This document shows positions 1 to 64,000 of a stretch of DNA of 64,000 bases, piece by piece; the stretch's first letter is position 1, and each line of letters opens with the position of its first letter. A model generated the notes under the pieces. The model was given only the letters and a program-made list of their open reading frames with translations. It was not told the origin of the DNA and ran no database searches. The translations under genes and the position numbers were made by a program. This stretch comes from Mesorhizobium sp. GTDB taxonomy: Bacteria > Pseudomonadota > Alphaproteobacteria > Rhizobiales > Rhizobiaceae. The stretch covers positions 16,260 through 80,259 of the forward strand of contig NZ_JAFKIC010000114.1 of assembly GCF_017306585.1 (NCBI RefSeq), in the 5' to 3' direction.

Positions 1-188
1 TCGACGATCGTTTCGCCGGAGCCGGTGATCAGCACGGGAATCCGGTTCATCGGCGAGATGGCGCGAAACTCTTCGGGGATCGGGAAGCCGGGCGGCGGCG
101 CGATGATCTTGAGCGGCACGTCCTTGATATAGGCCAATGCCCGCACGATCGACGAGTAGGGCGACAACGGCCGCGAATAGAGTTTCAT
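1..188 (-). CDS. Glutathione S-transferase family protein, N-terminal part (cut by window edge)
   Basis: Reading the minus strand from the ATG at 188 gives MKLYSRPLSPYSSIVRALAY and then a run ending in PMNRIPVLITGSGETIV at the window edge. This is the thioredoxin-fold N-terminal domain of a glutathione S-transferase, with the cis-proline region (N-R-I-P-V-L) that contacts glutathione in the family. A GGGGAG ribosome binding site lies about 9 bases upstream. The gene follows purQ on the same strand after a 64-base gap, so it may be read with the purine operon. About 62 residues are visible of an expected 200 or more, so the subclass and substrate cannot be judged. Confidence 0.8.
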   Translation of the reverse strand, partial: MKLYSRPLSPYSSIVRALAYIKDVPLKIIAPPPGFPIPEEFRAISPMNRIPVLITGSGETIV

Positions 189-252
189 GACCGTTTCTCC
201 CCGAGATTGTTATTTTGAATCACCGCAATTCTTAAGGTTGCGGTCGCAAACT

Positions 253-921
253 TCAAGCGGCAATGCCGAGCGCGCCTTCGAACAGCGCCCTTCCGTCGCT
301 GCCGCCATGAGCCGCCTCGATCAGATTCTCTGGGTGCGGCATCAGACCGAGCACATTGCCCTTGTCGCTGATGATGCCGGCAATGTCATTGATCGAGCCG
401 TTGGGGTTGGTGCCCTGGGCATAGCGGAACACCACCTGGCCCTCACCCTCGATGCGGGCGAGCGTTTCGGCGTCGGCGAAGTAATTGCCGTCATGGTGCG
501 CCACCGGCGAGCGGATGATCTGGCCCGGCTGGTAGCGCCGGGTGAACATTGTGTTGGCATTGGTGATCTCGAGCTTCACCTGCCGGCAGACGAATTTCAG
601 CGAAGCATTGCGCATCAGCGCGCCCGGCAGCAGGCCGGCCTCGACCAGGATCTGGAAGCCGTTGCAGACGCCGATCACCATAACGCCCTTGGCCGCCTTT
701 TCGGCGACCGCCCGCATGACAGGCGTGCGCGCCGCGATCGCGCCGCAACGCAGGTAGTCGCCAAAGGAAAAGCCGCCGGGAATGGCGATCAGGTCGACAT
801 CGGGGATTTCGGTGTCGGTCTGCCAGACGGTGGCCGGCGCCTTGCCGGAAATCTTGGTCAGCGCGGCGATCATGTCGCGGTCGCGGTTGAGGCCAGGAAG
901 AAGGACGACGGCTGATTTCAT
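253..921 (-). CDS. purQ: Phosphoribosylformylglycinamidine synthase subunit PurQ (glutaminase)
   Basis: A 222-residue class I glutamine amidotransferase. It supplies ammonia to PurL for conversion of FGAR to FGAM, step four of purine synthesis in the cytoplasm. The nucleophile Cys86 sits in VIGVCNGFQ, and the His196/Glu198 pair sits in MPHPENLIE near the C-terminus; the oxyanion region [12 protein letters not shown] is at 48-59. Length matches free-standing PurQ of the PurS/PurQ/PurL type, agreeing with the separate purS gene just upstream. Its start codon overlaps the stop of the preceding small gene by ATGA (918-921), so translation is probably coupled. purL is not visible in the window. 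Confidence 0.97.
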
Positions 922-1172
922 CTTGGTTCGTAAGGCCTCTGAGCTTCGGCAAGTTCACGCAGTTCGAGACGGCGATCTATGCGTTCAAGTCGATCATCCT
1001 GGCGGGCGAGAATGCCATAGATGTTATGGATGTCACTCTGCGTCGCCACCATGTGACCCCGCATCACATTCAATTCCCGTTTCGTCTCGGACACATCCTG
1101 ACGAAGCTCACCAATTTCCTGATGAACGCGCTTCAAAAGCTCGAACATCAGCCCATTCGTGACTTCAGACAT
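918..1172 (-). CDS. Small coiled-coil protein of unknown function inside the pur operon
   Basis: An 84-residue protein starting [20 protein letters not shown]. The middle, roughly residues 10-75, has a heptad-like pattern rich in Leu, Ile, Arg, Asp and Glu ([16 protein letters not shown], then [20 protein letters not shown]), so it is probably one long alpha-helical coiled coil. There is no signal peptide or membrane segment. A GGAGG site lies 4 bases before the ATG. It sits between purS and purQ and overlaps purQ by ATGA, so it is co-translated with the FGAM synthase subunits. I do not recognise a family function; a structural or assembly role with PurS/PurQ is only a guess from position. 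Confidence 0.75.
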
Positions 1173-1190
1173 GGCGCCTCCGATGCAACC

Positions 1191-1433
1191 TCAGGTAAGC
1201 GTCACACTATAGTTCTCAATCACCGTGTTCGCCAGCAGCTTGTCGCACATGGCTTTCAGGTCGGTCTCGGCCTTGGCCTTGTCGGTTCCCGCCAGTTCGA
1301 CGTCGAACACCTTGCCCTGCCGCACCGCGCCGACGTCGTCAAAGCCCAGCCCGGACAGCGCGTGTTCGATCGCCTTGCCCTGCGGGTCGAGCACGCCGTT
1401 CTTGAGGGTGACGGTAATGCGGGCCTTGATCAC
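1191..1433 (-). CDS. purS: Phosphoribosylformylglycinamidine synthase subunit PurS
   Basis: Small PurS subunit that bridges PurQ and PurL in the three-part FGAM synthase. I chose the GTG at 1433, giving 80 residues beginning (M)IKARITVTLKNGVLDPQGKA, because AGGAG stands about 10 bases upstream and PurS proteins are about 80 residues. A longer frame from 1475 would add 14 residues with no counterpart in the family. Typical features are the KNGVLDPQG stretch, the helix AIEHALSGLGFDDV and the final strand VIENYSVTLT. It lies 42 bases after purC and 18 bases before the coiled-coil gene. Confidence 0.95.
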   Translation of the reverse strand: MIKARITVTLKNGVLDPQGKAIEHALSGLGFDDVGAVRQGKVFDVELAGTDKAKAETDLKAMCDKLLANTVIENYSVTLT

Positions 1434-1475
1434 GCTGGGTATGCTCCTGTCTGAATGTTGGATCGCAAGCCGCAC

Positions 1476-2270
1476 TCAGTGCGGCTTGCCCTTGAAGCCG
1501 TCGGTCGAGGCGACCAGCACCGGGCCGGTCGGGCGCGGCGGCTCGTTCTCGTTCATGATGCCAAGGCGGCGAGCGACTTCCTGGTAGGCTTCGACGAGGC
1601 CGCCCATGTCGCGGCGGAAGCGGTCCTTGTCGAGCTTGTCCTGCGTGGCCACGTCCCAGAGCCGGCAGGAGTCCGGCGAAATCTCGTCGGCGACGACGAT
1701 GCGCATCATGTCGCCCTCGAACAGGCGGCCGCATTCGATCTTGAAATCGACGAGCTGGATGCCGACGCCCATGAACAGGCCGGAGAGGAAATCATTGACG
1801 CGGATGGCGAGCGCCATGATGTCGTCGATCTCCTGCGGGCTCGCCCAGCCGAAGGCCGTGATGTGCTCTTCCGAGACCATCGGGTCGTCGAGCGCGTCGG
1901 CCTTGTAATAGAATTCGATGATCGAGCGCGGCAGAACGGTGCCTTCCTCGATGCCGAGGCGCTTGGACAGCGAGCCGGCGGCGACGTTGCGCACCACGAC
2001 CTCGAGCGGAATGATCTCGACTTCCTTGATCAACTGCTCGCGCATGTTGAGCCGGCGGATGAAATGGGTTGGGATGCCCATGCGGTTCAAATGGTTGAAG
2101 ATGTGCTCCGAAATGCGGTTGTTGAGCACGCCCTTGCCATCGACCACTTCGTGTTTCTTCTTGTTGAAAGCGGTCGCATCGTCCTTGAAGAATTGGATCA
2201 GCGTGCCCGGTTCCGGGCCCTCATAGAGGATCTTGGCCTTGCCTTCATAAATGCGGCGGCGATTTTTCAT
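1476..2270 (-). CDS. purC: Phosphoribosylaminoimidazole-succinocarboxamide synthase (SAICAR synthetase)
   Basis: A 264-residue cytoplasmic PurC. It joins aspartate to CAIR using ATP, step eight of purine synthesis. The N-terminal ATP-binding start is [15 protein letters not shown]; the substrate-binding part carries [16 protein letters not shown], and the family signature of the second half, [10 protein letters not shown] followed by [14 protein letters not shown], is intact. First gene of the operon purC-purS-coiled coil-purQ on the minus strand. The 277 bases upstream, shared with the divergent zeta-subunit gene, should hold its promoter, but I could not single out an operator. Confidence 0.97.
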
Positions 2271-2547
2271 TTGATTTTTTCTCTGGATTTGCGGGCAGGC
2301 GGCAAGCGACCAGTTCCTGTCCGTCTGCCTAAATTAGTGCGGCGACGGTGGCGTTCAATGCCGGTGTCTATCGCAATCGCATTGTTTGCTCAATCGTCAA
2401 ATCCTTCCAATCAACCGCTTTCGGGACTGAAATGCCGCAGCGCAGCATGCGACGAAGCGTATTGACCGGCTCGCGACCTTTTGGTTTGTGCTTCGGCAAC
2501 ACACATATGCACCGCAAAACGAATCGGATTTGACCCGGAGGGACGCC

Positions 2548-2868
2548 ATGAGCAGCATGAAAGACCGCGAAGAGGGCTTCGAGCGCAAATTCGCTTTCGA
2601 CGAGGAGCTTCGGTTCAAGGCCTCGGCGCGCCGCAACAAGGCGCTCGGCCTGTGGGCCGCCGAAAAGCTTGGAAAGTCGGGCGCCGACGCCGATGCCTAC
2701 GCCAAGGAGGTCGTGGTTTCCGACATCGAGGAAGCCGGAGACCATGACGTTTTCCGCAAGATCCGCCGGGATTTCGATGCCGCCGGCGTCGACCAGTCCG
2801 ACCATCAGATCCGCCGCACCATGGATGAACTGATGGCGCAGGCGATCGAGCAGATCAAGAACACCTGA
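2548..2868 (+). CDS. ATPase inhibitor subunit zeta (DUF1476 family)
   Basis: A 106-residue protein starting MSSMKDREEGFERKFAFDEE. It matches the alphaproteobacterial zeta family (Pfam DUF1476), in which the Paracoccus denitrificans protein binds F1-ATPase and blocks ATP hydrolysis. The N-terminal segment with K-F-A-F-D-E-E is the inhibitory region in that protein; the rest is a helical bundle with the alternating charged pattern seen here. The start at 2548 is fixed by GGAGGG 5 bases upstream. It stands alone, divergent from purC, and is followed by a strong terminator at 2946-2974. Not all zeta homologues are proven inhibitors, so activity in this species is inferred. Confidence 0.9.
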   Translation: MSSMKDREEGFERKFAFDEELRFKASARRNKALGLWAAEKLGKSGADADAYAKEVVVSDIEEAGDHDVFRKIRRDFDAAGVDQSDHQIRRTMDELMAQAIEQIKNT

Positions 2869-2945
2869 TCTAGCCGTGTCCGCGAAAGTGTCCCACGGTT
2901 TTGACGCAAAACCTGCGGCAAGCCTTGAGTGACTCGACCAATCGA

Positions 2946-2974
2946 CCGCCCGGCACCACCGGGCGGTTTTTCTT
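2946..2974 (+). terminator. Rho-independent terminator after the zeta-subunit gene
   Basis: Perfect 8-bp GC stem (CCGCCCGG at 2946-2953, CCGGGCGG at 2959-2966) with a 5-base loop, followed by five T then CTTT. It lies 77 bases after the stop codon of the zeta gene and closes that transcript before the HpcH/HpaI gene. Confidence 0.9.
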
Positions 2975-3031
2975 TGCCTTTGCCCCGGTTTCCGGCTGAA
3001 ACTGCGATCCTTAACAAGGAAAGAGATTTAG

Positions 3032-3805
3032 ATGTCGCTGAAGTCCCGCCTCGCCGCCGATGAAACGCTGGTCACCGCATGGTCCGGCGTGCCGGATGCC
3101 CTGACCGTCGAGATTCTGGCCAAGCAGGGGTTCGACGCGGTCACGCTCGACATGCAGCATGGCGGCCATCACGAGGACAGCGTTCTGCGCGGCCTTATGC
3201 CCGTGCTTGCGGCCAACAAGCCGGCACTCGTGCGCATCCCGGTCGGGCGCTTCGACATGGCGAGCCGGGCGCTCGATTTTGGCGCCGAGGCGGTCATCGC
3301 CCCGATGGTGAATTCGGTGGCCGACGCGAAGCTGTTCGCCGCGGCGATGAAGTATCCGCCGCTCGGCGAGCGCTCCTGGGGGCCGACTTATGCCTTTCCG
3401 CGCCACGGCAAGGGCGACCATGCCGAATGGCTGCGCGACACAAACCAGCGCACCATGGCCTTTGCCATGGTCGAGACACGCGCCGCGCTCGACGCGCTCG
3501 ACGGTATTCTCGACACGCCAGGCATCGACGGCATTTTCCTCGGGCCATCCGACTTCTCGATCGCCTGGACCAACGGCGCCACCGTCAGTTCGACGCTGGA
3601 GAGCATGATGGAGACGGTGGCCTCGGTGGCCGAGCGCACCCGCAAGGCCGGCAAGCACGCCGCGATCTATGTCGTCGAGCCGGCCATCGCAGGCCGTGTC
3701 GTGTCGATGGGCTACCGCCTGCTCGCCACCGGTTCCGAACATGCGCTGATTTCGCTGGGCGCCAAAACCTTGCTCAAGGGCATCAAGGATTCGATCGGCG
3801 CCTGA
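3032..3805 (+). CDS. HpcH/HpaI family aldolase (2-keto-3-deoxy or 4-hydroxy-2-oxo acid aldolase type)
   Basis: A 257-residue class II (metal-dependent) aldolase of the HpcH/HpaI/citrate lyase family. These TIM-barrel enzymes split 4-hydroxy-2-oxo acids into pyruvate plus an aldehyde. Family landmarks are the N-terminal VTLDMQHGG (catalytic His region), the pyruvate-binding PALVRIPVGR, the metal-ligand Glu in AMVETRAALD and the GIFLGPSDFSIA motif with the metal-ligand Asp. The ATG at 3032 has AAGGAAAG upstream. It appears monocistronic and convergent with the downstream hydrolase gene, so context does not reveal the natural substrate. Confidence 0.9.
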   Translation: MSLKSRLAADETLVTAWSGVPDALTVEILAKQGFDAVTLDMQHGGHHEDSVLRGLMPVLAANKPALVRIPVGRFDMASRALDFGAEAVIAPMVNSVADAKLFAAAMKYPPLGERSWGPTYAFPRHGKGDHAEWLRDTNQRTMAFAMVETRAALDALDGILDTPGIDGIFLGPSDFSIAWTNGATVSSTLESMMETVASVAERTRKAGKHAAIYVVEPAIAGRVVSMGYRLLATGSEHALISLGAKTLLKGIKDSIGA

Positions 3806-3824
3806 CGCGGCGCGGCTGGAGACC

Positions 3825-4379
3825 TCAGGCCTTCAGTTCCGTCAAAAACTTGGCGAAGGTCATGGATCCCTCCGGCCACGGGCCGAAACCTGAATCGGCG
3901 TTGAGGTGGCCGGCTTCGCCGGCATCGATGAACAGCGAGCCCCAGGCGGCGGCAATGTCCTCGGCCACCTCGAAGGCGCAAAACGGGTCATTGCGGCTGG
4001 CGATGACCATTGAGGGGAAAGGCAGCGGCTCGCGCGAATAGGGTCCGAAGGTCATCAGGTGCCTCGGGCGGATTTCGGGGTTGGCGACGTCGGGCGGCGC
4101 AACGAAGAAGGCTCCGGCCACGGGCTTCACGAATTGCGGAATGGCTTGTACCGCCGCCGCTACTCCCAGCGAATGCGCGACAAGAACCACCGGCTTCTCG
4201 GCCTCGTTGACCGCCTTGGCCACGTTCGCCGCCCAGTCCTCGCACACAGGCTTAGACCATTCCGCCTGCTCGACGCGTCGCGCCGTCGACAGTTTCGACT
4301 GCCAGCGGGTCTGCCAGTGCTCGGGTCCGGAATTGGTGTAGCCGGGAATGATGAGAATATCTGCGTCTTTGACTTTCAT
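3825..4379 (-). CDS. RBBP9/YdeN family alpha/beta hydrolase
   Basis: A 184-residue small alpha/beta hydrolase starting MKVKDADILIIPGYTNSGPE. The nucleophile elbow is AHSLGV, the acid is probably the Asp of SRNDPFC and the catalytic His is in EAGHLNADSG, the order expected of this serine-hydrolase family. The frame stays open upstream to 4652, but the ATG at 4379 gives the family length and the extra part overlaps the divergent gene's leader. Substrate unknown. It is convergent with the aldolase gene and divergent from the VOC gene. Confidence 0.88.
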   Translation of the reverse strand: MKVKDADILIIPGYTNSGPEHWQTRWQSKLSTARRVEQAEWSKPVCEDWAANVAKAVNEAEKPVVLVAHSLGVAAAVQAIPQFVKPVAGAFFVAPPDVANPEIRPRHLMTFGPYSREPLPFPSMVIASRNDPFCAFEVAEDIAAAWGSLFIDAGEAGHLNADSGFGPWPEGSMTFAKFLTELKA

Positions 4380-4506
4380 GCCGCTGAGATAGCGAGCGCG
4401 ATTGCCTCGTGCAACCGTTGATGAGCTTGCCTCAGCGCGGAACGGTGAACACCATGTTCGCATTTCGCCGTCTTGTGTGAACGATTGCGATCGACGATCT
4501 CTGGTC

Positions 4507-5436
4507 ATGAGAGAAACAGCCGTGGAGGACCGGATTTTGGCACTGACACGACGCACAATGATCGGCGGCGCCGGGCTCCTGGCATTGGGAGCTTCCTCAC
4601 GCGTTGCCGCAACGGAGACAATGATGAGCGAACTGCCATTTGCCGCCACCACGCCGGTGAGCGTTGCCCGGGTCGGGCTGAAGGCGCGCGATGCCGAGAG
4701 CCTCGCCGCCTACTATCGCCGGGTCGTGGGCCTGCAGGAATTGAGCCGCGCCGACGGCGCGATCACCTTGGGCGCCGCCGGGCGGCCCTTGCTGGTCCTT
4801 GAGCCCGACACGTCTGCCAAGCCGGACGATCCGCGCAGCGCGGGTCTCTTCCACACGGCTTTTCTGCTGCCCAGCCGGGCCGATCTCGGCCGCTGGATCA
4901 ACCACGCCATTGCTGAAAAGATCGCGATCGAGGGGGCTTCGGACCATCTCGTCAGCGAAGCGCTCTACCTGACGGATCCCGAGGGTAACGGCATTGAAAT
5001 CTATGCCGACCGCCGCCCGCAGGATTGGAAATGGAATGGCGACAGGATCGCCATGGCGACCGAGCGGATGAACGTTCCGTCCGTGGTCGCCAGCGTACCG
5101 GCCGGCGATGCCGGCTGGCAGGGCGCGCCCGAGAACAGCATCATCGGCCATGTCCATCTGCGCGTCGGCAGGCCCGAAGAGGCCGAAGCCTGGTGGAACC
5201 AGGAATTCGGTTTCGACACCGTTGCCAAATATGGCAGCCAGGCGGTGTTCCTGTCGTCAGGCCATTACCACCATCACATCGGCGCCAATGCCTGGCAGAG
5301 CGCCGGCGCCGGCCCCCGTGATCCGTCTCGTTCCGGTCTCGCCTGGGTCGAGATGCGCTCGGACAATGTGACCAGCCCGGTGGACCGCGAAGACCCGTGG
5401 GGGACAGTGATCAGGACTGTTCCTGGAAAGGCTTGA
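4507..5436 (+). CDS. VOC family (catechol-2,3-dioxygenase-like) protein with possible Tat leader
   Basis: Two VOC (glyoxalase/bleomycin-resistance fold) modules: one from VSVARVGLKARDAESLAAYY to EIYADRRP, the second from IIGHVHLRVGRPEEAEAWW onward. This is the arrangement of extradiol-dioxygenase-like proteins. From the ATG at 4507 the protein is 309 residues and begins with TRRTMIGGAGLLALGASSRVAA, cut here to its key parts: twin Arg, hydrophobic core and Ala-x-Ala-like end of a Tat signal. A second ATG at 4624 has GGAG six bases upstream and would give a leaderless protein of 270 residues, the usual length. Both starts are plausible; the reaction is unknown. Confidence 0.85.
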   Translation: MRETAVEDRILALTRRTMIGGAGLLALGASSRVAATETMMSELPFAATTPVSVARVGLKARDAESLAAYYRRVVGLQELSRADGAITLGAAGRPLLVLEPDTSAKPDDPRSAGLFHTAFLLPSRADLGRWINHAIAEKIAIEGASDHLVSEALYLTDPEGNGIEIYADRRPQDWKWNGDRIAMATERMNVPSVVASVPAGDAGWQGAPENSIIGHVHLRVGRPEEAEAWWNQEFGFDTVAKYGSQAVFLSSGHYHHHIGANAWQSAGAGPRDPSRSGLAWVEMRSDNVTSPVDREDPWGTVIRTVPGKA

Positions 5437-5450
5437 TTGGACGTCGGCGC

Positions 5451-5486
5451 AGCTTCCTTCTCCCCGTAAACGGGGAGAAGGAAGCT
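5451..5486. repeat. Perfect palindromic element between convergent VOC and purB genes
   Basis: A 16-bp perfect inverted repeat (AGCTTCCTTCTCCCCG at 5451-5466 and its reverse complement at 5471-5486) around a TAAA loop. It ends on the last base of the purB stop codon. The CTTCTCCCCG core resembles the short palindromic repeats scattered between genes in rhizobial genomes. It may stop transcription from both sides, though no T-tract follows. Confidence 0.8.
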
Positions 5487-6793
5487 CAGGCCTCTCCAAA
5501 CACCCGCCTGAAAATCGTATCGACATGTTTAGTGTGGTAGCCCAGATCGAATTTCTCGCGGATCTCGGCCTCCGGCAGGGCAGCAGTCACTTCCTTGTCG
5601 GCTAGCAATTCCTCAAGAAAATCAGCGCCTTCCTCCCACACCTTCATGGCGTTGCGCTGTACCAGGCGATAGGCGTCCTCACGCGACACTCCGGCCTGCG
5701 TCAACGCCAGCAGGACGCGCTGAGAGTGCACCAGGCCGCGGAACTTGTTCATGTTCTTCAGCATGTTGTCGGGGTAGACGAGCAACTTGTCGACCACACT
5801 GGTCAGCCGCGACAGCGCGAAGTCGAGCGTCACCGTGGCGTCCGGGCCGATCATGCGCTCGACCGACGAGTGCGAGATGTCGCGCTCATGCCAGAGCGCC
5901 ACATTCTCCATCGCCGGCAGCGCCATGGAGCGCACCATTCGGGCAAGGCCGGTCAGGTTTTCCGTCAGGACCGGATTGCGCTTGTGCGGCATCGCCGACG
6001 AGCCTTTCTGGCCCGGCGAGAAAAATTCCTCCGCTTCGAGCACTTCGGTGCGCTGCAGGTGGCGGATTTCGGTCGCCAGCCGCTCGATCGACGAGGCGAT
6101 GACGCCGAGCGTGGCGAAGAACATGGCGTGACGGTCGCGCGGGATCACTTGCGTCGACACCGGCTCCGGCTTCAGCCCGAGTTTTGCCGCCACGTGTTCC
6201 TCGACATAGGGCTCAATGTTGGCAAAGGTGCCGACCGCGCCTGATATGGCGCAGGTGGCGATGTCTTCGCGCGCATGCACCAGCCGCTCGCGGCAGCGCG
6301 AGAACTCGGCATAGGCCTGCGCCAGCTTGACGCCGAAGGTCGTCGGCTCGGCGTGGATACCGTGGCTGCGGCCGATGGTTACGGTGTCCTTGTGTTCGAA
6401 GGCGCGGCGCTTGAGCGCCGCCAGCAGCGCGTCGATGTCGGCAAGCAGTTTGTCGCTGGCGCGGGTGAGCTGGACCGCGAAGCAGGTGTCGAGAACGTCC
6501 GAAGACGTCATGCCCTGGTGGATGAAACGCGCGTCCGGTCCGACGAATTCGGCAAGATGGGTCAGGAAGGCGATGACGTCATGCTTGGTGACGCGCTCGA
6601 TGGCATCGATCTTCTCGACGTCGAATTGCGCGGCGCCACCCTTTTCCCAGATGGTCTTGGCGGCTTCCTTCGGGATGACACCAAGCTCGGCCAGCGCGTC
6701 GCAGGCATGGGCCTCGATTTCGAACCAGATGCGGAACCGTGTTTCGGGCGACCAGATGGCGACCATTTCCGGCCGGGAGTAACGAGGAATCAT
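5486..6793 (-). CDS. purB: Adenylosuccinate lyase
   Basis: A 435-residue member of the fumarase/aspartase superfamily. It removes fumarate from SAICAR and from adenylosuccinate, so it acts twice in purine synthesis; cytoplasmic homotetramer. The catalytic loop signature GSSAMPHKRNP is at about 264-274, the substrate-binding MTSSDVLD near 95-102 and the general-acid His region GRSHGIHAEPT at 141-151. Length is normal. It is on the same strand as the purC operon but 3 kb upstream of it and separated by plus-strand genes, so it is transcribed on its own. Confidence 0.97.
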   Translation of the reverse strand: MIPRYSRPEMVAIWSPETRFRIWFEIEAHACDALAELGVIPKEAAKTIWEKGGAAQFDVEKIDAIERVTKHDVIAFLTHLAEFVGPDARFIHQGMTSSDVLDTCFAVQLTRASDKLLADIDALLAALKRRAFEHKDTVTIGRSHGIHAEPTTFGVKLAQAYAEFSRCRERLVHAREDIATCAISGAVGTFANIEPYVEEHVAAKLGLKPEPVSTQVIPRDRHAMFFATLGVIASSIERLATEIRHLQRTEVLEAEEFFSPGQKGSSAMPHKRNPVLTENLTGLARMVRSMALPAMENVALWHERDISHSSVERMIGPDATVTLDFALSRLTSVVDKLLVYPDNMLKNMNKFRGLVHSQRVLLALTQAGVSREDAYRLVQRNAMKVWEEGADFLEELLADKEVTAALPEAEIREKFDLGYHTKHVDTIFRRVFGEA

Positions 6794-6853
6794 CGGTCAG
6801 TCCTGACATGTCGGTGGGATTAGCCCGCCTCCTAACAGAGGCAGCCAAAATCC

Positions 6854-7378
6854 TCAACGTTGATGCCGAGCAAACCAGAGGCTGGCGGCGAACAAGGCGA
6901 TGAAACCGAGCGGAAGATAGAGCCGTATGCCAAGCACGACGAATTGGTAGGACGCCACCGCCATGGTGAATGCGAACTGAAAGCCCCAGGTGAGGGTGAA
7001 GACGGGCGCATGCCATTCGGCATAGTAGGATCGGTATTGCAGGGCATAGAGCAGGGCGGTCAGGCCGATGGTCGCCGCCGCGATGCCGACGAACGCCGCT
7101 GCGAAGGCGACCTCCGGGCTCCTTCCAAGCGAGACCAGCCGGGCGGCGAACAACCCAACCGGAAACGCCAGGCCGCCGCCGGCCGCGAACAGCACCGAGA
7201 CGGTGCGGATTTTCTGGGGCGTCACCCAATTGTCCAGCAACAGGTTGACGAGCGTGCTGGCGCCCATCGCGAGCGCCCACAGCAACGCTCCCAGAAACGC
7301 GGTACCCGGCGTCGGTATCGCGCGACAAAGGTGGTTCAGGACACGACTATACCTTGCGGCCCGCACAAGCTCTGTCAC
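6854..7378 (-). CDS. Integral membrane protein of unknown function
   Basis: Starting at the GTG at 7378 the product is 174 residues, beginning (M)TELVRAARYSRVLNHLCR. About four hydrophobic stretches follow: FLGALLWALAMGASTLVNLL, TVSVLFAAGGGLAFPVGLFA, a third around AAAFVGIAAATIGLTALLYA and a last one near YLPLGFIALFAASLWF. The start overlaps the stop of the DUF2259 gene by GTGA (7375-7378), so the two are translationally coupled. I recognise no family; a role linked to the secreted DUF2259 protein is inferred from the coupling only. Confidence 0.75.
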   Translation of the reverse strand: MTELVRAARYSRVLNHLCRAIPTPGTAFLGALLWALAMGASTLVNLLLDNWVTPQKIRTVSVLFAAGGGLAFPVGLFAARLVSLGRSPEVAFAAAFVGIAAATIGLTALLYALQYRSYYAEWHAPVFTLTWGFQFAFTMAVASYQFVVLGIRLYLPLGFIALFAASLWFARHQR

Positions 7379-8100
7379 AGGCGGCCGGTCACGGCGATCC
7401 AGCGGTAGTCCGGCCCTTCGAAGCCATATTGGCGCACCGCGATCAGCACGGCATAGGCGCTGAGACTGTCCATCGAAAACGTCTGCACCGCGCCGATCCG
7501 GTATCCGTTCGGGCAACCTCGGCTCTTGGGGATGGACTTGTCCTCATGCAGCAGTCTGGTCGTGCCGCCGTCCTGCGCCTCGATGCGTAGCAGCCGGAAG
7601 CCATTGATCTCGCCCTGGCTTTCGCAGCCCTCGGTGGCATTCATGCCGATCTCGTCCAGCCGGAATTCGAGCGGCTGGTCCACCGGGGAAAAGATCGGGC
7701 GCGGATTGACCGCCATCCGGTGTGGATCGGCCGAAAGTTCGGTCACCGGGTTGAAGCCGGCGGTAATGCCGCGATTGGCGTCAAGCTCGGCCTGGCTGAC
7801 GATCGCCTCACCCTTTTGCCGCGCCTGAAGGCGCGCCGCATCCAGTTTCGCGCTCTCGTCATCCAGGCGGACGCGGATCGGCGTGCCCTTGAGGAAGCTG
7901 TCGGTGCGGGTGTCGATGTAATAACGGTTGGCATAGGGAAAGCCTGAGCCGTCCTGCACGCCATATTCCTCGAAGGCGAACACGCCGCCATCCCTGGTGA
8001 ATCCCAGGATTTCCAGTCCGGCGACATCTCCGGCATGCCCGGCGATCGGAGCCACAAGCTGCGCGGCCAGGGAAACGGCAAACAGGAAAAGCATTCGCAT
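7375..8100 (-). CDS. DUF2259 domain-containing predicted secreted protein
   Basis: A 241-residue protein with a clear signal peptide (MRMLFLFAVSLAAQLVAPIAGHAG, cleavage after about residue 23). The mature part begins LEILGFTRDGGVFAFEEYG and ends YGFEGPDYRWIAVTGRL, matching my memory of DUF2259 (predicted secreted proteins of alphaproteobacteria). Two cysteines (in EGCESQG and SRGCPNG) could form a disulfide in the periplasm. The gene is followed by a coupled membrane-protein gene. No enzymatic motif is seen; the function is unknown. Confidence 0.8.
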   Translation of the reverse strand: MRMLFLFAVSLAAQLVAPIAGHAGDVAGLEILGFTRDGGVFAFEEYGVQDGSGFPYANRYYIDTRTDSFLKGTPIRVRLDDESAKLDAARLQARQKGEAIVSQAELDANRGITAGFNPVTELSADPHRMAVNPRPIFSPVDQPLEFRLDEIGMNATEGCESQGEINGFRLLRIEAQDGGTTRLLHEDKSIPKSRGCPNGYRIGAVQTFSMDSLSAYAVLIAVRQYGFEGPDYRWIAVTGRL

Positions 8101-8231
8101 CGTGTTTCACTCCGGGGGTGCGGTTGTTTCAATGCCTAGCATGCCGAAATCAAAACGTCGTGCGGGTCAGGACCTATGCATCCAATCGGCTCGTCATTTG
8201 TTATTGTCGGCAGTCCCAATGGAGAACTACC

Positions 8232-8486
8232 ATGACCGACACCAGCAAAATTCGTGAGCATATGGAAGTCGTCGGCGCCGATGGCGTGCATGTCGGCACG
8301 GTCGACAAGGTCGACGGCCAGCGCATCAAGCTGACCAAGGCCGATAGCGGAGAGGGCGCACACAAGGGCCATCACCACTACATTTCGCTGGCGCTGGTCG
8401 CCGAGGTCGATGGCAAAAAGGTCTGGTTGTCGGCGAATTCCGATGTCGCGGTTACGTTCGAGGAAGAAAAATCGGATCCTGTCTGA
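8232..8486 (+). CDS. DUF2171 domain-containing protein
   Basis: An 84-residue protein starting MTDTSKIREHMEVVGADGVH. The pattern GxHVGTVDKVDGxxIKLTKxD followed by HHYISLALVAEVDGKKVWLS fits DUF2171, a small beta-barrel (PRC-barrel-like) fold. GGAGAA stands 6 bases before the ATG. No signal peptide is present. Related small proteins are often abundant or stress-linked in rhizobia, but nothing here shows that. It is divergent from the DUF2259 gene and convergent with the P1 peptidase gene. Confidence 0.85.
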   Translation: MTDTSKIREHMEVVGADGVHVGTVDKVDGQRIKLTKADSGEGAHKGHHHYISLALVAEVDGKKVWLSANSDVAVTFEEEKSDPV

Positions 8487-8494
8487 TCATCGGG

Positions 8495-9520
8495 TCAATC
8501 GGCGCGCGATGACCAGACCGGGAACAAATCGTTCTCGGCTGGCGTCGCGGCAAACACACCGCGGCTGATGGCGCGCGCCATGGTGGCGCCGGCCGCGGCA
8601 TAGAGGTCGATGGCAGCGTCGGCTTCGAGCTGGATGCCGCTTCTGCCCGTCGCCAGCGCGAAGACCAGATCGCCGTCGGCCGGAGTATGGGTCGGCCAGA
8701 TGGCGCGCACGAAGCCGTCATGCGCGGCCATCGCCAGGCGTTTTGCCGCCGCCTTGGTGAGAACGGCATCCGTGGCGATGACGGCGATGGTGGTGTTGCC
8801 GCCGGTTTCCATCTGCATGCCAGAGTGCTTGTCGCGATATTTGAGCAGGATCCGCTTGGCATCGTCCGGCATGGGCGTGGGGTAGCCGAACCCACCGAAC
8901 TCCTCGCCGATTTCGAAAGGGGCAGCCCAGAAATGGCGGGTACGGCCGACCGTTACCGATCCGGTCGGGTTGACGGCGGCCAGCGCGCCGATCGTCACGC
9001 CATTGTCCAGCCGTGTCGAAGCTGAACCCAGGCCGCCTTTCAGACCGGCGGTCAATGCACCGGTGCCGGCGCCGGCTGTTCCAATCTGGAAGTCGGCGGT
9101 GGCGGCTTGGGCCGCCTCATAGCCGAGGTCGCGATACGGGGGATAACGACCCCAATCCTTGTCGCCGCCATTGCGCAGGTCGAACAGGATCGCCGCCGGC
9201 ACGATTGGTACCCGGAAGCCGCCCACTTCGAAACCGATGCCGCGCTCACGCAGCGCTGCCTGCACGCCGGACGCGGCGTCAAGGCCGAAAGCCGAACCGC
9301 CCGAGAGCACCACGGCATGGACGGTTTCGACCGAATTGTGCGGCTCGAGCAGGTCTGTCTCGCGCGTGCCCGGCGCTCCGCCCAGAATCTGTACGCCGGC
9401 CACCGCCGCCTGATCGCAAAGGACGGCGGTCACTCCAGACTTCAGCCTGGCATCGGCAGCGTTGCCGACATGCAGACCGGCAACATCGGTGATCAGGTTG
9501 CGCGGACCGGTACGGAACAT
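8495..9520 (-). CDS. P1 family peptidase (DmpA/L-aminopeptidase type)
   Basis: A 341-residue N-terminal-nucleophile hydrolase of the DmpA/S58 family. Its members cut themselves before a Ser or Thr to become active aminopeptidases or amidases. Family features are DVAGLHVGNA at the start, VLSGGSAFGLDAASGV, and the processing region GTAGAGTGAL followed by KGGLGSAST, whose Ser after Gly is the likely nucleophile. No signal peptide is present. The start overlaps the stop of the upstream binding-protein gene (TGATG at 9518-9522), so both are made together. Substrate unknown; small peptides or amides are likely. Confidence 0.9.
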   Translation of the reverse strand: MFRTGPRNLITDVAGLHVGNAADARLKSGVTAVLCDQAAVAGVQILGGAPGTRETDLLEPHNSVETVHAVVLSGGSAFGLDAASGVQAALRERGIGFEVGGFRVPIVPAAILFDLRNGGDKDWGRYPPYRDLGYEAAQAATADFQIGTAGAGTGALTAGLKGGLGSASTRLDNGVTIGALAAVNPTGSVTVGRTRHFWAAPFEIGEEFGGFGYPTPMPDDAKRILLKYRDKHSGMQMETGGNTTIAVIATDAVLTKAAAKRLAMAAHDGFVRAIWPTHTPADGDLVFALATGRSGIQLEADAAIDLYAAAGATMARAISRGVFAATPAENDLFPVWSSRAD

Positions 9521-10593
9521 CAGTTGCTTTCCAGGGGCACGAAGCGTGTGCCGTCGAAACGGAAAACGCGGTAGGGGCTCTGGCTGAGGTCACCCTTTGC
9601 ATCGAAGCGGACGGGGCCGATCGCGGTGGTGAAATCATGCCCGGTCAGCATTTCGGCCAGCGGCTTACCAGTGTTCGCGGCTTCCTCCGACGCCACTTTG
9701 GCGATCTCGATCGCCGCATAGGCGGGCAGCGTATAGCCGTCGGGCACGGCTTTTTGCGCCGCAAAGGCCGCCAGCACTTTCGGGTCGGCGACATCGGCCC
9801 ATTCGGGCGGCGCGATCATCAGCGTGCCGGTCGCGTAAGGCACGTCGCCAGGCGGCGTGCGCAGATTTTCACCGCCGGCAATCACGATGCCCGCCTGGAG
9901 CTGCGCGGCATCGCGGCCCATGATGGCGATGTCGTCGCCGTCGCCGCCGGCAAAGACATGCGTGGCGCCGGCCTTCTTCAGGCGTCCGATCAGGCCGATC
10001 TGGTTGTCGAGCTGAGGCCGGAACGTGTCGACGAAGACGGGTTTCAGTGCTGCTTGCTCCGCCGCGGCGCGAAATGTCTCGGCGATCTCGCGGCCATAGA
10101 TGGTGCCGTCATCGATGATGGCGAACAGTTCGTCCCGCCACAGACGGGTCAGCGCGGCTGCAACGGCGTTGCGCTCGTCGTCGCCGCGCGGGCCGAGGCG
10201 ATAGACCGGCCAACCGGTCTTGGCGCGTCGGTCGGTCAGGCTTTCGGTCCGCACGCCGACGGTGATGACCGGGATATTAGCGCCCTTGAGGATCGGCATT
10301 GCCGCTGCGATAGCGTCGGTGCAAAGGAAGCCGACGACGATGTTGACCTTTGCCGCCGCGAACTCCCTCGCCGCCGCCGTGCCGCCATCGGCGGTGCAGG
10401 CGTCATCGATGGTCTTGAGTTGGATGCCGTTCGCTTCGGCCGCTAGCCCTGCACCGGTCTCGATCTGTTTGCCGAGAATGGCCGATGGTCCCGACAGCGG
10501 CGCAGCGACGCCGATCGTCAGCGTCTGGGCGCCGGCGGGGCCGGCCAGAAGCAGCCAGGCCAATGCGGCGTATATCATTGCTCGCGATCGCAT
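9520..10593 (-). CDS. ABC transporter substrate-binding protein (branched-chain amino acid type)
   Basis: A 357-residue periplasmic binding protein of the Leu/Ile/Val (HAAT) type. Starting at 10593 gives a short signal peptide, MRSRAMIYAALAWLLLAGPAGA, before the mature QTLTIGVAAPLSGPSA. The stretches AREFAAAKVNIVVGFLCTDA, DGTIYGREIAET and GATHVFAGGDGDD match type I binding folds. The frame is open upstream to 10650, but those residues lack signal character. No permease or ATPase genes are nearby, so it is an orphan, or works with a system elsewhere, or is a sensor. It is coupled to a P1 peptidase, which suggests a peptide or amide ligand. Confidence 0.87.
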   Translation of the reverse strand: MRSRAMIYAALAWLLLAGPAGAQTLTIGVAAPLSGPSAILGKQIETGAGLAAEANGIQLKTIDDACTADGGTAAAREFAAAKVNIVVGFLCTDAIAAAMPILKGANIPVITVGVRTESLTDRRAKTGWPVYRLGPRGDDERNAVAAALTRLWRDELFAIIDDGTIYGREIAETFRAAAEQAALKPVFVDTFRPQLDNQIGLIGRLKKAGATHVFAGGDGDDIAIMGRDAAQLQAGIVIAGGENLRTPPGDVPYATGTLMIAPPEWADVADPKVLAAFAAQKAVPDGYTLPAYAAIEIAKVASEEAANTGKPLAEMLTGHDFTTAIGPVRFDAKGDLSQSPYRVFRFDGTRFVPLESN

Positions 10594-10773
10594 CCTGTCG
10601 CTGAATTCCTCCGGGGCCGCGCCTGCCGGGCAGCCATCAATTCCCGCCAAGACCTAAAGGCTGCCCGGCCTTGGTGCAACACGCGAATTCAGGGATATCA
10701 ACCAAGCACTTCGCTTGTGGCATGCCATGTCTGGCCATATATAGCGGTAGGGTTCTGGTTACGGAAAATTCCG

Positions 10774-11301
10774 GTGCTGAAGAAGAATGACATTGGACCA
10801 CAGGCCTATCGCGACGCGATGAGCCATTTTGCCGGCCACGTCCACGTGGTCACGACGGATGGCCCGGCCGGCAAACGGGGTACGACGGTGATCGCGGCCT
10901 GCTCTGTATCGGACACGCCGCCGACCATTCTGGTCTGCCTCAATCGGGAGAATCCGAAGAACGAGGCGTTCGTGAAGAACGGCAGATTCGCCCTGAACAC
11001 CTTGGCCTCGCACCAGCAGCCGCTGTCTGTCGGGTTCTCCGGCATCACCGGCCTTCCCGTTGAGGAGCGTTTCGCACTGGGCGAGTGGGATGTGATCTCC
11101 ACCGGTGCGCCGACGCTGAAGGGCGCGCTCGCCGTGTTCGACTGCGAATTGATCGACACCAAGGACCTTGCCACCCATCGTGTGCTTTTTGGCAAGGTGA
11201 CAGGCCTGCGCATGGGCGATAATTTGCGGCCGCTGATCTATCACGCCCGCGGCTACCATGTTCTCGAAAGCGGTGCGGCGGCGTTCACGGAGAAGGAATG
11301 A
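10774..11301 (+). CDS. Flavin reductase family protein
   Basis: A protein of about 175 residues of the flavin-reductase-like FMN-binding split-barrel family (HpaC/RutF type), which reduces FMN or FAD with NAD(P)H for partner oxygenases. Key runs are DAMSHFAGHVHVVTTDGP, RGTTVIAACSVSDTPPTILV and NENPKNEAF-like CLNRENPKNEAF, then the C-terminal GKVTGLRMG and PLIYHARGYHVL. The start is uncertain: GTG at 10774 matches relatives, while an ATG at 10717 would add 19 residues. Its stop overlaps the MoxR start by ATGA (11298-11301), placing it at the head of the molybdoenzyme-maturation cluster. Confidence 0.87.
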   Translation: MLKKNDIGPQAYRDAMSHFAGHVHVVTTDGPAGKRGTTVIAACSVSDTPPTILVCLNRENPKNEAFVKNGRFALNTLASHQQPLSVGFSGITGLPVEERFALGEWDVISTGAPTLKGALAVFDCELIDTKDLATHRVLFGKVTGLRMGDNLRPLIYHARGYHVLESGAAAFTEKE

Positions 11302-12227
11302 ACGGGCTGACACCGCGCGCCGTGCCGCGGACGATCGACGAGACGCTCGATCTCCTGACCGGAGCGGACTATGTGGCGGATCGCTCTTTGGCGACGGTCC
11401 TTTTCCTCTCGCTGCGCATGAAACGACCGCTTTTCCTCGAGGGTGAGGCAGGCGTCGGCAAGACCGAGATCGCCAAGGTGCTGGCCGAGGCGCTCGGCCG
11501 CCGGCTGATCCGCCTGCAATGCTATGAAGGGCTCGATGTCTCCTCGGCTGTCTATGAGTGGAATTACGCCGCCCAGATGATCGAGATCCGCATGGAGGAG
11601 GCATCCGGCAAGGTCGATCGCTCCGCCATGGAGCGCAATGTTTTCTCGGAAAAATACCTGATCCGCCGCCCGGTTCTCGATGCGCTGACCGGCAAGGAAG
11701 GCGCGGCCCCGGTCTTCCTGATCGACGAACTCGACCGTACCGACGAAGCCTTCGAGGCTTTCCTGCTCGAAATCCTGTCCGACTATCAGGTGACGGTGCC
11801 GGAACTCGGCACCATCAAGGCCGAAGAGCCGCCGATCGTCATCATCACCACCAATCGTACCCGTGAGATCCATGACGCGCTGAAGCGGCGATGCCTCTAT
11901 CACTGGGTCGACTACCCCAATGCCGAGCGGGAGCTCGAAATCGTGCGCCGCAAGGTGCCGCGGGCCAATCAGCGGCTTTCGGCGGAGGTGGTCTCCTTCA
12001 TCCAGAAGCTGCGCCGGATCGAACTGTTCAAGGTGCCCGGCGTTGCCGAAACCATTGACTGGGCTGGCGCGCTGACCGAACTCGACAAGGTGGCGCTCGA
12101 CCCCGAAACCGTATCGGACACGATCGGCGTGCTGTTGAAGTACCAGGACGATATTGCCCGCATCGGGTCGGGTGAGGGCCGGCGTATCCTCGATGAGGTC
12201 AAGGCCGAGCTTTCGGCGGCGGAGTAG
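11298..12227 (+). CDS. MoxR family AAA+ ATPase (CoxD-like)
   Basis: A 309-residue AAA+ ATPase. Walker A is GEAGVGKT at 49-56, Walker B VFLIDE at 139-144, sensor 1 is in IVIITTNRTREIHDALKRR. The sequence is close to CoxD-type MoxR proteins, which work with a VWA-domain partner to insert sulfur/copper into or otherwise activate molybdenum hydroxylases such as CO dehydrogenase. The partner is the next gene, 3 bases downstream. Assignment to the CoxD role comes from the gene order MoxR-VWA-XdhC-MocA and is inferred; MoxR/VWA pairs also serve other metalloenzymes. Confidence 0.92.
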   Translation: MNGLTPRAVPRTIDETLDLLTGADYVADRSLATVLFLSLRMKRPLFLEGEAGVGKTEIAKVLAEALGRRLIRLQCYEGLDVSSAVYEWNYAAQMIEIRMEEASGKVDRSAMERNVFSEKYLIRRPVLDALTGKEGAAPVFLIDELDRTDEAFEAFLLEILSDYQVTVPELGTIKAEEPPIVIITTNRTREIHDALKRRCLYHWVDYPNAERELEIVRRKVPRANQRLSAEVVSFIQKLRRIELFKVPGVAETIDWAGALTELDKVALDPETVSDTIGVLLKYQDDIARIGSGEGRRILDEVKAELSAAE

Positions 12228-12230
12228 ACC

Positions 12231-13481
12231 GTGACCGCGCCCCGTGCCGAACCCAGGGAAGCGACAGCGGACGGGCGGATCGCTGACAACATCGTCTATT
12301 TCGCGCGCACCTTGCGCAAGGCCGGCATGCGGGTAGGGCCGGCCTCGGTGAAGGACGCCATCGAGGCGGTGCTGGCGGCCGGCATCGGTTCGCGCGACGA
12401 CTTCTATTGGACGCTGCATGCCGTTCTGGTCTCGCGGCATGAGGACCACGTGATCTTCGACGAAGCTTTCCGGCTGTTCTGGAAATCGCGCGAATTGATC
12501 GAGAAGCTGCTGGCGATGTTTTCGCCGGTGGCGCTTGATACCAAAGAGAAGCAGAAGCCACGCGCGGCGGAAAACCGTGTCAGCCAGGCGATGTTCGAAG
12601 GCCATCAGAAGAGCCGGCCGACCCAGGAGATTCCCGAGATCGAGGTCGATGCCCGCTTTACCTTCTCCGGCAACGAGCTGTTGCGGGGCAAGGACTTCGC
12701 CCAGATGAACGCGGCCGAGATGGCCGATGCGAGGAAGGCGATCGCGGCGTTACGGCTGCCTGTCGATCTGGTACGGACCCGCCGCTTCAAGGCCGATGCG
12801 CATGGCCGCCGCATCGATCCGCGCGCCATGATGCGTTCGGCCGCGCGCACGGGTGGCGAATTGATCCTGCCGAAGTTCCGCTCGGTCCGGGAAGTGCATC
12901 CGCCATTGGTGGTTCTGGCTGACATCTCCGGTTCTATGAGCCAGTACACGCGCATCTTCCTGCATTTCCTGCATGCGCTGACGGAAAAGCGCCGGCGCGT
13001 CCACACTTTCGTCTTCGGCACGCGGCTGACCAATCTGACCCGGCAGATGCGCCACAGGGATCCCGACGCCGCCCTTGCCGACTGCTCGGCCGCGGTCAAG
13101 GACTGGTCGGGCGGCACGCGCATCGGCGACACGCTGGCGCAGTTCAACCTTGTGTGGTCGCGGCGCGTGCTGGGGCAGGGCGCGGTGGTGTTGCTCATCA
13201 CCGACGGGCTGGAGCGCGACGATGTCGCCGGGCTTTCGCAGGAGATGGAACGGCTGCACAAATCCTGCCGGCGGCTGATCTGGCTCAACCCGTTGCTGCG
13301 CTTCGACGGTTTTCAGGCGCGCGCCCGTGGCGTCAGGGCGATGCTGCCGCATGTCGACGAGTTCCGCTCGGTGCACAACCTCGATGCGCTCGCCGATCTC
13401 TGCGCTTCGCTGGACAAGAAATCGGCGCTTTCGGTCGATCCGCGAAGATGGATGGATGCTGGCGCGAGGCATGCCGCGTAG
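12231..13481 (+). CDS. VWA domain-containing protein, CoxE-like
   Basis: A 416-residue protein starting at a GTG 3 bases after the MoxR stop. The N-terminal part (to about 210) is helical with the CoxE-type NIVYFARTLRKAGMRVGPA start; the C-terminal part is a von Willebrand A domain with the MIDAS motif DISGS at 231-235, followed by MSQYTRIFLHFLHAL, the Thr in GGTRIGDTL and the Asp in LLITDGLERDD. CoxE family proteins act with the MoxR ATPase as a chaperone pair for molybdenum hydroxylase activation. Cytoplasmic; no signal peptide. Confidence 0.92.
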   Translation: MTAPRAEPREATADGRIADNIVYFARTLRKAGMRVGPASVKDAIEAVLAAGIGSRDDFYWTLHAVLVSRHEDHVIFDEAFRLFWKSRELIEKLLAMFSPVALDTKEKQKPRAAENRVSQAMFEGHQKSRPTQEIPEIEVDARFTFSGNELLRGKDFAQMNAAEMADARKAIAALRLPVDLVRTRRFKADAHGRRIDPRAMMRSAARTGGELILPKFRSVREVHPPLVVLADISGSMSQYTRIFLHFLHALTEKRRRVHTFVFGTRLTNLTRQMRHRDPDAALADCSAAVKDWSGGTRIGDTLAQFNLVWSRRVLGQGAVVLLITDGLERDDVAGLSQEMERLHKSCRRLIWLNPLLRFDGFQARARGVRAMLPHVDEFRSVHNLDALADLCASLDKKSALSVDPRRWMDAGARHAA

Positions 13482-13529
13482 CCATATGTTTTCGGCTCCC
13501 TGGAAAAACAGACCCTGAGAGAAGCAACC

Positions 13530-13868
13530 ATGAGCGACAGTCTTTATCTCGATGAGGCCCGCGATCCGCTGATCATCGCGGAAGGCTGGATGAAGGACGG
13601 CAAGGATGTCGCGATCGCGACCGTGGTGGAGACATGGGGTTCGGCGCCGCGCCCGGTCGGCAGCCACCTCGTCATCGATGCCGAGGGCAATTTCCACGGC
13701 TCCGTGTCGGGCGGTTGTGTCGAGGGCGCCGTGGTAAGCGAGGCGATCGACGTCATCGGCTCCGGCAAGGCCCGGATGCTGGAGTTCGGCGTCGCCGATG
13801 AGACTGCCTGGCAGGTCGGTCTGTCTTGCGGCGGCCGCATCAGGGTCTATGTCGAACGATTGGGGTGA
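13530..13868 (+). CDS. XdhC/CoxI family protein, N-terminal domain only
   Basis: A 112-residue protein equal to the N-terminal XdhC/CoxI domain: VVETWGSAPRPVGSHLVIDA, GSVSGGCVEGAVV and the C-terminal LSCGGRIRVYVE. In whole XdhC proteins this domain binds the sulfurated molybdenum cofactor with its conserved Cys residues (GGCVE and LSCGG) before handing it to a xanthine-dehydrogenase-family enzyme. Here the Rossmann domain is on the next gene, 6 bases downstream, so the usual two-domain protein is split in two. Both parts look intact, so this is a natural split and not a decay product. Confidence 0.9.
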   Translation: MSDSLYLDEARDPLIIAEGWMKDGKDVAIATVVETWGSAPRPVGSHLVIDAEGNFHGSVSGGCVEGAVVSEAIDVIGSGKARMLEFGVADETAWQVGLSCGGRIRVYVERLG

Positions 13869-13874
13869 TTTCGG

Positions 13875-14579
13875 ATGGATCCCTATGCGCTGAAAACCCT
13901 CAACGCCGAACGCCGCGCCCGCCGTGCGGCCATCCTCGTTACCGACCTCGGCGATGGCCGCGATCGCATCGTTCGCGAAGGCGATCAGGTCGCCGGCGAT
14001 CTCGGAACGGCCATCGCCAAGGCGTTTCGATCCGGCAATTCCGGCTCTGTCGAGGCTGAGGGGCGGACCTTCTTTCTCAACGCGCATCTGCCGCGGCCGC
14101 GCCTTGTGGTGATCGGCGCCGTCCATATCAGCCAGGCACTCGCTCCCATGGCCCGGATATCAGGCTATCCCCTTGAGATTATCGATCCGCGCACGGCCTT
14201 CGCGACGCCGGATCGCTTTCCCGATGTCACGCTTCACGCCGAATGGCCGCAGGATGTGCTGGAGCGCCAGCCGCTCGATGCCTACACCGCGCTTGCCGCC
14301 GTCACTCATGATCCGAAGATCGACGATTTCGCGCTGAAGGCGGCTCTCGACGCCAGCTGTTTCTATGTCGGAGCGCTTGGCAGCCGAAAGACGCATGCCA
14401 AACGCGTCGAACGGCTGCTGGCGCTGGGCGCCAGCGCCGAGCAGATCGCCCGTATCCATGCGCCGATCGGGCTGGATATCGGTGCCGCGAGCCCGGCCGA
14501 GATAGCGGTTGCCATTCTCGCGCAAACGATCCTTGCCTTCCGCTCGCGCGGCCTGGACGCGAAGGGCGCCGCGGCGTGA
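13875..14579 (+). CDS. XdhC family protein with Rossmann domain
   Basis: A 234-residue partner of the preceding gene. After a short N-terminal part (about 1-75, possibly a remnant of an XdhC N-domain) comes a Rossmann-like domain: RPRLVVIGAVHISQALAPMA, LEIIDPRTAFATPDRFPD, and the family end FYVGALGSRKTHAKRVERLL followed by IHAPIGLDIGAASPAEIAVAI. XdhC proteins stabilise and deliver the sulfurated Mo cofactor. Its stop overlaps the next start by 4 bases (14576-14579), supporting one transcript. Cytoplasmic. Confidence 0.92.
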   Translation: MDPYALKTLNAERRARRAAILVTDLGDGRDRIVREGDQVAGDLGTAIAKAFRSGNSGSVEAEGRTFFLNAHLPRPRLVVIGAVHISQALAPMARISGYPLEIIDPRTAFATPDRFPDVTLHAEWPQDVLERQPLDAYTALAAVTHDPKIDDFALKAALDASCFYVGALGSRKTHAKRVERLLALGASAEQIARIHAPIGLDIGAASPAEIAVAILAQTILAFRSRGLDAKGAAA

Positions 14580-16186
14580 AATTCGGACCGATTCCGATCG
14601 ATGCCGCCGAAGGGGCGGTGCTGGCGCATGCCATGACCGCTGGCGAAACGCGGTTTCGCAAGGCGCACAGGTTGAGCGCCGAAGACCTCTCGATATTGAA
14701 GGCGGCGGGCGTTGCGCAGGTCGTCGCGGCCGTGCTTGCTCCCGGCGACCTCAGTGAAGACGCGGCGGCGCAGAAAATCGCCGAGAGCATGATTTTCACA
14801 GGCATCGAGGCAAGGCCCGCCGCCACCGGCCGGGTCAATCTTCATGCCGAGGCGGCCGGCATCTTCACGGTCGATGCCGCCGTCATCGACGCCATCAACG
14901 CTGTCGATCCCGCCATCACCCTTGCCACTCTGGCCCAGCATGCTCCGGTCGAGAAAGGACAGATGGTCGCGACGGTGAAGATCATTCCCTTCGCGGTCGC
15001 TTCCGCGCTGGTCGATGCGGTGACGAAAATCTGCGCCGGTGGCGAAATCTTCGCCGTCAATGCTTACAAGCCGGTGCGTGTCGGCGTCATTCAAACGGTG
15101 CTGCCGGGTATCAAGCCAACAGTGCTCGACAAGACGTTGCGCGTCACCGAAGCAAGGCTGGCGCGCTCGGGCGGCTTGCTGACGGCGGAGCGCCGCACGT
15201 CACATGAGATTGCCCCTGTAGCCGAGGCCGCTGTTGCGCTCGCGCGCGACAATGACATGGTGGTGATCTTCGGCGCCTCCGCCATGAGCGATTTCGCCGA
15301 TGTCGTCCCGGCGGCGATCGAAAGGGCTGGCGGAACCGTCATTCGAGCGGGCATGCCGGTCGATCCGGGCAATCTGCTGGTGCTAGGCACGCTCGATGGC
15401 AAGCGCATCATCGGCGCGCCCGGCTGCGCCCGCAGCCCCAGGGAGAACGGCTTCGACTGGGTGCTCGACCGGTTGATTGCGGGTCTTGACGTCACTGCAA
15501 GAGACATCGCCGGCATGGGGGTGGGCGGGCTGCTGATGGAGATACCGACGCGACCGCAGCCGCGCGAGCCGCTGCCAGCCCGGAACCGGCTCAAGGTCGG
15601 GATCGTGCTTCTTGCGGCGGGTCGGTCGAGCCGCATGGGCGGCCCGAACAAGCTCATGGCGCTGTTCGACGGACAACCGTTGGTGCGCCGAACAGCCGAA
15701 CGCGCACTCGCCTCGAAAGCTTCGGGCACGATCGTCGTTACCGGCCATCAGCGCGAGCGGGTACGCGGTGCCTTGTCGGGTCTGGACGTGACCTTTGCCG
15801 ACAATCCGGATTTCGCCGATGGCCTGTCCACCTCGCTCAAGGCCGGTATTGCCTATATGCCCGAAGATACTGCCGGTGCGATGATCGTTCTTGGAGATAT
15901 GCCGGGCATTGCGCCTGGCGACCTCGACCGGCTGATCGATGCGTTCCGTGCGGCCGGGGGCAATTCCGTGGTCCGCGCCTCGCATCTCGGCAAGCGCGGC
16001 AACCCGGTGCTCCTGCCGCGCTCGCTGTTTGCAGCCATTGCCCACCTCGAAGGCGATACCGGCGCACGCCATCTGGTTGAGGCCGAGGGGCTTGACGTCA
16101 TTGATGTCGAGATCGGCGAGGGCGCCTCTGTCGATGTCGACACCCGCGAGGCGCTTGAAGGGGCGGGCGGCGTGTTGCAGGATTGA
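14576..16186 (+). CDS. MoeA-type molybdopterin-binding / MocA-type molybdopterin cytidylyltransferase fusion
   Basis: A 536-residue two-domain protein. Residues about 165-320 form a molybdopterin-binding (MoCF) domain with DMVVIFGASAMSDFADVVP and GKRIIGAPGCARSP. Residues about 340-536 form a nucleotidyltransferase with the motif LAAGRSSRMG (346-355), a downstream Lys (GGPNKL), MIVLGDMPGI and the C-terminal GDTGARHLVE. The C-half resembles MocA, which attaches CMP to Mo-molybdopterin to make MCD, the cofactor form of xanthine-dehydrogenase-family enzymes. This matches the XdhC and CoxD/E-like neighbours. It overlaps the XdhC gene by 4 bases. Confidence 0.9.
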   Translation: MKFGPIPIDAAEGAVLAHAMTAGETRFRKAHRLSAEDLSILKAAGVAQVVAAVLAPGDLSEDAAAQKIAESMIFTGIEARPAATGRVNLHAEAAGIFTVDAAVIDAINAVDPAITLATLAQHAPVEKGQMVATVKIIPFAVASALVDAVTKICAGGEIFAVNAYKPVRVGVIQTVLPGIKPTVLDKTLRVTEARLARSGGLLTAERRTSHEIAPVAEAAVALARDNDMVVIFGASAMSDFADVVPAAIERAGGTVIRAGMPVDPGNLLVLGTLDGKRIIGAPGCARSPRENGFDWVLDRLIAGLDVTARDIAGMGVGGLLMEIPTRPQPREPLPARNRLKVGIVLLAAGRSSRMGGPNKLMALFDGQPLVRRTAERALASKASGTIVVTGHQRERVRGALSGLDVTFADNPDFADGLSTSLKAGIAYMPEDTAGAMIVLGDMPGIAPGDLDRLIDAFRAAGGNSVVRASHLGKRGNPVLLPRSLFAAIAHLEGDTGARHLVEAEGLDVIDVEIGEGASVDVDTREALEGAGGVLQD

Positions 16187-16218
16187 CAAACCCGGGCTGA
16201 AAAACGCAAGCCTGCGGC

Positions 16219-17103
16219 ATGGCTCGTCGTTCTGTTTCTCTCCTCCTGGTCGCAACGTTCGCGCTTTGCGCCACAGGTCGCGCCAACGCGCTCGAACTCA
16301 AACCCTTCAAGGACGATCTCTTCGCCTATCCGGCCGCCTTGTCGTCTGACAGCAATGGCGCTTACACGGTCCTCGACTACCACGAGATGCGCGATATCAA
16401 CCAGCGTGACGAGGTGCCGGAGAAGCGCGTCCGTGCGCAATATACCGATACCGGTGTGCGCAAGGTGCAGCAGGATCTGCTGCTGAAGACCGACGCCGGC
16501 GACGTCAGGCATGTCGCCGTGGGCAAGACGGAAGGCGCCGCCATCATCGTGCTCTACCTGCACGGGCAGGGCGGCAGCCGCAAACAGGGCGTCGACGACT
16601 TCACCTTCGGCGGCAATTTCAACCGCATCAAGAACCTTATGGCGGCCAATGGCGGCCTCTACATCTCTCCGGATTTCCCCGATTTCGGCGACAAGGGCGC
16701 CGCACAGGTCGCGGCCCTGATCGATCATTATGCCGAACAGTCGCCGGGCGCGAAAATCTTCGTCGCCTGCGGCTCGATGGGCGGCGCCCTGTGCTGGAAG
16801 CTCGCCGGCCGCAAGGATACCGGTGGCCGCATCAACGGCCTGCTGCTGCTTGGTTCGCTCTGGGACCAGAGCTTTCTTACAAGTCCCGCCTTCAAGCGCC
16901 GGGTGCCGGTCTTTTTCGGCCAGGGCAGCCATGACGTGGTCTTCCCCGTGGCCAACCAGGAAGCCTTCTTTCGCTCCATCACAGCCAAATCGAAGACCTA
17001 TCCGACCCGTTTCGTGCGTTTCGAGACCGGCACGCATGGCACGCCGATCCGCATGGTCGACTGGCGCGGAACGTTGAACTGGATGCTGTCGAAGGCGCCT
17101 TGA
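16219..17103 (+). CDS. Secreted alpha/beta hydrolase
   Basis: A 294-residue protein with a signal peptide (MARRSVSLLLVATFALC, cleavage near ANA at about 25). An alpha/beta hydrolase core follows: IIVLYLHGQGGSRKQG carries the oxyanion HG, ACGSMGGALCW is the nucleophile elbow, and the end has FFGQGSHDVVFP (acid region) and RFETGTHGTPIRMVDW (likely catalytic His). It begins 32 bases after the MoeA/MocA gene, so it may be the last gene of that transcript, but a periplasmic hydrolase has no evident part in cofactor synthesis. Substrate unknown. Confidence 0.85.
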   Translation: MARRSVSLLLVATFALCATGRANALELKPFKDDLFAYPAALSSDSNGAYTVLDYHEMRDINQRDEVPEKRVRAQYTDTGVRKVQQDLLLKTDAGDVRHVAVGKTEGAAIIVLYLHGQGGSRKQGVDDFTFGGNFNRIKNLMAANGGLYISPDFPDFGDKGAAQVAALIDHYAEQSPGAKIFVACGSMGGALCWKLAGRKDTGGRINGLLLLGSLWDQSFLTSPAFKRRVPVFFGQGSHDVVFPVANQEAFFRSITAKSKTYPTRFVRFETGTHGTPIRMVDWRGTLNWMLSKAP

Positions 17104-17116
17104 TTAGCCGGGTGGC

Positions 17117-18169
17117 TCAAGGCGCCGTGTTGTAGTCGACCACGGTCTGCGGGTTTTCCTCGCCGTCATAGGATGCGTCGACATCGTACTGGACCAGCGA
17201 GAAGTCGCCGTTGCGGAACAGATAGGTGCCCGATGACGAGGCATCCCCGACACCGCGCCACTTGTCGAACGTGGTGATCGTGTGGGCATTCTCATCATAG
17301 CTGGAATTCGTCGCCCAACCGGTCGTCCGGAAGCCGACTATGTGCATGGATTCGACCTTGCCCTCGCTGTCGTTGTTCACATAGCGGATGTCCATTTCCG
17401 GTTCCGTGAACTGCAATTGCTGCACGACCGACAACGGGTCGGTCATGTAATAGACCGAACTTTCATTGTACGCCGCGGCAGCGCAGGAGAAATGGAACAG
17501 CCGGGTTTCCTTGTCGGGATCGCCGGGCTGCGCGTCCTTGTCCTTGTACTTGATCGAAAAGACCTCCGGCTCGCTGGCCAGCTTGTCCTTGTCGCACTGG
17601 TCGCCATAGGTCGCCAGGAAGGCCTTCTTGGCTTGTTCGAGGGCCGCATCCTTCTTTGGCGGCGGCGGACCGTCACCGCAGCTCGGCGGCACGGCTTGCT
17701 CGAAATCGGCTGTCGACGGCTTCAGCGCTCCCTTGTCGATGAAGATCGGCTGGAATGGCGGCGCCACCTGGGCTTGGGCATTCACCTGGCGCAGCGTGTA
17801 GCAGCCGGCAAAGACTTTCGACTCACCTTTCTTGTCGGTCGCCTGGATAGCGACCGGAACGCTGTAGTAGATGCTGCCCGCCGCGCCTTCGTCGGATACG
17901 GCGCCGGTTTTGACCTCCACCCTGTCGGTGCCGTCATAGCCCTTGACGAACGTATCGAAATCCTTTGCCGGCTTTGTATCGCCGTAGTAGCCCCAGGCCC
18001 GCGCGAATTCGTGCCGGTTGATGGCGCTGTAGAGCGAATTGACGACCGCTTCCGCGGTGGACCGGTCGTCGACATAGGGCGCTTCGGGTGTATCGCCGGC
18101 GGCGAAAGCCGGCAAATCCGTCGTGGCAAGGGAGAGAAGGGCAGTCGCTGCGAGAAAGGCGCGTCTCAT
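17117..18169 (-). CDS. Secreted DUF1176-like protein
   Basis: A 350-residue protein with a signal peptide (MRRAFLAATALLSLATTDLPAFA). Residues about 35-150 form one domain (STAEAVVNSLYSAINRHEFA, then GCYTLRQVNAQAQ). The second half, from about residue 190, has the run FSCAAAAYNESSVYYM and the ending TTFDKWRGVGDASSSGTYLF, which resembles DUF1176 proteins. A proline-lysine-rich linker (GPPPPKKDA) joins the halves. Four Cys may form disulfides in the periplasm. It is convergent with the upstream hydrolase gene and divergent from the DUF1993 gene. No catalytic motif is visible; the function is unknown. Confidence 0.75.
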   Translation of the reverse strand: MRRAFLAATALLSLATTDLPAFAAGDTPEAPYVDDRSTAEAVVNSLYSAINRHEFARAWGYYGDTKPAKDFDTFVKGYDGTDRVEVKTGAVSDEGAAGSIYYSVPVAIQATDKKGESKVFAGCYTLRQVNAQAQVAPPFQPIFIDKGALKPSTADFEQAVPPSCGDGPPPPKKDAALEQAKKAFLATYGDQCDKDKLASEPEVFSIKYKDKDAQPGDPDKETRLFHFSCAAAAYNESSVYYMTDPLSVVQQLQFTEPEMDIRYVNNDSEGKVESMHIVGFRTTGWATNSSYDENAHTITTFDKWRGVGDASSSGTYLFRNGDFSLVQYDVDASYDGEENPQTVVDYNTAP

Positions 18170-18310
18170 CGGGAATCTCCGCTCGATAACGCAGATTCTA
18201 CCATGGCGATTGCGGCGGCGTGGTGACGCGACGCCCGCCGCGCTTGAAGAATCGTGTTTGAGGGCGCTACGTCCTCACCGTCGGCGTTCCTGCCGGATAG
18301 GAGATTTCAC

Positions 18311-18817
18311 GTGACGATATCGATGTATGAGGCATCCGTACCGGTGTTTTCAGCCAGGCTGAAAGCCCTTTCCAATGTTCTGGCCGCGGCCGAACAAAAC
18401 GCGCTTGACCGCAAGATCGACCCGCAAGTGTTTTTGACCGCGCGGCTTGCGCCGGACATGTTCGCGCTGACCAGGCAGGTGCAGATCGCTACCGACCACG
18501 CCAAGGGCGCCCCCTCGCGACTGGCTGGCCGCGAAGTGCCGAAATACGAGGACAATGAAGCAAGCTTTGCCGATCTCGAGGCGCGCATTGCCAAGACGGT
18601 CGCGCACCTGGCGACGTTCTCGGCCGCCGATATCGACGGTTCCGACGACAAGATGATCGAGTTGAAGCTGGGAGGCCGCGAAATCACATTGGGCGGCATG
18701 CAGTACCTGCTGCATGTGGCCATGCCCAACTTCTATTTCCATCTCACCACCGCTTACGACATCCTGCGCCACAATGGCGTGCCGCTGGGCAAGGCGACCT
18801 TCCTGGGATCTCGTTGA
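18311..18817 (+). CDS. DUF1993 domain-containing protein
   Basis: A 168-residue cytoplasmic protein starting at a GTG (18311) with TAGGAG 8 bases upstream; it begins (M)TISMYEASVPVFSARLKAL. It matches DUF1993, a DinB-like four-helix family: LAPDMFALTRQVQIATDHAK, a conserved E/K-rich middle and the end MPNFYFHLTTAYDILRHNGV. DinB-like folds often bind a metal through three His, but only some are present here, so no activity is assigned. A perfect 32-bp palindrome 10 bases after its stop probably ends transcription. Confidence 0.88.
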   Translation: MTISMYEASVPVFSARLKALSNVLAAAEQNALDRKIDPQVFLTARLAPDMFALTRQVQIATDHAKGAPSRLAGREVPKYEDNEASFADLEARIAKTVAHLATFSAADIDGSDDKMIELKLGGREITLGGMQYLLHVAMPNFYFHLTTAYDILRHNGVPLGKATFLGSR

Positions 18818-18827
18818 GCCGAAGCTT

Positions 18828-18859
18828 CGAGATGTCCCGGACCGGTCCGGGACATCTCG
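18828..18859. terminator. Perfect 32-bp palindrome between convergent genes, possible bidirectional terminator
   Basis: Two 16-base arms (CGAGATGTCCCGGACC and its exact reverse complement) meet with no spacer. In RNA this folds to a long hairpin with a 4-base loop. It lies 10 bases after the DUF1993 stop and 11 bases before the DUF1127 stop. No T-tract follows on either side, so Rho-independent action is uncertain; a protein-binding site is the alternative. Confidence 0.6.
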
Positions 18860-18870
18860 CCGGATTGCAT

Positions 18871-19035
18871 TCAGCGGATGGACATTTCGCGGGCGATACG
18901 CGGAAAATCGGCGGGCTTGATGCCGATATCGGCACGGTCGGCATTGCTCATCGAATTAAGCAGTGCGAGCGCCGAACGATATCTCAGATGTTCCTGCGGG
19001 CGCGGCCGGGCGAACATTTCAGTGAAGAAACCCAT
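18871..19035 (-). CDS. DUF1127-like small protein
   Basis: A 54-residue protein starting MGFFTEMFARPRPQEHLRYR and ending IKPADFPRIAREMSIR. The run LLNSMSNADRADIGIKPADF follows the DUF1127 pattern (a short helix, then D-x-G-I-x-x-x-D-I). Small DUF1127 proteins of alphaproteobacteria are RNA-binding or regulatory in the cases studied. AGGAG lies 8 bases before the ATG. The frame is open further upstream, but that part lacks a family match and a ribosome binding site. The 350 bases upstream hold no other protein gene. Confidence 0.82.
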   Translation of the reverse strand: MGFFTEMFARPRPQEHLRYRSALALLNSMSNADRADIGIKPADFPRIAREMSIR

Positions 19036-19179
19036 GTTCAGGCTCCTGGTTGGTCCTCCACAGCGGCCAATATAGGTGAATCGTGACGATTGTGCAGTGC
19101 AGCATTTGCATGCCTGCCATGTCCGGATGATTTTCATAAGATTTTTTTGTCGTTACGGCGAAACTTTTCCGCCGCACCG

Positions 19180-19270
19180 ATCGTAGGCTTCGATGCTGGC
19201 ACTGGCCAGTTTTCCTCGCCACTCCTGGCGAATTTCCGGACTGCATGAAAGTGCAGTCCGGCTTTTTGTT
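19180..19270 (+). ncRNA. Candidate small RNA with anti-Shine-Dalgarno hairpin loop and terminator
   Basis: The interval 19036-19386 has no protein gene, but its plus strand ends in a strong Rho-independent terminator with no upstream plus-strand gene to serve: stem CCGGACTGCA at 19236-19245, loop, TGCAGTCCGG at 19252-19261, then C-TTTTT-G-TTT. Just before it a hairpin at 19216-19231 (TCGCC/GGCGA) shows the loop ACTCCT, complementary to an AGGAGT ribosome binding site. That layout is typical of trans-acting rhizobial small RNAs. The 5' end and promoter are not determined; the start given is approximate. Confidence 0.4.
19236..19270 (+). terminator. Orphan Rho-independent terminator
   Basis: A 10-bp perfect GC-rich stem (19236-19245 with 19252-19261), 6-base loop, and a T-rich tail from 19263. 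The nearest plus-strand gene upstream (DUF1993) already has its own palindrome 400 bases earlier, so this one most likely ends a separate short transcript. Confidence 0.8.
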
Positions 19271-19386
19271 TGTGGCAGGCGGCAACCCGCTCAAACGACT
19301 AGATTCCTTGAGATCAATGGCATGTATTTTTAACGAGCCGGTTCTATGCTCTCAAAACTTGACAGTCGGGCAAGGGGGAGGCTGAC

Positions 19387-19896
19387 ATCGCTACCAGCGC
19401 CAAGCGCGATTTCGCGTCGTTGCTCGACGACCTTTTCGTTGCTTCCGACAAGGTCGAGGGCATTGAGGGCGACGCTATTGAGAACGAGGGGCGTGGCGCG
19501 CGTCCGTCCATTCCCTTCGACTATCTCTCTGTCGCCGATGAGCTTCATTCCGGCCGCATCAAGGTATCCGCTAGCGAATATCGTGAGGCTGGCGCCGACC
19601 TGGCGAGCGAATTCGCCGCCTTGCTTGACCATGCGAGGCTCGCCCTGGCCGGCGAAGAGCCGAAGCCCGAGGAAAGACTGCCGCCCATCGATCCTGAATC
19701 GATCGCACTCGAACTGGGGCTGGATAAGCCCAAAAGCACTGCTGATTTCAGCCGGATGCGCCGCAGCTTCGCCTTCGCCAACCATCCGGACCGTGTCGCT
19801 CCGCATCTGCGCCAGCGCGCCATGATCCGCATGCAGGTCGCCAATATGCTGATCGACGAGGCCAAGCGCCGCGCGGTGGCGGGCGCGCGCCGCTGA
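19387..19896 (+). CDS. DnaJ-like (degenerate J-domain) protein
   Basis: About 169 residues. The C-terminal part from about residue 105 holds a J-like domain: ESIALELGLDKPKSTADFSR, RRSFAFANHPDRVAPHLRQR with the HPD tripeptide that stimulates Hsp70, and MQVANMLIDEAKRRAV. The N-terminal region is acidic with LDDLFVASDKVEGIEG and FDYLSVADELHSGR. No ATG exists in frame: the frame opens after a stop at 19360, and the best start by spacing is an ATC at 19387, 5 bases after a perfect AAGGGGGAGG. A TTG at 19420 is the alternative but has no ribosome binding site. Role as a DnaK partner is inferred. Confidence 0.72.
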   Translation: MATSAKRDFASLLDDLFVASDKVEGIEGDAIENEGRGARPSIPFDYLSVADELHSGRIKVSASEYREAGADLASEFAALLDHARLALAGEEPKPEERLPPIDPESIALELGLDKPKSTADFSRMRRSFAFANHPDRVAPHLRQRAMIRMQVANMLIDEAKRRAVAGARR

Positions 19897-20017
19897 AACC
19901 GGCCCAAGTCACGCAAAAGTCGGCCCGCCAAGGCTTGGAGAGCGGCCGCGCTTTCTTGTAGATTAGCGCTTCCCTCCCGCGCAGCCGCGCACGCCTTCCC
20001 CTCCGGAGCAGAATTCG

Positions 20018-21085
20018 ATGCATAAACGCCGTCTTGGTCGGACCGATCTTCTTGTTACCCAGATTTGCCTTGGTTCGATGACCTGGGGGCAGCAGAACAC
20101 CGAGGCCGAAGGGCATGCCCAGATGGACCTGGCCTTCGCGCGCGGCGTCAATTTCATCGACACCGCCGAACTCTATCCGATCCCGCCCAAGGCGGAGACC
20201 CAAGGGCGGACCGAGAAGATCATCGGCAGCTGGATGAAGGCCAAGCGCAACCGTGACAAGGTAATACTGGCCTCGAAGGTCGTCGGCCGCACTGCCAACG
20301 CCTGGTTTCGCGGCAACAGGCCCTCGCAACTGGTGCGCGCCGACATTTTCGACGCCATCGACAAGTCGTTGGCCAAGCTCGGCACCGACTATCTCGACCT
20401 TTACCAGATCCACTGGCCGGAACGGGATATTCCCTGGGGCGCCAATCCGACGCGTGTCGGCGCCGTGGCGCGTCGCGCCGATTCCGTCGGCGCACCGGCT
20501 GGCGAGACGCCGATCGCCGAGACGCTTGCCGTGTTCGATGAACTGGTGAAATCAGGCAAGATCCGCCATTTCGGCCTCTCCAACGAGAGTTCCTGGGGCA
20601 CGATGCGTTACCTCGCGGAGTCCGACAAAGGAATCGGTCCCCGCGTCGCCTCGATCCAGAACGCCTACAATCTCGTCAACCGCACCTTCGAGGTGAACCT
20701 CGCCGAGGTGTGCGAGCGCGAGCAGGTATCGCTGCTCGCCTATTCGCCACTGGCGCAGGGCTATCTGACGGGAAAATACGACCATGGCGCGCGCCCGCAG
20801 GGATCGCGCTCGCAGCTTTTCAACCGTGGCCAGCGCTACGAGACGCCCAATGCCGCGCAAGCGCTGCTCGAATACAATCAACTGGCGCGCTCGTTCGGAT
20901 TGGAACCGGCATTGTTTGCCAATGCTTATGTGTCGAGCCGTCCATTTGTGACCTCGAACATCATCGGCGCGACATCGATTGCACAGCTCGACATGGCGCT
21001 GTCCTCCGTGGATGTCGTCTGGACCGAGGAGATGCAGAAGGCGGTCGATGCCATACATCAGCGGGTCGGCAACCCCTGTCCCTGA
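20018..21085 (+). CDS. Aldo/keto reductase (Tas-like)
   Basis: A 355-residue NADP-dependent oxidoreductase of the aldo/keto reductase superfamily, TIM barrel. The catalytic tetrad can be seen: Asp and Tyr in FIDTAELYPIP, Lys in VILASKVVGR and His in LYQIHWPERD. The C-terminal part NIIGATSIAQLDMALSSVDV is the NADPH-binding segment. The length and the insert after IHWP (a long Arg/Ala-rich loop) match the Tas subgroup. No signal peptide. It lies 50 bases before the cysteine-desulfurase-like gene on the same strand and may be co-transcribed. Natural substrate unknown. Confidence 0.93.
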   Translation: MHKRRLGRTDLLVTQICLGSMTWGQQNTEAEGHAQMDLAFARGVNFIDTAELYPIPPKAETQGRTEKIIGSWMKAKRNRDKVILASKVVGRTANAWFRGNRPSQLVRADIFDAIDKSLAKLGTDYLDLYQIHWPERDIPWGANPTRVGAVARRADSVGAPAGETPIAETLAVFDELVKSGKIRHFGLSNESSWGTMRYLAESDKGIGPRVASIQNAYNLVNRTFEVNLAEVCEREQVSLLAYSPLAQGYLTGKYDHGARPQGSRSQLFNRGQRYETPNAAQALLEYNQLARSFGLEPALFANAYVSSRPFVTSNIIGATSIAQLDMALSSVDVVWTEEMQKAVDAIHQRVGNPCP

Positions 21086-21135
21086 CAGATTTTGGGCCGC
21101 GGAATTATTGGAGCTGACAAAAAGTGGAGGGAATG

Positions 21136-22404
21136 ATGGTGGATTTTCCGATCGAGGCCGTGCGTGGAAAATTCCCCGCTCTCTCGCTGACCGACAAGGG
21201 CCGCCGCCGGATCTATCTGGACAATCCAGCCGGCACGCAGGTGCCGCAGGCAGTTGCCGATGCGGTGGCGCGCTGCCTGCTGACCACCAACGCCAATCTG
21301 GGCGGTTACTTCGAAACCACGATCGCCGCTCAGGCCGTGGTTGACGAAGCGCATGCCGCGATGGCCGATTTCCTCGGCGCGGCAAGCCACGAGGAAATCA
21401 TCATCGGCGCCAACATGACGACGATGACCTATCATATGTCGCGCACGCTCGGCCGCACGATGAAGCCGGGTGACGAGATCATCCTCACCCGGATGGACCA
21501 TGAGGGGAATGTCTCACCCTGGCTGCAACTGGCCGAGGATATCGGCCTCGTCGTGCGCTGGCTGCCATTCGATGAAAAGAGCTGGCAGGTCGAGGAAGCG
21601 ACGCTGGCCGGCCTGCTGTCCGACAGGACGCGGCTCGTCGCATTGAACTATGCCAGCAACCTGACCGGCTCGATCAATCGGGTTAAGTCCTTGACCGCCA
21701 TTGCCAAACAGGCTGGCGCCCTGGTCTATGTCGACGCCGTGCAGTTCGCGCCGCACGGGCTGATCGACGTGCAGGGCCTCGGCTGTGACTTCTTGGTCTG
21801 CTCTGCCTACAAATTCTTCGGCCCGCATATGGGCATCCTGTGGGGAAGGCGCGACGTGATCGGTGGCCTCACACCCTATAAATGCCGCTGTTCGTCCAAC
21901 GGCCTGCCGGAGCGCTTCGAACTCGGCACGCCGCAGATCGAACTCATGGCCGGTTTGACGGCGGCGGTTGACTATTTTGCCGGGCTTGGTGAGGCGGCAG
22001 GCGAGGGCGGCTCACGCAGGGATAAGATCGCCAAGGCGTTCGAAGTGTCGATCGCCCACGAAAACCCGCTGGCGCAAAGGCTGATCGACGGCCTGTCGGC
22101 CATTGCGGGGCTCACCATCCACGGCATTACCGATCCGAAGCGGCTTGGCGATCGCGTACCGACAGTCTCCTTCACGGTCGATGGCATCGTGCCGGAGACG
22201 ATCGTGCGGCAGATGAATGCCGAAAACATCTTCCTGTGGTCAGGCCACAACTACGCCTGGGAGATCGTCCACCAGCTCGGCATTCCGGCCGAGCACGGCG
22301 TCGTGCGCATCGGCATCGCGCATTACAACACCCCGGACGAGATCGACGAGACGCTGGAGAGCGTGCACCGGGTCATTGCCATGCTCAGGCAGCAGCGGCC
22401 TTGA
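21136..22404 (+). CDS. Cysteine desulfurase-like aminotransferase class V protein
   Basis: About 422 residues. I chose the ATG at 21136, six bases after the GGAG core; an ATG at 21133 and a GTG at 21124 are in frame too. It is a PLP-dependent class V fold: RIYLDNPAGTQVPQAV at the N-terminus, the DHEGNVSPW segment, VDAVQFAPHGLIDVQ, and the PLP-Lys in CSAYKFFGPHMG. It resembles the cysteine-desulfurase-like family related to SufS/NifS (TIGR01976 type), for which the reaction is not settled. No iron-sulfur assembly genes are nearby, so a role in Fe-S synthesis is not supported. Confidence 0.88.
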   Translation: MVDFPIEAVRGKFPALSLTDKGRRRIYLDNPAGTQVPQAVADAVARCLLTTNANLGGYFETTIAAQAVVDEAHAAMADFLGAASHEEIIIGANMTTMTYHMSRTLGRTMKPGDEIILTRMDHEGNVSPWLQLAEDIGLVVRWLPFDEKSWQVEEATLAGLLSDRTRLVALNYASNLTGSINRVKSLTAIAKQAGALVYVDAVQFAPHGLIDVQGLGCDFLVCSAYKFFGPHMGILWGRRDVIGGLTPYKCRCSSNGLPERFELGTPQIELMAGLTAAVDYFAGLGEAAGEGGSRRDKIAKAFEVSIAHENPLAQRLIDGLSAIAGLTIHGITDPKRLGDRVPTVSFTVDGIVPETIVRQMNAENIFLWSGHNYAWEIVHQLGIPAEHGVVRIGIAHYNTPDEIDETLESVHRVIAMLRQQRP

Positions 22405-22409
22405 AGTAA

Positions 22410-22435
22410 CGGCAAGGCTCTACCGTGCCTTGCCG
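22410..22435. terminator. Hairpin between convergent stop codons
   Basis: Perfect 8-bp stem (CGGCAAGG at 22410-22417, CCTTGCCG at 22428-22435) with a 10-base loop. It begins 5 bases after the cysteine-desulfurase-like stop and runs into the last codons of the deacetylase gene on the other strand. No T-tract is present, so termination is only suggested. Confidence 0.4.
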
Positions 22436-23448
22436 CCGAACCCGGTGAGGAATGCGGTGAGATTGTCACCGAGCGCATCGCAGAGATAGCCGCCTTCCTG
22501 GACGATGACCGTCGGCAAACCCAGTTTGGCGATGGCCTCGCCGATGCGCGAGAAGCCCGGCGTCGTGACCGAAAGCCCGCCGAACGGGTCTCCCTCGAAG
22601 GCATCCAGTCCGAGCGCGACGACCAACGCATCCGGCGAGAAGGCGCGGATGCGCTGGAACGCGACGCCAAGCGCTTCGAGAAACGCCGCGTCGGCGGATT
22701 TGCGCGGCAGCGGCAGGTTGAAGTTGTAGCCGAGCCCCGGGCCTTCGCCGCGCTCGTCCGCGTGACCCCAGAAGAACGGATAGAACCGCACAGGGTCGGC
22801 ATGCAGCGATACGGTCAGCACATCGGGCCGCGCGTAAAAAATGCCCTGCGTGCCGTTGCCGTGATGCAGATCGACATCGAGGATCGCCACGCGCGCCGCC
22901 TGCCTGCGCAGGACCTGCGCGGCGACCGCCGAGTTGTTGATGAAGCAGAAGCCGCCGGCGACGTCGGCGAAGGCATGGTGGCCGGGCGGCCGGCACAGCG
23001 CATAAGCGGCCGGTGCGCCTGACATCACCGTTTCCGCTGCCTCCACCGCGCTCCACGCGCTCCACAGGGCGCTTTCCCACGTGTCCCGGGAGATCGGGCA
23101 GGCCGTGTCGGCCATGTGATAGCCGGCCTGGCCGACGGCGGAGGCCGGATATGAACCTGTGCGTGCGATCGGGTGGATGTTGGGGATCACCTCGGCGGAA
23201 GCACCTTCGATACGCTGCCAGCGCGCAAAGATGTGCTCGAGAAAGTCGAGATATTCAGGCGTATGCACTGCCGAGACAGGCCCAAGCCCATGATTTCCCG
23301 GTCGTTCGATCACGCACCCAGCGGATTTTGCGCCGGCTAACAATCTTTCGACGCGCTCCGGTTTTTCCGGATTGGGTTGCGGGGCGCCGCTGGAAAGAAA
23401 GGCCTTGGGGTCGTGGCGCTTCTGTTCCTGCGCGTAAAAGGCTTTCAT
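22420..23448 (-). CDS. Histone deacetylase family protein, acetylpolyamine amidohydrolase type
   Basis: A 342-residue arginase/deacetylase-fold amidohydrolase. The active site is complete: CRPPGHHAF (His157/His158), zinc ligands in DVDLHHGNGT (Asp193, His195) and Asp282 in ALGLDAFEGD, and the transition-state Tyr321 in QEGGYLC. Length and spacing fit bacterial acetylpolyamine amidohydrolases, which remove acetyl groups from acetylputrescine, acetylcadaverine and similar amines. Its start overlaps the stop of the upstream GNAT gene by ATGA (23445-23448), so an acetylase and a deacetylase are translated together. Substrate choice is inferred from family resemblance. Confidence 0.93.
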   Translation of the reverse strand: MKAFYAQEQKRHDPKAFLSSGAPQPNPEKPERVERLLAGAKSAGCVIERPGNHGLGPVSAVHTPEYLDFLEHIFARWQRIEGASAEVIPNIHPIARTGSYPASAVGQAGYHMADTACPISRDTWESALWSAWSAVEAAETVMSGAPAAYALCRPPGHHAFADVAGGFCFINNSAVAAQVLRRQAARVAILDVDLHHGNGTQGIFYARPDVLTVSLHADPVRFYPFFWGHADERGEGPGLGYNFNLPLPRKSADAAFLEALGVAFQRIRAFSPDALVVALGLDAFEGDPFGGLSVTTPGFSRIGEAIAKLGLPTVIVQEGGYLCDALGDNLTAFLTGFGGKAR

Positions 23449-23948
23449 TCCTGCTCCCCATTTTCCGGCGCGTCGGCGAAGGCGAAAAACGCATCGCCGA
23501 GGATCTTCTGAGTCTGTTCGTAGCTCGACCAGGCGATGCCCAACCGTTCATAGAAAGCCTTGGCGCCCTCATTGTCGGTGTCGACGGAGAGCCTGAGATA
23601 CACGCCGCCATCCCTACGGCACTCGGCCGCGACCCGCCGCAGCAGCCGCTCGCCGATCTTGCGGCCGCGAAAGCGATCCTCGACATAGAGGTCCTGCACA
23701 TAGACGCCGGGCCTTCCCATCCAGGTCGAGAAGATCGGAAAATACAGGCAAAGCCCGGCGAATTCGCCGTCGATCTCGGCGATCAGCGTCGAGAAGGACG
23801 GTTTTTCGCCGAAGCCGTAGCGGCGAAGGTCGTCAGGGGTCGAAATGATCTCCTGATGCGCTCCGATATGGGTGCCAAGCCTGAGCAGCGCGGCGTGGAT
23901 GGTGTCGACGTCTTCAATCCGGCCGGGTCGGAGCGTGATCGTACTCAC
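23445..23948 (-). CDS. GNAT family N-acetyltransferase
   Basis: A 167-residue acetyl-CoA-dependent acetyltransferase starting MSTITLRPGRIEDVDTIHAA. The core shows YVQDLYVEDRFRGRKIGERL, containing the acetyl-CoA pyrophosphate loop (R-x-R-G-R-K-I-G), and the final GAKAFYERLGIAWSSYE. It resembles diamine (spermidine/spermine-type) N-acetyltransferases, including LYFPIFSTWMGRPGVYVQ, a segment typical of that subgroup. It is coupled to the deacetylase gene by an ATGA overlap, which fits a polyamine substrate. That substrate is an inference. Confidence 0.9.
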   Translation of the reverse strand: MSTITLRPGRIEDVDTIHAALLRLGTHIGAHQEIISTPDDLRRYGFGEKPSFSTLIAEIDGEFAGLCLYFPIFSTWMGRPGVYVQDLYVEDRFRGRKIGERLLRRVAAECRRDGGVYLRLSVDTDNEGAKAFYERLGIAWSSYEQTQKILGDAFFAFADAPENGEQE

Positions 23949-23969
23949 GACAGGTGCGGCGCCAAGGCG

Positions 23970-24123
23970 CCCCCCTCTGTCCTGCCGGACATCTCCCCCT
24001 CAAGGGGGGAGATTGGCAGTTCCGAAGCTTCGACGAACTCCGTGACGCTGGTGATTGGCGAAACCGCGTGCGGCATCCAATCTCCCCCCTTGCGGGGGAG
24101 ATGGCCGGCAGGCCAGAGGGGGG
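23970..24123. repeat. Pair of 47-bp inverted repeats (rhizobial intergenic palindrome)
   Basis: The left copy (23970-24016) and right copy (24077-24123) are reverse complements with about four mismatches, separated by 60 bases. Each copy is itself a palindrome around TCTCCCCC-TCAA/GCAA-GGGGGGAGA, so a large cruciform or stem is possible. The whole element fills the gap between the BKACE gene and the GNAT gene and is of the kind seen repeatedly between genes in Mesorhizobium and relatives. Confidence 0.85.
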
Positions 24124-24157
24124 TGGGACGGAACGCCAGCATTTCAGACCATCATCA

Positions 24158-25087
24158 CTAGAAAGCCACCCGGTCGCCACCCTTAAGCGCCAGCATGTCG
24201 CGCGCCTCGGCCGGGGTGGCAACCTCCAGCGACAGCCCATCGAGGATACCACGGATGCGGCGCACCTGGTCGGCATTGGATTTCGCCAGCTGTCGGCCAT
24301 CGTAGAGGCTGTCTTCCAGCCCGACGCGGACATTGCCGCCCATGGCCGCGGCGATCGAGATCAGCGGCATCTGGTTGCGGCCGGCGGCCAGCACCGAGAA
24401 CTGGTAGCTGTCGCCGAACAGTTTGTCGGCGATCCGCTTCATGTGGATGAGATTGTCCGGATCGGCGCCGATGCCGCCCAGAATACCCAGCACGAACTGG
24501 ATGAACAGCGGACCGGACACCAGCCCGCGGTCGCGGAAATGCGCCAGCGAATAGAGGTGGCCGACATCGTAGCATTCGAATTCGAAGCGTGTGCCGCAAC
24601 CCTTGCCGAGTCTCTCCAGTACGCCTTCCATGTCGGCGAACGTGTTCTTGAAGATGGTGTCGCGGGTCGCTTCGAGCAGCTTCGGCTCCCATTCATGCTG
24701 CCATTCGCGCGGCTTGTCGAGCATCGGAAACAGCGCAAAGTTCATCGAGCCCATGTTGAGCGAGCACATTTCCGGTTGTGCCCGCAACGGCGCCGCCAGC
24801 CGCTGGTCCAGCGTCATCAGCGAGGAGCCGCCGGTGGTGATGTTGATCACCGCATCGGTCGCCTGCTTGATGCGCGGCAGAAACTGCATGAACACGTCGG
24901 GATCGGCGGTTGGCCGGCCATCCCTCGGGTCACGGGCATGAAGATGCAGGATCGAGGCGCCGGCTTCGGCGGCCGCGATCGCATCCGCCGCGATCTGGTC
25001 CGGCGTCACCGGCAAATAGGGGGACATCGATGGTGTATGGACCGAGCCGGTGACGGCGCAGGTGATGATGACTTTGCGCGGCGCCAT
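24158..25087 (-). CDS. BKACE family beta-keto acid cleavage enzyme
   Basis: A 309-residue zinc-dependent TIM-barrel enzyme of the 3-keto-5-aminohexanoate cleavage (Kce/BKACE, formerly DUF849) family. It condenses a beta-keto acid with acetyl-CoA and splits it to acetoacetate and a new acyl-CoA. Zinc ligands are His48 and His50 in LHLHARDPRDGRP and Glu258 in VRVGLEDSLYDG; NITTGGS and GDSYQFSVLAAGRNQ are also conserved. It is the last gene of a seven-gene operon after a class III aminotransferase (4-base gap), which could make its beta-keto acid substrate. The exact substrate class cannot be read by eye. Confidence 0.93.
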   Translation of the reverse strand: MAPRKVIITCAVTGSVHTPSMSPYLPVTPDQIAADAIAAAEAGASILHLHARDPRDGRPTADPDVFMQFLPRIKQATDAVINITTGGSSLMTLDQRLAAPLRAQPEMCSLNMGSMNFALFPMLDKPREWQHEWEPKLLEATRDTIFKNTFADMEGVLERLGKGCGTRFEFECYDVGHLYSLAHFRDRGLVSGPLFIQFVLGILGGIGADPDNLIHMKRIADKLFGDSYQFSVLAAGRNQMPLISIAAAMGGNVRVGLEDSLYDGRQLAKSNADQVRRIRGILDGLSLEVATPAEARDMLALKGGDRVAF

Positions 25088-25091
25088 TGTG

Positions 25092-26468
25092 TTACCCCCG
25101 GCTTTCGACCGGCAGGTCGAGTTCGCCGGCCAGAACTTCCAGCGAGTCGCCGATGATGGAGACGATCTCGCCGACCTGCTCGCTGGTGACGATCATCGGC
25201 GGCGCGACCATGAAATTGTCACCGTCGACGCCGCCCTTGACCTTGCGGCCGTAAATGATCAGTCCGCGCTCATAGGCGAGATCGAGCAGGCGTTGCGTTG
25301 CTTTCCTGCTTTGGTCGATCGGTTTCAGCGTCTCCGGATCGGCGACCATCTCTGCTCCCGTCAGCAGGCCTTTGCCCCTCACGTCGGCGATGAACGGGAA
25401 GCGCTTCTTCAGCCCTTGCAGCCCCTCCATCAGCACGTCACCCATGGCTGCCGCATTGGCGATCAGGTCGAGCCGGTCCATTTCACCGAGCACCGCCAGT
25501 CCGGCGGCGCAGGCCAGCGGATTGCCGGCATAGGTATGGCCATGCTGGAAACCGCCCGAGGCGAGCAGCGGCTGCACCAGGCGCATAGGCGCCGCGAGCG
25601 CGCCGAGCGGCGCGTAGCCCGAGCCCAGGCCTTTCGACAGCGCGACGATGTCGGGCTTGCAATTCCAGTGATCGCCACCGAGGAACTTGCCGGTGCGGCC
25701 GGCGCCGCTCATCACTTCATCGTGGATCAGCAGAATGCCATAGCGGTCGCAGATCTCGCGCACCCGTGCGTAGTAACTATCCGGCGCCACAAGCGCGGCG
25801 GTGGCGGCGCCGCCGATCGGCTCCATGATGAAAGCCACGACGCTTTCCGGTCCCTCGGCGAGGATCTTCTCCTCCAGCAGGTCGGCATAGCGCACGCCGC
25901 GCTGTTCCATCGAAAGGTTGTCGCGGTCGCGCCAGGCGGTAGGCGCCGGAACGGTCGGCATCACCCGCATCATCGGCTCGAAGGTTTCGGCCAGCGCGTC
26001 GTCGCCGGTGATCGAGAGCGAGCCGAGCGTGCCGCCATGGTAGGAGGGGAAACGCGTGATCACCTTCCAGCGGGATGCCTGGCCGGTGGCCACGGCCCAT
26101 TGCCGCGCCAGCTTGATGCAGGATTCCGTCGCTTCCGAGCCGCCCGAGACGAAGAAGATGCGGTCCATGCCTTCCGGCAGCTTGCCGGCGAGTTCGCGCG
26201 CCAGTTCTTCCGCCGGCTCGTTCTCGAAATGAAGCCGGTACGCGAAGGTGGCGCGATCCATCTGCCGCTTCATGGCGTCGAGCACGTTGCGGTTGGAATG
26301 GCCGATATTGGCGACCATCGGTCCGCTCGAGCCGTCGATGAAGCGGCGTCCGTCCCGCGTCCACATATAGATGCCTTCGGCGCGGTCGATGAGCGGCCGG
26401 CGCAGGCTGGACAGGTAGAAGAGATGCGAGTCGCGCCGGGTTTCGGCTGGTATCTGGGCTTTCGACAT
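25092..26468 (-). CDS. Class III (omega) aminotransferase
   Basis: A 458-residue PLP-dependent aminotransferase of the AGAT/omega family. The PLP Lys is K279 in IVALSKGLGSGYAPLG; the pyridine-nitrogen Asp is in LLIHDEVMSGAGRTG (Asp250); SGGSEATE and the C-terminal GKGLLTGAE are typical. The ATG at 26468 is chosen because it gives MSKAQIPAETRRDSHLFY, the usual family start, and lies 1 base after the upstream stop. Such enzymes convert primary amines or beta/omega-amino acids to aldehydes or keto acids. Placed before the BKACE gene, it is likely to make a beta-keto acid from a beta-amino acid; this is inferred. Confidence 0.93.
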   Translation of the reverse strand: MSKAQIPAETRRDSHLFYLSSLRRPLIDRAEGIYMWTRDGRRFIDGSSGPMVANIGHSNRNVLDAMKRQMDRATFAYRLHFENEPAEELARELAGKLPEGMDRIFFVSGGSEATESCIKLARQWAVATGQASRWKVITRFPSYHGGTLGSLSITGDDALAETFEPMMRVMPTVPAPTAWRDRDNLSMEQRGVRYADLLEEKILAEGPESVVAFIMEPIGGAATAALVAPDSYYARVREICDRYGILLIHDEVMSGAGRTGKFLGGDHWNCKPDIVALSKGLGSGYAPLGALAAPMRLVQPLLASGGFQHGHTYAGNPLACAAGLAVLGEMDRLDLIANAAAMGDVLMEGLQGLKKRFPFIADVRGKGLLTGAEMVADPETLKPIDQSRKATQRLLDLAYERGLIIYGRKVKGGVDGDNFMVAPPMIVTSEQVGEIVSIIGDSLEVLAGELDLPVESRG

Positions 26469-26469
26469 G

Positions 26470-28110
26470 TCAGGACTTTCCGAGATAGCGATCGAGGACA
26501 TTTCGGGTGACGCGTTCCACCATCGGGTCTTGCCGCAGCAGGCCGGCCACCCATTCGCAGCTTCCGGCATGGAACACTTCGCCTTTGCCGCGTGAAAAAT
26601 TGACGATCATGCCATTGCTGCGTTTGACTTTTTCGAGACTGGCGTCGCTGCGGTCGCCAAACAAGGTTTCGGCGCTGAAGCGGCCATCCTCGTCAGTCAG
26701 GAACTGGTCTTCGATCGGAATGTCAGCGCTTTCCTCGACCTGGCTTGCCATGCCGACGGCGAGAACCTGCAAACCATCCGGTGCGCCGCTGGTCGCGGTC
26801 GGGTAGGGCAGGCCGCCCCTTATCTCGAAATCCAGCCCGTCCACCTCATAGCCATAGACGTGGCTGTCGGCGCCGAGCAGGTCGCCATAATAGATGCCGG
26901 TGCCGGCGAATGCCCAATGTTCAGGCCGGTAGACGGGGAAACCGCGCGCACCGCGCGGCGCGCAGCCGCCCCAGCCTGCATAGAGGCCGCGCGTGGCGTT
27001 GAGCCCGAAAGTCTCGGCGCCCGGCCGGCCGATTTCGGGCGCTTCCCAGGAGTTGGTGGCGCGCGTCACGTCACCGTCGCGGTAGATCGGATCTTCGGCG
27101 CGGGCGCGGTACTTGTAGCAGACCTGGCGGCGGCCTTCGTCCTCAAGACGCGTCTGCCACATGAAATTGCCGGCGAAGCGCGCCGCATGGCCGCCGCGCT
27201 CGACATAGCGATCGACGGCGTCGCGCATTTCCCAGGTCCAGTACTCGTCATGGCCGACAAAGACCGCGCAGTCGTAGCCGTCGAGAATTTCGGGCGAGAA
27301 ATGCAGATCGTGCTGGCTGGCAAGATCGACGGCGTAGCCGGCCCGTTCGGCGAAGCGAAACATATGGCTGTCGTAGCTTGCCCAGCCCGACGAGGCGTAT
27401 TTCTTGGAATGACCGGTGGCGAGCGCCCATTCCATATGGGGATAGCGCGGCACCGTCTTCGGCGGCACCGCAACCTCCAGCGGCACGCGCGGCGCGTCCT
27501 TGGGCAGTACGACGAAGCCACGACACCAGGGACGCTGCGTCGACACGATGGGCGAATAAAGGTTGCGATCCGGCCCGGTGATGCCCTGATAATGGTTGGA
27601 ACCGCCCCAGGTATTGTAGGCGAGCCAGGTGCCTGTCGCGGCGACCTGCAGCACCCGGCCAGGTTTCTTGCCGGCCTGAGGAGAGACGATGAAAATGTGG
27701 TGGCTCTGGATCGGCTTGCGGTCACGGCCATCGGCTGTCAGCGTTATCCGATAGGCACCGGACGGCCAGTCGCTGCCGACACGGAATTCAAACGAAGCTT
27801 CCCAGCCGCAGCCTTCGGCCGAACATTGATCCGGACTGTCCTGCCAGCGCGACGCGATGTCCGACTTTTCGAAAACCTTTGTCTCGGTGCCGCCGTCGCG
27901 AATGATCGTCATGTTGAAGGATGGCGCGGTTGAGCTGACATGCAGCCTCACCGTTTCGCCGGCGCGATAGGAAAACCGGTCGCTGTAGCACCAGATTTCG
28001 CCGCGCTCGCCGTCCATCCCGGGCCATTCGTAATAGTGGCCGCGCACGGCGTGGCGGCGCTGCTCCTCCGTCAGTCCGAAATCCGGGAATTGTGTGGGTA
28101 ATCTGGTCAT
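26470..28110 (-). CDS. N,N-dimethylformamidase large-subunit-like protein
   Basis: A 546-residue protein with a beta-rich first part (about 30-140: GEIWCYSDRFSYRAGETVRL and FEFRVGSDWPSGAYRITLTA) and a larger second part with LQVAATGTWLAYNTWGGSNH, YDCAVFVGHDEYWTWEMRDA and HAARFAGNFMWQT. These match the beta (large) subunit domain of N,N-dimethylformamidase, an iron amidohydrolase. The small alpha subunit of that enzyme is not found next to it. The position between an amino-acid ABC transporter and an aminotransferase suggests it hydrolyses an amide or N-substituted amino compound. It lacks a signal peptide. The substrate is unknown. Confidence 0.85.
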   Translation of the reverse strand: MTRLPTQFPDFGLTEEQRRHAVRGHYYEWPGMDGERGEIWCYSDRFSYRAGETVRLHVSSTAPSFNMTIIRDGGTETKVFEKSDIASRWQDSPDQCSAEGCGWEASFEFRVGSDWPSGAYRITLTADGRDRKPIQSHHIFIVSPQAGKKPGRVLQVAATGTWLAYNTWGGSNHYQGITGPDRNLYSPIVSTQRPWCRGFVVLPKDAPRVPLEVAVPPKTVPRYPHMEWALATGHSKKYASSGWASYDSHMFRFAERAGYAVDLASQHDLHFSPEILDGYDCAVFVGHDEYWTWEMRDAVDRYVERGGHAARFAGNFMWQTRLEDEGRRQVCYKYRARAEDPIYRDGDVTRATNSWEAPEIGRPGAETFGLNATRGLYAGWGGCAPRGARGFPVYRPEHWAFAGTGIYYGDLLGADSHVYGYEVDGLDFEIRGGLPYPTATSGAPDGLQVLAVGMASQVEESADIPIEDQFLTDEDGRFSAETLFGDRSDASLEKVKRSNGMIVNFSRGKGEVFHAGSCEWVAGLLRQDPMVERVTRNVLDRYLGKS

Positions 28111-28118
28111 TGGCTTGC

Positions 28119-28883
28119 TCAGGCGGAAAGGTATTTCTTCAGGAAACTGCGGGTGCGCTCCTTCCGTGGGGCGCGAAAAATCTCGACCGGCGGGCCTTCC
28201 TCGACCACGACGCCGCCATCCATGAACAGCACGCGGTCGGCGACCTCGCCGGCAAAACGCATTTCATGCGTTACGATGAGCATGGTCATGTGCTCGGCGG
28301 CAAGCTGTTTCATCACCGCGTTCACCTCGTCGACCAGTTCCGGATCAAGCGCGGAGGTCGCCTCGTCGAACAGCATGACCTTGGGCTGCATGGCGAGCGC
28401 TCGCGCAATGGCAACGCGTTGCTTCTGGCCGCCGGAAAGTCGCGACGGATAGGCGTCGATCTTTTCGGCCAGCCCGACCTTCGAAAGCAGGTTGTGCGCG
28501 AGCGCCCTGGCGTCGGCCTTGGGCATGCCTTTGAGGATGACCGGCCCCATGGTGATGTTCTCCAGCACGGTCAGGTGCGGGAACAGATTGAAGTGCTGGA
28601 ACACCATGCCCATCTGCTGGCGCACCTTGTTGATGTGCCGCTCGAAGGCCTGGCCATGCAGAGGCTGGTTGACCTGCACCCCGTCGAGCCAGACCTCGCC
28701 GCCGTTCAAGGTCTCCAGATGATTGATCGAGCGCAGCAGCGTGCTTTTGCCCGATCCGCTCGGGCCGATAATGGCCACGATCTGCCCGCGTTCGACCGAA
28801 AGGTCGATACCCCTCAGAACCTCGACGGCGCCGAAGGATTTGCGTGCGCCGCGAACCTCGGCCATTGGCTGCGTTGCGCTCAT
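28119..28883 (-). CDS. Amino acid ABC transporter ATP-binding protein
   Basis: A 254-residue polar amino-acid type ABC ATPase (GlnQ/HisP class). Walker [11 protein letters not shown]-loop in [19 protein letters not shown], signature LSGGQKQR, Walker [13 protein letters not shown] and the switch His in [10 protein letters not shown] are all intact. It energises uptake with the two permeases and binding protein of the same operon. Its start overlaps the upstream permease stop by ATGA (28880-28883), and the amidase-like gene starts 8 bases after its stop. Confidence 0.96.
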
Positions 28884-29542
28884 CGGGAAACCTCCACCTG
28901 CCGTTCAAACCGATGCAGGGCCGCCTCCAGCACGAGGTTCAGGATGTAATAGAGCGCGGCGGCCGTGATGTAGAACTCGAACGGCCGGAAGGTTTCGCTG
29001 ATCGCCAGCTGCGCTGAATGGACCAGTTCGGCGATGCCGATGACGGACACGATGGAAGATTCCTTCAACAGCGCGATCAGGTTGCCGCCGATCGGCGGCG
29101 CGGTGTTGCGGATGGCCTGCGGCACCACGACGTAGCGCAATGTTTGCCATTTGCCGAAACCGATGCTGCGCGCACCCTCCGTCTGGCCGGCGTCGACGGC
29201 CACGATGCCCGCGCGGATGACGTCGGCATTGTAGACGGCGAAATGCAGGCCGAGCCCGATGATGCCCGCCGCCAGCGCCGGGATATCGATGCCGATCTGT
29301 ACCAGGCCGAAATAGATCAGGAACAGCTGCAGCAGCAGCGGCGTGCCCATGAACACCCACATGAAGGCGCGCACGGGATAGGCCAGGATCGCCGGAGCAT
29401 AGAGGACGGCAACGGCGAATAGGATGCCGAAGAGAAAGCTCAGCGCACCCGCCGAAACGGTCAGGACAGCCGTCCACCAGGCGCCTGTCAGCAGAAGATC
29501 CCAGTAGGGCGCGACGACAGTGAAATCCAGACCTTGCATCAT
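28880..29542 (-). CDS. Amino acid ABC transporter permease
   Basis: A 220-residue inner-membrane permease of the polar amino-acid (HisM/GlnP) family with about five transmembrane segments: around [20 protein letters not shown], the second near [20 protein letters not shown], and later ones. The EAA loop, which docks the ATPase, is [20 protein letters not shown]. It pairs with the next permease (29552-30199) to form a heterodimeric pore. The two genes are 9 bases apart. Confidence 0.95.
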
Positions 29543-29551
29543 GTTCCCCCG

Positions 29552-30199
29552 TCAGACGATGGCAAAGCGTTTGTCGAGCAGGTCGACGACGCGGGCGACG
29601 GCATAGACCATGATCATGTAGAGCAGCGCCGCGACACCAAATATTTCGAACGGCTTGTAGGTGGAGCCGATGAAGCGCTGGGCTGTGTAGGTCAGTTCGA
29701 CGACCGAAATGGTGGATACCAGCGCCGAACCCTTCAGCAGGGCGACGGTGTTGACGCCGAGCGGGCGGATCATCAGCCTTGCCGCCTGCGGCAGCACGAC
29801 CTTGCGCAAGGTCTGGAAGCGGCTGAAGCCGATGGTGCGGGCAGCCTCGGTCTGGCCCCGGTCGACAGCCATCACAGCGCCACGGATCGATTCCGCCATG
29901 TACGCGCCGATGTTGAGGCCAAGGCCGATGACGCCGGCCGAGAAAGGCTCCAGGTTGATGCCGATCTGCGGGCCGCCGAAATAGAGCACGAACAGCTGGA
30001 TCAGGCAGGGCGTGCCGCGAAAAAGGCTGACATAAAGCGTGCCGACTGCGCGCAGGATCGCCGATCTCGACATCTTTGCCGTGGCCGCCAGCGCTGCCGC
30101 CGCCAGCCCCAGGACGAGGGCCAGTGCGGTCAGTTCCAGCGTTACCAGAGCGGCTTCCACGAAGAACGGGAAGACACGGCTCATCAAGGAGAAATCCAT
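29552..30199 (-). CDS. Amino acid ABC transporter permease
   Basis: A 215-residue permease of the same polar amino-acid family. Transmembrane segments include VEAALVTLELTALALVLGLA near the start and a last one around GVAALLYMIMVYAVARVVDL. The EAA loop is TIGFSRFQTLRKVVLPQAAR, and the conserved SLFRGTPCLIQLFVLYFG is present. It is the second gene of the operon, 65 bases after the binding-protein gene. The gap may allow more binding protein than permease to be made. Confidence 0.95.
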   Translation of the reverse strand: MDFSLMSRVFPFFVEAALVTLELTALALVLGLAAAALAATAKMSRSAILRAVGTLYVSLFRGTPCLIQLFVLYFGGPQIGINLEPFSAGVIGLGLNIGAYMAESIRGAVMAVDRGQTEAARTIGFSRFQTLRKVVLPQAARLMIRPLGVNTVALLKGSALVSTISVVELTYTAQRFIGSTYKPFEIFGVAALLYMIMVYAVARVVDLLDKRFAIV

Positions 30200-30264
30200 A
30201 GGGTCGGCCCCTCAGGAGTGGTGATCGGCCCCGGCCGGATTGGCTCGCCCGGGGCCGGATGACA

Positions 30265-31047
30265 TCAGCGTATGTCGCTGCCGACCCACTGCTTGGAAAT
30301 CTTCTCGTAGCTGCCGTCAGCCATCATGTCGTCCAGCGCTTTCTGCATGGCGGCCTTGAGTTCGGGATTGTCCTTGCGGATGGCGATGCCGATGGCGACG
30401 CTGCCGCCTTCGATGTTGGGCGTGTCGAGCTTGCGCACCTTCTCGCCGGTTTCCTTGACGGCGACCATGACCGGGATGTTGTCGACGACGATGGCGTCGA
30501 CGCGGCCGGCCTTCAGCTCCAGCAACAGCTCCGGCAGGCCCTTATAGGTGCGGACATCCCAGCCGCCCTGCTGGCGGGCCCATTTCTCGTGCGTCTCGCC
30601 CAGCGTCACGCCGAGGGTCTTGCCCTTGAGGTCGTCGAGGCTCTGCACCTTGGAATCCTGGCTCACGAAAACCGCGCGCCCGGCGTGGTAATAAGGGCCG
30701 ACGAAATCGACCACCTTCTCGCGCTCCGGCGTGATCGTCATCGAACCGACGACGGTGTCGTATTTGTTGGCGAGCAGGCCAGCGATGATGCCGTCCCAGG
30801 CGATGGTGATGATGGTGCCCTTGACGCCGATGCGCTCGGCGATCGCCTTGCCGATATCGGCGTCGAAACCGACGACCTCGTTCTGGTCGTTGACGAAATT
30901 GAAGGGCGGATACTGGCCGCTCATCGAAATCTTGAGCTCACCCGCCGCCTTGATCTTTTCGAGATCGTCGGCCCGGGCCGAGGCCGAATTGAAAGTCGAC
31001 GCCAGCAGCAGCGCCGCCACGGCGATGCCGGAGAGTATCTTGTTCAT
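30265..31047 (-). CDS. Amino acid ABC transporter substrate-binding protein
   Basis: A 260-residue periplasmic binding protein (family 3). The ATG at 31047 starts a clear signal peptide, MNKILSGIAVAALLLASTFN, ending near ASA-RA. The mature part has GELKISMSGQYPPFNFVNDQ, FDADIGKAIAERIGV, YDTVVGSMTITPEREKVVDF and the acidic ligand pocket residues of the family (R in TPER, D in DAIVVDN). The frame is open upstream to 31953, but that part lies opposite the divergent LysR gene and is not coding. First gene of the operon; a LysR-type site precedes it. The ligand is unknown but probably a small amino compound. Confidence 0.95.
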   Translation of the reverse strand: MNKILSGIAVAALLLASTFNSASARADDLEKIKAAGELKISMSGQYPPFNFVNDQNEVVGFDADIGKAIAERIGVKGTIITIAWDGIIAGLLANKYDTVVGSMTITPEREKVVDFVGPYYHAGRAVFVSQDSKVQSLDDLKGKTLGVTLGETHEKWARQQGGWDVRTYKGLPELLLELKAGRVDAIVVDNIPVMVAVKETGEKVRKLDTPNIEGGSVAIGIAIRKDNPELKAAMQKALDDMMADGSYEKISKQWVGSDIR

Positions 31048-31127
31048 AGGATGTCTGTCCTCTGGATGGAGCGCGAAGGCTTGTTCTTGGGAGGCGTTGG
31101 GGCGCTCTCCTGACGACAATGATTGCG

Positions 31128-31148
31128 TTTGCCGAAGCATTGCGCAAA
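31128..31148. promoter_or_regulatory. Candidate LysR operator in the divergent promoter region
   Basis: An inverted repeat TTTGC-N11-GCAAA at 31128-31148 lies in the 135-base gap between the ABC binding-protein gene (minus) and the LysR gene (plus), 35 bases before the LysR start. It has the T-N11-A layout expected for LysR-type regulators. It probably controls both directions, but no binding data exist here. Confidence 0.5.
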
Positions 31149-31182
31149 TAGATAATGGAAATAGGGAGCATAGATCTGAGGA

Positions 31183-32142
31183 ATGGCTTTGCCGCGCCCC
31201 GAACGTCTGGTCTGGGACCTGGACTGGAACCTCTTGCGGACGTTCGTCGTCATCGCCGAGGTCAAGAGCATCACCCGCGCCGCCGAGCGCCTGAACCTCA
31301 AGCAACCCAGCGTCAGCAATGCGCTGCGACGCCTGGAGGACCGGGTCGGGCGCCGGCTGGTGGAGCGCGATGCGACACGTTTCGAGCTGACCGAGGTGGG
31401 ACGGCTGATCTACGAGCAGAGCGTCGAGGTGTTCGGCTCGATATCGCAACTGCCGCTGCTGATGCGCGGTATCAGCGACGACGTCACCGGCCATGTCATG
31501 ATCGCCACCGCCAGCCATGTCGTCTCGCCTCTGTTCGACCGTGCCTTGGCGGAATTCCACCGCGATTATCCGCGCGCCAGCATCACCATCTCGGTCGCGG
31601 CAAGCACCGAGGTGGCCAAGCAGGTGAGGGAGCGTCGCGCGTCCTTCGGCATCTGCCTGGTCAGCCAGCGCGATCCGGCGCTGGACTATGCGATGGTCTA
31701 CCGCGAATTCTTCGGCTTCTTCTGCGGTCCTCGTCACAGGCTTTATGGCAAGACCGGCCTGACACTTGCCGATCTGCGCGGCGAACCCTCGGTGTCGTTC
31801 CAGACCGATCACATTTCGGATGCGCTGCGGCCGGTCGCGCTGCTGCGCAGTGAGGCGAGGCTGAATGCCGATGTCGTGGGCGTCTCCTCGAGCCTGGAAG
31901 AGGTGCGGCGCATGATCGTCGCCGGGCTCGGCATCGGTCCGCTGCCGCTGCATGTCGCGCGGCGCGATGTGACGGATGGGATATTGTGGCGGCTGCCGCC
32001 CTATGATGCGCCGCCGGCGATCGATATCTTCCTGCTGACCAATCCCGACAAAGCGATGAATCGCGCCGAGAAGGCGCTCCTGTCGGGGCTGCAGGCGCTG
32101 ATCGCCGAGACCCCGCTCGAGGAGCGCATCTACAACGCCTGA
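31183..32142 (+). CDS. LysR family transcriptional regulator
   Basis: A 319-residue LysR regulator. The N-terminal winged helix-turn-helix is DWNLLRTFVVIAEVKSITRA, AAERLNLKQPSVSNALRRLE and the following wing; the ligand-binding domain from about residue 100 contains VMIATASHVVSPLFDRALAE and ends with the second lobe near GLGIGPLPLHVARRDV. It is divergent from the seven-gene ABC transporter/amidase/aminotransferase/BKACE operon and is the likely activator of it. The inducer is probably a substrate or intermediate of that pathway; this is inferred from position. Confidence 0.94.
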   Translation: MALPRPERLVWDLDWNLLRTFVVIAEVKSITRAAERLNLKQPSVSNALRRLEDRVGRRLVERDATRFELTEVGRLIYEQSVEVFGSISQLPLLMRGISDDVTGHVMIATASHVVSPLFDRALAEFHRDYPRASITISVAASTEVAKQVRERRASFGICLVSQRDPALDYAMVYREFFGFFCGPRHRLYGKTGLTLADLRGEPSVSFQTDHISDALRPVALLRSEARLNADVVGVSSSLEEVRRMIVAGLGIGPLPLHVARRDVTDGILWRLPPYDAPPAIDIFLLTNPDKAMNRAEKALLSGLQALIAETPLEERIYNA

Positions 32143-32157
32143 CCAGCCGGCAGAGGC

Positions 32158-32574
32158 CTATTCGACGAGGAGGGCCGCCGCGCGCTCGCGCATCGGCTCG
32201 TCCAGCGCCACCGAGCTTCGTGCTGCAAGGTCGAAGCGCACGCTGGTCGTCCGGCTCGATGCGTGGACGATGTCGTCCAGCGATCCGGACATCACCTGTT
32301 CGAAACTGATGGAGGAGCGGCCGACCTTCACGACGTGCGAACGGATGGTGAGCAGCGATCCCGCCTTCGTTTCATGGCGGTAGTCGATTTCGGTGCGCAC
32401 GTCGGCCCAGCCGATCTGCGATCCCGCATGGGTCTCCTGTCCGGCTATATGGCCGAGAATCTGGAAGCTCGCATCATCGAACATAGCCGCGTAGTGGCGC
32501 ACATTCATGTGCCCCATCACATCGCACATCCAGGGGTGGGCCATGCCGACGAAGGTAACGAGGGATTTGCTCAT
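32158..32574 (-). CDS. Acyl-CoA thioesterase (hotdog fold, 4HBT type)
   Basis: A 138-residue single hotdog-domain protein starting MSKSLVTFVGMAHPWMCDVM. The catalytic-type segment is DVMGHMNVRHYAAMFDDASF, with the Asp/Asn and His positions of the 4-hydroxybenzoyl-CoA thioesterase family, followed by DVRTEIDYRHETKAGSLLTI and RSSISFEQVM. It is convergent with the LysR gene 15 bases away. Acyl-CoA hydrolysis is likely; the acyl group is not known. A link to the BKACE pathway, which makes an acyl-CoA, is possible but not shown by operon structure. Confidence 0.88.
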   Translation of the reverse strand: MSKSLVTFVGMAHPWMCDVMGHMNVRHYAAMFDDASFQILGHIAGQETHAGSQIGWADVRTEIDYRHETKAGSLLTIRSHVVKVGRSSISFEQVMSGSLDDIVHASSRTTSVRFDLAARSSVALDEPMRERAAALLVE

Positions 32575-32765
32575 GGGATTGTTCCGCGGACTTCGTTAAC
32601 GTGACGGGAGCCCATATCGAAACGTGCGACAGCAGGCAAACCGCTGGACGCTTCGGCAGAGCGTTCCAAGTCGGAAGAGGCCTATTCGCTGGCCATGCCC
32701 TTGGCCCTCCCGGACAAACCGACTATCTCAGGGGAACGGCGGCGGTTCCGCCACGGGGATAGCCG

Positions 32766-33014
32766 ATGCTCAGGGTGCAAAAAGTCAAAGTCGACGATAT
32801 CTACGTGCCCACCGCACGCAAGAAGACGCTGCACCCGGAGACCGTCCGCCATCTTGCCGAGGACATACTGGAAAACGGCATGAAGATGCCCATCCAGGTC
32901 CGCCATGACGGCAATCGCCATATCCTCGTCGAAGGCTTGCATCGGCTGGAAGCGGCAAAATGGCTCGGCGAGTCGGAGATCGACGCCTATCTGGTCCAGG
33001 CCAAGCGCCACTGA
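32766..33014 (+). CDS. Stand-alone ParB/Srx nuclease-like domain protein
   Basis: An 82-residue protein consisting of only the ParB N-terminal-like fold: RVQKVKVDDIYVPTARKKTL, HPETVRHLAEDILENGMKMP, IQVRHDGNRHILVEGLHRLE and AAKWLGESEIDAYLVQAK. The motif G-L-H-R-L-E stands where ParB proteins have G-E-R-R-x-x-A, the CTP/phosphate-binding box. The helix-turn-helix and dimer domains of real ParB are absent. Such short proteins occur in rhizobia without known function. It stands alone with no parA neighbour, so a role in plasmid or chromosome segregation is unlikely. Confidence 0.85.
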   Translation: MLRVQKVKVDDIYVPTARKKTLHPETVRHLAEDILENGMKMPIQVRHDGNRHILVEGLHRLEAAKWLGESEIDAYLVQAKRH

Positions 33015-33144
33015 CGCAGTCGCCGCGCTGCTTCCACGCGGTCTGAGCAGTCTCGATATTTTTTCTCCGGTGTTGTCGGCTGGCATTCCATTGGCTCGTC
33101 TTTGAGACGGAAGCCAGATCAAACCCAACACCGAGGAGACCACC

Positions 33145-33630
33145 GTGGCCACCAAGCTCGACATCACCCCCGCCAACGACCGTGAACTGGTCATTGCCCG
33201 CATCATCGATGCGCCGCGCGAAAGCGTCTATCGCTGCTGGAGCGACCCGAAGCTGATTACGCAATGGTTCGCGCCAAAGCCCTGGACCACGCCGCGCGCG
33301 GAAATGGATGTGCGCACCGGCGGTTCGAGTTTTGTCGTCATGGCCGGGCCGGACGGCAATGAATTCCCCAACCACGGCGTCTTCCTCGACGTCGTTCCCG
33401 GCGAGAAGATCGTTTTCACCGACGCCTACATCAAGGCATGGGAGCCTTCGGAAAAGCCGTTCATGACCGCGGTCCTGACCTTCGAGGACGAAGGCAAGGA
33501 CAAGACCCGATACACGGTCCGGATCCGGCACTGGAGCGTCGCCGACCGCGAACAGCACGAGCAGATGGGCTTTCACCAGGGCTGGAGCCAGTGCGCCGAC
33601 CAGCTCGAGGAACTCGCCAGGACGCTTTGA
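33145..33630 (+). CDS. SRPBCC (AHSA1-type) domain protein
   Basis: A 161-residue START/Bet v1-like protein starting at a GTG with GAGGAGA 6 bases upstream. Family landmarks are ELVIARIIDAPRESVYRCWS, LITQWFAPKPWTTPRAEMDV, GGSSFVVMAGPDGNEFPNHG and the end HEQMGFHQGWSQCADQLEEL. AHSA1-type proteins bind small hydrophobic ligands in a deep cavity. It is followed 26 bases later by a secreted hydrolase gene and may share its transcript. Ligand unknown. Confidence 0.92.
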   Translation: MATKLDITPANDRELVIARIIDAPRESVYRCWSDPKLITQWFAPKPWTTPRAEMDVRTGGSSFVVMAGPDGNEFPNHGVFLDVVPGEKIVFTDAYIKAWEPSEKPFMTAVLTFEDEGKDKTRYTVRIRHWSVADREQHEQMGFHQGWSQCADQLEELARTL

Positions 33631-33656
33631 AATTAGCGCACGGAGAGGAGATCGAG

Positions 33657-34613
33657 ATGTCCAAGACTCTGTTTTTCGCCATTCTTGCTTCGGTTGCGGC
33701 GCTTGTCGCTTGCCCCAGCGCCACAAATGCCGAGGAGGCAAAACCTGCCATGACGAACCAAGCCAAGACATCGCCGAAACCCGAAAAGTCCGGCCTGCTG
33801 CCGATCAACGGCTTGAACTACTATTACGCCGTCTACGGCAAGGGCGAGCCGTTGCTTCTCTTGCATGGCGGCCTCGGCTCCATCGATATGTTCGCGCCGA
33901 TCCTGCTCAAGCTCGCCGAAAACCGCACCGTCATTGGCGTTGACCTCCAGGGCCATGGCCGCACCGCGCTCGGCGACCGGCCATTCAGCCTGCAGGCGAT
34001 CGGAGACGACATGGCCGCTATCGTCAAGGCGCTCGGCTACGACAAGGTCGATGTCATGGGCTATTCGCTGGGCGGCGGCGTCGCCTTCCGCATGGCGGTG
34101 CAGCACCCCGAGACCGTGCGCCGGCTTGTCCTGGTCTCGACCGGCTATGCCGCCAACGGCTTCTATGACGAGATGCGCCCGCAACAGGCGCAGGTGAGTG
34201 CCGCGGCGGCCGAATTCATGAAGGACACGCCGATGTACAAATCCTATGTCGCGGTGGCGCCGCATCCGGAAGAGTTTCCAAAACTGCTCGATGCGCTCGG
34301 CAACTTCATGCGCCAGGATTACGATTTTTCAGCCGATGTTCCCAAGCTGAAGATGCCGGTCATGCTCGCCTATGGCGACAGCGACATGTACAAGCCCGAG
34401 CACGAGATCAAGTTCTACCAGATGCTCGGCGGTGGGTTGAAAGATGCCGGCTGGATGCGCGAGAACCTGTCGCAGAACCGCCTGGCGATCTTGCCCAACC
34501 GCACCCATTACGACGTCTTCTTCGCGCCGGAGCTGACGGCCGCCGCACTGCCGTTCCTGAACGGCGAGACCAAGGTCAAGAGCTGGGACGAGGTCGTCAG
34601 CGAAGCGGAATAA
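33657..34613 (+). CDS. Secreted alpha/beta hydrolase
   Basis: A 318-residue protein. The ATG at 33657 is preceded by GGAGAGGAG and starts a signal peptide, MSKTLFFAILASVAALVACP, ending near TNA-EE. The hydrolase core has LLLLHGGLGSIDMFAPILLK (oxyanion HGG), VDLQGHGRTA, the elbow VMGYSLGGGVAFRMA (nucleophile Ser), the acid in YGDSDMYKPEH and the catalytic His in LPNRTHYDVFF. The frame is open upstream into the SRPBCC gene, but no start there is plausible. Followed by a strong terminator at 34629-34667. Substrate unknown. Confidence 0.9.
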   Translation: MSKTLFFAILASVAALVACPSATNAEEAKPAMTNQAKTSPKPEKSGLLPINGLNYYYAVYGKGEPLLLLHGGLGSIDMFAPILLKLAENRTVIGVDLQGHGRTALGDRPFSLQAIGDDMAAIVKALGYDKVDVMGYSLGGGVAFRMAVQHPETVRRLVLVSTGYAANGFYDEMRPQQAQVSAAAAEFMKDTPMYKSYVAVAPHPEEFPKLLDALGNFMRQDYDFSADVPKLKMPVMLAYGDSDMYKPEHEIKFYQMLGGGLKDAGWMRENLSQNRLAILPNRTHYDVFFAPELTAAALPFLNGETKVKSWDEVVSEAE

Positions 34614-34628
34614 AGGCATGACATTTTT

Positions 34629-34667
34629 CCGACGGCCGTCTCCTGCGAGATGGCCGTCGGTTTGTTT
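34629..34667 (+). terminator. Rho-independent terminator after the hydrolase gene
   Basis: A 14-bp stem with one G-U type step (CCGACGGCCGTCTC at 34629-34642 against GAGATGGCCGTCGG at 34647-34660), loop CTGC, then TTTGTTT. It ends the SRPBCC/hydrolase transcript and abuts the stop of the convergent oxygenase gene. Confidence 0.88.
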
Positions 34668-35694
34668 ATGAAGCCTTCGACTGACGTGGCTGCCTCAGAT
34701 GCTTGATGCCGCTCATCTCGACGAAATTCGTCGCCGAATCCCAGAGGTAGTCCCCATAGAGAAACGGCTCGAACGGCTCGGCGCCGCGCCACGGCAAGGG
34801 CGCGATCTCCGCGTCGACCCGCGGTTCATAGAAGAACGGGATCGAAAATCGCACAGTCTTGGGTGCAATCACCCGGTGCCGCGTCGCCCTGACACGACCG
34901 CCGGTCCAGCGCTCCAGCAACTGGCCGAAATTGACGGCCAGCGTGCCGTTTTCAGGCGGCACGTCGATCCACTCGCCGGCAAGGTTCTTCGCCTGCAAGC
35001 CCTCGACGCCATCCTGCGCCAGCAAGGTGACGAAGCCTGAATCGGCATGTTCGCCGCCGATGATGGTGCGCGTTTCGCCCCTGTGGACCACCGAAAACTC
35101 CCGGCCACCAGTCTCGGCGCCCGTATTGGCGTCGCGCAGGGGATAGCGGATGAGGCGCAGTGTTGAGATGCCGTTCTCGAAATATGGATCGAAGATCCTT
35201 TCGGGCAGGCCAAGTCCGCGCGCGATTGACCGCATGAGCGCGTTGCCGACGATCTCCATCGCGCGATAATAGTCGGCGGCTGCGGATCGCCAGCCGGGCA
35301 GGACATTTTCGGCCGGCAACGGTGTCGGCTCGCCCAGCGGATCGTCGGAAGCCGAAACGCGCAGCGGGTCCGCAAGGTCCGGCCCCATGTCGATGCCTTC
35401 CTTGTAGGAGATGGCTCGCGGCTGCAGCGGGAACCAGCCGCGGTAAAAATTTTTCCTGGTGTTGTCGAAATTCCAGCGCAGCAGTTTCTGCTTCTCGCTA
35501 TCTGCAAGCGTGAAGATGCGCAGCAATTGCGCGCGTTTGACCGGTGTGAGCCAGTCATCGCCGGGAAAATCCCGGATCGCCATGAAGCCGATCCCCGAGG
35601 CGGCGGCCATGATCCTGGCATCGGTGCGGTCGCGGGCGGGCGAGGGCGGCGCGAACAGTTCGGCTATGCCGATGGTTTCGATGTCTTGCGTCAT
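34666..35694 (-). CDS. Isopenicillin-N-synthase-like 2-oxoglutarate/Fe(II) oxygenase
   Basis: About 342 residues. The N-terminal DIOX_N part carries RIMAAASGIGFMAIRDFPGD; the catalytic double-stranded beta-helix has the iron facial triad His-x-Asp in GGEHADSGFVTLL and the distal His in RATRHRVIAPK, with the 2-oxoglutarate Arg in KTVRFSIPFF. This is the layout of the isopenicillin N synthase/plant-type dioxygenase family. The ATG at 35694 is the best family start; one at 35715 adds seven residues. Monocistronic. The substrate is unknown, and such proteins in rhizobia often hydroxylate small metabolites. Confidence 0.92.
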   Translation of the reverse strand: MTQDIETIGIAELFAPPSPARDRTDARIMAAASGIGFMAIRDFPGDDWLTPVKRAQLLRIFTLADSEKQKLLRWNFDNTRKNFYRGWFPLQPRAISYKEGIDMGPDLADPLRVSASDDPLGEPTPLPAENVLPGWRSAAADYYRAMEIVGNALMRSIARGLGLPERIFDPYFENGISTLRLIRYPLRDANTGAETGGREFSVVHRGETRTIIGGEHADSGFVTLLAQDGVEGLQAKNLAGEWIDVPPENGTLAVNFGQLLERWTGGRVRATRHRVIAPKTVRFSIPFFYEPRVDAEIAPLPWRGAEPFEPFLYGDYLWDSATNFVEMSGIKHLRQPRQSKAS

Positions 35695-35808
35695 GGCTTC
35701 TTGGTCCCACGGCATCACGGCAATCGATGAAATCCTATCAAAGCTTTTCAATTGACCCAATCGGTTCCACGGCTAGGTTGCCGGCCTATTCTCCATTGGA
35801 TTACGGCG

Positions 35809-36204
35809 ATGGCTAAATATCAGGGCGGATGCCTGTGCGGGACGGTGCGCTATAGCGCCGATGCGGCACCGATCAACGAACGCATCTGCCATTGCCGGCT
35901 CTGCCAGCGGGCGATCGGCGGCGCCTTCAACGCGCGTGTTCTGTTCCGCATCGAGGACGTGACCATCGAAGGGCAGTGGGCGAGCGTGAACACCTCGCCG
36001 GATCTCAAGCGCGGCTTTTGCCCGAACTGCGGCACGACGATGTTTTCGCGCCGCGATTCCGCCGGCATCATAGGCGTCACCACGGGTTCGCTCGACGATC
36101 CGTCGCTGTTTCGCCCGCAAATGCATATTTTCACCGCCTCGAAGCAGGCATGGGTACAGATCGACGATGGCCTGCCACAGTATGAGGCCGGCCCGCCAGC
36201 GTAG
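35809..36204 (+). CDS. GFA family zinc-binding protein
   Basis: A 131-residue protein of the glutathione-dependent formaldehyde-activating (GFA/CENP-V) family. Zinc-binding cysteines are arranged as GGCLCGTVRY, CHCRLCQRAIGGAF and GFCPNCGTTMF, the two zinc sites of the fold. The MAKYQGGCLC start at 35809 is chosen over an upstream ATG at 35752, which adds residues without family match. Few members are proven enzymes, so a role in formaldehyde metabolism is not claimed. Single gene, divergent from the oxygenase gene. Confidence 0.9.
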   Translation: MAKYQGGCLCGTVRYSADAAPINERICHCRLCQRAIGGAFNARVLFRIEDVTIEGQWASVNTSPDLKRGFCPNCGTTMFSRRDSAGIIGVTTGSLDDPSLFRPQMHIFTASKQAWVQIDDGLPQYEAGPPA

Positions 36205-36352
36205 TTTCGCTGCTCCTCCCGCTGGGATTCAACAGGCGACCATGACCAAAATTTAATCCAAATCGACACGCGATAGCCGGCAAAGCGTCATTGGCGAGCC
36301 ATCATTGTCTTCCTATCTATGCTGCGCGGGCCGGCATTCGAGGAGACGACGG

Positions 36353-36550
36353 ATGAACGACACCATCAGCACCCTGGACGAGCTCTTGAGCGATCCGATG
36401 GTCCTGCTTGTGATGGAGCGCGACCGCGTGCATCCCGACCAGGTCCGTTTGCTGCTCGAACGGGCTCGTCGGCCTTCCCAGGACGAGCCTGCCGTTCCCC
36501 CCGCCCATGTGATCGCAAGGACATGTCAGAAACTCTGGCTGTGCCCGTAG
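36353..36550 (+). CDS. Small conserved rhizobial protein of unknown function
   Basis: A 65-residue protein starting MNDTISTLDELLSDPMVLLV. The first half forms a likely amphipathic helix pair (LDELLSDPMVLLVMERDRVH, then DQVRLLLERARR); the C-terminal part ends CQKLWLCP with two Cys. AGGAGA is 8 bases upstream of the ATG. I recall similar short proteins in Mesorhizobium but no function. No other small genes are in the flanking 150-180 base gaps. Confidence 0.7.
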   Translation: MNDTISTLDELLSDPMVLLVMERDRVHPDQVRLLLERARRPSQDEPAVPPAHVIARTCQKLWLCP

Positions 36551-36734
36551 GTCCGCGGCGTGACCTGCGCGAATGCAAACCGGCAACTTGGCCGGTTTGA
36601 GGTGCGCGTTGCTTCGGCACCAGCTTACAAATCCGTAAATTGATTATCCCGCCCGTGACGATAAGGCTTGCCCGCGATAGGCCAACAATGGTCTGATCCC
36701 CCAGAAGCCCGATCTCTCACACACGGAATCCGAC

Positions 36735-37607
36735 ATGGCTGACATCTGCACCCAGGGCGTGGATACGGGTTTCGTCGGCCTCGGATATGCAAAGGTCGCT
36801 TTCCTGGGGCTGGTGCAAGGCATCACCGAGCTGCTGCCGATTTCCTCGACCGCCCACATGCGCATCGTGCCGGCGGTGCTCGGTTGGCAGGATCCGGGTT
36901 CCGCTTTCTCCGCCGCCATGCAGCTTGCCGCGCTTGCCGCCGTCGTCAGCTATTTCTGGAGCGACGTCAGGGAGCTGCTGTTCGGATCGCTTGGGGCCCT
37001 GACGCGTCGCGATTTCGCCGACCGGCATTTCCGGATGGCCTTCTGGATCGTGATGGCGACGATCCCGATCATCATCGCCGGCTTGGCGCTGTCTGGCGTT
37101 CTCAATGCCTGCAATTCGCCGCTGCGCAGTCTGAGCGTCATCGGCTGGTCGTGCATCGTCATGGCGATCCTGCTGGCGCTGGCGGAGATTTTCGCCCGCC
37201 ACCGTCTCACCATGGCTCAGGCGTCGCCCGCCGATGCGCTCCTTGTCGGCCTTGCGCAGGTCGGCGCTCTGATACCTGGTGTCTCACGGTCGGGCTCGAC
37301 CCTGACGGCGGCGCTGGGCCTCGGCTTCAAGCGGGAGGAGGCGGCTCGCTTTTCGTTCCTGCTCGGCCTGCCCGCGATCGCGCTCGCCGGCCTCAAGGAA
37401 TTGTGGGAACTGCACAAGGTCCATCTCGATGGCCATGGATGGTCGGTGCTTGCTGTCGGACTGGTCGTCGCCTCGATTTCCGCCTTCTTCGCCATCTGGG
37501 GGCTGATGCGGGTGCTGGAGCGCTTCTCCGCCTGGCCCTTCGTCATCTATCGTGGCGTGCTTGGAGTGGTCCTGCTGCTCTGCGTGGCGATGGGATGGCT
37601 TGCCTGA
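36735..37607 (+). CDS. uppP: Undecaprenyl-diphosphate phosphatase
   Basis: A 290-residue polytopic inner-membrane enzyme (BacA/UppP). It removes the beta-phosphate from undecaprenyl pyrophosphate, recycling the lipid carrier for peptidoglycan and polysaccharide synthesis; extra copies give bacitracin resistance. The two active-site motifs are present: QGITELLPISSTAHMRI near 29-44 (Glu-rich PISST) and PGVSRSGSTLTAALGLG near 180-200. Eight or so hydrophobic helices fit the family. It opens a stretch of envelope genes, including a DedA gene 2 kb on, another family linked to the same lipid carrier. Confidence 0.96.
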   Translation: MADICTQGVDTGFVGLGYAKVAFLGLVQGITELLPISSTAHMRIVPAVLGWQDPGSAFSAAMQLAALAAVVSYFWSDVRELLFGSLGALTRRDFADRHFRMAFWIVMATIPIIIAGLALSGVLNACNSPLRSLSVIGWSCIVMAILLALAEIFARHRLTMAQASPADALLVGLAQVGALIPGVSRSGSTLTAALGLGFKREEAARFSFLLGLPAIALAGLKELWELHKVHLDGHGWSVLAVGLVVASISAFFAIWGLMRVLERFSAWPFVIYRGVLGVVLLLCVAMGWLA

Positions 37608-37775
37608 TACAGACCGGCACGGAAGCAAAGGCGCGTGGCGTGGCTCGTTTCGATGCGAGGCTTCGGGCTGACGTGTCGGGAGCTCTGTGTTGCACGGTTG
37701 CAACCCTGAACCTGCCTGATTCGCTCTCTGAAGATGTGATCGTCCGCTTTCATTGACACCAGATGATTTCAGCCT

Positions 37776-37790
37776 TTAACGTTCTGTTAA
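37776..37790. promoter_or_regulatory. CtrA-type binding site (TTAA-N7-TTAA) upstream of the BTLCP gene
   Basis: TTAA at 37776-37779 and TTAA at 37787-37790 with exactly 7 bases between match the consensus of the alphaproteobacterial cell-cycle regulator CtrA. The site is 22 bases before the ATG of the transglutaminase-like gene, the right place to overlap a promoter. The downstream half is followed by C. Confidence 0.6.
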
Positions 37791-37812
37791 CAAACAGAAG
37801 GGGCGGGGCCGC

Positions 37813-38439
37813 ATGGCATCCTCGATGGGTTGGCGCCGCAAGGCGAAGGGGCTGGGGCTGGCTGTCGCCTTGTCCGTTTTCTGCGCGGCGGCGGGTTCCG
37901 CCTATGCCGCGCCTGCCTCCATGGTTGTCGGTGGCCAGACGTCCCAGCCGATCGGCCACTATGATTTCTGCAAGATCCATGTCGCCGAATGCTCGATCCG
38001 CTCGCCCAACAGCGTCCCCGAACATTTGACCAGCAAATTGCTGCACGAGATTTCGGCGGTGAACCTTTCGGTCAACACCCGCGTCAAGCCGATGAGCGAT
38101 CTCGACAATTACGGCAAGGACGAATGGTGGGCCTATCCGGACAATGGCTTCGGCGACTGCGAGGACTACGCGCTGGAAAAACGGCGCGAGCTCAACGGCA
38201 TGGGCATCGCCATCGCCAATCTCCTGATGACCGTGGTTCGCAAGCCCGATGGCGAAGGCCATGCCGTGCTTACGGTTCGCACGGACAAGGGCGACTTCAT
38301 CCTCGACAATCTCGTCGACAAGGTTCGCCTCTGGAACCAGACGCCATACCGGTATCTGAAAAGACAGGCGAGCGACAACACAGGCCACTGGGTCTCCATC
38401 CTCGGCGGCGACGAACAGCTGGTCAGCTCAGTGAAATAG
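37813..38439 (+). CDS. Bacterial transglutaminase-like cysteine protease (BTLCP)
   Basis: A 208-residue secreted protein with signal peptide (GLAVALSVFCAAAGSAYA, cleavage after about residue 32). The BTLCP family active site is visible: Cys in NGFGDCEDYALEKRRELNG, His in GEGHAVLTVRTD and Asp in GDFILDNLVDKV. In other bacteria the related LapG cuts adhesins from the cell surface under control of cyclic-di-GMP; here no lapD or adhesin gene is nearby, so a different periplasmic target is likely. A CtrA-type site lies just upstream, pointing to cell-cycle control. Confidence 0.9.
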   Translation: MASSMGWRRKAKGLGLAVALSVFCAAAGSAYAAPASMVVGGQTSQPIGHYDFCKIHVAECSIRSPNSVPEHLTSKLLHEISAVNLSVNTRVKPMSDLDNYGKDEWWAYPDNGFGDCEDYALEKRRELNGMGIAIANLLMTVVRKPDGEGHAVLTVRTDKGDFILDNLVDKVRLWNQTPYRYLKRQASDNTGHWVSILGGDEQLVSSVK

Positions 38440-38558
38440 TCTTGCCCGCGGCGGCAGGCCGGGTGCAAAACCCGTCCGCGCTCCGGACCGATCTTCCAAC
38501 ATGGCGCTCCGCGATGCTATTCACGGCGGCTCATTGGAATTGGTGACCCCGCAGGCGT

Positions 38559-39344
38559 ATGGATTTTCTGACACTTCTCAACTGGGCGCCTCTGCTGCTG
38601 GCGCTGGGCAAGGCCGCGCTGCCGCATGCCGCCGCCACGATCGTCGCGTCAGGCCAGTGGTTCGCGTCGGTGCCGCCGTGCCGCGACTTTGTCTTCGAGA
38701 CGGCGAGCTATTTCGTCTGCGAGGTCGATCCGAAGCGGTACTCGATAGAACTGTTCTGGAAAGATCCTGACGGCAAGCCCTATCAATCGCTGCACAATCT
38801 CGACAATGCGCAGCGCGCGGCGGGGCGTACCATGCTGTTTGCCACCAATGCCGGCATGTACCATCCGGACCTCAGGCCTGTCGGCCTCTATGTCGAGCGT
38901 GGCCAGGAAATGGCCGGGGTGAAGACGGGATCGGGAAGCGGCAATTTTTCGCTGCAGCCGAACGGCATCTTCTACATAAGTCGCGGCAAGGCAGCGGTTC
39001 GGGCAACCAGGGATTTCGTCAGGAAGCGGCCATCGACCGAATACGCGACCCAGTCGGGGCCGATGCTGGTCATCGATGGCGAACTGCATCCGAAGTTCCA
39101 GGCCGACAGCACATCACGCAAGACCCGGGACGGCGTCGGCGTGAGAAAGGACGGCGTCGCGGTCTTCGCGATTTCGAACGGCACCGTTACGTTCCACGCC
39201 TTCGCGCGTCTGTTTCGCGACGCGCTTGGCTGCGACAATGCGCTGTTTCTCGACGGGTCCATCTCGAGCCTGCTTGCTCCCGCCATCAACCGCAACGATG
39301 ACTACTGGAACCTGGGACCGATGATCGGCGTCTTCAGGCGCTAG
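38559..39344 (+). CDS. Phosphodiester glycosidase family protein (NAGPA/DUF2233)
   Basis: A 261-residue protein with a hydrophobic N-terminus (LLNWAPLLLALGKAALPHAA) that may be a signal or anchor. The NAGPA fold landmarks are MLFATNAGMYHPDLRPVGLY, NFSLQPNGIFYI, ATQSGPMLVIDGELH, GVGVRKDGVAVFAISNG and CDNALFLDGSISSLL. Relatives cleave sugar phosphodiesters, and bacterial members act in the cell envelope or on phage/exopolymer linkages. It follows the BTLCP gene by 119 bases. Its stop codon lies at the edge of a composite palindromic repeat. Confidence 0.9.
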   Translation: MDFLTLLNWAPLLLALGKAALPHAAATIVASGQWFASVPPCRDFVFETASYFVCEVDPKRYSIELFWKDPDGKPYQSLHNLDNAQRAAGRTMLFATNAGMYHPDLRPVGLYVERGQEMAGVKTGSGSGNFSLQPNGIFYISRGKAAVRATRDFVRKRPSTEYATQSGPMLVIDGELHPKFQADSTSRKTRDGVGVRKDGVAVFAISNGTVTFHAFARLFRDALGCDNALFLDGSISSLLAPAINRNDDYWNLGPMIGVFRR

Positions 39345-39455
39345 AGCCGGGTGATTTCAGGTCGCCTCGACCTGAAATCTGAATCCGGCTCTAAATCAAA
39401 GAGATAGAGCATGATATCGGGACAACCGGTACCCGTTTGTCCAGGCTTCATGCTC
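39343..39455. repeat. Composite palindromic repeat between convergent genes
   Basis: Two inverted repeats in tandem. The first has AGAGCCGG (39343) with CCGGCTCT (39385-39392), enclosing GATTTCAGGTCG/CGACCTGAAATC. The second has GAGCATG (39407-39413) with CATGCTC (39449-39455), enclosing GGACAA/TTGTCC around an ACCGGTACC-like centre. The second unit resembles a repeat common in Mesorhizobium intergenic DNA. It overlaps the ends of the glycosidase and DedA genes and may act as terminator for both. Confidence 0.75.
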
Positions 39456-40092
39456 CGGGATCAGCCGGCTCTCGCTTGCCGCCATAACGCAGCCTGATGA
39501 CGACCACGGCGACGATGATCGCGGCGAGCACTGCGACCGCCGCCATGCCGAACAGGCTGGTTGCATCAAGCTCGGGCAGGCTGTCGGCTCCCTTGGCGAC
39601 CAGCCATCCCGGCGACAGCACGGCCGGGGCCCATATGATGGCCGACAGGATGTTGGCGATCTGGAAGCGGCGCCGGTTCATGCCCATCATGCCCGCGACC
39701 AATGGCACTGTGGCGCGCACCGGGCCGAAGAAACGGCCGATGAAAACCGCGGCGAAGCCATAGCGATGGAAGAACAGCCGCGCTCGGGCAATCTCCCGGC
39801 GATAGCGGCGAAGCGGCCATTTGTGCACGACGCCGCGTCCGAGCCATTTGCCGAGAAAAAAGGAGACGGTATCGCCGAGAGCCGCCCCGATCATTGCTGC
39901 CAGCAGGACGGGCAGGGGGGCGATTATGCCGGCGCCGACCAGACCGCCGACAATGACCAGCACCGTGGTGCCGGGCAACAGGATGCCGACGAGAACGAGC
40001 GACTCGCCGAAAGCCAGCAATCCGACGATAAGGCCGGCCCAGGCCTGATGGTTCTCAATGAAACAAACGCTCTGGTCGATGAACGACTGCAC
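39448..40092 (-). CDS. DedA family membrane protein
   Basis: A 214-residue inner-membrane protein starting MQSFIDQSVCFIENHQAWAG. The DedA/VTT fold features are FGESLVLVGILLPGTTVLVI (with the conserved E and re-entrant G/P), GALGDTVSFFLGKWLGR and RFFGPVRATVPLVAGMMGMN with the functional Arg. Some DedA members (UptA type) flip undecaprenyl phosphate back across the membrane. Here it lies 2 kb from uppP, which makes that phosphate, so the same lipid cycle is a reasonable inference. Its stop lies inside a palindromic repeat. Confidence 0.92.
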   Translation of the reverse strand: MQSFIDQSVCFIENHQAWAGLIVGLLAFGESLVLVGILLPGTTVLVIVGGLVGAGIIAPLPVLLAAMIGAALGDTVSFFLGKWLGRGVVHKWPLRRYRREIARARLFFHRYGFAAVFIGRFFGPVRATVPLVAGMMGMNRRRFQIANILSAIIWAPAVLSPGWLVAKGADSLPELDATSLFGMAAVAVLAAIIVAVVVIRLRYGGKREPADPGA

Positions 40093-40118
40093 GCAATCTC
40101 CCTGGTCAAAAGCGTTTC

Positions 40119-41084
40119 TCAGCTGCCGTTGCCGAGCAGGCCCCTGAGCTCGTCGAGCTTTTCGTTGACGAGCCAGCCGTAGTAATTTTCCACCGGCAGC
40201 TTGCGGCCCTTGCCGCTGGCAAGCGCCGCCGCACGCTGCCGGGGCTGGCCGACATTATAGAGCGTGGCCGTGATGCCCGGATTGCCCGATATGTCGAAGC
40301 CCTGTTCCTTGTAGGCGTCGATCGAGTCCCGCACGATCGCGGCGATGTAGACGATGCTGCGGTCGGGATCCATGACATCGCGATAGATGGCCTGCGGGTG
40401 GTCCGGCGAGAGCTTGTCATAGCCGCTCACCTTGTTGACCAGATCGGTCACCTCCAGCGCGGTCAGCGGGCTGATCTGGCCGAGCCCGAATGTCTGGCCG
40501 GCGAAGAAGGGCTGGAAGAATGCCTGCTGGAAGGTCATCGCGTCATAGGTGACGCCATCGACCGTCCTGCCCCGGAAATGCTCGACCCAGACCCGGTCGC
40601 GGCAGCTCCACAGGGCGGCACTGTCCTTCGCTTGCGCGCAGGCGGCGAATTCCGGCCGCTGGACGAAGGTCTGCACCGGGACGCCCTTGTAGCGGAAAGC
40701 GAAGTCGAGGCCGGAATAGGACAGCGCTTTCACGTAGTAGGTCTGCACCGAGCCGACGGCCGTCACATTGTATGTGTGTTCTCCGACCAGCGCGCCGACG
40801 ATGTGGATGGGGTCGATATCGTAGGCCGCGGCGACCTGCTTGATATGCGCGATCAGCTTCTTCTCGCGCTTCAGCAGCGCGACGATCTTCTCGTATTTTT
40901 CCTCATAAGTGGTCTTGAAGGCGCGGGTTCGCGTCGCGGAGGCTTCCGGAATGGTCGGCTGCGTCTCGGAACGATTGCCCGGAGGAACGACCACCAGCCC
41001 GCTCGCATCAGCCATCGGCGCGAGAGCCGCGCCGCCGAAGGCAACGAGCAGGAGGACCAGAAGAAGTCGCTGCAATGCAATCAT
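40119..41084 (-). CDS. DUF1402 protein with lytic-transglycosylase-like motifs
   Basis: A 321-residue secreted protein; the ATG at 41084 begins the signal peptide MIALQRLLLVLLLVAFGGAA. It belongs to DUF1402, a rhizobial family of unknown function. By eye it follows the pattern of soluble lytic transglycosylases: IVGALVGEHTYN (candidate catalytic Glu102), TFGLGQISPLTA near 198-208 (like the GLMQ motif), DPDRSIVYIAAIVRDSIDAY near 239-258 and ITATLYNVGQPRQR near 271-284 (like AAYNAGP). This suggests a peptidoglycan lyase. It is divergent from a GH25 lysozyme gene. Confidence 0.85.
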   Translation of the reverse strand: MIALQRLLLVLLLVAFGGAALAPMADASGLVVVPPGNRSETQPTIPEASATRTRAFKTTYEEKYEKIVALLKREKKLIAHIKQVAAAYDIDPIHIVGALVGEHTYNVTAVGSVQTYYVKALSYSGLDFAFRYKGVPVQTFVQRPEFAACAQAKDSAALWSCRDRVWVEHFRGRTVDGVTYDAMTFQQAFFQPFFAGQTFGLGQISPLTALEVTDLVNKVSGYDKLSPDHPQAIYRDVMDPDRSIVYIAAIVRDSIDAYKEQGFDISGNPGITATLYNVGQPRQRAAALASGKGRKLPVENYYGWLVNEKLDELRGLLGNGS

Positions 41085-41321
41085 CGGGCGCCTTTTTTGC
41101 AGTTGCGGAACCTGTCGGCAAAAAGCGCCGCATACCGTTCTCAACAGCCACATCGTGGCGCTGTCAAGGCTGTGCCGGCACTCGGCGGCGAATGTCTGAA
41201 ATGGGCCACAGCTATGGTAAAAAACTTGATTCAAACTTTATTGGTAATTTCTCGTTCATAACTCGTCTGGTTGTCCGTTGGCTGTCGCCCTCGGTCTGTT
41301 GTGTTTTGAGTACAGGTCCAG

Positions 41322-42395
41322 ATGCGGTTACCAGGCATCGTCAGTTTCATCGTCGCATCTTTGTGCCTTGCCGGCTGCTCGTCGACATCGGGCATGGACG
41401 CGCTCGACATCCAGAAACCTTCGAACGAGACCACGAGTTCCGTGGTGCGGCCAAGCGCGCCGGTCGCATCCGCCCCGGTGGCCAAATCCGGCAATGCGCG
41501 CAGGCTGGCGACGGCCGCGCCTGCCGGCGAGCCCGCTCGGCCCTTCGGCCTTGCCGAGGAGGAGACGGTTGCATTCCCGGCGCCTGATCTGCCCGACAGC
41601 GTCGATCCGCCGGTCGAACCGGTCGCGCTGGTGTCTCCGCCGAAACGTCTGTCGCGGCCGGCTCCCGCAATGCTCGCTGGGCCGGTGACGCGCAACGGCT
41701 TTCGCGACGCCAAGCCGATCAATTTCGGCCGTTCCTCGCCCCGCCACCTTGCCGTGCACGGTGTCGACGTGTCGCGCTGGCAGGGCAATGTGAACTGGGA
41801 GAAGCTGCGCGCCCAGGGCGCCAACTTCGCCTATATCAAGGCCACCGACGGCGGCGACCACCTCGATCCGATGTTCATGAAGAACTGGCGCGGCGCTGAT
41901 GCCGCCGGCCTGAAGCGCGGCGCCTATCATTTCTTCTACTGGTGCCGGGTCGCCAGCGAACAGGCTGACTGGTTCATTCGCAACGTGCCCAAGGTCGATG
42001 GCGCGCTGCCGCCGGTGATCGACGTCGAATGGAATGGCGGCTCCTCCTGCAAGCGGCGGCCATCGCGTGAAAAGGTGCTGGAGAAGATGCAGGTGTTCAT
42101 GGACAAGCTGGAGCGTCACTATGGCCAGCGTCCGATCATCTATACCGCGCCGGATTTCTATCGCGACAATCTGCAGGGCGCTTTCCCCGACTATCCGTTC
42201 TGGTTGCGCGCCGTGGCGCAGCACCCGTCCAAGGTGTATCCCGGCCGCAAATGGCTGTTCTGGCAGTATTCGGGTTCGGGCCTGTCCCATGGCGTCACCG
42301 GCCGCATCGATCTCAACGTCTTCCATGGCGACGAGCGGCAATGGCGCGCCTGGGCCGGCGGCGGCGGCCGGCAGATGATGGCGGACGCGGACTAG
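41322..42395 (+). CDS. Glycoside hydrolase family 25 lysozyme-like lipoprotein
   Basis: A 357-residue lipoprotein: the signal MRLPGIVSFIVASLCLAGCS has a lipobox with Cys19. Residues about 25-140 are a low-complexity Ala/Pro/Ser spacer. The GH25 (Chalaropsis lysozyme-type) domain follows: AVHGVDVSRWQGNVNWEKL, NFAYIKATDGGDHLD, LPPVIDVEWNGGSSC with the catalytic Asp-x-Glu, and LFWQYSGSGLSHGV. It should cut the glycan strands of peptidoglycan from an outer-membrane or periplasmic anchor. It is divergent from the DUF1402 gene with 237 bases between, which contain an AT-rich stretch likely to be a promoter. Confidence 0.93.
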   Translation: MRLPGIVSFIVASLCLAGCSSTSGMDALDIQKPSNETTSSVVRPSAPVASAPVAKSGNARRLATAAPAGEPARPFGLAEEETVAFPAPDLPDSVDPPVEPVALVSPPKRLSRPAPAMLAGPVTRNGFRDAKPINFGRSSPRHLAVHGVDVSRWQGNVNWEKLRAQGANFAYIKATDGGDHLDPMFMKNWRGADAAGLKRGAYHFFYWCRVASEQADWFIRNVPKVDGALPPVIDVEWNGGSSCKRRPSREKVLEKMQVFMDKLERHYGQRPIIYTAPDFYRDNLQGAFPDYPFWLRAVAQHPSKVYPGRKWLFWQYSGSGLSHGVTGRIDLNVFHGDERQWRAWAGGGGRQMMADAD

Positions 42396-42612
42396 GAGAG
42401 GGGCGGGAGCATTCTCGACCGGGCTTTCCAGGCGGTCGAGCTGCTCTGCCTGGGCTGCGGCGGAACCGAATTGAAAAAACTGTGAACGGCCACGCTCCAT
42501 GCGTGCTGGATTGGCGCGGGCGCGGCGCTATGATCAGGTGTCTTGGCCATCCTGATCGAGGTGATCGGGCGGGCTTTGCGACAGCGCCATCAGGGCGCCT
42601 TGGGACACGGCT

Positions 42613-42903
42613 ATGTTTGGACTCGGCTGGGATCATCTCGTGGTGATCTTCGTGGTGGCGATGGTGGTTTTCGGACCAGGAGAGCTGCCGAACGTCATGC
42701 GCTCGCTTGGCGCCACGATGAAGACGGTCAATCGCTATGTCGGCGATTTCCGCAAGCAGTTCGACGACGCCATGCGTGAGGCGGAGAAAGAACTCGACCT
42801 CGAAGAAACCCGTTCGAAGCTTCAGGATGCCGCAACCAGCGTGGCGCGGGACCCCGGCGGAACGGCTGAGAAAGAGCATGGCCAGGACGCACGGACCGCC
42901 TAG
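42613..42903 (+). CDS. Sec-independent (Tat) translocase TatA/TatB-like protein
   Basis: A 96-residue protein starting MFGLGWDHLVVIFVVAMVVF and then GPGELPNVMRSLG. This is the TatA/TatB layout: one short N-terminal membrane helix, the FGPxxLP hinge, an amphipathic helix (GATMKTVNRYVGDFRKQF), and an acidic C-terminal tail. TatB character is suggested by the longer charged tail. No tatA or tatC lies next to it; instead it is 5 bases upstream of a corA gene. It may be an extra paralogue of the main Tat system, or a single-helix protein that has been recruited for another role. Confidence 0.85.
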   Translation: MFGLGWDHLVVIFVVAMVVFGPGELPNVMRSLGATMKTVNRYVGDFRKQFDDAMREAEKELDLEETRSKLQDAATSVARDPGGTAEKEHGQDARTA

Positions 42904-42908
42904 CCGCG

Positions 42909-43865
42909 ATGTTCAGCGCCCATCCGCAAAGCAAGGCTTCGGACGCGACAAGGCGGGCGATCTGGCTTGATCTCTGCGATCCTGGACCGGCCGAAATCGC
43001 CGAGGTCGAGAAGCTGACCGGCGTTGCCATGCCGAGCCGTGAAAGCCTGAGCGAGATCGAAAGCTCCAGCCGGCTCAAGGCGCGCGAAGACGTGCTGACG
43101 ATGAGCGTTCCCATGGTCACCCATGTCGAGGGCGATGCGCCACAGGTCGCACCGGTTGGGTTCGTTCTGTCGCGCGAACGCCTCGTCACCGTCCGCTTCG
43201 CGGCATTGACGGCCTTCGACGCGGTCGCCGCAAAATTTGCCGACAGCTCAGGCCGCCCGGGCTCCAGCCTCGAAGTCTTCGTCGACCTCTGCGAGGAGAT
43301 CGTCGATCATCTCGCCGACAGCCTCGAGCAGTCGGCGACGGAGTTGCGCACCCTGTCCGCGACGGCCTTCCATGTGCCCGACAGCGGCGGCCGCAAGGCG
43401 ATCCGCTCGAACCGGGTCATTCGCGCTCAACTGCGTCATGTCGGCAGGCTCGGGGACCATCTGTCGGAGAAGCGCGACATCCTGTTGGCGTTGGGCCGTG
43501 CCATCGATTTCGCGTCGCGCATGACCGCGGACTGGAACGACGGACAGATGGCTCAGCGCATGAGCGGCCTCAAGGAGGATGTGAACTCCCTGGATGACTA
43601 CGAGGTCCACCTGGCCGACAAGGTGCAGTTCATGCTCGACGCCATGGTCGGCCTGATCGGGATCGCGCAGAACGATATCTTCAAGATCCTCACCATCGTC
43701 TCGATCGTCGGCATTCCTCCAACGCTGATCGCCGGCATCTATGGCATGAACTTCAAGGGCATGCCTGAATATGACTGGACCTACGGCTATCCCTACGGGC
43801 TGGCGATGATCGCGCTAAGCGCGATCATTCCGCTGGTATGGTTCAAGTGGCGGGGCTGGTTCTGA
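42909..43865 (+). CDS. CorA family magnesium transporter
   Basis: A 318-residue CorA-type divalent cation channel. A large cytoplasmic N-terminal domain precedes two membrane helices at the C-terminus: FKILTIVSIVGIPPTLIAGI and GYPYGLAMIALSAIIPLVWF. The selectivity motif GMN is in IAGIYGMNFKGMPE. The pore protein is a pentamer in the inner membrane. Upstream it is linked to the TatB-like gene (5-base gap). CorA members carry Mg, Co or Ni; which one is not visible. Confidence 0.95.
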   Translation: MFSAHPQSKASDATRRAIWLDLCDPGPAEIAEVEKLTGVAMPSRESLSEIESSSRLKAREDVLTMSVPMVTHVEGDAPQVAPVGFVLSRERLVTVRFAALTAFDAVAAKFADSSGRPGSSLEVFVDLCEEIVDHLADSLEQSATELRTLSATAFHVPDSGGRKAIRSNRVIRAQLRHVGRLGDHLSEKRDILLALGRAIDFASRMTADWNDGQMAQRMSGLKEDVNSLDDYEVHLADKVQFMLDAMVGLIGIAQNDIFKILTIVSIVGIPPTLIAGIYGMNFKGMPEYDWTYGYPYGLAMIALSAIIPLVWFKWRGWF

Positions 43866-43874
43866 AGCGTCGGC

Positions 43875-44063
43875 CTAGCGCAACTGCTCGCCCCGGCCGT
43901 TGCGTTCTTCGCTCAACCGCAACTGAGTTCTCAGGCTCATGATCTCGGCGATCGCGGCATCGATCATGGTCAGCAGCGTCAGCGAGTCATGCTGGGTGGG
44001 GTCGGCTCTGACATAGGCGAGCTGGTTCACGATGTCGTTGTCGTCGTCGGCCGCGTCGCCCAT
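43875..44063 (-). CDS. Small hypothetical protein
   Basis: A 62-residue protein, MGDAADDDNDIVNQLAYVRA, then a Leu/Ile-rich helix (LTLLTMIDAAIAEIMSLRTQ) and LRLSEERNGRGEQLR. The ATG at 44063 has GGAGA six bases upstream; an ATG at 44069 is in frame and would add two residues. Acidic start, helical remainder, no signal peptide or membrane helix. It is convergent with corA. No family is recognised and no function is assigned. Confidence 0.6.
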   Translation of the reverse strand: MGDAADDDNDIVNQLAYVRADPTQHDSLTLLTMIDAAIAEIMSLRTQLRLSEERNGRGEQLR

Positions 44064-44204
44064 GCTCATTCTCCGACTGCTTCCTTTCAGGGCCTTCCAC
44101 CTTAAGCCGATCGGCTCAGGCGTCAAATTACGCTTCCGCAATCCGATGCGCCGGCGGTTCGGCGGGCGCGGCTCTTCCTTGTCCCACTGTGGGAGGAGGG
44201 GAGA

Positions 44205-44576
44205 CTATGCCTCGTTGACCATCGCCTCGATGTTGTAGCCATCCGGGTCGAGCACGAAGCAGGCGTAATAGTTCGCACCATAGTCCGGACGGGGTCCGGG
44301 GCCGCCATTGTCCGAGGCGCCCGCCTCGAGCGCTGCGGTGTAGAAGGCATCGACCTCGGCCCGGCTGCCCACCCGGAAAGCAACATGCAGATGCGTCAGC
44401 GGCGGCTCTTCGTCCGTACTCTGGATCTCGAACAGGCTGCCGGCGCCGGCATCGAAAGCCCAGAACACATCCTCCTTTCCAAACGCCAGGCCGTATCCCA
44501 GCGGCGCGAAGGCGCGCTCGTAGAAGAGCTTGCTTCTCGCCAGGTCGCTGACGGCGATGGTTATGTGGTCGATCAT
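44205..44576 (-). CDS. VOC family (glyoxalase-like) protein
   Basis: A 123-residue single VOC-domain protein starting MIDHITIAVSDLARSKLFYE. The family pattern continues with FAPLGYGLAFGKEDVFWAFD, PLTHLHVAFRVGSRAEVDAF and the end YYACFVLDPDGYNIEAMVNE, which carries the metal Glu. Likely metal-dependent lyase, dioxygenase or binding protein as a homodimer. Its start overlaps the upstream LysR gene stop by ATGA (44573-44576), so it is in one transcript with the regulator. Substrate unknown. Confidence 0.9.
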   Translation of the reverse strand: MIDHITIAVSDLARSKLFYERAFAPLGYGLAFGKEDVFWAFDAGAGSLFEIQSTDEEPPLTHLHVAFRVGSRAEVDAFYTAALEAGASDNGGPGPRPDYGANYYACFVLDPDGYNIEAMVNEA

Positions 44577-45508
44577 GTTGCCTTTCCCGAATTGCCCGAC
44601 GCCTGGCGGGTTTCCTGTTTTCTGATGTCCTCGGTCTGGGCCAGGATCCAGTCCCGGAATGCCTTGATCTTCGGTGTGTTGCGGCGGCTTTCCAGATGCA
44701 CCAGCCAGTAACCGTCGCCGTCGGAGCCGACGGCGTCGAATGGCTGTATCAACTGTCCTTTCGCCAGCAGGGCGCTGTAGAGGTTTTGGGTGAGAATAGC
44801 GGCGCCCTGATCAGTCAGGGCCGCCATCACATCGTAGACCTGCGCGCCCAAGGCGGGACCGGCGATGACGCGGGCGGGATCGAAGGGCGCACCCGCCGCT
44901 TCGAACCAGATTCTCCACCAGGGATCGTCAGGACCGCACAGCGCGACCTTATAGAGATCCTCGGGGTGGCGAATGCCTCCGACGCTCTCGGCCAGTTTGG
45001 GGCTGAGCATCGGCGTGTAGTCGGCCTTGAACAGATAATGCGCCGTCAGGCCGGGCCATTTTCCCGTCCCGGTGCGGATGCCGATATCGAGGTTTTCGCG
45101 CGCGAAGTCGACCAGACGGGAGGATGTATCGACTTTGACCGCGAGGTCGGGATGCATCAGCTGGAATGTTCCAAGCCGCACCGCCAGCCAGTTCGATGCG
45201 AATGTTCCCATCGTCGTTACGGAAAGCACGCCGCTTGCGCCACCCTTGGTGGTGAGCCAGGCGTCCGCCAGCGCGGAGAAGGCGCCGGTCGTCAGCGGCG
45301 CCAAACGTTCGCCGGCCTCGGTTAAGGAAACCTGCCTTGTTTTTCTTATGAAAAGCGGCGTTCCGGCGCGTTCTTCCAGAACTTTGATCTGATAGCTGGC
45401 CGCTGATTGGGTCATGCCGAGTTCCTCGGCGGCCCTGGTGAAACTGCCCAGCCGCGCGGCGGCCTCAAACACCCTGATCGCGGCCAGCGGCGGCAGGTCC
45501 CAGCTCAT
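44573..45508 (-). CDS. LysR family transcriptional regulator, GcvA-like
   Basis: A 311-residue LysR regulator of the GcvA/AmpR group, starting MSWDLPPLAAIRVFEAAARL. The DNA-binding part includes GSFTRAAEELGMTQSAASYQ and LEERAGTPLFIRKTRQVSLT. The second half is the effector domain with VLSVTTMGTFASNWLAVRLG. The gene has an AGGAGG ribosome binding site 11 bases before its ATG, inside a perfect inverted repeat (45511-45531). It is coupled to the VOC gene downstream and divergent from a DUF1127-like gene, either of which may be a target. Confidence 0.93.
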   Translation of the reverse strand: MSWDLPPLAAIRVFEAAARLGSFTRAAEELGMTQSAASYQIKVLEERAGTPLFIRKTRQVSLTEAGERLAPLTTGAFSALADAWLTTKGGASGVLSVTTMGTFASNWLAVRLGTFQLMHPDLAVKVDTSSRLVDFARENLDIGIRTGTGKWPGLTAHYLFKADYTPMLSPKLAESVGGIRHPEDLYKVALCGPDDPWWRIWFEAAGAPFDPARVIAGPALGAQVYDVMAALTDQGAAILTQNLYSALLAKGQLIQPFDAVGSDGDGYWLVHLESRRNTPKIKAFRDWILAQTEDIRKQETRQASGNSGKAT

Positions 45509-45510
45509 GA

Positions 45511-45531
45511 TGCATCAATCCTCCTGATGCA
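45511..45531. promoter_or_regulatory. Perfect inverted repeat, candidate LysR operator
   Basis: TGCATCA-N7-TGATGCA at 45511-45531 lies between the GcvA-like LysR gene and the divergent small gene. Its spacer holds the LysR gene's ribosome binding site (AGGAGG on the minus strand). A protein bound here could repress the regulator's own expression and act on the divergent gene. Confidence 0.6.
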
Positions 45532-45611
45532 GGCTACGCGACGTTCGATTGGAAACCAAGGGCCGGATGCGTCATCTTCTCCTCATCGGATCGAACCGGA
45601 AGGAGATCGCA

Positions 45612-45782
45612 ATGACCATCACCAGGATGCATGAGGGATTTCGTCATCAGGTCCTCGAACTGCTCGCCGCTCCCTTCAGGCCCCGGTCGCGCGGCCTGCT
45701 CGACCGGCGCGCCATGTCGGATCATCTCAAGCGCGATATCGGCCTGCTCGACGGGCACGCGTCCGCCGGCAGCGTTCGCTGA
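45612..45782 (+). CDS. Small DUF1127-like protein
   Basis: A 56-residue protein starting MTITRMHEGFRHQVLELLAA. Its end, RRAMSDHLKRDIGLLDGHAS, follows the DUF1127 pattern of a small basic protein (D-x-L-x-R-D-I-G-L). AGGAG lies 6 bases before the ATG at 45612; the same frame is open from 45549 but without a ribosome binding site. It is divergent from the LysR gene and may be controlled by it. The related small proteins bind RNA or are stress-linked in some species. Confidence 0.75.
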   Translation: MTITRMHEGFRHQVLELLAAPFRPRSRGLLDRRAMSDHLKRDIGLLDGHASAGSVR

Positions 45783-45934
45783 GTCAGGTCGCGAGGCCGG
45801 CCGGATTTGCGCCGGCCTCACGCAATCGTTGACCGTCAGGACTGACTCCTTGATGCGCCGCAGGCATATTGGCTCCATAATGGCAGGAAAGGATCGCGGG
45901 CGCGGCACCGCCCGGTGCCGTCTACGGAGCGGAT

Positions 45935-46384
45935 ATGAAGGACATCAACACCACGCTTTTGACCGCGGTTGGAGCGCTGGCTTGCCTTTTGACGCTCGCA
46001 TCGCCCGCGAAGCTGGCGGCCTCGGATCTGAAGGACCCGACGGCCGAGACATTGGACCGCTGCCTCAACGACGCGGCCAATGGCTCGACCGCCGGGCAGA
46101 CCGGGTGCGAGGCGACGGCATCGGACGACTACGACCGCCGCATGAACGCCGCCTATACCACGCTGATGCACAAGCTGCCGGCTGAGGCAGCGCAACAGTT
46201 GCGCCTGTCGCAACGCGCCTGGATTGCCTTCCGCGACGCGGAGGCGAAGGCGAGGGATGCGCTCTACGAAACTCGCCAGGGCACGATGTATGTGCCGATG
46301 CAGGCGTCCGACGCGACCAATGTCATCCGCGATCGCACGCTTCTGCTGGAGGGCTATGTCAGGGTCATGGCGATCGATGAGTAA
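45935..46384 (+). CDS. LprI-like/DUF1311 secreted protein
   Basis: A 149-residue protein with a signal peptide (MKDINTTLLTAVGALACLLT, ending near LAA). The mature part matches DUF1311/LprI-N: LDRCLNDAANGSTAGQTGCE, then DDYDRRMNAAYTTLMHKLPA and LRLSQRAWIAFRDAEAKARD, with two Cys likely in a disulfide. Mycobacterial LprI inhibits lysozyme; other members are of unknown function. In this window the protein lies a few kilobases from peptidoglycan-acting genes but on its own transcript. Confidence 0.88.
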   Translation: MKDINTTLLTAVGALACLLTLASPAKLAASDLKDPTAETLDRCLNDAANGSTAGQTGCEATASDDYDRRMNAAYTTLMHKLPAEAAQQLRLSQRAWIAFRDAEAKARDALYETRQGTMYVPMQASDATNVIRDRTLLLEGYVRVMAIDE

Positions 46385-46597
46385 GCCAGGGCCGGTCTCT
46401 ATCCGCTCCATCACCTCCCGACCTTGTGACAGCTTGTGAACCGACTGCCCACGGCAGATGTTTCGTCTCAAAAATTGGTGGTATATTAGCTTCTCTGAAA
46501 ATCGACGAAGCACCATGGCCAAGTCCTCACGCCGGTGCCGTTCTGCTCGTCTCCATTGCAATGGTCCAAGAGACGGATGTGACAGGGAGGTTTCCAA

Positions 46598-46822
46598 ATG
46601 ACCTATCGCGCGAGTGCCATTGTGGGCGCTGCTTTGCTTGTATCAGGGCTCGGCCTGGGCATGAGTACGCCAGCCATGGCCGGAGCACCCCTCAAGGGCA
46701 TCGATTGCAAACTTGGAAAGAACCCCGGCAAGGGCTGCGTCGCGAAAAAAGCAAAGCCTGGCGCCCAAAAGCCCGTGGGCGCTGCCAAGGTTAAAAGCCA
46801 CAGCAATCAAAACAATAACTGA
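46598..46822 (+). CDS. Small secreted basic protein of unknown function
   Basis: A 74-residue protein with GGGAGG 8 bases upstream. It has a signal peptide (MTYRASAIVGAALLVSGLGL, cleavage near AMA-G), leaving a mature peptide of about 46 residues rich in Lys, Gly, Ala and Asn, with two Cys (DCKLGKNPGKGC) and the tail KSHSNQNNN. The compact Lys-rich form could be a periplasmic or cell-surface peptide. No family is recognised. A promoter-like AT-rich stretch (GGTATATTAGC) lies about 120 bases upstream. Confidence 0.65.
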   Translation: MTYRASAIVGAALLVSGLGLGMSTPAMAGAPLKGIDCKLGKNPGKGCVAKKAKPGAQKPVGAAKVKSHSNQNNN

Positions 46823-46900
46823 TCCAGTTTATTGACTGCGTGGAGATTGCAGGCTGCGGAGGACAACCAATGTCGCCCTCCGCAAGCAGTTCAAATTTCC

Positions 46901-49900
46901 TCAGCTGCACCCGCTCGTGGCGCCGCACGTGTCGCACTTCTCGCACGTCCCGTTCCGCACCATCGTGAAATTCTGGCACTCGGAGCAGGAATTGCCGGTG
47001 TAGCCTTGCAGTAGTGACTTGGCGCGGCGGTCGGCGGCGAGTTTCTTGGCCTCGGCCGCTTCATGGGCGGCTGTGTCGGTGAACAGCGCCGACGTGGCGT
47101 CGGTGGAGGCTTCGGAGGCCGCTTCCTCGAAGGCGATGTCCTCGGCCAGTTCCTTGGCCCGCTCCTCATAGTCGCGCTTGTAGGCGACCGCCTCGTCGCT
47201 GGCGGGCTTCAGCGCCAGCACGTTGGAGCCGGAGAAGGCCGATGGCGCCGAGCGGGCAGGGGTTGCGGCGGAGCCGCCGGCAAAGCCCTTCGGCTCGCTG
47301 CCGCTTGCCCGGGAAACCAGCTTCACCGGCGAGCCGCGGGTCAGGCCCTTGGAGACGGCGTCGGTCTTGCCTTCGCTGATGCCGCGGCCAAGCGCGGTAT
47401 TGGAGAAGTCCGACTGGTCGACATGGGCGAGATCGTTGCGGCCGAGATAGGAGATCGCCAGTTCGCGGAACACGTAGTCGAGGATCGACGTCGCGCTCTT
47501 GATGGCATCGTTGCCGATGACCATGCCGGCCGGCTCGAACTTGGTGAAGGTGAAGGCGTGCACATACTCGTCGAGCGGCACGCCGTATTGCAGGCCGAGC
47601 GAAATCGCGATGGCGAAGTTGTTGAGAAGGCCGCGCAGCGTGGCGCCTTCCTTGTTCATGTCGATGAAGATCTCGCCGAGACGGCCGTCATCATATTCGC
47701 CGGTGCGCAGGAAGATGGTGTTGCCGCCGATCTTGGCCTTCTGGGTGTAACCCTTGCGGCGGCCGGGCAGCTTTTCCTGCTCGCGCGACACGCGCTCGAT
47801 GATGCGCTCCACGATGCGTTCGGTGATCTGCGCCGCGCGCGCCGCCTGCGGGGCGGCGACCAGCTGCTCGACCGCCTCGTCCTCGTCTTCCTCGCCATCG
47901 GCGAGCAGCGAGGCATTGAGCGGTTGCGACAGCTTGGAGCCGTCGCGGTAAAGCGCGTTGGCCTTCAGCGCCAGCTTCCACGACAGCATGTAGGCGTTCT
48001 TGGCGTCCTCCACCGTCGCGTCGTTGGGCATGTTGATGGTCTTGGAAATGGCGCCCGAAATGAAGGGCTGGGCCGCCGCCATCATGTGGATATGGCTGTT
48101 GATCGAAAGCGAGCGCTTGCCGATCTTGCCGCATGGCGTGGCGCAATCGAACACCGGCAGATGCTCGGCCTTGAGGAAGGGCGCGCCTTCCAGCGTCATG
48201 GCGCCGCAGACATGAATGTTGGCGGCTTCGATGTCCTTCCTGGAGAAACCCATGGCCGGCAGCATCTCGAACGAGAAGTCGTTGAGCTGCTCGTCAGTGA
48301 AGCCGAAAGTCTCCTTCACCCAGTCGGCGCCGAGCGTCCACTGGTTGAAGACGAACTTGATGTCGAAGGCCGACTTCAGCGCCGCATTGAGCGCCGCGAT
48401 CTTCTCGTCGGAAAAGCCCTTGGCCTTGAGCGAGCCGGGGTTGATGCCGGGCGCCTGGTTGAGGTTGCCGTGACCGACCGCATAGGCCTCGATCTCGGCG
48501 ATCTGGCTCTCGGAATAGCCGAGCGTGCGCAGCGCTTCCGGCACGGCGCGGTTGATGATCTTGAAATAGCCGCCGCCAGCGAGCTTCTTGAACTTCACCA
48601 GGGCGAAATCGGGCTCGATGCCGGTGGTGTCGCAATCCATGACCAGGCCGATCGTGCCGGTCGGCGCGATGACCGTCGCCTGCGCATTGCGGTAGCCATG
48701 CTCCTCGCCGAGCTCGATGGCGCGGTCCCAGGCGGCTTTCGCATGATCGGCAAGCGCCTGCTGCTTAAGATCGGCTGCGACCAGCGGCACCGGATTGACG
48801 GCGAGCTTCTCGTAGCCGTCCTTGTCGCCATAGGCGGCGCGGCGATGGTTGCGCATGACGCGCAGCATGTTCTGCGCGTTGCGGTCGTAATCGGGGAAGG
48901 CGCCGAGTTCGGACGCCATCTCGGCCGAGGTGGCGTAGGCGACGCCGGTCATGATGGCGGTGAGCGCGGCGCAGATGGCGCGGCCCTCATCCGAGTCATA
49001 GGGAATGCCGGAGGTCATCAGCAGGCCACCGATATTGGCATAGCCGAGGCCGAGCGTGCGGTAATCGTAGGAAAGCTTGGCGATCTCCTTCGACGGGAAC
49101 TGCGCCATCATCACCGAGATTTCGAGAACCACGGTCCACAGCCGCACCGTGTGCTCGTAGGCGGCGATGTCGATCGTGCCATCGGCATTGCGGTAGGGCA
49201 AAAGGTTGATCGAGGCCAGGTTGCAGGCCGTGTCGTCGAGGAACATGTATTCCGAGCACGGATTGGAGGCCCGGATCGCACCGGCCGAAGCGCAGGTGTG
49301 CCAGTCGTTCATCGTCGTGTTGAAATGCAGGCCGGGGTCGGCCGACGCCCAGGCGGCGTAGCCGATCTTTTCCCAGAGATCCCGGGCCTTCAGTGTCTTC
49401 AGCACCTTGCCGTCCTTGCGGGCGGTCAGGTGCCAGTCGGCGTCCTGTTCGACGGCGCGCAGGAAATTGTCCTTCAGCGACACCGAATTGTTGGAGTTCT
49501 GGCCGGAGACGGTGAGGTAGGCGTCCGAATCCCAGTCGGTGTCGTAGGTCTTGAACGACATCGAGGTATAGCCCTGCTTGGCGAACTGGATAACGCGGTA
49601 GATGTAGTTCTCCGGCACCGCAGCCTTCTTGGCCGCCTTGATCTCGCGCTTCAGCGCCGTGTTGATGGCGGGGTCGAAGCAGTCATCGTCATGGCCTTCG
49701 CAATTGACGCAGGCCTTCATGATCAGTTCGAGGTGCTTCTTGACAATCTTGGAGCCGGTCACCAGCGAGGCGACCTTCTGCTCTTCATTGACCTTCCAGT
49801 CGATGAACTCCTCGATATCGGGGTGGTCGGCGTCGACGATGACCATTTTCGCCGCACGGCGCGTGGTGCCGCCCGACTTGATGGCGCCCGCCGCGCGGTC

Positions 49901-50683
49901 ACCGATCTTGGGGAAGCTCATCAGGCCGGACGAACGGCCGCCGCCGGACAGCTTTTCGCCTTCGCCGCGCAGCAGCGAGAAGTTGGAGCCGGTGCCGGAA
50001 CCATATTTGAACAGGCGCGCTTCGCGCACCCACAGGTCCATGATGCCGCCCTCGTTGACGAGGTCGTCCTGCACGCCCTGGATGAAGCAGGCATGCGGCT
50101 GCGGATGCTCGTAGGAGGACTTCGACTTGGTCAGCTTGCCGGTGAAGGGATCGACATAGAAGTGGCCCTGGCTCGGGCCGTCAATGCCATAGGCCCAGTG
50201 CAGGCCGGTGTTGAACCATTGCGGCGAATTCGGCGCCACGCGCTGGGTGGCCAGCATGTAGGCAAGCTCGTCGCGGAAAGCGCGCGCGTCTTCCTCGGAC
50301 TTGAAGTAGCCGCCCTTCCAGCCCCAGTAGGTCCAGGTGCCGGAGAGACGGTCAAAGACCTGGCGGGCATCGATCTCGGAACCATAGCGCTCGGCTTCCG
50401 GCAGCTTGGCAAGCTCGGCCTCGTCGGCAACGGAGCGCCACAGGAAGGAGGGGACGTCGTTTTCCTCGACCTTCTTCAGCCGCGCGGGGACACCGGCCTT
50501 GCGGAAATATTTCTGCGCCAGGATGTCGGCGGCGACCTGGGAGAACTGCGCCGGCACGTCGATGTTGTCGAGGCGGAACACCACGGAGCCATCCGGATTC
50601 TTGATCTCGGAAAGCGCCTTGCGGAATTCAATCTCGGCATAAGCGGATTGCCCCGGCTTGGTGAAACGACGCTCGATGCGCAT
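46901..50683 (-). CDS. nrdJ: Vitamin B12-dependent (class II) ribonucleotide reductase
   Basis: A 1260-residue adenosylcobalamin-dependent reductase that makes deoxynucleotides without oxygen. Catalytic features: Cys in [16 protein letters not shown] at about residue 475, with the N-x-C-x-E radical/substrate set, and the C-terminal redox/zinc cysteine tail CSECQNFTM, then [13 protein letters not shown]. The N-terminal region starts [20 protein letters not shown], the usual alphaproteobacterial form. It is transcribed alone, with NrdR boxes upstream. Needs cobalamin from elsewhere in the genome. Long antisense frames across it are codon-bias artefacts. Confidence 0.97.
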
Positions 50684-50698
50684 TGGTCCTGTCCCTTT

Positions 50699-50714
50699 TG
50701 TCTATATATAGCGC
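50699..50714. promoter_or_regulatory. NrdR-box-like core just before nrdJ
   Basis: TGTCTATATATAGCGC contains CTATATATAG, a perfect match to the NrdR core C-W-A-T-A-T-A-T-W-G. It starts 15 bases before the nrdJ ATG, near the ribosome binding site. With only one copy here it may be a third, weaker site or a TATA-rich promoter element. Confidence 0.4.
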
Positions 50715-50916
50715 TTTCGTCAGGGGATTTCTGCCCCCTTGCGCGAAAAGCGCAGTCCGCCGTTTGCCCACAGCGCGAACGCCGCCGGCATCTCCTCGTC
50801 GCGGATTCGGCCACACACACGACAAAACGCCTTGCCGGGCGCTTGTCCAGGCTGCCTGCCGACCCCGCGGGTCCTTTCGGTACTGAATTTTTCGATTCCC
50901 TCACCGGAGGGAAATT

Positions 50917-50962
50917 CACACTATCTAGCGTCGAACCTACCTGCAAACACTAAATATAGTGT
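50917..50962. promoter_or_regulatory. Tandem NrdR boxes upstream of nrdJ
   Basis: One box, ACACTAAATATAGTGT at 50947-50962, fits the NrdR consensus acaCwATATaTwGtgt at nearly every position. A second, weaker box lies at 50917-50932 (ACACTATCTAGCGT core). Their centres are about 30 bp apart, close to three helical turns, as for known NrdR pairs. On the minus strand a -35-like TTTGCA and a -10-like TAGTGT fall within the same stretch, so the repressor would cover the promoter. The nrdJ leader would then be about 215 bases. The 654-base gap 50684-51337 has no other gene. Confidence 0.7.
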
Positions 50963-51218
50963 TAACAGACAATTTATTCCAGTCCGACAATTCTCCCTTT
51001 CGTCGCCCCATCACCCCACAAACCCAACGCTTCCGCCGGCCTCGTAAACAGGCGGAAATGCGGGCAAAAACGCACATAATCCGGGAAAAAGACCGGGCTC
51101 AGAACTTTCCGGTCGCGCTCTCAACAGGAGCACATGGCCTATAAAAGGCGACTCGTTTCGAGCCGTCAAGGATTCGTTTGCGTAGCTTTTGTGACCCCAA
51201 CATCTTGTGTGTCACACA

Positions 51219-51227
51219 TGTGGATAA
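51219..51227. promoter_or_regulatory. Perfect DnaA box upstream of nrdJ
   Basis: TGTGGATAA is the reverse complement of TTATCCACA, a perfect consensus DnaA site. It lies in the nrdJ/PilZ intergenic region, about 535 bases before the nrdJ start. DnaA controls ribonucleotide reductase in some bacteria; a single box here is only suggestive. Confidence 0.35.
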
Positions 51228-51337
51228 CGGGGATAGAAACGGGTCGTTGGAACTGTGATTTCAGGCCGCGCGCCGAGGCGCGCCCGCCAATCGCGAACCG
51301 CAGCCGGCAACAGGCCGTCCGACCTCGAAAACAGTGC

Positions 51338-51649
51338 TTAGCCGTAATGCAGCTTCGGCTTCGGCTCGGTGCCGTTGAACTGTACCCCGATCCGATCGTT
51401 GCGGCGCCAGCGGACCTCGCAGCGATAGGCGACACCGTCGAGCGGCACATAAAGAAGGAAGCGATCCGGGACTCGCGACTCGAGCGGTACTTTCAGTTCG
51501 GCCCCATTAGCATGCTGGTTGCGCAGCATGACGGCGATTTCCGAATTTTGAATGCCGGTGATGACCGTTCCGCCCTTGAGCACGCGCGGGCGATGCTCGC
51601 GCTGAGGCTCCGTGGAATCTTGCGGAATTGGGTTTACAGGATTCGCCAT
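51338..51649 (-). CDS. PilZ domain-containing protein
   Basis: A 103-residue protein consisting of a PilZ-like domain: REHRPRVLKGGTVITGIQNS at the N-terminus, SEIAVMLRNQHANGAELKVP in the middle, and YRCEVRWRRNDRIGVQFNG at the end. The R-x-x-R element of cyclic-di-GMP binding (REHRPR) and the following GAELKV stretch are present but the D/N-x-S-x-x-G motif is weak (RNQHANGAEL), so binding is not certain. No signal peptide. On the same strand as nrdJ, about 650 bases upstream. Confidence 0.85.
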   Translation of the reverse strand: MANPVNPIPQDSTEPQREHRPRVLKGGTVITGIQNSEIAVMLRNQHANGAELKVPLESRVPDRFLLYVPLDGVAYRCEVRWRRNDRIGVQFNGTEPKPKLHYG

Positions 51650-51757
51650 CGATCAAACGCCAGGTTGGCCGATCTCTAGCGCAGAAAAATTATCAAACCA
51701 TTCATGCGGTACATCACAGGGTTGTGAATCGGCTGGGATGCACGCGAAAAATAGCAG

Positions 51758-52246
51758 CTAGGAAAACCTTCGGGGGTCGGCGCAGAAATACGCAATGATC
51801 TGGCAAAGGTCGGGTTCATGGACCATGCGCACGGCCTCGCTGGAAGAGACCCATTTGCGGGTACGGGAGTGCTTTTCCTTCCAGCGGTCGGCGATCTTGT
51901 CGACATGCAGCGGGAATACGAGCACCTCGCAGGGCACTTCCTCGCCGGAAGCCAGCACCTTGGCATAGAAATAACGGCCGGCTTCGATGTGGGACACGTG
52001 TCCGCGCAATCCGGCTTCCTCGCCTGCCTCGCGCGCGGCGGCATCGCAAAGTGGTTCCCGTGCTTCAGGCCAGCCCTTCGGCAGCACCCAGCGGCCGGTA
52101 TCACGGCTGGTGATCAGCATGACCTCGATACCGCTTCCGGCCTCGCGCCAGGGCAAGGCGGCAACCTGCAGACGACACGGCGCCGTGCCGAAGAGTCGCC
52201 GGACCCTTTCGGCCAGATGGTTGTGCGTCGTTGGCCTCGTCAACAT
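51758..52246 (-). CDS. Nudix hydrolase
   Basis: A 162-residue Nudix protein starting MLTRPTTHNHLAERVRRLFG. The Nudix box G-x5-E-x7-R-E-x-x-E-E-x-G is present as GWPEAREPLCDAAAREAGEEAGL, cut here to its key residues, with PKGW before it. The rest is SHIEAGRYFYAKV and LVFPLHVDKIADRWKEKHSR. It resembles diphosphoinositol-polyphosphate phosphohydrolase-like members common in rhizobia; the true substrate may be a nucleoside diphosphate derivative. Single gene. Confidence 0.9.
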   Translation of the reverse strand: MLTRPTTHNHLAERVRRLFGTAPCRLQVAALPWREAGSGIEVMLITSRDTGRWVLPKGWPEAREPLCDAAAREAGEEAGLRGHVSHIEAGRYFYAKVLASGEEVPCEVLVFPLHVDKIADRWKEKHSRTRKWVSSSEAVRMVHEPDLCQIIAYFCADPRRFS

Positions 52247-52453
52247 CGAAGAAGGTAACCCAAGCCCAGAATCGTTTTGCCGCCTCAGGAATCCTACGGC
52301 GAATTGTCAGCAATAAAAGTAAAAACTTCGGTCGGGCTGGCCGATTCCCGTCAACAAAGGTCGATTTCACAGGAAATCCTGCCCCGCAAAACCGTCCGGT
52401 CAGGCGGAAATTGTCGCGGATGGCGGCTTAATTGAAAAAGCGTGTCTTGCGGA

Positions 52454-52954
52454 TCAGCCGGCGTGATCGTCGGCGATCGGCTTCTGGTAGGTGAAGCCCA
52501 TGTCCCACGGGAAATAGATCCAGGTGTCCTGGCTGACCTCGGTGACGAACGTGTCGACCAGCGGCCGGCCCTTCGGTTTGGCGTAGACGGTCGCGAAGTG
52601 GGCCTTGGGCATCATCGCCCGCACGATGCCGGCGGTCTTGCCGGTGTCGGTCAGGTCATCGATGATCAGCACGCCGGCGCCGTCATCGGCCAGCAACGCC
52701 GGGGTGACTTCCTTCAACACCTGCAACTGCCCCTGGCTGGTGTAGTCGTGATAGGAGGCGACACTGACGGTTTCGATGATGCGGATGCCGAGCTCGCGCG
52801 AGATGATCGCCGCCGGAACCAGTCCGCCGCGCGTGATGCAGACGATCGCCTTCCACTGTCCCTTGCTGGTGCCGGCAAGCCGCCAGGCGAGGGCGCGGGC
52901 GTCTCGGTGGAACTGGTCCCAGGAGACCGGAAAGGCTTTTTCGGGAAGGGACAT
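52454..52954 (-). CDS. gpt: Xanthine phosphoribosyltransferase
   Basis: A 166-residue purine salvage enzyme that makes XMP/GMP from xanthine or guanine and PRPP. The start at 52954 gives [20 protein letters not shown]; an upstream ATG at 52975 is in frame. The PRPP-binding motif is [15 protein letters not shown], and the family run [20 protein letters not shown] with [11 protein letters not shown] at the end is intact. Membrane-associated in E. coli. Alone on its transcript, with 206 bases upstream of it lacking any visible gene. Confidence 0.94.
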
Positions 52955-53069
52955 GTCTCGCGCACTCCACGGCACGCGAGGACCGCGTGCAAGAAACAGG
53001 GGAATGCGCGCGGAATTAACTGGAAAACCTCAGCCTTGGCAAGGGCGCCAGGCGGTGATCCCTGTGGAC

Positions 53070-53903
53070 TTATCGCGACAGGAAAGCCGCCACCTGTGCC
53101 GTCCGCAGCACCGTGCGCGTCACCCCGCCAAACAGAAGCTGGCGCAGCCAGGAGTGGCTGTAGGCGCCAAGCACCAGCAGATCGGCGCCGCTCTCGGCGA
53201 TCCTGTTCTGGATCATATCGTCAACCGAGGTGCCGCCTGATTTCTGCACCGAGACGCTGACATTGGCGCCGTGACGCGACAGTGCCGATGCAATCTCGGC
53301 ACCGGAGGCCTCGGGGCTTTCGTCGAGCGTGTCGGGCGGATCGATGACGAGTATGTCTGTCTTGTCGGCCTCTATGATGAAGGGCAGGGCGTCGAAGGCG
53401 GCGCGCGCGGCTTCCTTGCTGCCGTTCCAGGCGAGCAACACGCGTCTGAAAGTGGTGACGAGAGGGCCGGCGTGCGGCACCACCAGCACCGGTCGCCCGG
53501 CATCGTAAACCAGCGTATCGACATCGGCGCTGGGGTCCCCGCCGGCCTCGCGCTGGGCGGCGATGATGAGATCGGCGGCTCGCACGCTTGAAATACCGCT
53601 CAGCGCGCTGTCGCCGGAGAAGCTCTCAAGGCTGCGCCACTCGAAGGAGAGGCCGGAATCCTCGATGCGCTTGAGGAACACAGCCTGCAGCTTGTCGGCC
53701 CGTTCCCGGTTCATGTCGGCCGAGACTTGCAGGAATTCGGTGTCCGGAAAGCCGGTCGCCGATGTGTAGGGCACCGGAAGCGCCTCGGCGTGAATGCCGA
53801 TCAGGTGGCTTTCGAAGCGGCTGGCCAGCGGAATGGCGCAGTCGAGCACGCGCTCGGCGTCCTGCTCGTTCTGTAAAATGGCGACGATGGTCTTGAACCG
53901 CAT
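53070..53903 (-). CDS. Universal stress protein (tandem UspA domains)
   Basis: A 277-residue protein from the ATG at 53903, MRFKTIVAILQNEQDAERVL. Two UspA-like halves are joined: the first to about 140, the second from FRRVLLAWNGSKEAARAAFD to the end, with the ATP-loop pattern LVLGAYSHSWLRQLLFGGVT (G-x-Y-x-H-x9-G-G-x-T). The frame runs open upstream to 54173, but that part lies in the CinA-like gene's leader and is unlikely to be used. Cytoplasmic. Function: stress response, exact target unknown. Confidence 0.9.
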   Translation of the reverse strand: MRFKTIVAILQNEQDAERVLDCAIPLASRFESHLIGIHAEALPVPYTSATGFPDTEFLQVSADMNRERADKLQAVFLKRIEDSGLSFEWRSLESFSGDSALSGISSVRAADLIIAAQREAGGDPSADVDTLVYDAGRPVLVVPHAGPLVTTFRRVLLAWNGSKEAARAAFDALPFIIEADKTDILVIDPPDTLDESPEASGAEIASALSRHGANVSVSVQKSGGTSVDDMIQNRIAESGADLLVLGAYSHSWLRQLLFGGVTRTVLRTAQVAAFLSR

Positions 53904-53985
53904 GGTGAATCCCTCAATTCGCGAGCGTGCAAACCCGCCTGGAAGGAAACGTCGCGGCGCCCGGCTTGGTTCCGGGTTGGACCGC

Positions 53986-54729
53986 TCAGTTCGCCTTTGC
54001 GGCGAAACCCGCCACCATCGCCTCGACATCGGCGCGGGCGGCGTCGAGCGCCTCCTGGCTGCGGGCGCGGACAACCAGTTCGGTCCAGAACTTGCCATCG
54101 CCATATTTCGGATAGGAGCCGATGATCGTGTCGGGGTGAGCCTTCTGGATCTCACCCAGCGGTCCCCCGACAAGGCCTTCGCCGAACGGGCAATGCACCG
54201 TTGCCGAGAGCATCTTGGTGCCGGTCTTCAGCGTCGGCACGACATTGTCGAGCATGGCCTGGAAGATCGAGGGCACGCCGGCCATGACGTGGACGTTGCC
54301 TATGCGAAAGCCGGGCGCGACCGATACCGGATTTTCGATCAGATCAGCGCCACGCGGCATACGGGCCATGCGCTTGCGGGCCTCGGTATACTCTATGCCG
54401 CGCGCGGCATAGCTTGCCTCCAGCATCGCATAGGCCCGGGCTTCATATTCGCAGGGCACGCCGAACGCCTTGGATATCGAATCGGCTGTTATGTCGTCAT
54501 GCGTCGGGCCGATGCCGCCCGTGGTGAAAACATAGGTATGGCGGGCGCGAACCGCGTTCACGGCCGCGACAATCTCGTCCTCCTCGTCGGGAACGATACG
54601 AACTTCCTTCAAGTCGATGCCGATCGCCGTCATGATGTCGGCGAGGTGGCCGATATTCTTGTCCTTGGTGCGGCCGGACAGAATCTCATCGCCGATGACG
54701 AGCATGGCGGCGGTAATGATTTCGGGCAT
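53986..54729 (-). CDS. CinA-like molybdopterin-binding domain protein
   Basis: A 247-residue protein from the ATG at 54729, MPEIITAAMLVIGDEILSGR. It is the CinA N-terminal (MoCF-biosynthesis) domain alone: TGGIGPTHDDITADSISKAF, ENPVSVAPGFRIGNVHVMAG and PFGEGLVGGPLGEIQKAHPD. In full CinA this domain is ADP-ribose pyrophosphatase-like; the C-terminal nicotinamide mononucleotide deamidase part (PncC) is absent. It lies 82 bases after the universal stress gene's start on the same strand and may be read separately. Confidence 0.9.
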   Translation of the reverse strand: MPEIITAAMLVIGDEILSGRTKDKNIGHLADIMTAIGIDLKEVRIVPDEEDEIVAAVNAVRARHTYVFTTGGIGPTHDDITADSISKAFGVPCEYEARAYAMLEASYAARGIEYTEARKRMARMPRGADLIENPVSVAPGFRIGNVHVMAGVPSIFQAMLDNVVPTLKTGTKMLSATVHCPFGEGLVGGPLGEIQKAHPDTIIGSYPKYGDGKFWTELVVRARSQEALDAARADVEAMVAGFAAKAN

Positions 54730-54899
54730 GGAAGGCTCCGGCAGGACGGTCGCCTGAGATAGCGCGGCGCGGGTTGATCGGCAATGCCGGCTGAACTGTG
54801 AACAATCTGTGCCCATATGTGAGATATCCATTGAACGTTCGGCCCTCTAGATAGATCGCCAGGACCGGGCGGTTCCCGGTGATCATCGAGGAGACGGAA

Positions 54900-55499
54900 A
54901 TGGCGAAGGTACTTGTTCTCTATTATTCGAGCTGGGGTCATATGGAGCAGATGGCCAAGGCCGCGGCCGAGGGCGCCCGCGAGGCCGGCGCTCATGTGAC
55001 CATCAAGCGCGTCGCCGAACTGGTGCCCGAGGCAGTGGCAAAGGCTGCTTACTACAAGCTCGATCAGGAAGCCGCGATCGCCGATCCGCTCGAACTCGGC
55101 GATTACGACGCGATCATCGTCGGCGCCTCGACGCGCTATGGCGCCATGGCGTCGCAGCTGAAGAATTTCTTCGATCAGACCGGACCTCTCTGGGCCAAGG
55201 GTGCTCTTGTCAACAAGGTCGGATCGGTGATGGTTTCGACGGCGACCCAGCATGGCGGCGCCGAGCTCGCTCTTCTCAGCACCCAGGCGATGCTGCAGCA
55301 CCATGGCATGATCATCGTGCCGCTTTCCTACGCCTATCAGGGCCAGATGGGCAACGACGTGGTGCGTGGCGGCGCGCCTTACGGCATGACCACGACAAGC
55401 GACGGCGACGGCTCGCGCCAGCCTTCGGCCCAGGAGCTCGAGGGCGCGAAATTCCAGGGCAAGCGCGTCGCCGAGATCACAGCCAAGCTGCATGGTTGA
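54900..55499 (+). CDS. wrbA: NAD(P)H:quinone oxidoreductase
   Basis: A 199-residue flavodoxin-fold quinone reductase. It reduces quinones by two electrons, protecting against redox stress. The ATG at 54900 is preceded by GGAGACGG and gives [20 protein letters not shown], the FMN-binding start. Other WrbA marks are [42 protein letters not shown] and [15 protein letters not shown]-dependent tetramer in other bacteria. Single gene, divergent from the CinA-like gene. Confidence 0.96.
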
Positions 55500-55505
55500 T
55501 TCTAC

Positions 55506-55534
55506 CGCCGCCGTGCCGTATTCGGCCGGCGGCG
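55506..55534 (+). terminator. Weak GC hairpin after wrbA
   Basis: CGCCGCCG at 55506-55513 pairs with CGGCGGCG at 55527-55534, with a 13-base loop. It lies 6 bases after the wrbA stop. The tail (TTATCC) is poor, so this is a candidate only. Confidence 0.35.
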
Positions 55535-55666
55535 TTATCCGCACCGGGAAATCGGTGATCGGCGGGCGGCCTTCCAGCCGCCCGTATTGATTCAGGCCCG
55601 CTCGGATTCAAGATTGCGGCACCATCCGATACGGCTAAGCTCGGCCGGTCCAGATCCGGGTGAAGA

Positions 55667-56680
55667 ATGCTCCTGTCTATTCTGTCGTGGCTGCTTGTCG
55701 TCCTGCTCCTGTCGGCACTGCTTGTGGCCGCCTGCCTGGTGCTGGCGACGCTGTGGATCTCTGCGAAGGCGGAAAGCCTGGTGCCGCCGGTCGGAAAATT
55801 CATCGAGATCGACGGTAACCGCATCCACTATGTCGATGAGGGCGAGGGCAGGCCGATCGTCTTCGTGCACGGGCTTGGCGCCCAACTCCATCATTTCCGG
55901 CACACGCTGTTTGGACGCTTTGGGCCCGGCTACCGCCTGATCGCGCTCGATCGCCCGGGATCGGGCTATTCGGTTCGTGCTGCCGGCGCCACCGGCCGCT
56001 TGACCGAACAGGCGCGGGTGGTGCGGCGCTTCATCGAGACCCTCGGGCTGGAGCGGCCCCTGGTGGTGGGACACTCACTCGGAGGCGCCATCACGCTGAC
56101 CCTGGCCGTAGAGCATCCCGAGGTGATCTCGGGCATTGCCCTGCTGGCGCCGCTTACGCATCTGGAAGCCGGTATGCGCGAAAAGACCGGCTTGCTTTAT
56201 ATCCGATCGCGTCTTTGGCGCTGGATCATGGCTTACACTGTGGCGATACCGACAAGCCTCAGATATGCGCGGCCGACGAAGGAATTCATCTTCGCCCCGC
56301 AGCCTTTTCCTGGCGACTATATGGTCGAGGGTGGGGGGTGGCTGGGACTTCGGCCCCGTCATTTCCATGCAACGTCGACCGATATCGTGGCTGTCGAACA
56401 GGATCTCGGCCGCATCGAGCAACGCTATGGCGAGATCATCGTGCCTGCCGGCATCCTTTTTGGAACCGCTGACCGCGTCATCGACATCCGCACCCACGGC
56501 GAACCAATGCAAGGTAAGATCGCCGGGCTCGATTTCGAAATTGTCGATCGCCTTGGCCACATGCCGCAATTCGTTGAGCCGGAACGGATCATTGCTTTTA
56601 TCGAGCGTATTGCCGCTCGCTCGTTTTCTGGTCGGCCATCACGGCAGACTCACGACAACTTCAATGAACCATCCGGCTGA
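55667..56680 (+). CDS. Membrane-anchored alpha/beta hydrolase
   Basis: A 337-residue protein with an N-terminal membrane segment (MLLSILSWLLVVLLLSALLV) that is more like an anchor than a cleaved signal. The hydrolase core has GRPIVFVHGLGAQLHHFRHT, ALDRPGSGYS, the nucleophile elbow VVGHSLGGAITLTLA, the acid in FGTADRVIDI and the catalytic His in DRLGHMPQFVEP. It fits the epoxide-hydrolase/esterase-like group. No neighbour in the same direction clearly shares its transcript, apart from a small secreted gene 55 bases after. Substrate unknown. Confidence 0.9.
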   Translation: MLLSILSWLLVVLLLSALLVAACLVLATLWISAKAESLVPPVGKFIEIDGNRIHYVDEGEGRPIVFVHGLGAQLHHFRHTLFGRFGPGYRLIALDRPGSGYSVRAAGATGRLTEQARVVRRFIETLGLERPLVVGHSLGGAITLTLAVEHPEVISGIALLAPLTHLEAGMREKTGLLYIRSRLWRWIMAYTVAIPTSLRYARPTKEFIFAPQPFPGDYMVEGGGWLGLRPRHFHATSTDIVAVEQDLGRIEQRYGEIIVPAGILFGTADRVIDIRTHGEPMQGKIAGLDFEIVDRLGHMPQFVEPERIIAFIERIAARSFSGRPSRQTHDNFNEPSG

Positions 56681-56735
56681 CTGCCGGGTTTTATCCGTGT
56701 CGCACCCCAAGGCGGCTAAGATACGGAGCAATTCA

Positions 56736-57014
56736 ATGTTTACGAAACTTCTCGCGGCATCGGTGCTGACGATCGGTATCGCCACTTCGGCGATGGCGCA
56801 GTCGTCTGACGCCACTTACTCCAACCATCACAATTGGTGGCTGTTCGGCAACGAGGATTCCTCAGGCGTCGACCAGAGCCATACGGGCAGCATCGATGGC
56901 TCGGGGTTGAACACCTATGGCAATCCTGGCCCCGGCGGGCCGTGCGCCTACAACACACCGGGTCCTGACGCGAACTCCCAGGGCAACGTCAACGATCAAT
57001 ACTGCGGCAAATAG
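56736..57014 (+). CDS. Small secreted protein of unknown function
   Basis: A 92-residue protein starting MFTKLLAASVLTIGIATSAM, with signal cleavage near AMA-Q. The mature part of about 70 residues is rich in Ser, Gly, Asn, Asp and Pro (WWLFGNEDSSGVDQSHTGSI, NTYGNPGPGGPCAYNTPGPD), with Trp-Trp and two Cys. Such low-complexity mature regions are often surface or extracellular. No family recognised. The ribosome binding site is weak (GGAGCAAT). A hairpin follows the gene. Confidence 0.65.
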   Translation: MFTKLLAASVLTIGIATSAMAQSSDATYSNHHNWWLFGNEDSSGVDQSHTGSIDGSGLNTYGNPGPGGPCAYNTPGPDANSQGNVNDQYCGK

Positions 57015-57032
57015 CTAGCCGCGGGCCTGCCG

Positions 57033-57064
57033 CCGCTGAACGCCGTCTCTCCCGGCGTCAGCGG
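57033..57064. terminator. Bulged hairpin between convergent genes
   Basis: CCGCTGA at 57033-57039 and CGCCG at 57041-57045 pair with CGGCG at 57053-57057 and TCAGCGG at 57058-57064 (one bulged base). It stands between the secreted-protein gene and the DUF2188 gene, whose stops are 18 and 12 bases away. No T-tract. Confidence 0.45.
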
Positions 57065-57076
57065 TGGGCTCGAATA

Positions 57077-57316
57077 TCAATCAGACACTTCCGTTTGCGG
57101 CCGGTCGCGGCCATCGGCCAGTTCCTCGTGCCATTTGCCGTCGGCATCCTCATACTGGATGCCATCCGTGGAGCCGGCGACCTGCTGCTCGGCCGAGGCG
57201 ATTTCGGCGGCGCGCAGCGCATCCTGATGGGTGGGAAAAGTCTCGGAAAAGGTCGCGCCGACCTTGTAGGCCCAACCGCCGTCATGCTCGACGATCTTGT
57301 AAGTCAGCTTCGCCAT
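57077..57316 (-). CDS. DUF2188 domain-containing protein
   Basis: A 79-residue protein from the ATG at 57316. It reads MAKLTYKIVEHDGGWAYKVG, with the DUF2188 pattern of GGWAYKVGATFSETFPTHQD, then ALRAAEIASAEQQVAG and the C-terminal acidic-Trp stretch GKWHEELADGRDR. DUF2188 is a small beta-sheet/alpha fold, usually without known function. A TTG at 57319 is in frame one codon upstream. On the same strand as DUF982 and just after it (30-base gap), so the two may be co-transcribed. Confidence 0.87.
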   Translation of the reverse strand: MAKLTYKIVEHDGGWAYKVGATFSETFPTHQDALRAAEIASAEQQVAGSTDGIQYEDADGKWHEELADGRDRPQTEVSD

Positions 57317-57346
57317 CAAAAACCTCCGGTTGAAAGGTCCGCCTGC

Positions 57347-57625
57347 TCAATGCAGCCGGTCGTCGGGCAGCCGGTCGTCGGGCACCAGCACTTCCGATTC
57401 CCTGGCGGCCTCGATCAGTGCCCGGCGCGCGTCCGCCGTCGAACGATAACCTTCCAGCACTTTGAGGCAAGTGTCGAGAGCATCACGATGGCGCGGGCCG
57501 CGATTGAGCGGCCACACCGTCATCAGGCACTCGGCAGCTTCCTGGGTGCTGCGGATATGGCGATATTTGCCGACATGGCCAAGCTCGACCACGACGGGCG
57601 TCTCAAAAGGTTTGTTGTCCATCAT
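57347..57625 (-). CDS. DUF982 domain-containing protein
   Basis: A 92-residue protein starting MMDNKPFETPVVVELGHVGK. The rhizobial DUF982 pattern is visible: TPVVVELGHVGKYRHIRSTQ, EAAECLMTVWPLNRGPRHRD, ALDTCLKVLEGYRSTADARR. The C-terminal tail has a short duplication, PDDRLPDDRLH. The longer open frame (to 58039) covers the SH3 gene and is rejected. DUF982 proteins are common in rhizobia, of unknown function. The start codon is the second of two adjacent ATGs (57622) or the first (57625). Confidence 0.88.
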   Translation of the reverse strand: MMDNKPFETPVVVELGHVGKYRHIRSTQEAAECLMTVWPLNRGPRHRDALDTCLKVLEGYRSTADARRALIEAARESEVLVPDDRLPDDRLH

Positions 57626-57708
57626 GGCCGCAACGCAAAGCAGCCAATTTGGTTGCAAAAGTGACCCTGGGCCTGCGCCCAAAGGTCGCGTCGCGCCTGC
57701 GATGCGTC

Positions 57709-58026
57709 TCAGTAACCGCAATCGTTGCGCAGCCAGCGCGCATTCGCCCAGCCGGTCGCGCCGCCGATTTCGACCTGATACCAGTTGCCGCGCCGGTCGA
57801 AGATTTCGGTGTGATCGCCGTTGAACAACTGACCGATCATCCGCGACGACGAATTGGGCCGTGTGCGCACGGCAAGGAAGCCGCTGCCGGTGGCCAGATT
57901 GTAGCGCCCCGATAGGCCATGCACCGTGCCCTCGCAATATTGTGCGCTGGCCGGCGCCGATAAGCCGATCCAGAGGCCTGCCACCGCGGTCAGCGCGGCA
58001 GCCGTCAAAACTGTCCTGAAGAACAT
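57709..58026 (-). CDS. Secreted SH3-domain protein
   Basis: A 105-residue protein with a signal peptide (MFFRTVLTAAALTAVAGLWI, ending near ASA-Q). The mature part has a bacterial SH3-type domain: GSGFLAVRTRPNSSSRMIGQ, LFNGDHTEIFDRRGNWYQVE and GATGWANARWLRNDCGY. Bacterial SH3 domains often bind peptidoglycan or peptides. Two Cys (in YCEG and DCGY) may form a disulfide. The preceding frame in the same direction is not joined. Alone on its transcript. Confidence 0.88.
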   Translation of the reverse strand: MFFRTVLTAAALTAVAGLWIGLSAPASAQYCEGTVHGLSGRYNLATGSGFLAVRTRPNSSSRMIGQLFNGDHTEIFDRRGNWYQVEIGGATGWANARWLRNDCGY

Positions 58027-58144
58027 TTTTCTCTCCCAAGCCCGGCCGCGCCCGCCGCAGCCTTACCCAAGGTAACAGTTTGCTGGGAGAATTGAAGCGA
58101 AGCTATGGCGAATTGCGTTCTTACCGGTCGGCGGAGCGGGCCGA

Positions 58145-59248
58145 TCAGCTGGCGGCCTTCATCCAATGCTCCATCGTCGTGACCGAGCGGGCAAGCTGCG
58201 GCGCGGGATGGATCGTTTCGCTGAACGTGGCGGCTGCCCGCCATCCCCAGCGCGGATCGGCCAGAAAGGCGCGCGCCAGCGCAACCATGTCGGCGCGGCC
58301 TTCGGCGACAATCGCTTCGGCTTGTTTGGGATCATCAATCAGCCCCACCGCGCGGGTGGCGATGTCTGCGCCCTTGCGCACGGCTTCCGCCAGATGCACC
58401 TGGTAACCGGGGCCGGTGGGCAGTTTCTGCAATGGCGAATTGCCGCCACTGGAACAGCAGAGATAGGCGACACCCTCGGCCTTCAGCGCCTTCGCCACCT
58501 CGATCGCGTCCTCGACATCGAAGCCGCCATCGACCCAGTCCTTGACCGACAGCCTTGCGCCGAGCATCAGCTTCGGCGCTGCTTTCCTCACTGCCCTGGC
58601 GATTTCGACGACAAGCCGCATCCGGTTGTCCAGCGAGCCACCCCAGCGGTCGGTGCGCTGGTTGGAGAGCGGCGACAGGAACTGGAAGATCAGGTAGCCA
58701 TGGGCCGCGTGCAGTTCGATGAAGTCGAAGCCGGCGCGTTCGGCCCGCTTCGCGGCCTCGGCGAACCGGCCGATGAGTTGCAGGATTTCCTCGTCCTCCA
58801 AAGCGCGCGGCACGTTCCAGCCCGTGTCGTAGGCGATCGCCGAGGCCGAGACGGTCTGCCAGGGATCCTCGTTCGGCTGCAGCGGTCCGCCGCCTTCCCA
58901 GGGCTTGCGGTTCGAGGCCTTGCGGCCGGCATGCGCCAGCTGAGTGCCGAATTTCGTGCCGGGCGCCGCGACGCGCCTTGCCGCGTCCAGCGCCCGCCGC
59001 GCTGCGGCCTCATTGTCTTCGGAGTAGAGGCCGAGGCACCCATGCGAGATGCGGCCGCGCCGCTCCACATCGGTCATCTCCACCGTCACCATTCCCGCAC
59101 CTGACATCGCCAGGTTCATCCAGTGATAGAGATGCCAGTCGCTGGCCGAGCCATCATCGGCCGAATACTGGCACATCGGCGCCACCGCGATGCGGTTGGG
59201 GAAGGTGAGGCCGTCGAGAGTGATCGGTTGGAAAAGCGATGCTGTCAT
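58145..59248 (-). CDS. NADH:flavin oxidoreductase, Old Yellow Enzyme family (YqjM-like)
   Basis: A 367-residue FMN-dependent ene-reductase from the ATG at 59248, MTASLFQPITLDGLTFPNRI. YqjM-type marks are VAPMCQYSADDGSASDWHLY with the FMN-stacking Cys, GTQLAHAGRKASNRKPWEGG, FDFIELHAAHGYLIFQFLSP (His pair that binds the substrate carbonyl) and NQRTDRWGGSLDNRMRLVVE. The upstream part of the open frame, to 59953, lies opposite the Nudix gene and is not coding. Reduces activated double bonds; natural role usually detoxification. Single gene. Confidence 0.95.
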   Translation of the reverse strand: MTASLFQPITLDGLTFPNRIAVAPMCQYSADDGSASDWHLYHWMNLAMSGAGMVTVEMTDVERRGRISHGCLGLYSEDNEAAARRALDAARRVAAPGTKFGTQLAHAGRKASNRKPWEGGGPLQPNEDPWQTVSASAIAYDTGWNVPRALEDEEILQLIGRFAEAAKRAERAGFDFIELHAAHGYLIFQFLSPLSNQRTDRWGGSLDNRMRLVVEIARAVRKAAPKLMLGARLSVKDWVDGGFDVEDAIEVAKALKAEGVAYLCCSSGGNSPLQKLPTGPGYQVHLAEAVRKGADIATRAVGLIDDPKQAEAIVAEGRADMVALARAFLADPRWGWRAAATFSETIHPAPQLARSVTTMEHWMKAAS

Positions 59249-59401
59249 GAAACAGGGCTCCGGAGGGACAGGCCGCTCTCTAGGCAATGGATCGAAAGCG
59301 CGCCAGACACGAGACAGTGAGATGCGTTTCTGGACCAGTTGCCAGCATTGCGCAAATGCCGCCTGGCGGCTACGCCTCGACCCGGCATCATGGAGACGAT
59401 C

Positions 59402-59980
59402 ATGGAAGACCGCATTCGCATCCGCTCGGAGGAAATCCTTTCCGACGACTGGGCCGTCCTTAAGAAGACCGTTCTCGACTACCGCCGGCGCGACGGCCAG
59501 TGGGAAACGCAGATCCGCCAGACCTATGATCGCGGCGACGGCGCGGTGATCCTGCCCTACGACCCCCAACGCTCGACCGTGCTTCTGGTGCGTCAGTTCC
59601 GTTATCCGGCCTATGTAACCGGTCACCGCGAACCGTTGATCGAAGCCTGTGCCGGGCTGCTGGACGAAAACGATCCGGAAACCGCCATCCGCAAGGAGGC
59701 GGAGGAAGAACTCGGCTACCGGCTGAACCGTATCGAGCGGCTGTTTTCGCCCTATATGAGCCCGGGCAGCGTCACCGAACGACTGTGGTTCTTCATCGCC
59801 CGCTATTCGCCCGCCGACCGCATCTCGGCCGGCGGCGGCGCGCCGGAGGAGGGGGAGGATATCGAGGTTCTGGAGATGCCGCTGGACGAGGCGCTGGCTG
59901 GCATTGCCGATGGCCGCATCATCGACGCCAAGACGATCATCCTGATCCAGCATCTGAAGCTGAACCCGATCACGGCGTAA
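59402..59980 (+). CDS. Nudix hydrolase (NudK-like nucleotide sugar pyrophosphatase)
   Basis: A 192-residue Nudix protein. GGAGA stands 5 bases before the ATG at 59402, which gives MEDRIRIRSEEILSDDWAVL; an upstream ATG at 59390 is in frame. The Nudix box is in CAGLLDENDPETAIRKEAEE with E-E-L-G-Y following. The N-terminal strand TVLDYRRRDGQWETQIRQTY and YSPYMSPGSVTERLWFFIAR-like segment LFSPYMSPGSVTERLWFFIA match NudK-type GDP-mannose pyrophosphatases. Divergent from the Old Yellow Enzyme gene. Substrate inferred by family. Confidence 0.9.
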   Translation: MEDRIRIRSEEILSDDWAVLKKTVLDYRRRDGQWETQIRQTYDRGDGAVILPYDPQRSTVLLVRQFRYPAYVTGHREPLIEACAGLLDENDPETAIRKEAEEELGYRLNRIERLFSPYMSPGSVTERLWFFIARYSPADRISAGGGAPEEGEDIEVLEMPLDEALAGIADGRIIDAKTIILIQHLKLNPITA

Positions 59981-60018
59981 GAAGGTGACCTGCTACCCGA
60001 AGCCCAACGTGGTGCGCG

Positions 60019-60105
60019 TGGTGCGGGCGACGGGGGTCGAACCCGTAAGTCACTGAGGACGCAGGATTTTAAGTCCTGTGCGGTTACCAGTTTCGCCACG
60101 CCCGC
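60019..60105 (-). tRNA. tRNA-Leu (anticodon UAA)
   Basis: On the minus strand the 5' end is GCGGGCGTGGCG and the 3' end CGCCCGCACCA, giving a perfect 7-bp acceptor stem and a genome-encoded CCA (60019-60021). The anticodon arm CAGGACTTAAAATCCTG has the loop CTTAAAA with anticodon UAA. A variable arm of class II length (GTCCTCAGTGAC) and GGGTTCGACCCCC for the T-arm are present. Mature length without CCA is 84. Confidence 0.95.
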
Positions 60106-60576
60106 GTGACACGCCACCTTCGTATGTCACAGCCTGTGTCACAAGTTCAAGGCTGGTCGGCGATAGTAGATCAGGCAACCTCGTTCGCAGAGGTAGGGTT
60201 TGTGTTCGCTGGCCCCAGCCATCTATCGCGGTCTCGTTTTGGCACGAAACCTGCTGTGGCGCGGGCGGCCTTGTTTATCGTAGCGCTGGAGCAAGCACGG
60301 CGCCCGTTGATGTGACCTTGATTGCTGGTCTCATTTCCTCGAGTAAATATGCAAAGCCATAAAGAACATCGCGACAAATGATGTTATCACGGACAAGAGC
60401 AGCCTTTTCTTTTCTTTTGGATCTGATGGGAGTTTCCATAATCCTCCTTTCCACGGCTTAAAAATTTCGACTACTGGAATAGAGAATGCAATTGCAAAAG
60501 CAATGATAAGAAATATGTTGTCGCGAATTTCGTCTAGAAAAATTCTCTGCATCTTGTACTCTACGTCTCAGAGTGC
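60106..60576. other. Compositionally distinct islet next to tRNA-Leu
   Basis: This stretch has clearly lower GC than the flanks, most of all from 60330 to 60576, which reads as AT-rich (runs such as TTTTCTTTTCTTTTGG and AAAAATTTCGAC). It is bounded by an intact tRNA-Leu (60105) and a truncated tRNA-Leu 5' half (60577-60616). It holds one plausible small membrane ORF (60331-60552) and no recognisable integrase or transposase. Best read as the residue of an integrated element. Confidence 0.5.
60331..60552 (-). CDS. Small AT-rich membrane protein in the tRNA-adjacent islet
   Basis: A 73-residue protein, MQRIFLDEIRDNIFLIIAFA, with two hydrophobic segments (NIFLIIAFAIAFSIPVVEIF and LLLSVITSFVAMFFMALHIY) joined by a basic loop (KPWKGGLWKLPSDPKEKKR). 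The two-helix pattern with Lys-rich centre and a charged end supports coding. Codon use and base composition differ from neighbours, consistent with transfer. The ribosome binding site is weak. No family recognised. Confidence 0.5.
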   Translation of the reverse strand: MQRIFLDEIRDNIFLIIAFAIAFSIPVVEIFKPWKGGLWKLPSDPKEKKRLLLSVITSFVAMFFMALHIYSRK

Positions 60577-60616
60577 TTTTTAGGTCCCTTGCGTCTACCA
60601 GTTCCGCCACGTCCGC
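60577..60616 (-). pseudogene. Truncated tRNA-Leu 5' half
   Basis: On the minus strand, GCGGACGTGGCGGAACTGGT and the next 20 bases match the 5' half of a tRNA-Leu, sharing 25 of the first 26 bases with the tRNA-Leu(UAG) at 61672-61756. Homology ends in the anticodon loop (CCTAAAA, which would carry anticodon UAA but with U33 changed to C), and the following bases cannot form the anticodon stem or the 3' half. It is a broken tRNA gene next to foreign-looking DNA. Confidence 0.8.
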
Positions 60617-60900
60617 AGGCCAGCCCTTATTCAGATGCCGGACGCAGCCCGTCAAGCCGCCTTCTTATGGCATGTTCGCGCACACCCCAGAGGAGGGAGC
60701 CGAGCGGGACTGGTGCGATCACGGAATTATCCGCGCCGCCGGTGTTGCTAGGATGCCCGAGTGGTGGATTTGATCCGCCCATGGCCGGCGCCTCTCAGGC
60801 CCAACCCATTCCCCCGCCCCCTGCGGGCGTCGGCCGCCCCATCCTGCAAAAGCCTGGTCTGCGAGCCATCTGCCCGATGGCGATGTCTGCTCGGTAGCGC
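60617..60900. other. Intergenic stretch without supported gene
   Basis: Between the truncated tRNA and the outer-membrane gene I see only short overlapping frames with no family match or ribosome binding site. The base composition returns to the GC-rich level of the chromosome near 60620. Confidence 0.5.
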
Positions 60901-61566
60901 TCAGAACTTGTAGCTCAGATTGATGCCCACCGTGTTCAGCTTCACGTCCTGATCGCGATCGGTGAAACCGTTCGACCCGTCATAGTGCTCCGAGCCGAAA
61001 TCGTAGTAGCGATACTGCGCGCCGACCACGAACTTGTCGGTCAGCGCATAGTCGACGCCGGCGCCGACAGTCCAGCCAACATTGGTGCGTGTGTCGGAGA
61101 AGGCGGAGCCCACGGTCTGCGACGTCTCGATGCCGCCAAAGGCGACGCCGCCAATCCCGTAGACCAGCAGGCGGTCCATGGCGTATCCGGCCTTGGCGTT
61201 GACCGACCCGAACCACTTTATGTCGGTACCGAATGTATTTCCCGGGCCGATGTCGGCCGTACCCCGAACCGAGGCATAGTTGAGATCGGCCTCGCCGCCG
61301 ATCACCGCCTGGTCGAACTGCCACAACCCGGCGACATGCCCGCCGACAAAGCCGCCGTCGATGTCGGGCGAAACCGAAAACGGTCCGCCATCGGTTCCTG
61401 AAATGTCGGACCGGCCCCAGCCATAGCCGGCTTGCAGGCCCGCATAGTAGCCGGTCCAGTCGAAGCCAGGCGCGGTCATCGGCACATCGACCGTCGGATC
61501 GGCTGCAAGAGCCGGCACGGACAGGGCGGCAAAGAGACCGGCACTTGCGACCACAAGGCGATACAT
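60901..61566 (-). CDS. Outer membrane beta-barrel protein (Omp25/31-type porin family)
   Basis: A 221-residue protein with a signal peptide (MYRLVVASAGLFAALSVPAL, cleavage after AA). The mature barrel shows alternating strands ending in aromatic residues, including FDWTGYYAGLQAGYGWG, GGFVGGHVAGLWQFDQAVIG, and the final strand KLNTVGINLSYKF with a terminal Phe for BAM assembly. This matches the rhizobial/brucella Omp25/Omp31 small barrel family. GGGGAG is 5 bases before the ATG. Single gene between tRNA genes. Confidence 0.92.
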   Translation of the reverse strand: MYRLVVASAGLFAALSVPALAADPTVDVPMTAPGFDWTGYYAGLQAGYGWGRSDISGTDGGPFSVSPDIDGGFVGGHVAGLWQFDQAVIGGEADLNYASVRGTADIGPGNTFGTDIKWFGSVNAKAGYAMDRLLVYGIGGVAFGGIETSQTVGSAFSDTRTNVGWTVGAGVDYALTDKFVVGAQYRYYDFGSEHYDGSNGFTDRDQDVKLNTVGINLSYKF

Positions 61567-61671
61567 CGAACTCCCCGGATGAAGAGTTGGAAATCGTTGT
61601 CGTCAGCCTAGCCCGATTTGCCGCAAAACGGAATCGGATTTCTACCGGCAGGTAAATCCGCCATCGGGCAG

Positions 61672-61756
61672 TGGTGCGGATGAAGGGACTCGAACCCCCA
61701 CGCCTTTCGGCACTGGAACCTAAATCCAGGGCGTCTACCAGTTCCGCCACATCCGC
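61672..61756 (-). tRNA. tRNA-Leu (anticodon UAG)
   Basis: On the minus strand it starts GCGGATGTGGCGGAACTGGT and ends CATCCGCACCA with an encoded CCA (61672-61674). The anticodon arm CTGGATTTAGGTTCCAG has anticodon UAG. A class II variable arm (TGCCGAAAGGCGT) and T-arm (GGGGGTTCGAGTCCCT) are complete. Length without CCA is 82. Confidence 0.95.
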
Positions 61757-62098
61757 ATGACCCGGCAATCCCATGTAGCCATCATTCTGTCAATCTCGGA
61801 GCTGAAATGGTGGTTATTCGCCTAAACGCGAAGATGGTTGAAAATTAGCCTCGCCTGTGACAAAAGGCGTGTCGAATGTGACGGGACGCGACGATCCGCT
61901 TCTGCAGAATGTGATAAGAAGTAGGAAAAACAAGAACTTATTCACATCTTGGAACGCAGTTTGGAAGAGTTTGAACCGTAATTTCGGTCAAATCGCCAGG
62001 TTCCGTACCAAAAGCCATTTCCGGCAAGACTATACCGGCAGGCTGTGAACGGCAGGGAGCCGTATGGCAGTCTCATTGGTGAAAACAAAGGTTTTACG
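61757..62098. other. Intergenic region upstream of tig
   Basis: About 340 bases between tRNA-Leu(UAG) and trigger factor. It is AT-richer than coding DNA near 61910-61960 and should hold the tig promoter, but I could not pick out -35/-10 hexamers with confidence. AAAGG stands 7 bases before the tig ATG. No gene is supported. Confidence 0.4.
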
Positions 62099-63586
62099 AT
62101 GCAGGTCACCGAAACACTCAACTCCGGTCTCAAGCGCGAGATCAAGATCACCGTGCCGGCCGGTGACATGGAAGCCAAGCTGATGGCGCGGCTGTCGGAT
62201 GCACGCGACAAGGTCCGCATCAACGGCTTCCGCCCCGGCAAGGTGCCGGTGCAGCACCTGCGCAAGGTCTACGGCAAGTCGTTCATGGCCGAAGTGGTCA
62301 ACGAAATCCTCAACGATTCGACCCGGTCGATCATTTCGGGCCGTGGCGAAAAAGCCGCCATGCAGCCCGAAGTCATCATGACCGAGGACGAGAAGGAAGC
62401 CGAGAAGATCCTGGCCGGCGGCGCCGATTTCGAATTCCGCCTCAACTACGAGGTTATCCCGGCGATCGAGATCAAGGACTTCTCCGACATCAAGGTGACG
62501 CGCCAAGTGTTCGATGTTCCGGACTCCGAGATCGACGACCAGGTCAAGCGCGTCGCCGAATCGGCGCGTAGCTACGAGCCCAAGACCGGCAAGGCCGCCG
62601 AAGGTGACCGCGTCTCGATCGACTATGTCGGCAAGATCGACGGCGAGGCCTTTGCCGGCGGCGCCGGCAACGACCAGCCGCTGGTGCTGGGCTCCAAGGA
62701 GTTCATCCCGGGCTTCGAGGATCAGCTGATCGGCACCAAGGCCGGCGACGAGAAGCAGGTCACCGTGACCTTCCCGGAAAACTACCAGGCCGCGCATCTG
62801 GCCGGCAAGGAAGCCACCTTCGACGTCACCGTCAAGGAAGTCTCCAAGCCCGGCGAACTGGAAATCAACGACGAGACCGCCAAGAACCTTGGCCTGGAAT
62901 CGCTCGAGCGCCTGCGTGACATCGTGCGCGGCCAGATCGAGAACCAGTTCGGCTCGATGACGCGCCAGAAGGTCAAGCGCCAGCTGCTCGACCAGCTCGA
63001 TGCGGCCTATTCGTTCGAGGCGCCGTCGAAGCTCGTCGAAGCCGAGTTCAACAACATCTGGGCGCAGGTCAACCGCGATCTGGAAGCTGCCGGCCGCACC
63101 TTCGCCGACGAAGAGACGACGGAAGAAGAGGCGCGCGCCGAGTACATGCGCCTTGCCGAGCGCCGCGTGCGCCTGGGTCTGGTGCTGGCCGAGATCGGCG
63201 AGAAGGCCGGCGTCACCGTGTCGGACGAGGAACTGCAGCGCGGCCTGTTCGAGCAGGTTCGCCGCTTCCCGGCCAACCAGCAGCAGGAAGCTTTCGAGTT
63301 TTACCGCAGCAACCCCGAGGCGCTGAACGCGCTGCGCGCGCCGATGTTCGAGGAGAAGGTCGTCGACCATCTGCTCGGCCAGATCTCGGTCACCGACGTC
63401 AAGGTCAGCAAGGAAGAGCTGATGGCCGACGACGAGGAAGCCGAAACCGCGACCAAGGCCAAGCCGGCGAAAAAGGCCGCCGCCAAGAAGGCGGAAGCCA
63501 AGGCGAGCGAGGCTGGCGACGAGGCGGAAGAGCCGAAGAAGAAGGCTGCGCCGAAGAAGAAGGCTGCCGCCAAGGACGCCGAATAG
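62099..63586 (+). CDS. tig: Trigger factor (ribosome-associated chaperone)
   Basis: A 495-residue protein, [20 protein letters not shown]. It binds ribosomes and folds nascent chains, with prolyl isomerase activity. The ribosome-binding signature [18 protein letters not shown] lies near 43-60; the FKBP domain (about 150-245) has [11 protein letters not shown] and [15 protein letters not shown]; the C-terminal arms follow. The start at 62099 follows AAAGG and is preferred to an upstream start at 62045. The tail of about 45 residues is rich in Lys, Ala and Glu ([16 protein letters not shown]). Followed by a terminator at 63611. Confidence 0.97.
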
Positions 63587-63610
63587 TCCGAAACTGCGAT
63601 CGATTTGCGA

Positions 63611-63637
63611 AAGGCCGCCTCCGGGCGGCCTTTTTCG
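63611..63637 (+). terminator. Rho-independent terminator after tig
   Basis: A 9-bp perfect stem (AAGGCCGCC at 63611-63619, GGCGGCCTT at 63624-63632), 4-base loop, then TTT-C. It lies 25 bases after the tig stop. Confidence 0.9.
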
Positions 63638-63747
63638 TTGCGAAACTGCAACATCGGATTCGCTCGTGACGACTGCCGGTGGCGACACGAAGCCTTGATT
63701 ATTATCTGGTTGGTTGAAACCAAGGGTAGCTGGAGAAGGCGTTGGGG

Positions 63748-64000
63748 GTGTTCGTGCACATAGGTCGCGCTGCCGCCATGGCGCTTTTCCTTGCCTGCGC
63801 CTGTGGTGTCGCCGAGGCCGGCACGGACAATTGGCGTTTCGACACCGACAATGACGGCCTTGTCACCGCATCGCTTTATGCAAACAACAAGCTGTTCACC
63901 GGCGGCGGCGCCCTTGGCTACAGTCCGATCCTGACCATTGCCTGCCGGACGGGCGGTGAGCCCTCCTGGACCGAATGGCTGCAATTGAACGACGCGGTTT
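63748..64000 (+). CDS. Secreted protein of unknown function, N-terminal part (cut by window edge)
   Basis: A GTG at 63748, 8 bases after GGAGAAGG, opens a frame that runs to the window end. It begins (M)FVHIGRAAAMALFLACACGV, a signal peptide with cleavage near AEA-G, then GTDNWRFDTDNDGLVTASLY and SPILTIACRTGGEPSWTEWL. Only about 84 residues are visible. The mature start looks like small periplasmic proteins of unknown function. An in-frame ATG at 63778 is another start. Identity is not certain. Confidence 0.6.
   Translation, partial: MFVHIGRAAAMALFLACACGVAEAGTDNWRFDTDNDGLVTASLYANNKLFTGGGALGYSPILTIACRTGGEPSWTEWLQLNDAV

Follow-up and report, generated by a model that had tools for sequence, protein, structure and literature searches.

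A putative operon for catabolism of beta-lysine or a closely related diamino beta-acid in Mesorhizobium

What compound is imported and broken down by the products of a minus-strand gene cluster of Mesorhizobium sp. is the question raised by the window, the whole 64,000-nucleotide stretch of DNA analysed here. The original prediction described seven minus-strand genes facing a divergent LysR gene, and family matches confirmed their positions, strands and order. The genes encode an amino-acid-type solute-binding protein (SBP_bac_3; 30265..31053), two polar amino acid ABC permeases (29552..30199 and 28880..29542), an ABC transporter ATPase (28119..28883), a protein of the DMFase/N-acyl-beta-amino-acid acylase superfamily (DMF-like; 26470..28110; PF20254, 5.4e-70), which is a proposed amide hydrolase, a class III aminotransferase (25092..26501; PF00202) and a BKACE (24158..25087). 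The LysR-type regulator gene (31183..32142, plus strand) is co-localised in many relatives. Successive gaps from the binding-protein gene to the BKACE gene are 65, 9, -4, 8, -32 and 4 bases; if the later aminotransferase start is used, the gap to the DMF-like gene becomes 1 base. While these seven genes stood, the predicted extent of the operon left out two genes downstream and one upstream, all on the minus strand: a GNAT acetyltransferase (23445..23948; PF00583), an acetylpolyamine-amidohydrolase-type deacetylase (22420..23448; PF00850; best PDB matches 3men, 9gkz, 6phr and 3q9b) and a 4HBT_2 thioesterase (32158..32574; PF13279, 4.6e-14). The GNAT and deacetylase genes overlap by 4 bases and follow the BKACE gene after a gap of 209 bases (23949..24157), which in this window contains an inverted repeat. 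Judged by sequence, the unit is larger than seven genes, with GNAT and deacetylase as conserved downstream partners and the thioesterase upstream, and would be expressed as a whole.

Comparison with other genomes established the gene set and its recurrence. In 31 of the 34 loci from the same genus, GNAT and deacetylase follow BKACE as they do in the window, and the other three loci are cut by contig ends. The block also recurs in other genera of the family, with 66-81% identity for the aminotransferase and 79-90% for BKACE, and therefore the arrangement is not due to chance. In Rhizobiaceae it consists of DMF-like protein, class III aminotransferase, BKACE (often missing), GNAT and deacetylase. 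Of the family-sample loci, 31 have the aminotransferase (three of these being same-genus); among them GNAT was present in 28 and the deacetylase likewise in 28. A thioesterase homologue was found in 7/40 Rhizobiaceae loci. The presence of the DMF-like and transporter genes varies among Rhizobiaceae loci. The transporter, assigned to the operon in the original prediction, is indeed present in the window, but it is an inconstant part: the set of binding protein, two permeases and ATPase occurs in 8/34 same-genus loci. Such variability would be expected if the genes were neighbours without cooperation, the transporter, the DMF-like protein and the remaining genes each acting on different substrates. 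We consider this most improbable, as transporter, DMF-like, aminotransferase and BKACE genes stand together in the same order in 10 of 40 family-sample loci (one of the ten being same-genus).

With a probability of roughly 0.6, we propose that the operon serves to degrade beta-lysine (3,6-diaminohexanoate) or else a closely similar diamino beta-acid, either in free form or bound as an amide, beta-lysine itself being the presumed substrate. The ABC transporter would import the compound and the DMF-like protein, where present, would free it from an amide. GNAT would acetylate the terminal amine to give N6-acetyl-beta-lysine, which the aminotransferase would convert to 3-keto-6-acetamidohexanoate. 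BKACE would cleave this keto acid with acetyl-CoA to 4-acetamidobutyryl-CoA and acetoacetate; the thioesterase would then release 4-acetamidobutyrate and the deacetylase would convert it to 4-aminobutyrate. An aerobic beta-lysine route of this kind was reportedly worked out in Pseudomonas B4 by the Barker laboratory in the 1970s-80s, with acetylation of the terminal amine, transamination of the beta-amine, acetyl-CoA cleavage of the beta-keto acid, thioester hydrolysis and deacetylation; one protein is said to have been described as a deacetylase-thiolesterase. We know of no genes for that route. The original prediction named no described pathway with its set of genes; once GNAT and deacetylase are added, the set matches this acetylated beta-lysine route.

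The window BKACE matched PF05853 over the whole protein (6.4e-107), with 3e49, 3e02 and 8rio as PDB relatives, the last of these being close (1.1e-117, 395.9 bits). It scored 523.8 bits against the model of the 3,5-dioxohexanoate enzyme (NF053538, cut-off 430), which it passes, and 224.2 against that of the 3-keto-5-aminohexanoate enzyme of lysine fermentation (NF052387, cut-off 382), which it fails. A lysine-fermentation BKACE was rejected on this score, and on this sequence test the contrary case named in the original prediction fails. According to the available part of its paper, 8rio takes neutral C5-C6 beta-keto acids and also acts on malonate semialdehyde (PMC11961710). Acceptance of neutral substrates, as far as that part describes it, fits an acetylated intermediate. 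By these matches the neutral-substrate model fits the window enzyme and the lysine-fermentation model does not. A BKACE gene elsewhere in the genome was found in 24/24 genomes lacking the local copy versus 17/44 with it. In this count two loci at contig ends (G014, G024) were left out, and G016 was scored as having the local gene, though its copy shows an in-frame TGA; loci counted as being without BKACE included G006 (no DMF-like gene), G271 and G210 (no aminotransferase at the spot) and G331 (GNAT and deacetylase absent there). In the five genomes whose paralogues were fetched (L133-L136, L138) no aminotransferase-GNAT-deacetylase partners were found beside them, so replacement of the missing local copy by a distant paralogue is only a correlation.

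The loci of aminotransferase relatives, in which a gene for beta-keto acid cleavage accompanies the aminotransferase as in the window but is absent at some loci, were compared further. The sample comprised 70 loci, namely the best 80 of at least 579 confirmed candidates minus 10 with less than 4.5 kb downstream. Within it BKACE was present in 55/70 and CoA-transferase A+B in 9/70, never both; similarly, the amidohydrolase-type deacetylase was present in 55/70 and an ArgE-type deacylase in 7/70, again never both. GNAT was not found in 19/70 of these best-80 loci, BKACE in 15/70 and either deacylase in 8/70. The exchange, seen here by comparison, supports the earlier proposal that aminotransferase and BKACE together convert a beta-amino acid to a beta-keto acid and cleave it. 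On an aminotransferase tree of 112 rows (for loci with 4 kb or more downstream, 18 of them without a BKACE or CoA-transferase label) it amounted to about three changes, and the independent pairs with support numbered two, which is insufficient for testing. Both in gene order and in sequence, the gene set with CoA-transferase A+B is similar to the Bacillus kamA operon (yodT-yodS-yodR-yodQ-yodP-kamA): in Rhodobacteraceae M382 (L107) the order aminotransferase-CtfA-CtfB-deacylase is the same, with identities of 40, 49, 46 and 35%.

The deacetylase has a histone-deacetylase domain and its closest solved relatives are acetylpolyamine amidohydrolases; no NCBIfam model matched it at E 0.001. We propose deacetylation of 4-acetamidobutyrate as its probable function and, for the thioesterase, which weakly matches the end of carnitine 3-dehydrogenase, hydrolysis of 4-acetamidobutyryl-CoA. 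The kinship with acetylpolyamine amidohydrolases, together with a polyamine-type transporter at one typed relative (L199), could instead indicate polyamine catabolism, in which GNAT and amidohydrolase cycle acetylpolyamines and the aminotransferase deaminates them. This is very unlikely, because such a pathway yields no beta-keto acid and leaves both BKACE and its CoA-transferase A+B alternative without a role. GNAT matched neither YodP/AblB in BLAST nor the AblB model at E 0.001 and was rejected as an orthologue of these proteins. The aminotransferase is 57-72% identical to those of four related operons, 38% to YodT and up to 42% to other class III aminotransferases, so that it is no closer to YodT than to these and was rejected as its orthologue; identity with the aminotransferases of aminomutase clusters is only 24-27%. 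Rows L119-L131 of this comparison stand for the longest open frames, not for confirmed genes, and four of them (L119, L120, L127, L131), with no match to the window aminotransferase, were unused. The enzyme, whose start may be at 26468, is our proposed N6-acetyl-beta-lysine aminotransferase.

A connection of GNAT with lysine-aminomutase-like genes was seen on rhizobial plasmids, where GNATs about 40% identical to that of the window lie near them. All 9 plasmid records in which a GNAT of 40-43% identity was found also have the lysine-2,3-aminomutase-like clade, and in eight the two lie no more than about 20 kb apart; a GNAT of this kind at 1e-12 was absent from 4 of 13 plasmid records with the clade. 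In Rhizobium C104 (L113) the CtfA, CtfB, ArgE and thiolase genes, 61-69% identical to those of L107, have as neighbours a lysine-2,3-aminomutase-like gene and a GNAT gene belonging to the same family as that of the window. This set, which lies on a plasmid in both cases, occurs in R. bangladeshense (L118) as well. Among solved structures, beta-transaminases are the nearest to the C104 aminotransferase. The fetched stretch of S. meliloti (L110) yielded no CoA-transferase, ArgE or thiolase gene. GNAT relatives on plasmids of Chimaeribacter and Mitsuaria have other neighbours and were set aside. Within fetched stretches, no aminomutase gene was found at any of the 80 aminotransferase loci (the best 80 of at least 579) or in loci L020-L099. 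The genome of the window carries one KamA-family gene outside the operon, with a Pls/PosA-family synthetase near it; if beta-lysine is imported, lysine 2,3-aminomutase is not needed in the operon. The plasmid linkage, and the lysine 2,3-aminomutase of similar Bacillus operons, bear on the possibility that the same chemistry acts on another diamino beta-acid, such as a C5 homologue or hydroxylated beta-lysine. Nothing in the locus fixes the chain length, and the close BKACE relative takes C5 as well as C6 compounds in the available part of its description, but given these aminomutase and aminomutase-like genes we regard such a substrate as unlikely.

The DMF-like protein gave profile matches to 8i5a (3.2e-18) and 6lvd/6lvb (1.8e-15). 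Of the solved structures, that of an N-acetyl-(R)-beta-phenylalanine acylase (8i5a) is the best match, which makes the amide-splitting step of the original prediction plausible; the step is not obligatory, because no DMF-like gene was found in the fetched stretches of Shinella (L102) and Phyllobacterium (L103), both of which have aminotransferase-BKACE-GNAT-deacetylase. The prediction itself can be read as a monoamine N-acyl beta-amino acid (of beta-phenylalanine or beta-alanine type) being freed by this protein, transaminated and cleaved, with GNAT and deacetylase unrelated. The acylase and the malonate semialdehyde activity ascribed to the BKACE relative, in what is available of its paper, speak for this version. 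It is nevertheless improbable, since GNAT and deacetylase belong to the block at the frequencies given above and the DMF-like gene is the one absent in Shinella and Phyllobacterium. The 2-Tyr-1-carboxylate iron site of dimethylformamidase is given as Y399, Y440 and E521 in the consulted portion of its paper (PMC7686228); by alignment only, Y399 and E521 are kept as Y165 and E289 and the ligand Y440 is replaced by Q192. No small alpha subunit gene adjoins the DMF-like gene, whose neighbours are those of the ATPase and aminotransferase, and with one iron ligand changed dimethylformamidase proper was rejected. A relative at L096 (60% identity) belongs to a tryptophan-degradation operon that also has an AMP ligase, kynureninase and tryptophan dioxygenase; the formamidase reading suggested by this one locus was not adopted but serves as a caution. 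A speculative and rather unlikely extension is that the DMF-like protein represents a novel type of acylase, altered at its metal site, which would act on beta-lysyl amides or isopeptides to release beta-lysine. The operon might then feed on such compounds from soil or nodule bacteria, either poly- or oligo-beta-lysine or products of plasmid clusters with ATP-grasp ligase and aminomutase-like genes, in a rhizopine-like exchange.

If catabolism of beta-lysine or a close diamino beta-acid is correct, the locus supplies candidate genes for three activities purified more than 40 years ago, namely the N6-acetyl-beta-lysine aminotransferase, cleavage of 3-keto-6-acetamidohexanoate and deacetylation of 4-acetamidobutyrate, which to our knowledge are still without genes. 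It would also explain why rhizobia and roseobacters retain the locus, give a physiological role to this kind of BKACE and predict a new acylase activity, and the whole route could be tested gene by gene.

Among known systems, the acylase (8i5a, 8huy) and the dimethylformamidase large subunit (6lvb, 6lvd) have a catalytic domain homologous to that of the DMF-like protein, which is shorter and weakly aligned in its first part. BKACE15 of Paracoccus denitrificans (8RIO, 8RIP, 9HNF) is a close sequence relative of the window BKACE; 3,5-dioxohexanoate, the compound that names the window enzyme's equivalog, is among its confirmed substrates, and its physiological role is stated to be unknown in the available part of its paper (PMC11961710). 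The Bacillus kamA operon shares with the window a class III aminotransferase, 3-oxoacid handling, a deacylase and an acetyltransferase, but employs CoA-transferase A+B instead of BKACE and a peptidase-type deacylase instead of the window's amidohydrolase-type deacetylase; moreover, the window GNAT has no BLAST similarity to YodP and its operon has no aminomutase. For the Pseudomonas B4 route, every step has a candidate gene here, and the proteins specified in the window include a transporter and a DMF-like protein as well as BKACE and a deacetylase of amidohydrolase type.

All seven minus-strand genes of the original prediction and the divergent LysR gene (31183-32142, plus strand) were found where it had placed them: binding protein (30265-31053), two permeases (29552-30199 and 28880-29542), ATPase (28119-28883), a protein of the DMFase / N-acyl-beta-amino-acid acylase superfamily ("DMF-like", 26470-28110), class III aminotransferase (25092-26501 or 26468) and BKACE (24158-25087). 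The gaps were measured as 65, 9, -4, 8, -32 (1 if the aminotransferase starts later) and 4 bases. Two more genes come after BKACE on the minus strand: first one for a GNAT acetyltransferase (23445-23948), then one for a member of the histone-deacetylase family (22420-23448), to which acetylpolyamine amidohydrolases are the closest solved relatives. The earlier end point was probably chosen because BKACE is followed by a 209-base gap (23949-24157) with an inverted repeat; no other copy of the 18-base core of this repeat was found within the window with up to two mismatches allowed. On the far side of LysR is a 4HBT_2 thioesterase gene (32158-32574).

In a search of 61 genomes, the DMF-like gene reached at least 79% identity in 35 of the 37 that belong to the window's genus. 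GNAT and deacetylase lie downstream in 31 of 34 same-genus loci, and the remaining three end at contig edges. Of these 34 loci, 23 have BKACE, 9 lack it at that position and 2 could not be scored for it; the binding protein-permease-permease-ATPase set was found in 8. One further genome of the genus, which lacks the DMF-like gene, has aminotransferase, GNAT and deacetylase together (L059). The DMF-like protein of Sinorhizobium medicae was matched at 1e-60 by 73 of 394 sampled Rhizobiaceae genomes, and 40 loci (39 genomes, three of them same-genus) were picked from its matches as a family sample. The aminotransferase occurs at 66% identity or more in 31 of the 40, accompanied by GNAT in 28, deacetylase in 28 and BKACE in 19 of these 31; transporter, DMF-like, aminotransferase and BKACE genes in identical order were seen in 10 of the 40. 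Shinella PSBB067 has the transporter, aminotransferase, BKACE, GNAT, deacetylase, LysR and thioesterase, and Phyllobacterium the aminotransferase, BKACE, GNAT and deacetylase; no DMF-like gene was found in the fetched stretch of either.

The window genes fit a route of acetyl-protected beta-lysine degradation, the enzymology of which reportedly comes from Pseudomonas B4. No description of this route was seen among the open-licence papers listed, which does not prove that none exists. The window BKACE scores 523.8 against the 3,5-dioxohexanoate equivalog (cut-off 430) and 224.2, below the cut-off of 382, against the lysine-fermentation enzyme model; BKACE15 (8rio) is a close relative, described in PMC11961710 as taking neutral beta-keto acids of C5-C6 length. 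According to PMC4922564, separate groups of BKACE enzymes exist for substrates that are non-charged, KAH or positively charged. A neutral C6 keto acid would be compatible with an acetylated intermediate. Among 68 genomes with the whole locus or most of it, another BKACE (at least 56% identity) was found elsewhere in 24 of 24 without a local BKACE versus 17 of 44 with one (p 1.6e-7, uncorrected for relatedness).

A profile of eight DMF-like relatives matched N-acetyl-(R)-beta-phenylalanine acylase (3.2e-18) and DMFase (1.8e-15). In alignment with P. aminophilus DMFase, two iron ligands (Y165, E289) and the nearby histidine H287 are kept, whereas the third ligand, Y440, aligns to Q192 of the window protein (ligands from PMC7686228). 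L218, a contig not included in the family sample, carries a 46% relative in convergent orientation to an aminotransferase-BKACE-GNAT set. A 60% relative (locus L096) lies within a tryptophan-degradation operon, so members of this family work in more than one pathway. There (9131-14486) it stands in a row with an AMP ligase, kynureninase and tryptophan dioxygenase, and is perhaps a kynurenine formamidase.

A genome scan was made with the aminotransferase clade and the best 80 of 579 candidates were kept, mostly Rhodobacteraceae and other roseobacters as judged from record titles. Seventy of these best 80 of 579 loci, each with at least 4.5 kb downstream, were counted: 55 have BKACE, 9 have CoA-transferase A+B and 6 have neither, with no locus having both. 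For the deacylases, 55 loci have the amidohydrolase-type deacetylase, 7 the ArgE type and 8 neither, again with no locus having both. GNAT is present in 51. Fisher values on these exchange counts, which ignore relatedness, were 8e-8 and 5e-6. A tree of 112 aminotransferases needs three changes between the BKACE and CoA-transferase states, or four if rows with neither are also scored; two changes are forced by supported branches. Independent pairs number two on supported branches and three when every branch is used, neither being enough for significance, and the deacylase type shifts the same way in both supported-branch pairs. Rhodobacteraceae M382 carries aminotransferase, CtfA, CtfB, an ArgE-type deacylase and thiolase; Parasedimentitalea carries aminotransferase, BKACE and deacetylase. 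In six of the best 80 of 579 loci (L139-L141, L148, L150, L152) the aminotransferase is followed by an amidohydrolase and an alanine-racemase-like gene; GNAT was not detected in these six, which perhaps handle an already acetylated substrate.

Between M382 and Rhizobium sp. C104, identity is 61% for CtfA, 68% for CtfB, 69% for ArgE and 64% for thiolase; in C104 these genes are accompanied by a lysine-2,3-aminomutase-like gene (TIGR03822, 556; cut-off 396) and a GNAT 40% identical to that of the window. The C104 class III aminotransferase lies about 7 kb away on the opposite strand, and its closest solved structures are beta-transaminases (2yku and 6iz9, 2.6e-129, then 4ao9). The C104 set is repeated in R. 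bangladeshense, where about 8 kb separates GNAT from the aminomutase-like gene. All nine plasmid records with a 40-43% GNAT carry a member of this aminomutase clade (79-100%), in eight of them within about 20 kb. Mere presence of an aminomutase-like gene means little, because 127 of 394 Rhizobiaceae genomes have one and two are annotated next to epmA/genX; the argument for the link is the position of the gene. Against the link, no 40-43% GNAT was found in 4 of 13 records carrying the clade, and no CoA-transferase, ArgE or thiolase in the fetched stretch of S. meliloti (L110). On the S. meliloti, C104 and R. bangladeshense plasmids, aminomutase-like genes are close to genes with a biotin-carboxylase-like annotation. 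The R. bangladeshense one, the only such gene tested, encodes an ATP-grasp protein whose C-terminal domain is that of an L-amino acid ligase.

The window genome also encodes a Pls/PosA-family synthetase (within the stretch 45000-62000 of contig C88; TIGR02353, 924, cut-off 423), near a phosphopantetheinyl transferase, a TonB receptor and a KamA-family gene that passes the TIGR00238 cut-off and stays below the cut-offs of the named aminomutase models. This neighbourhood suggests poly- or oligo-beta-lysine, and PMC9606270 names epsilon-poly-L-beta-lysine. The synthetase was found in 11 of 23 same-genus genomes and within 5 kb of a KamA-family gene in 7, in two of which the KamA match has an in-frame stop.

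In the Bacillus kamA operon, YodT is listed as uncharacterised and the role of KamA as undetermined in PMC6522883. Compared with the B. subtilis operon, M382 shows 40% identity in the aminotransferase, 49% in CtfA, 46% in CtfB and 35% in the deacylase, and the order aminotransferase-CtfA-CtfB-deacylase is common to both.
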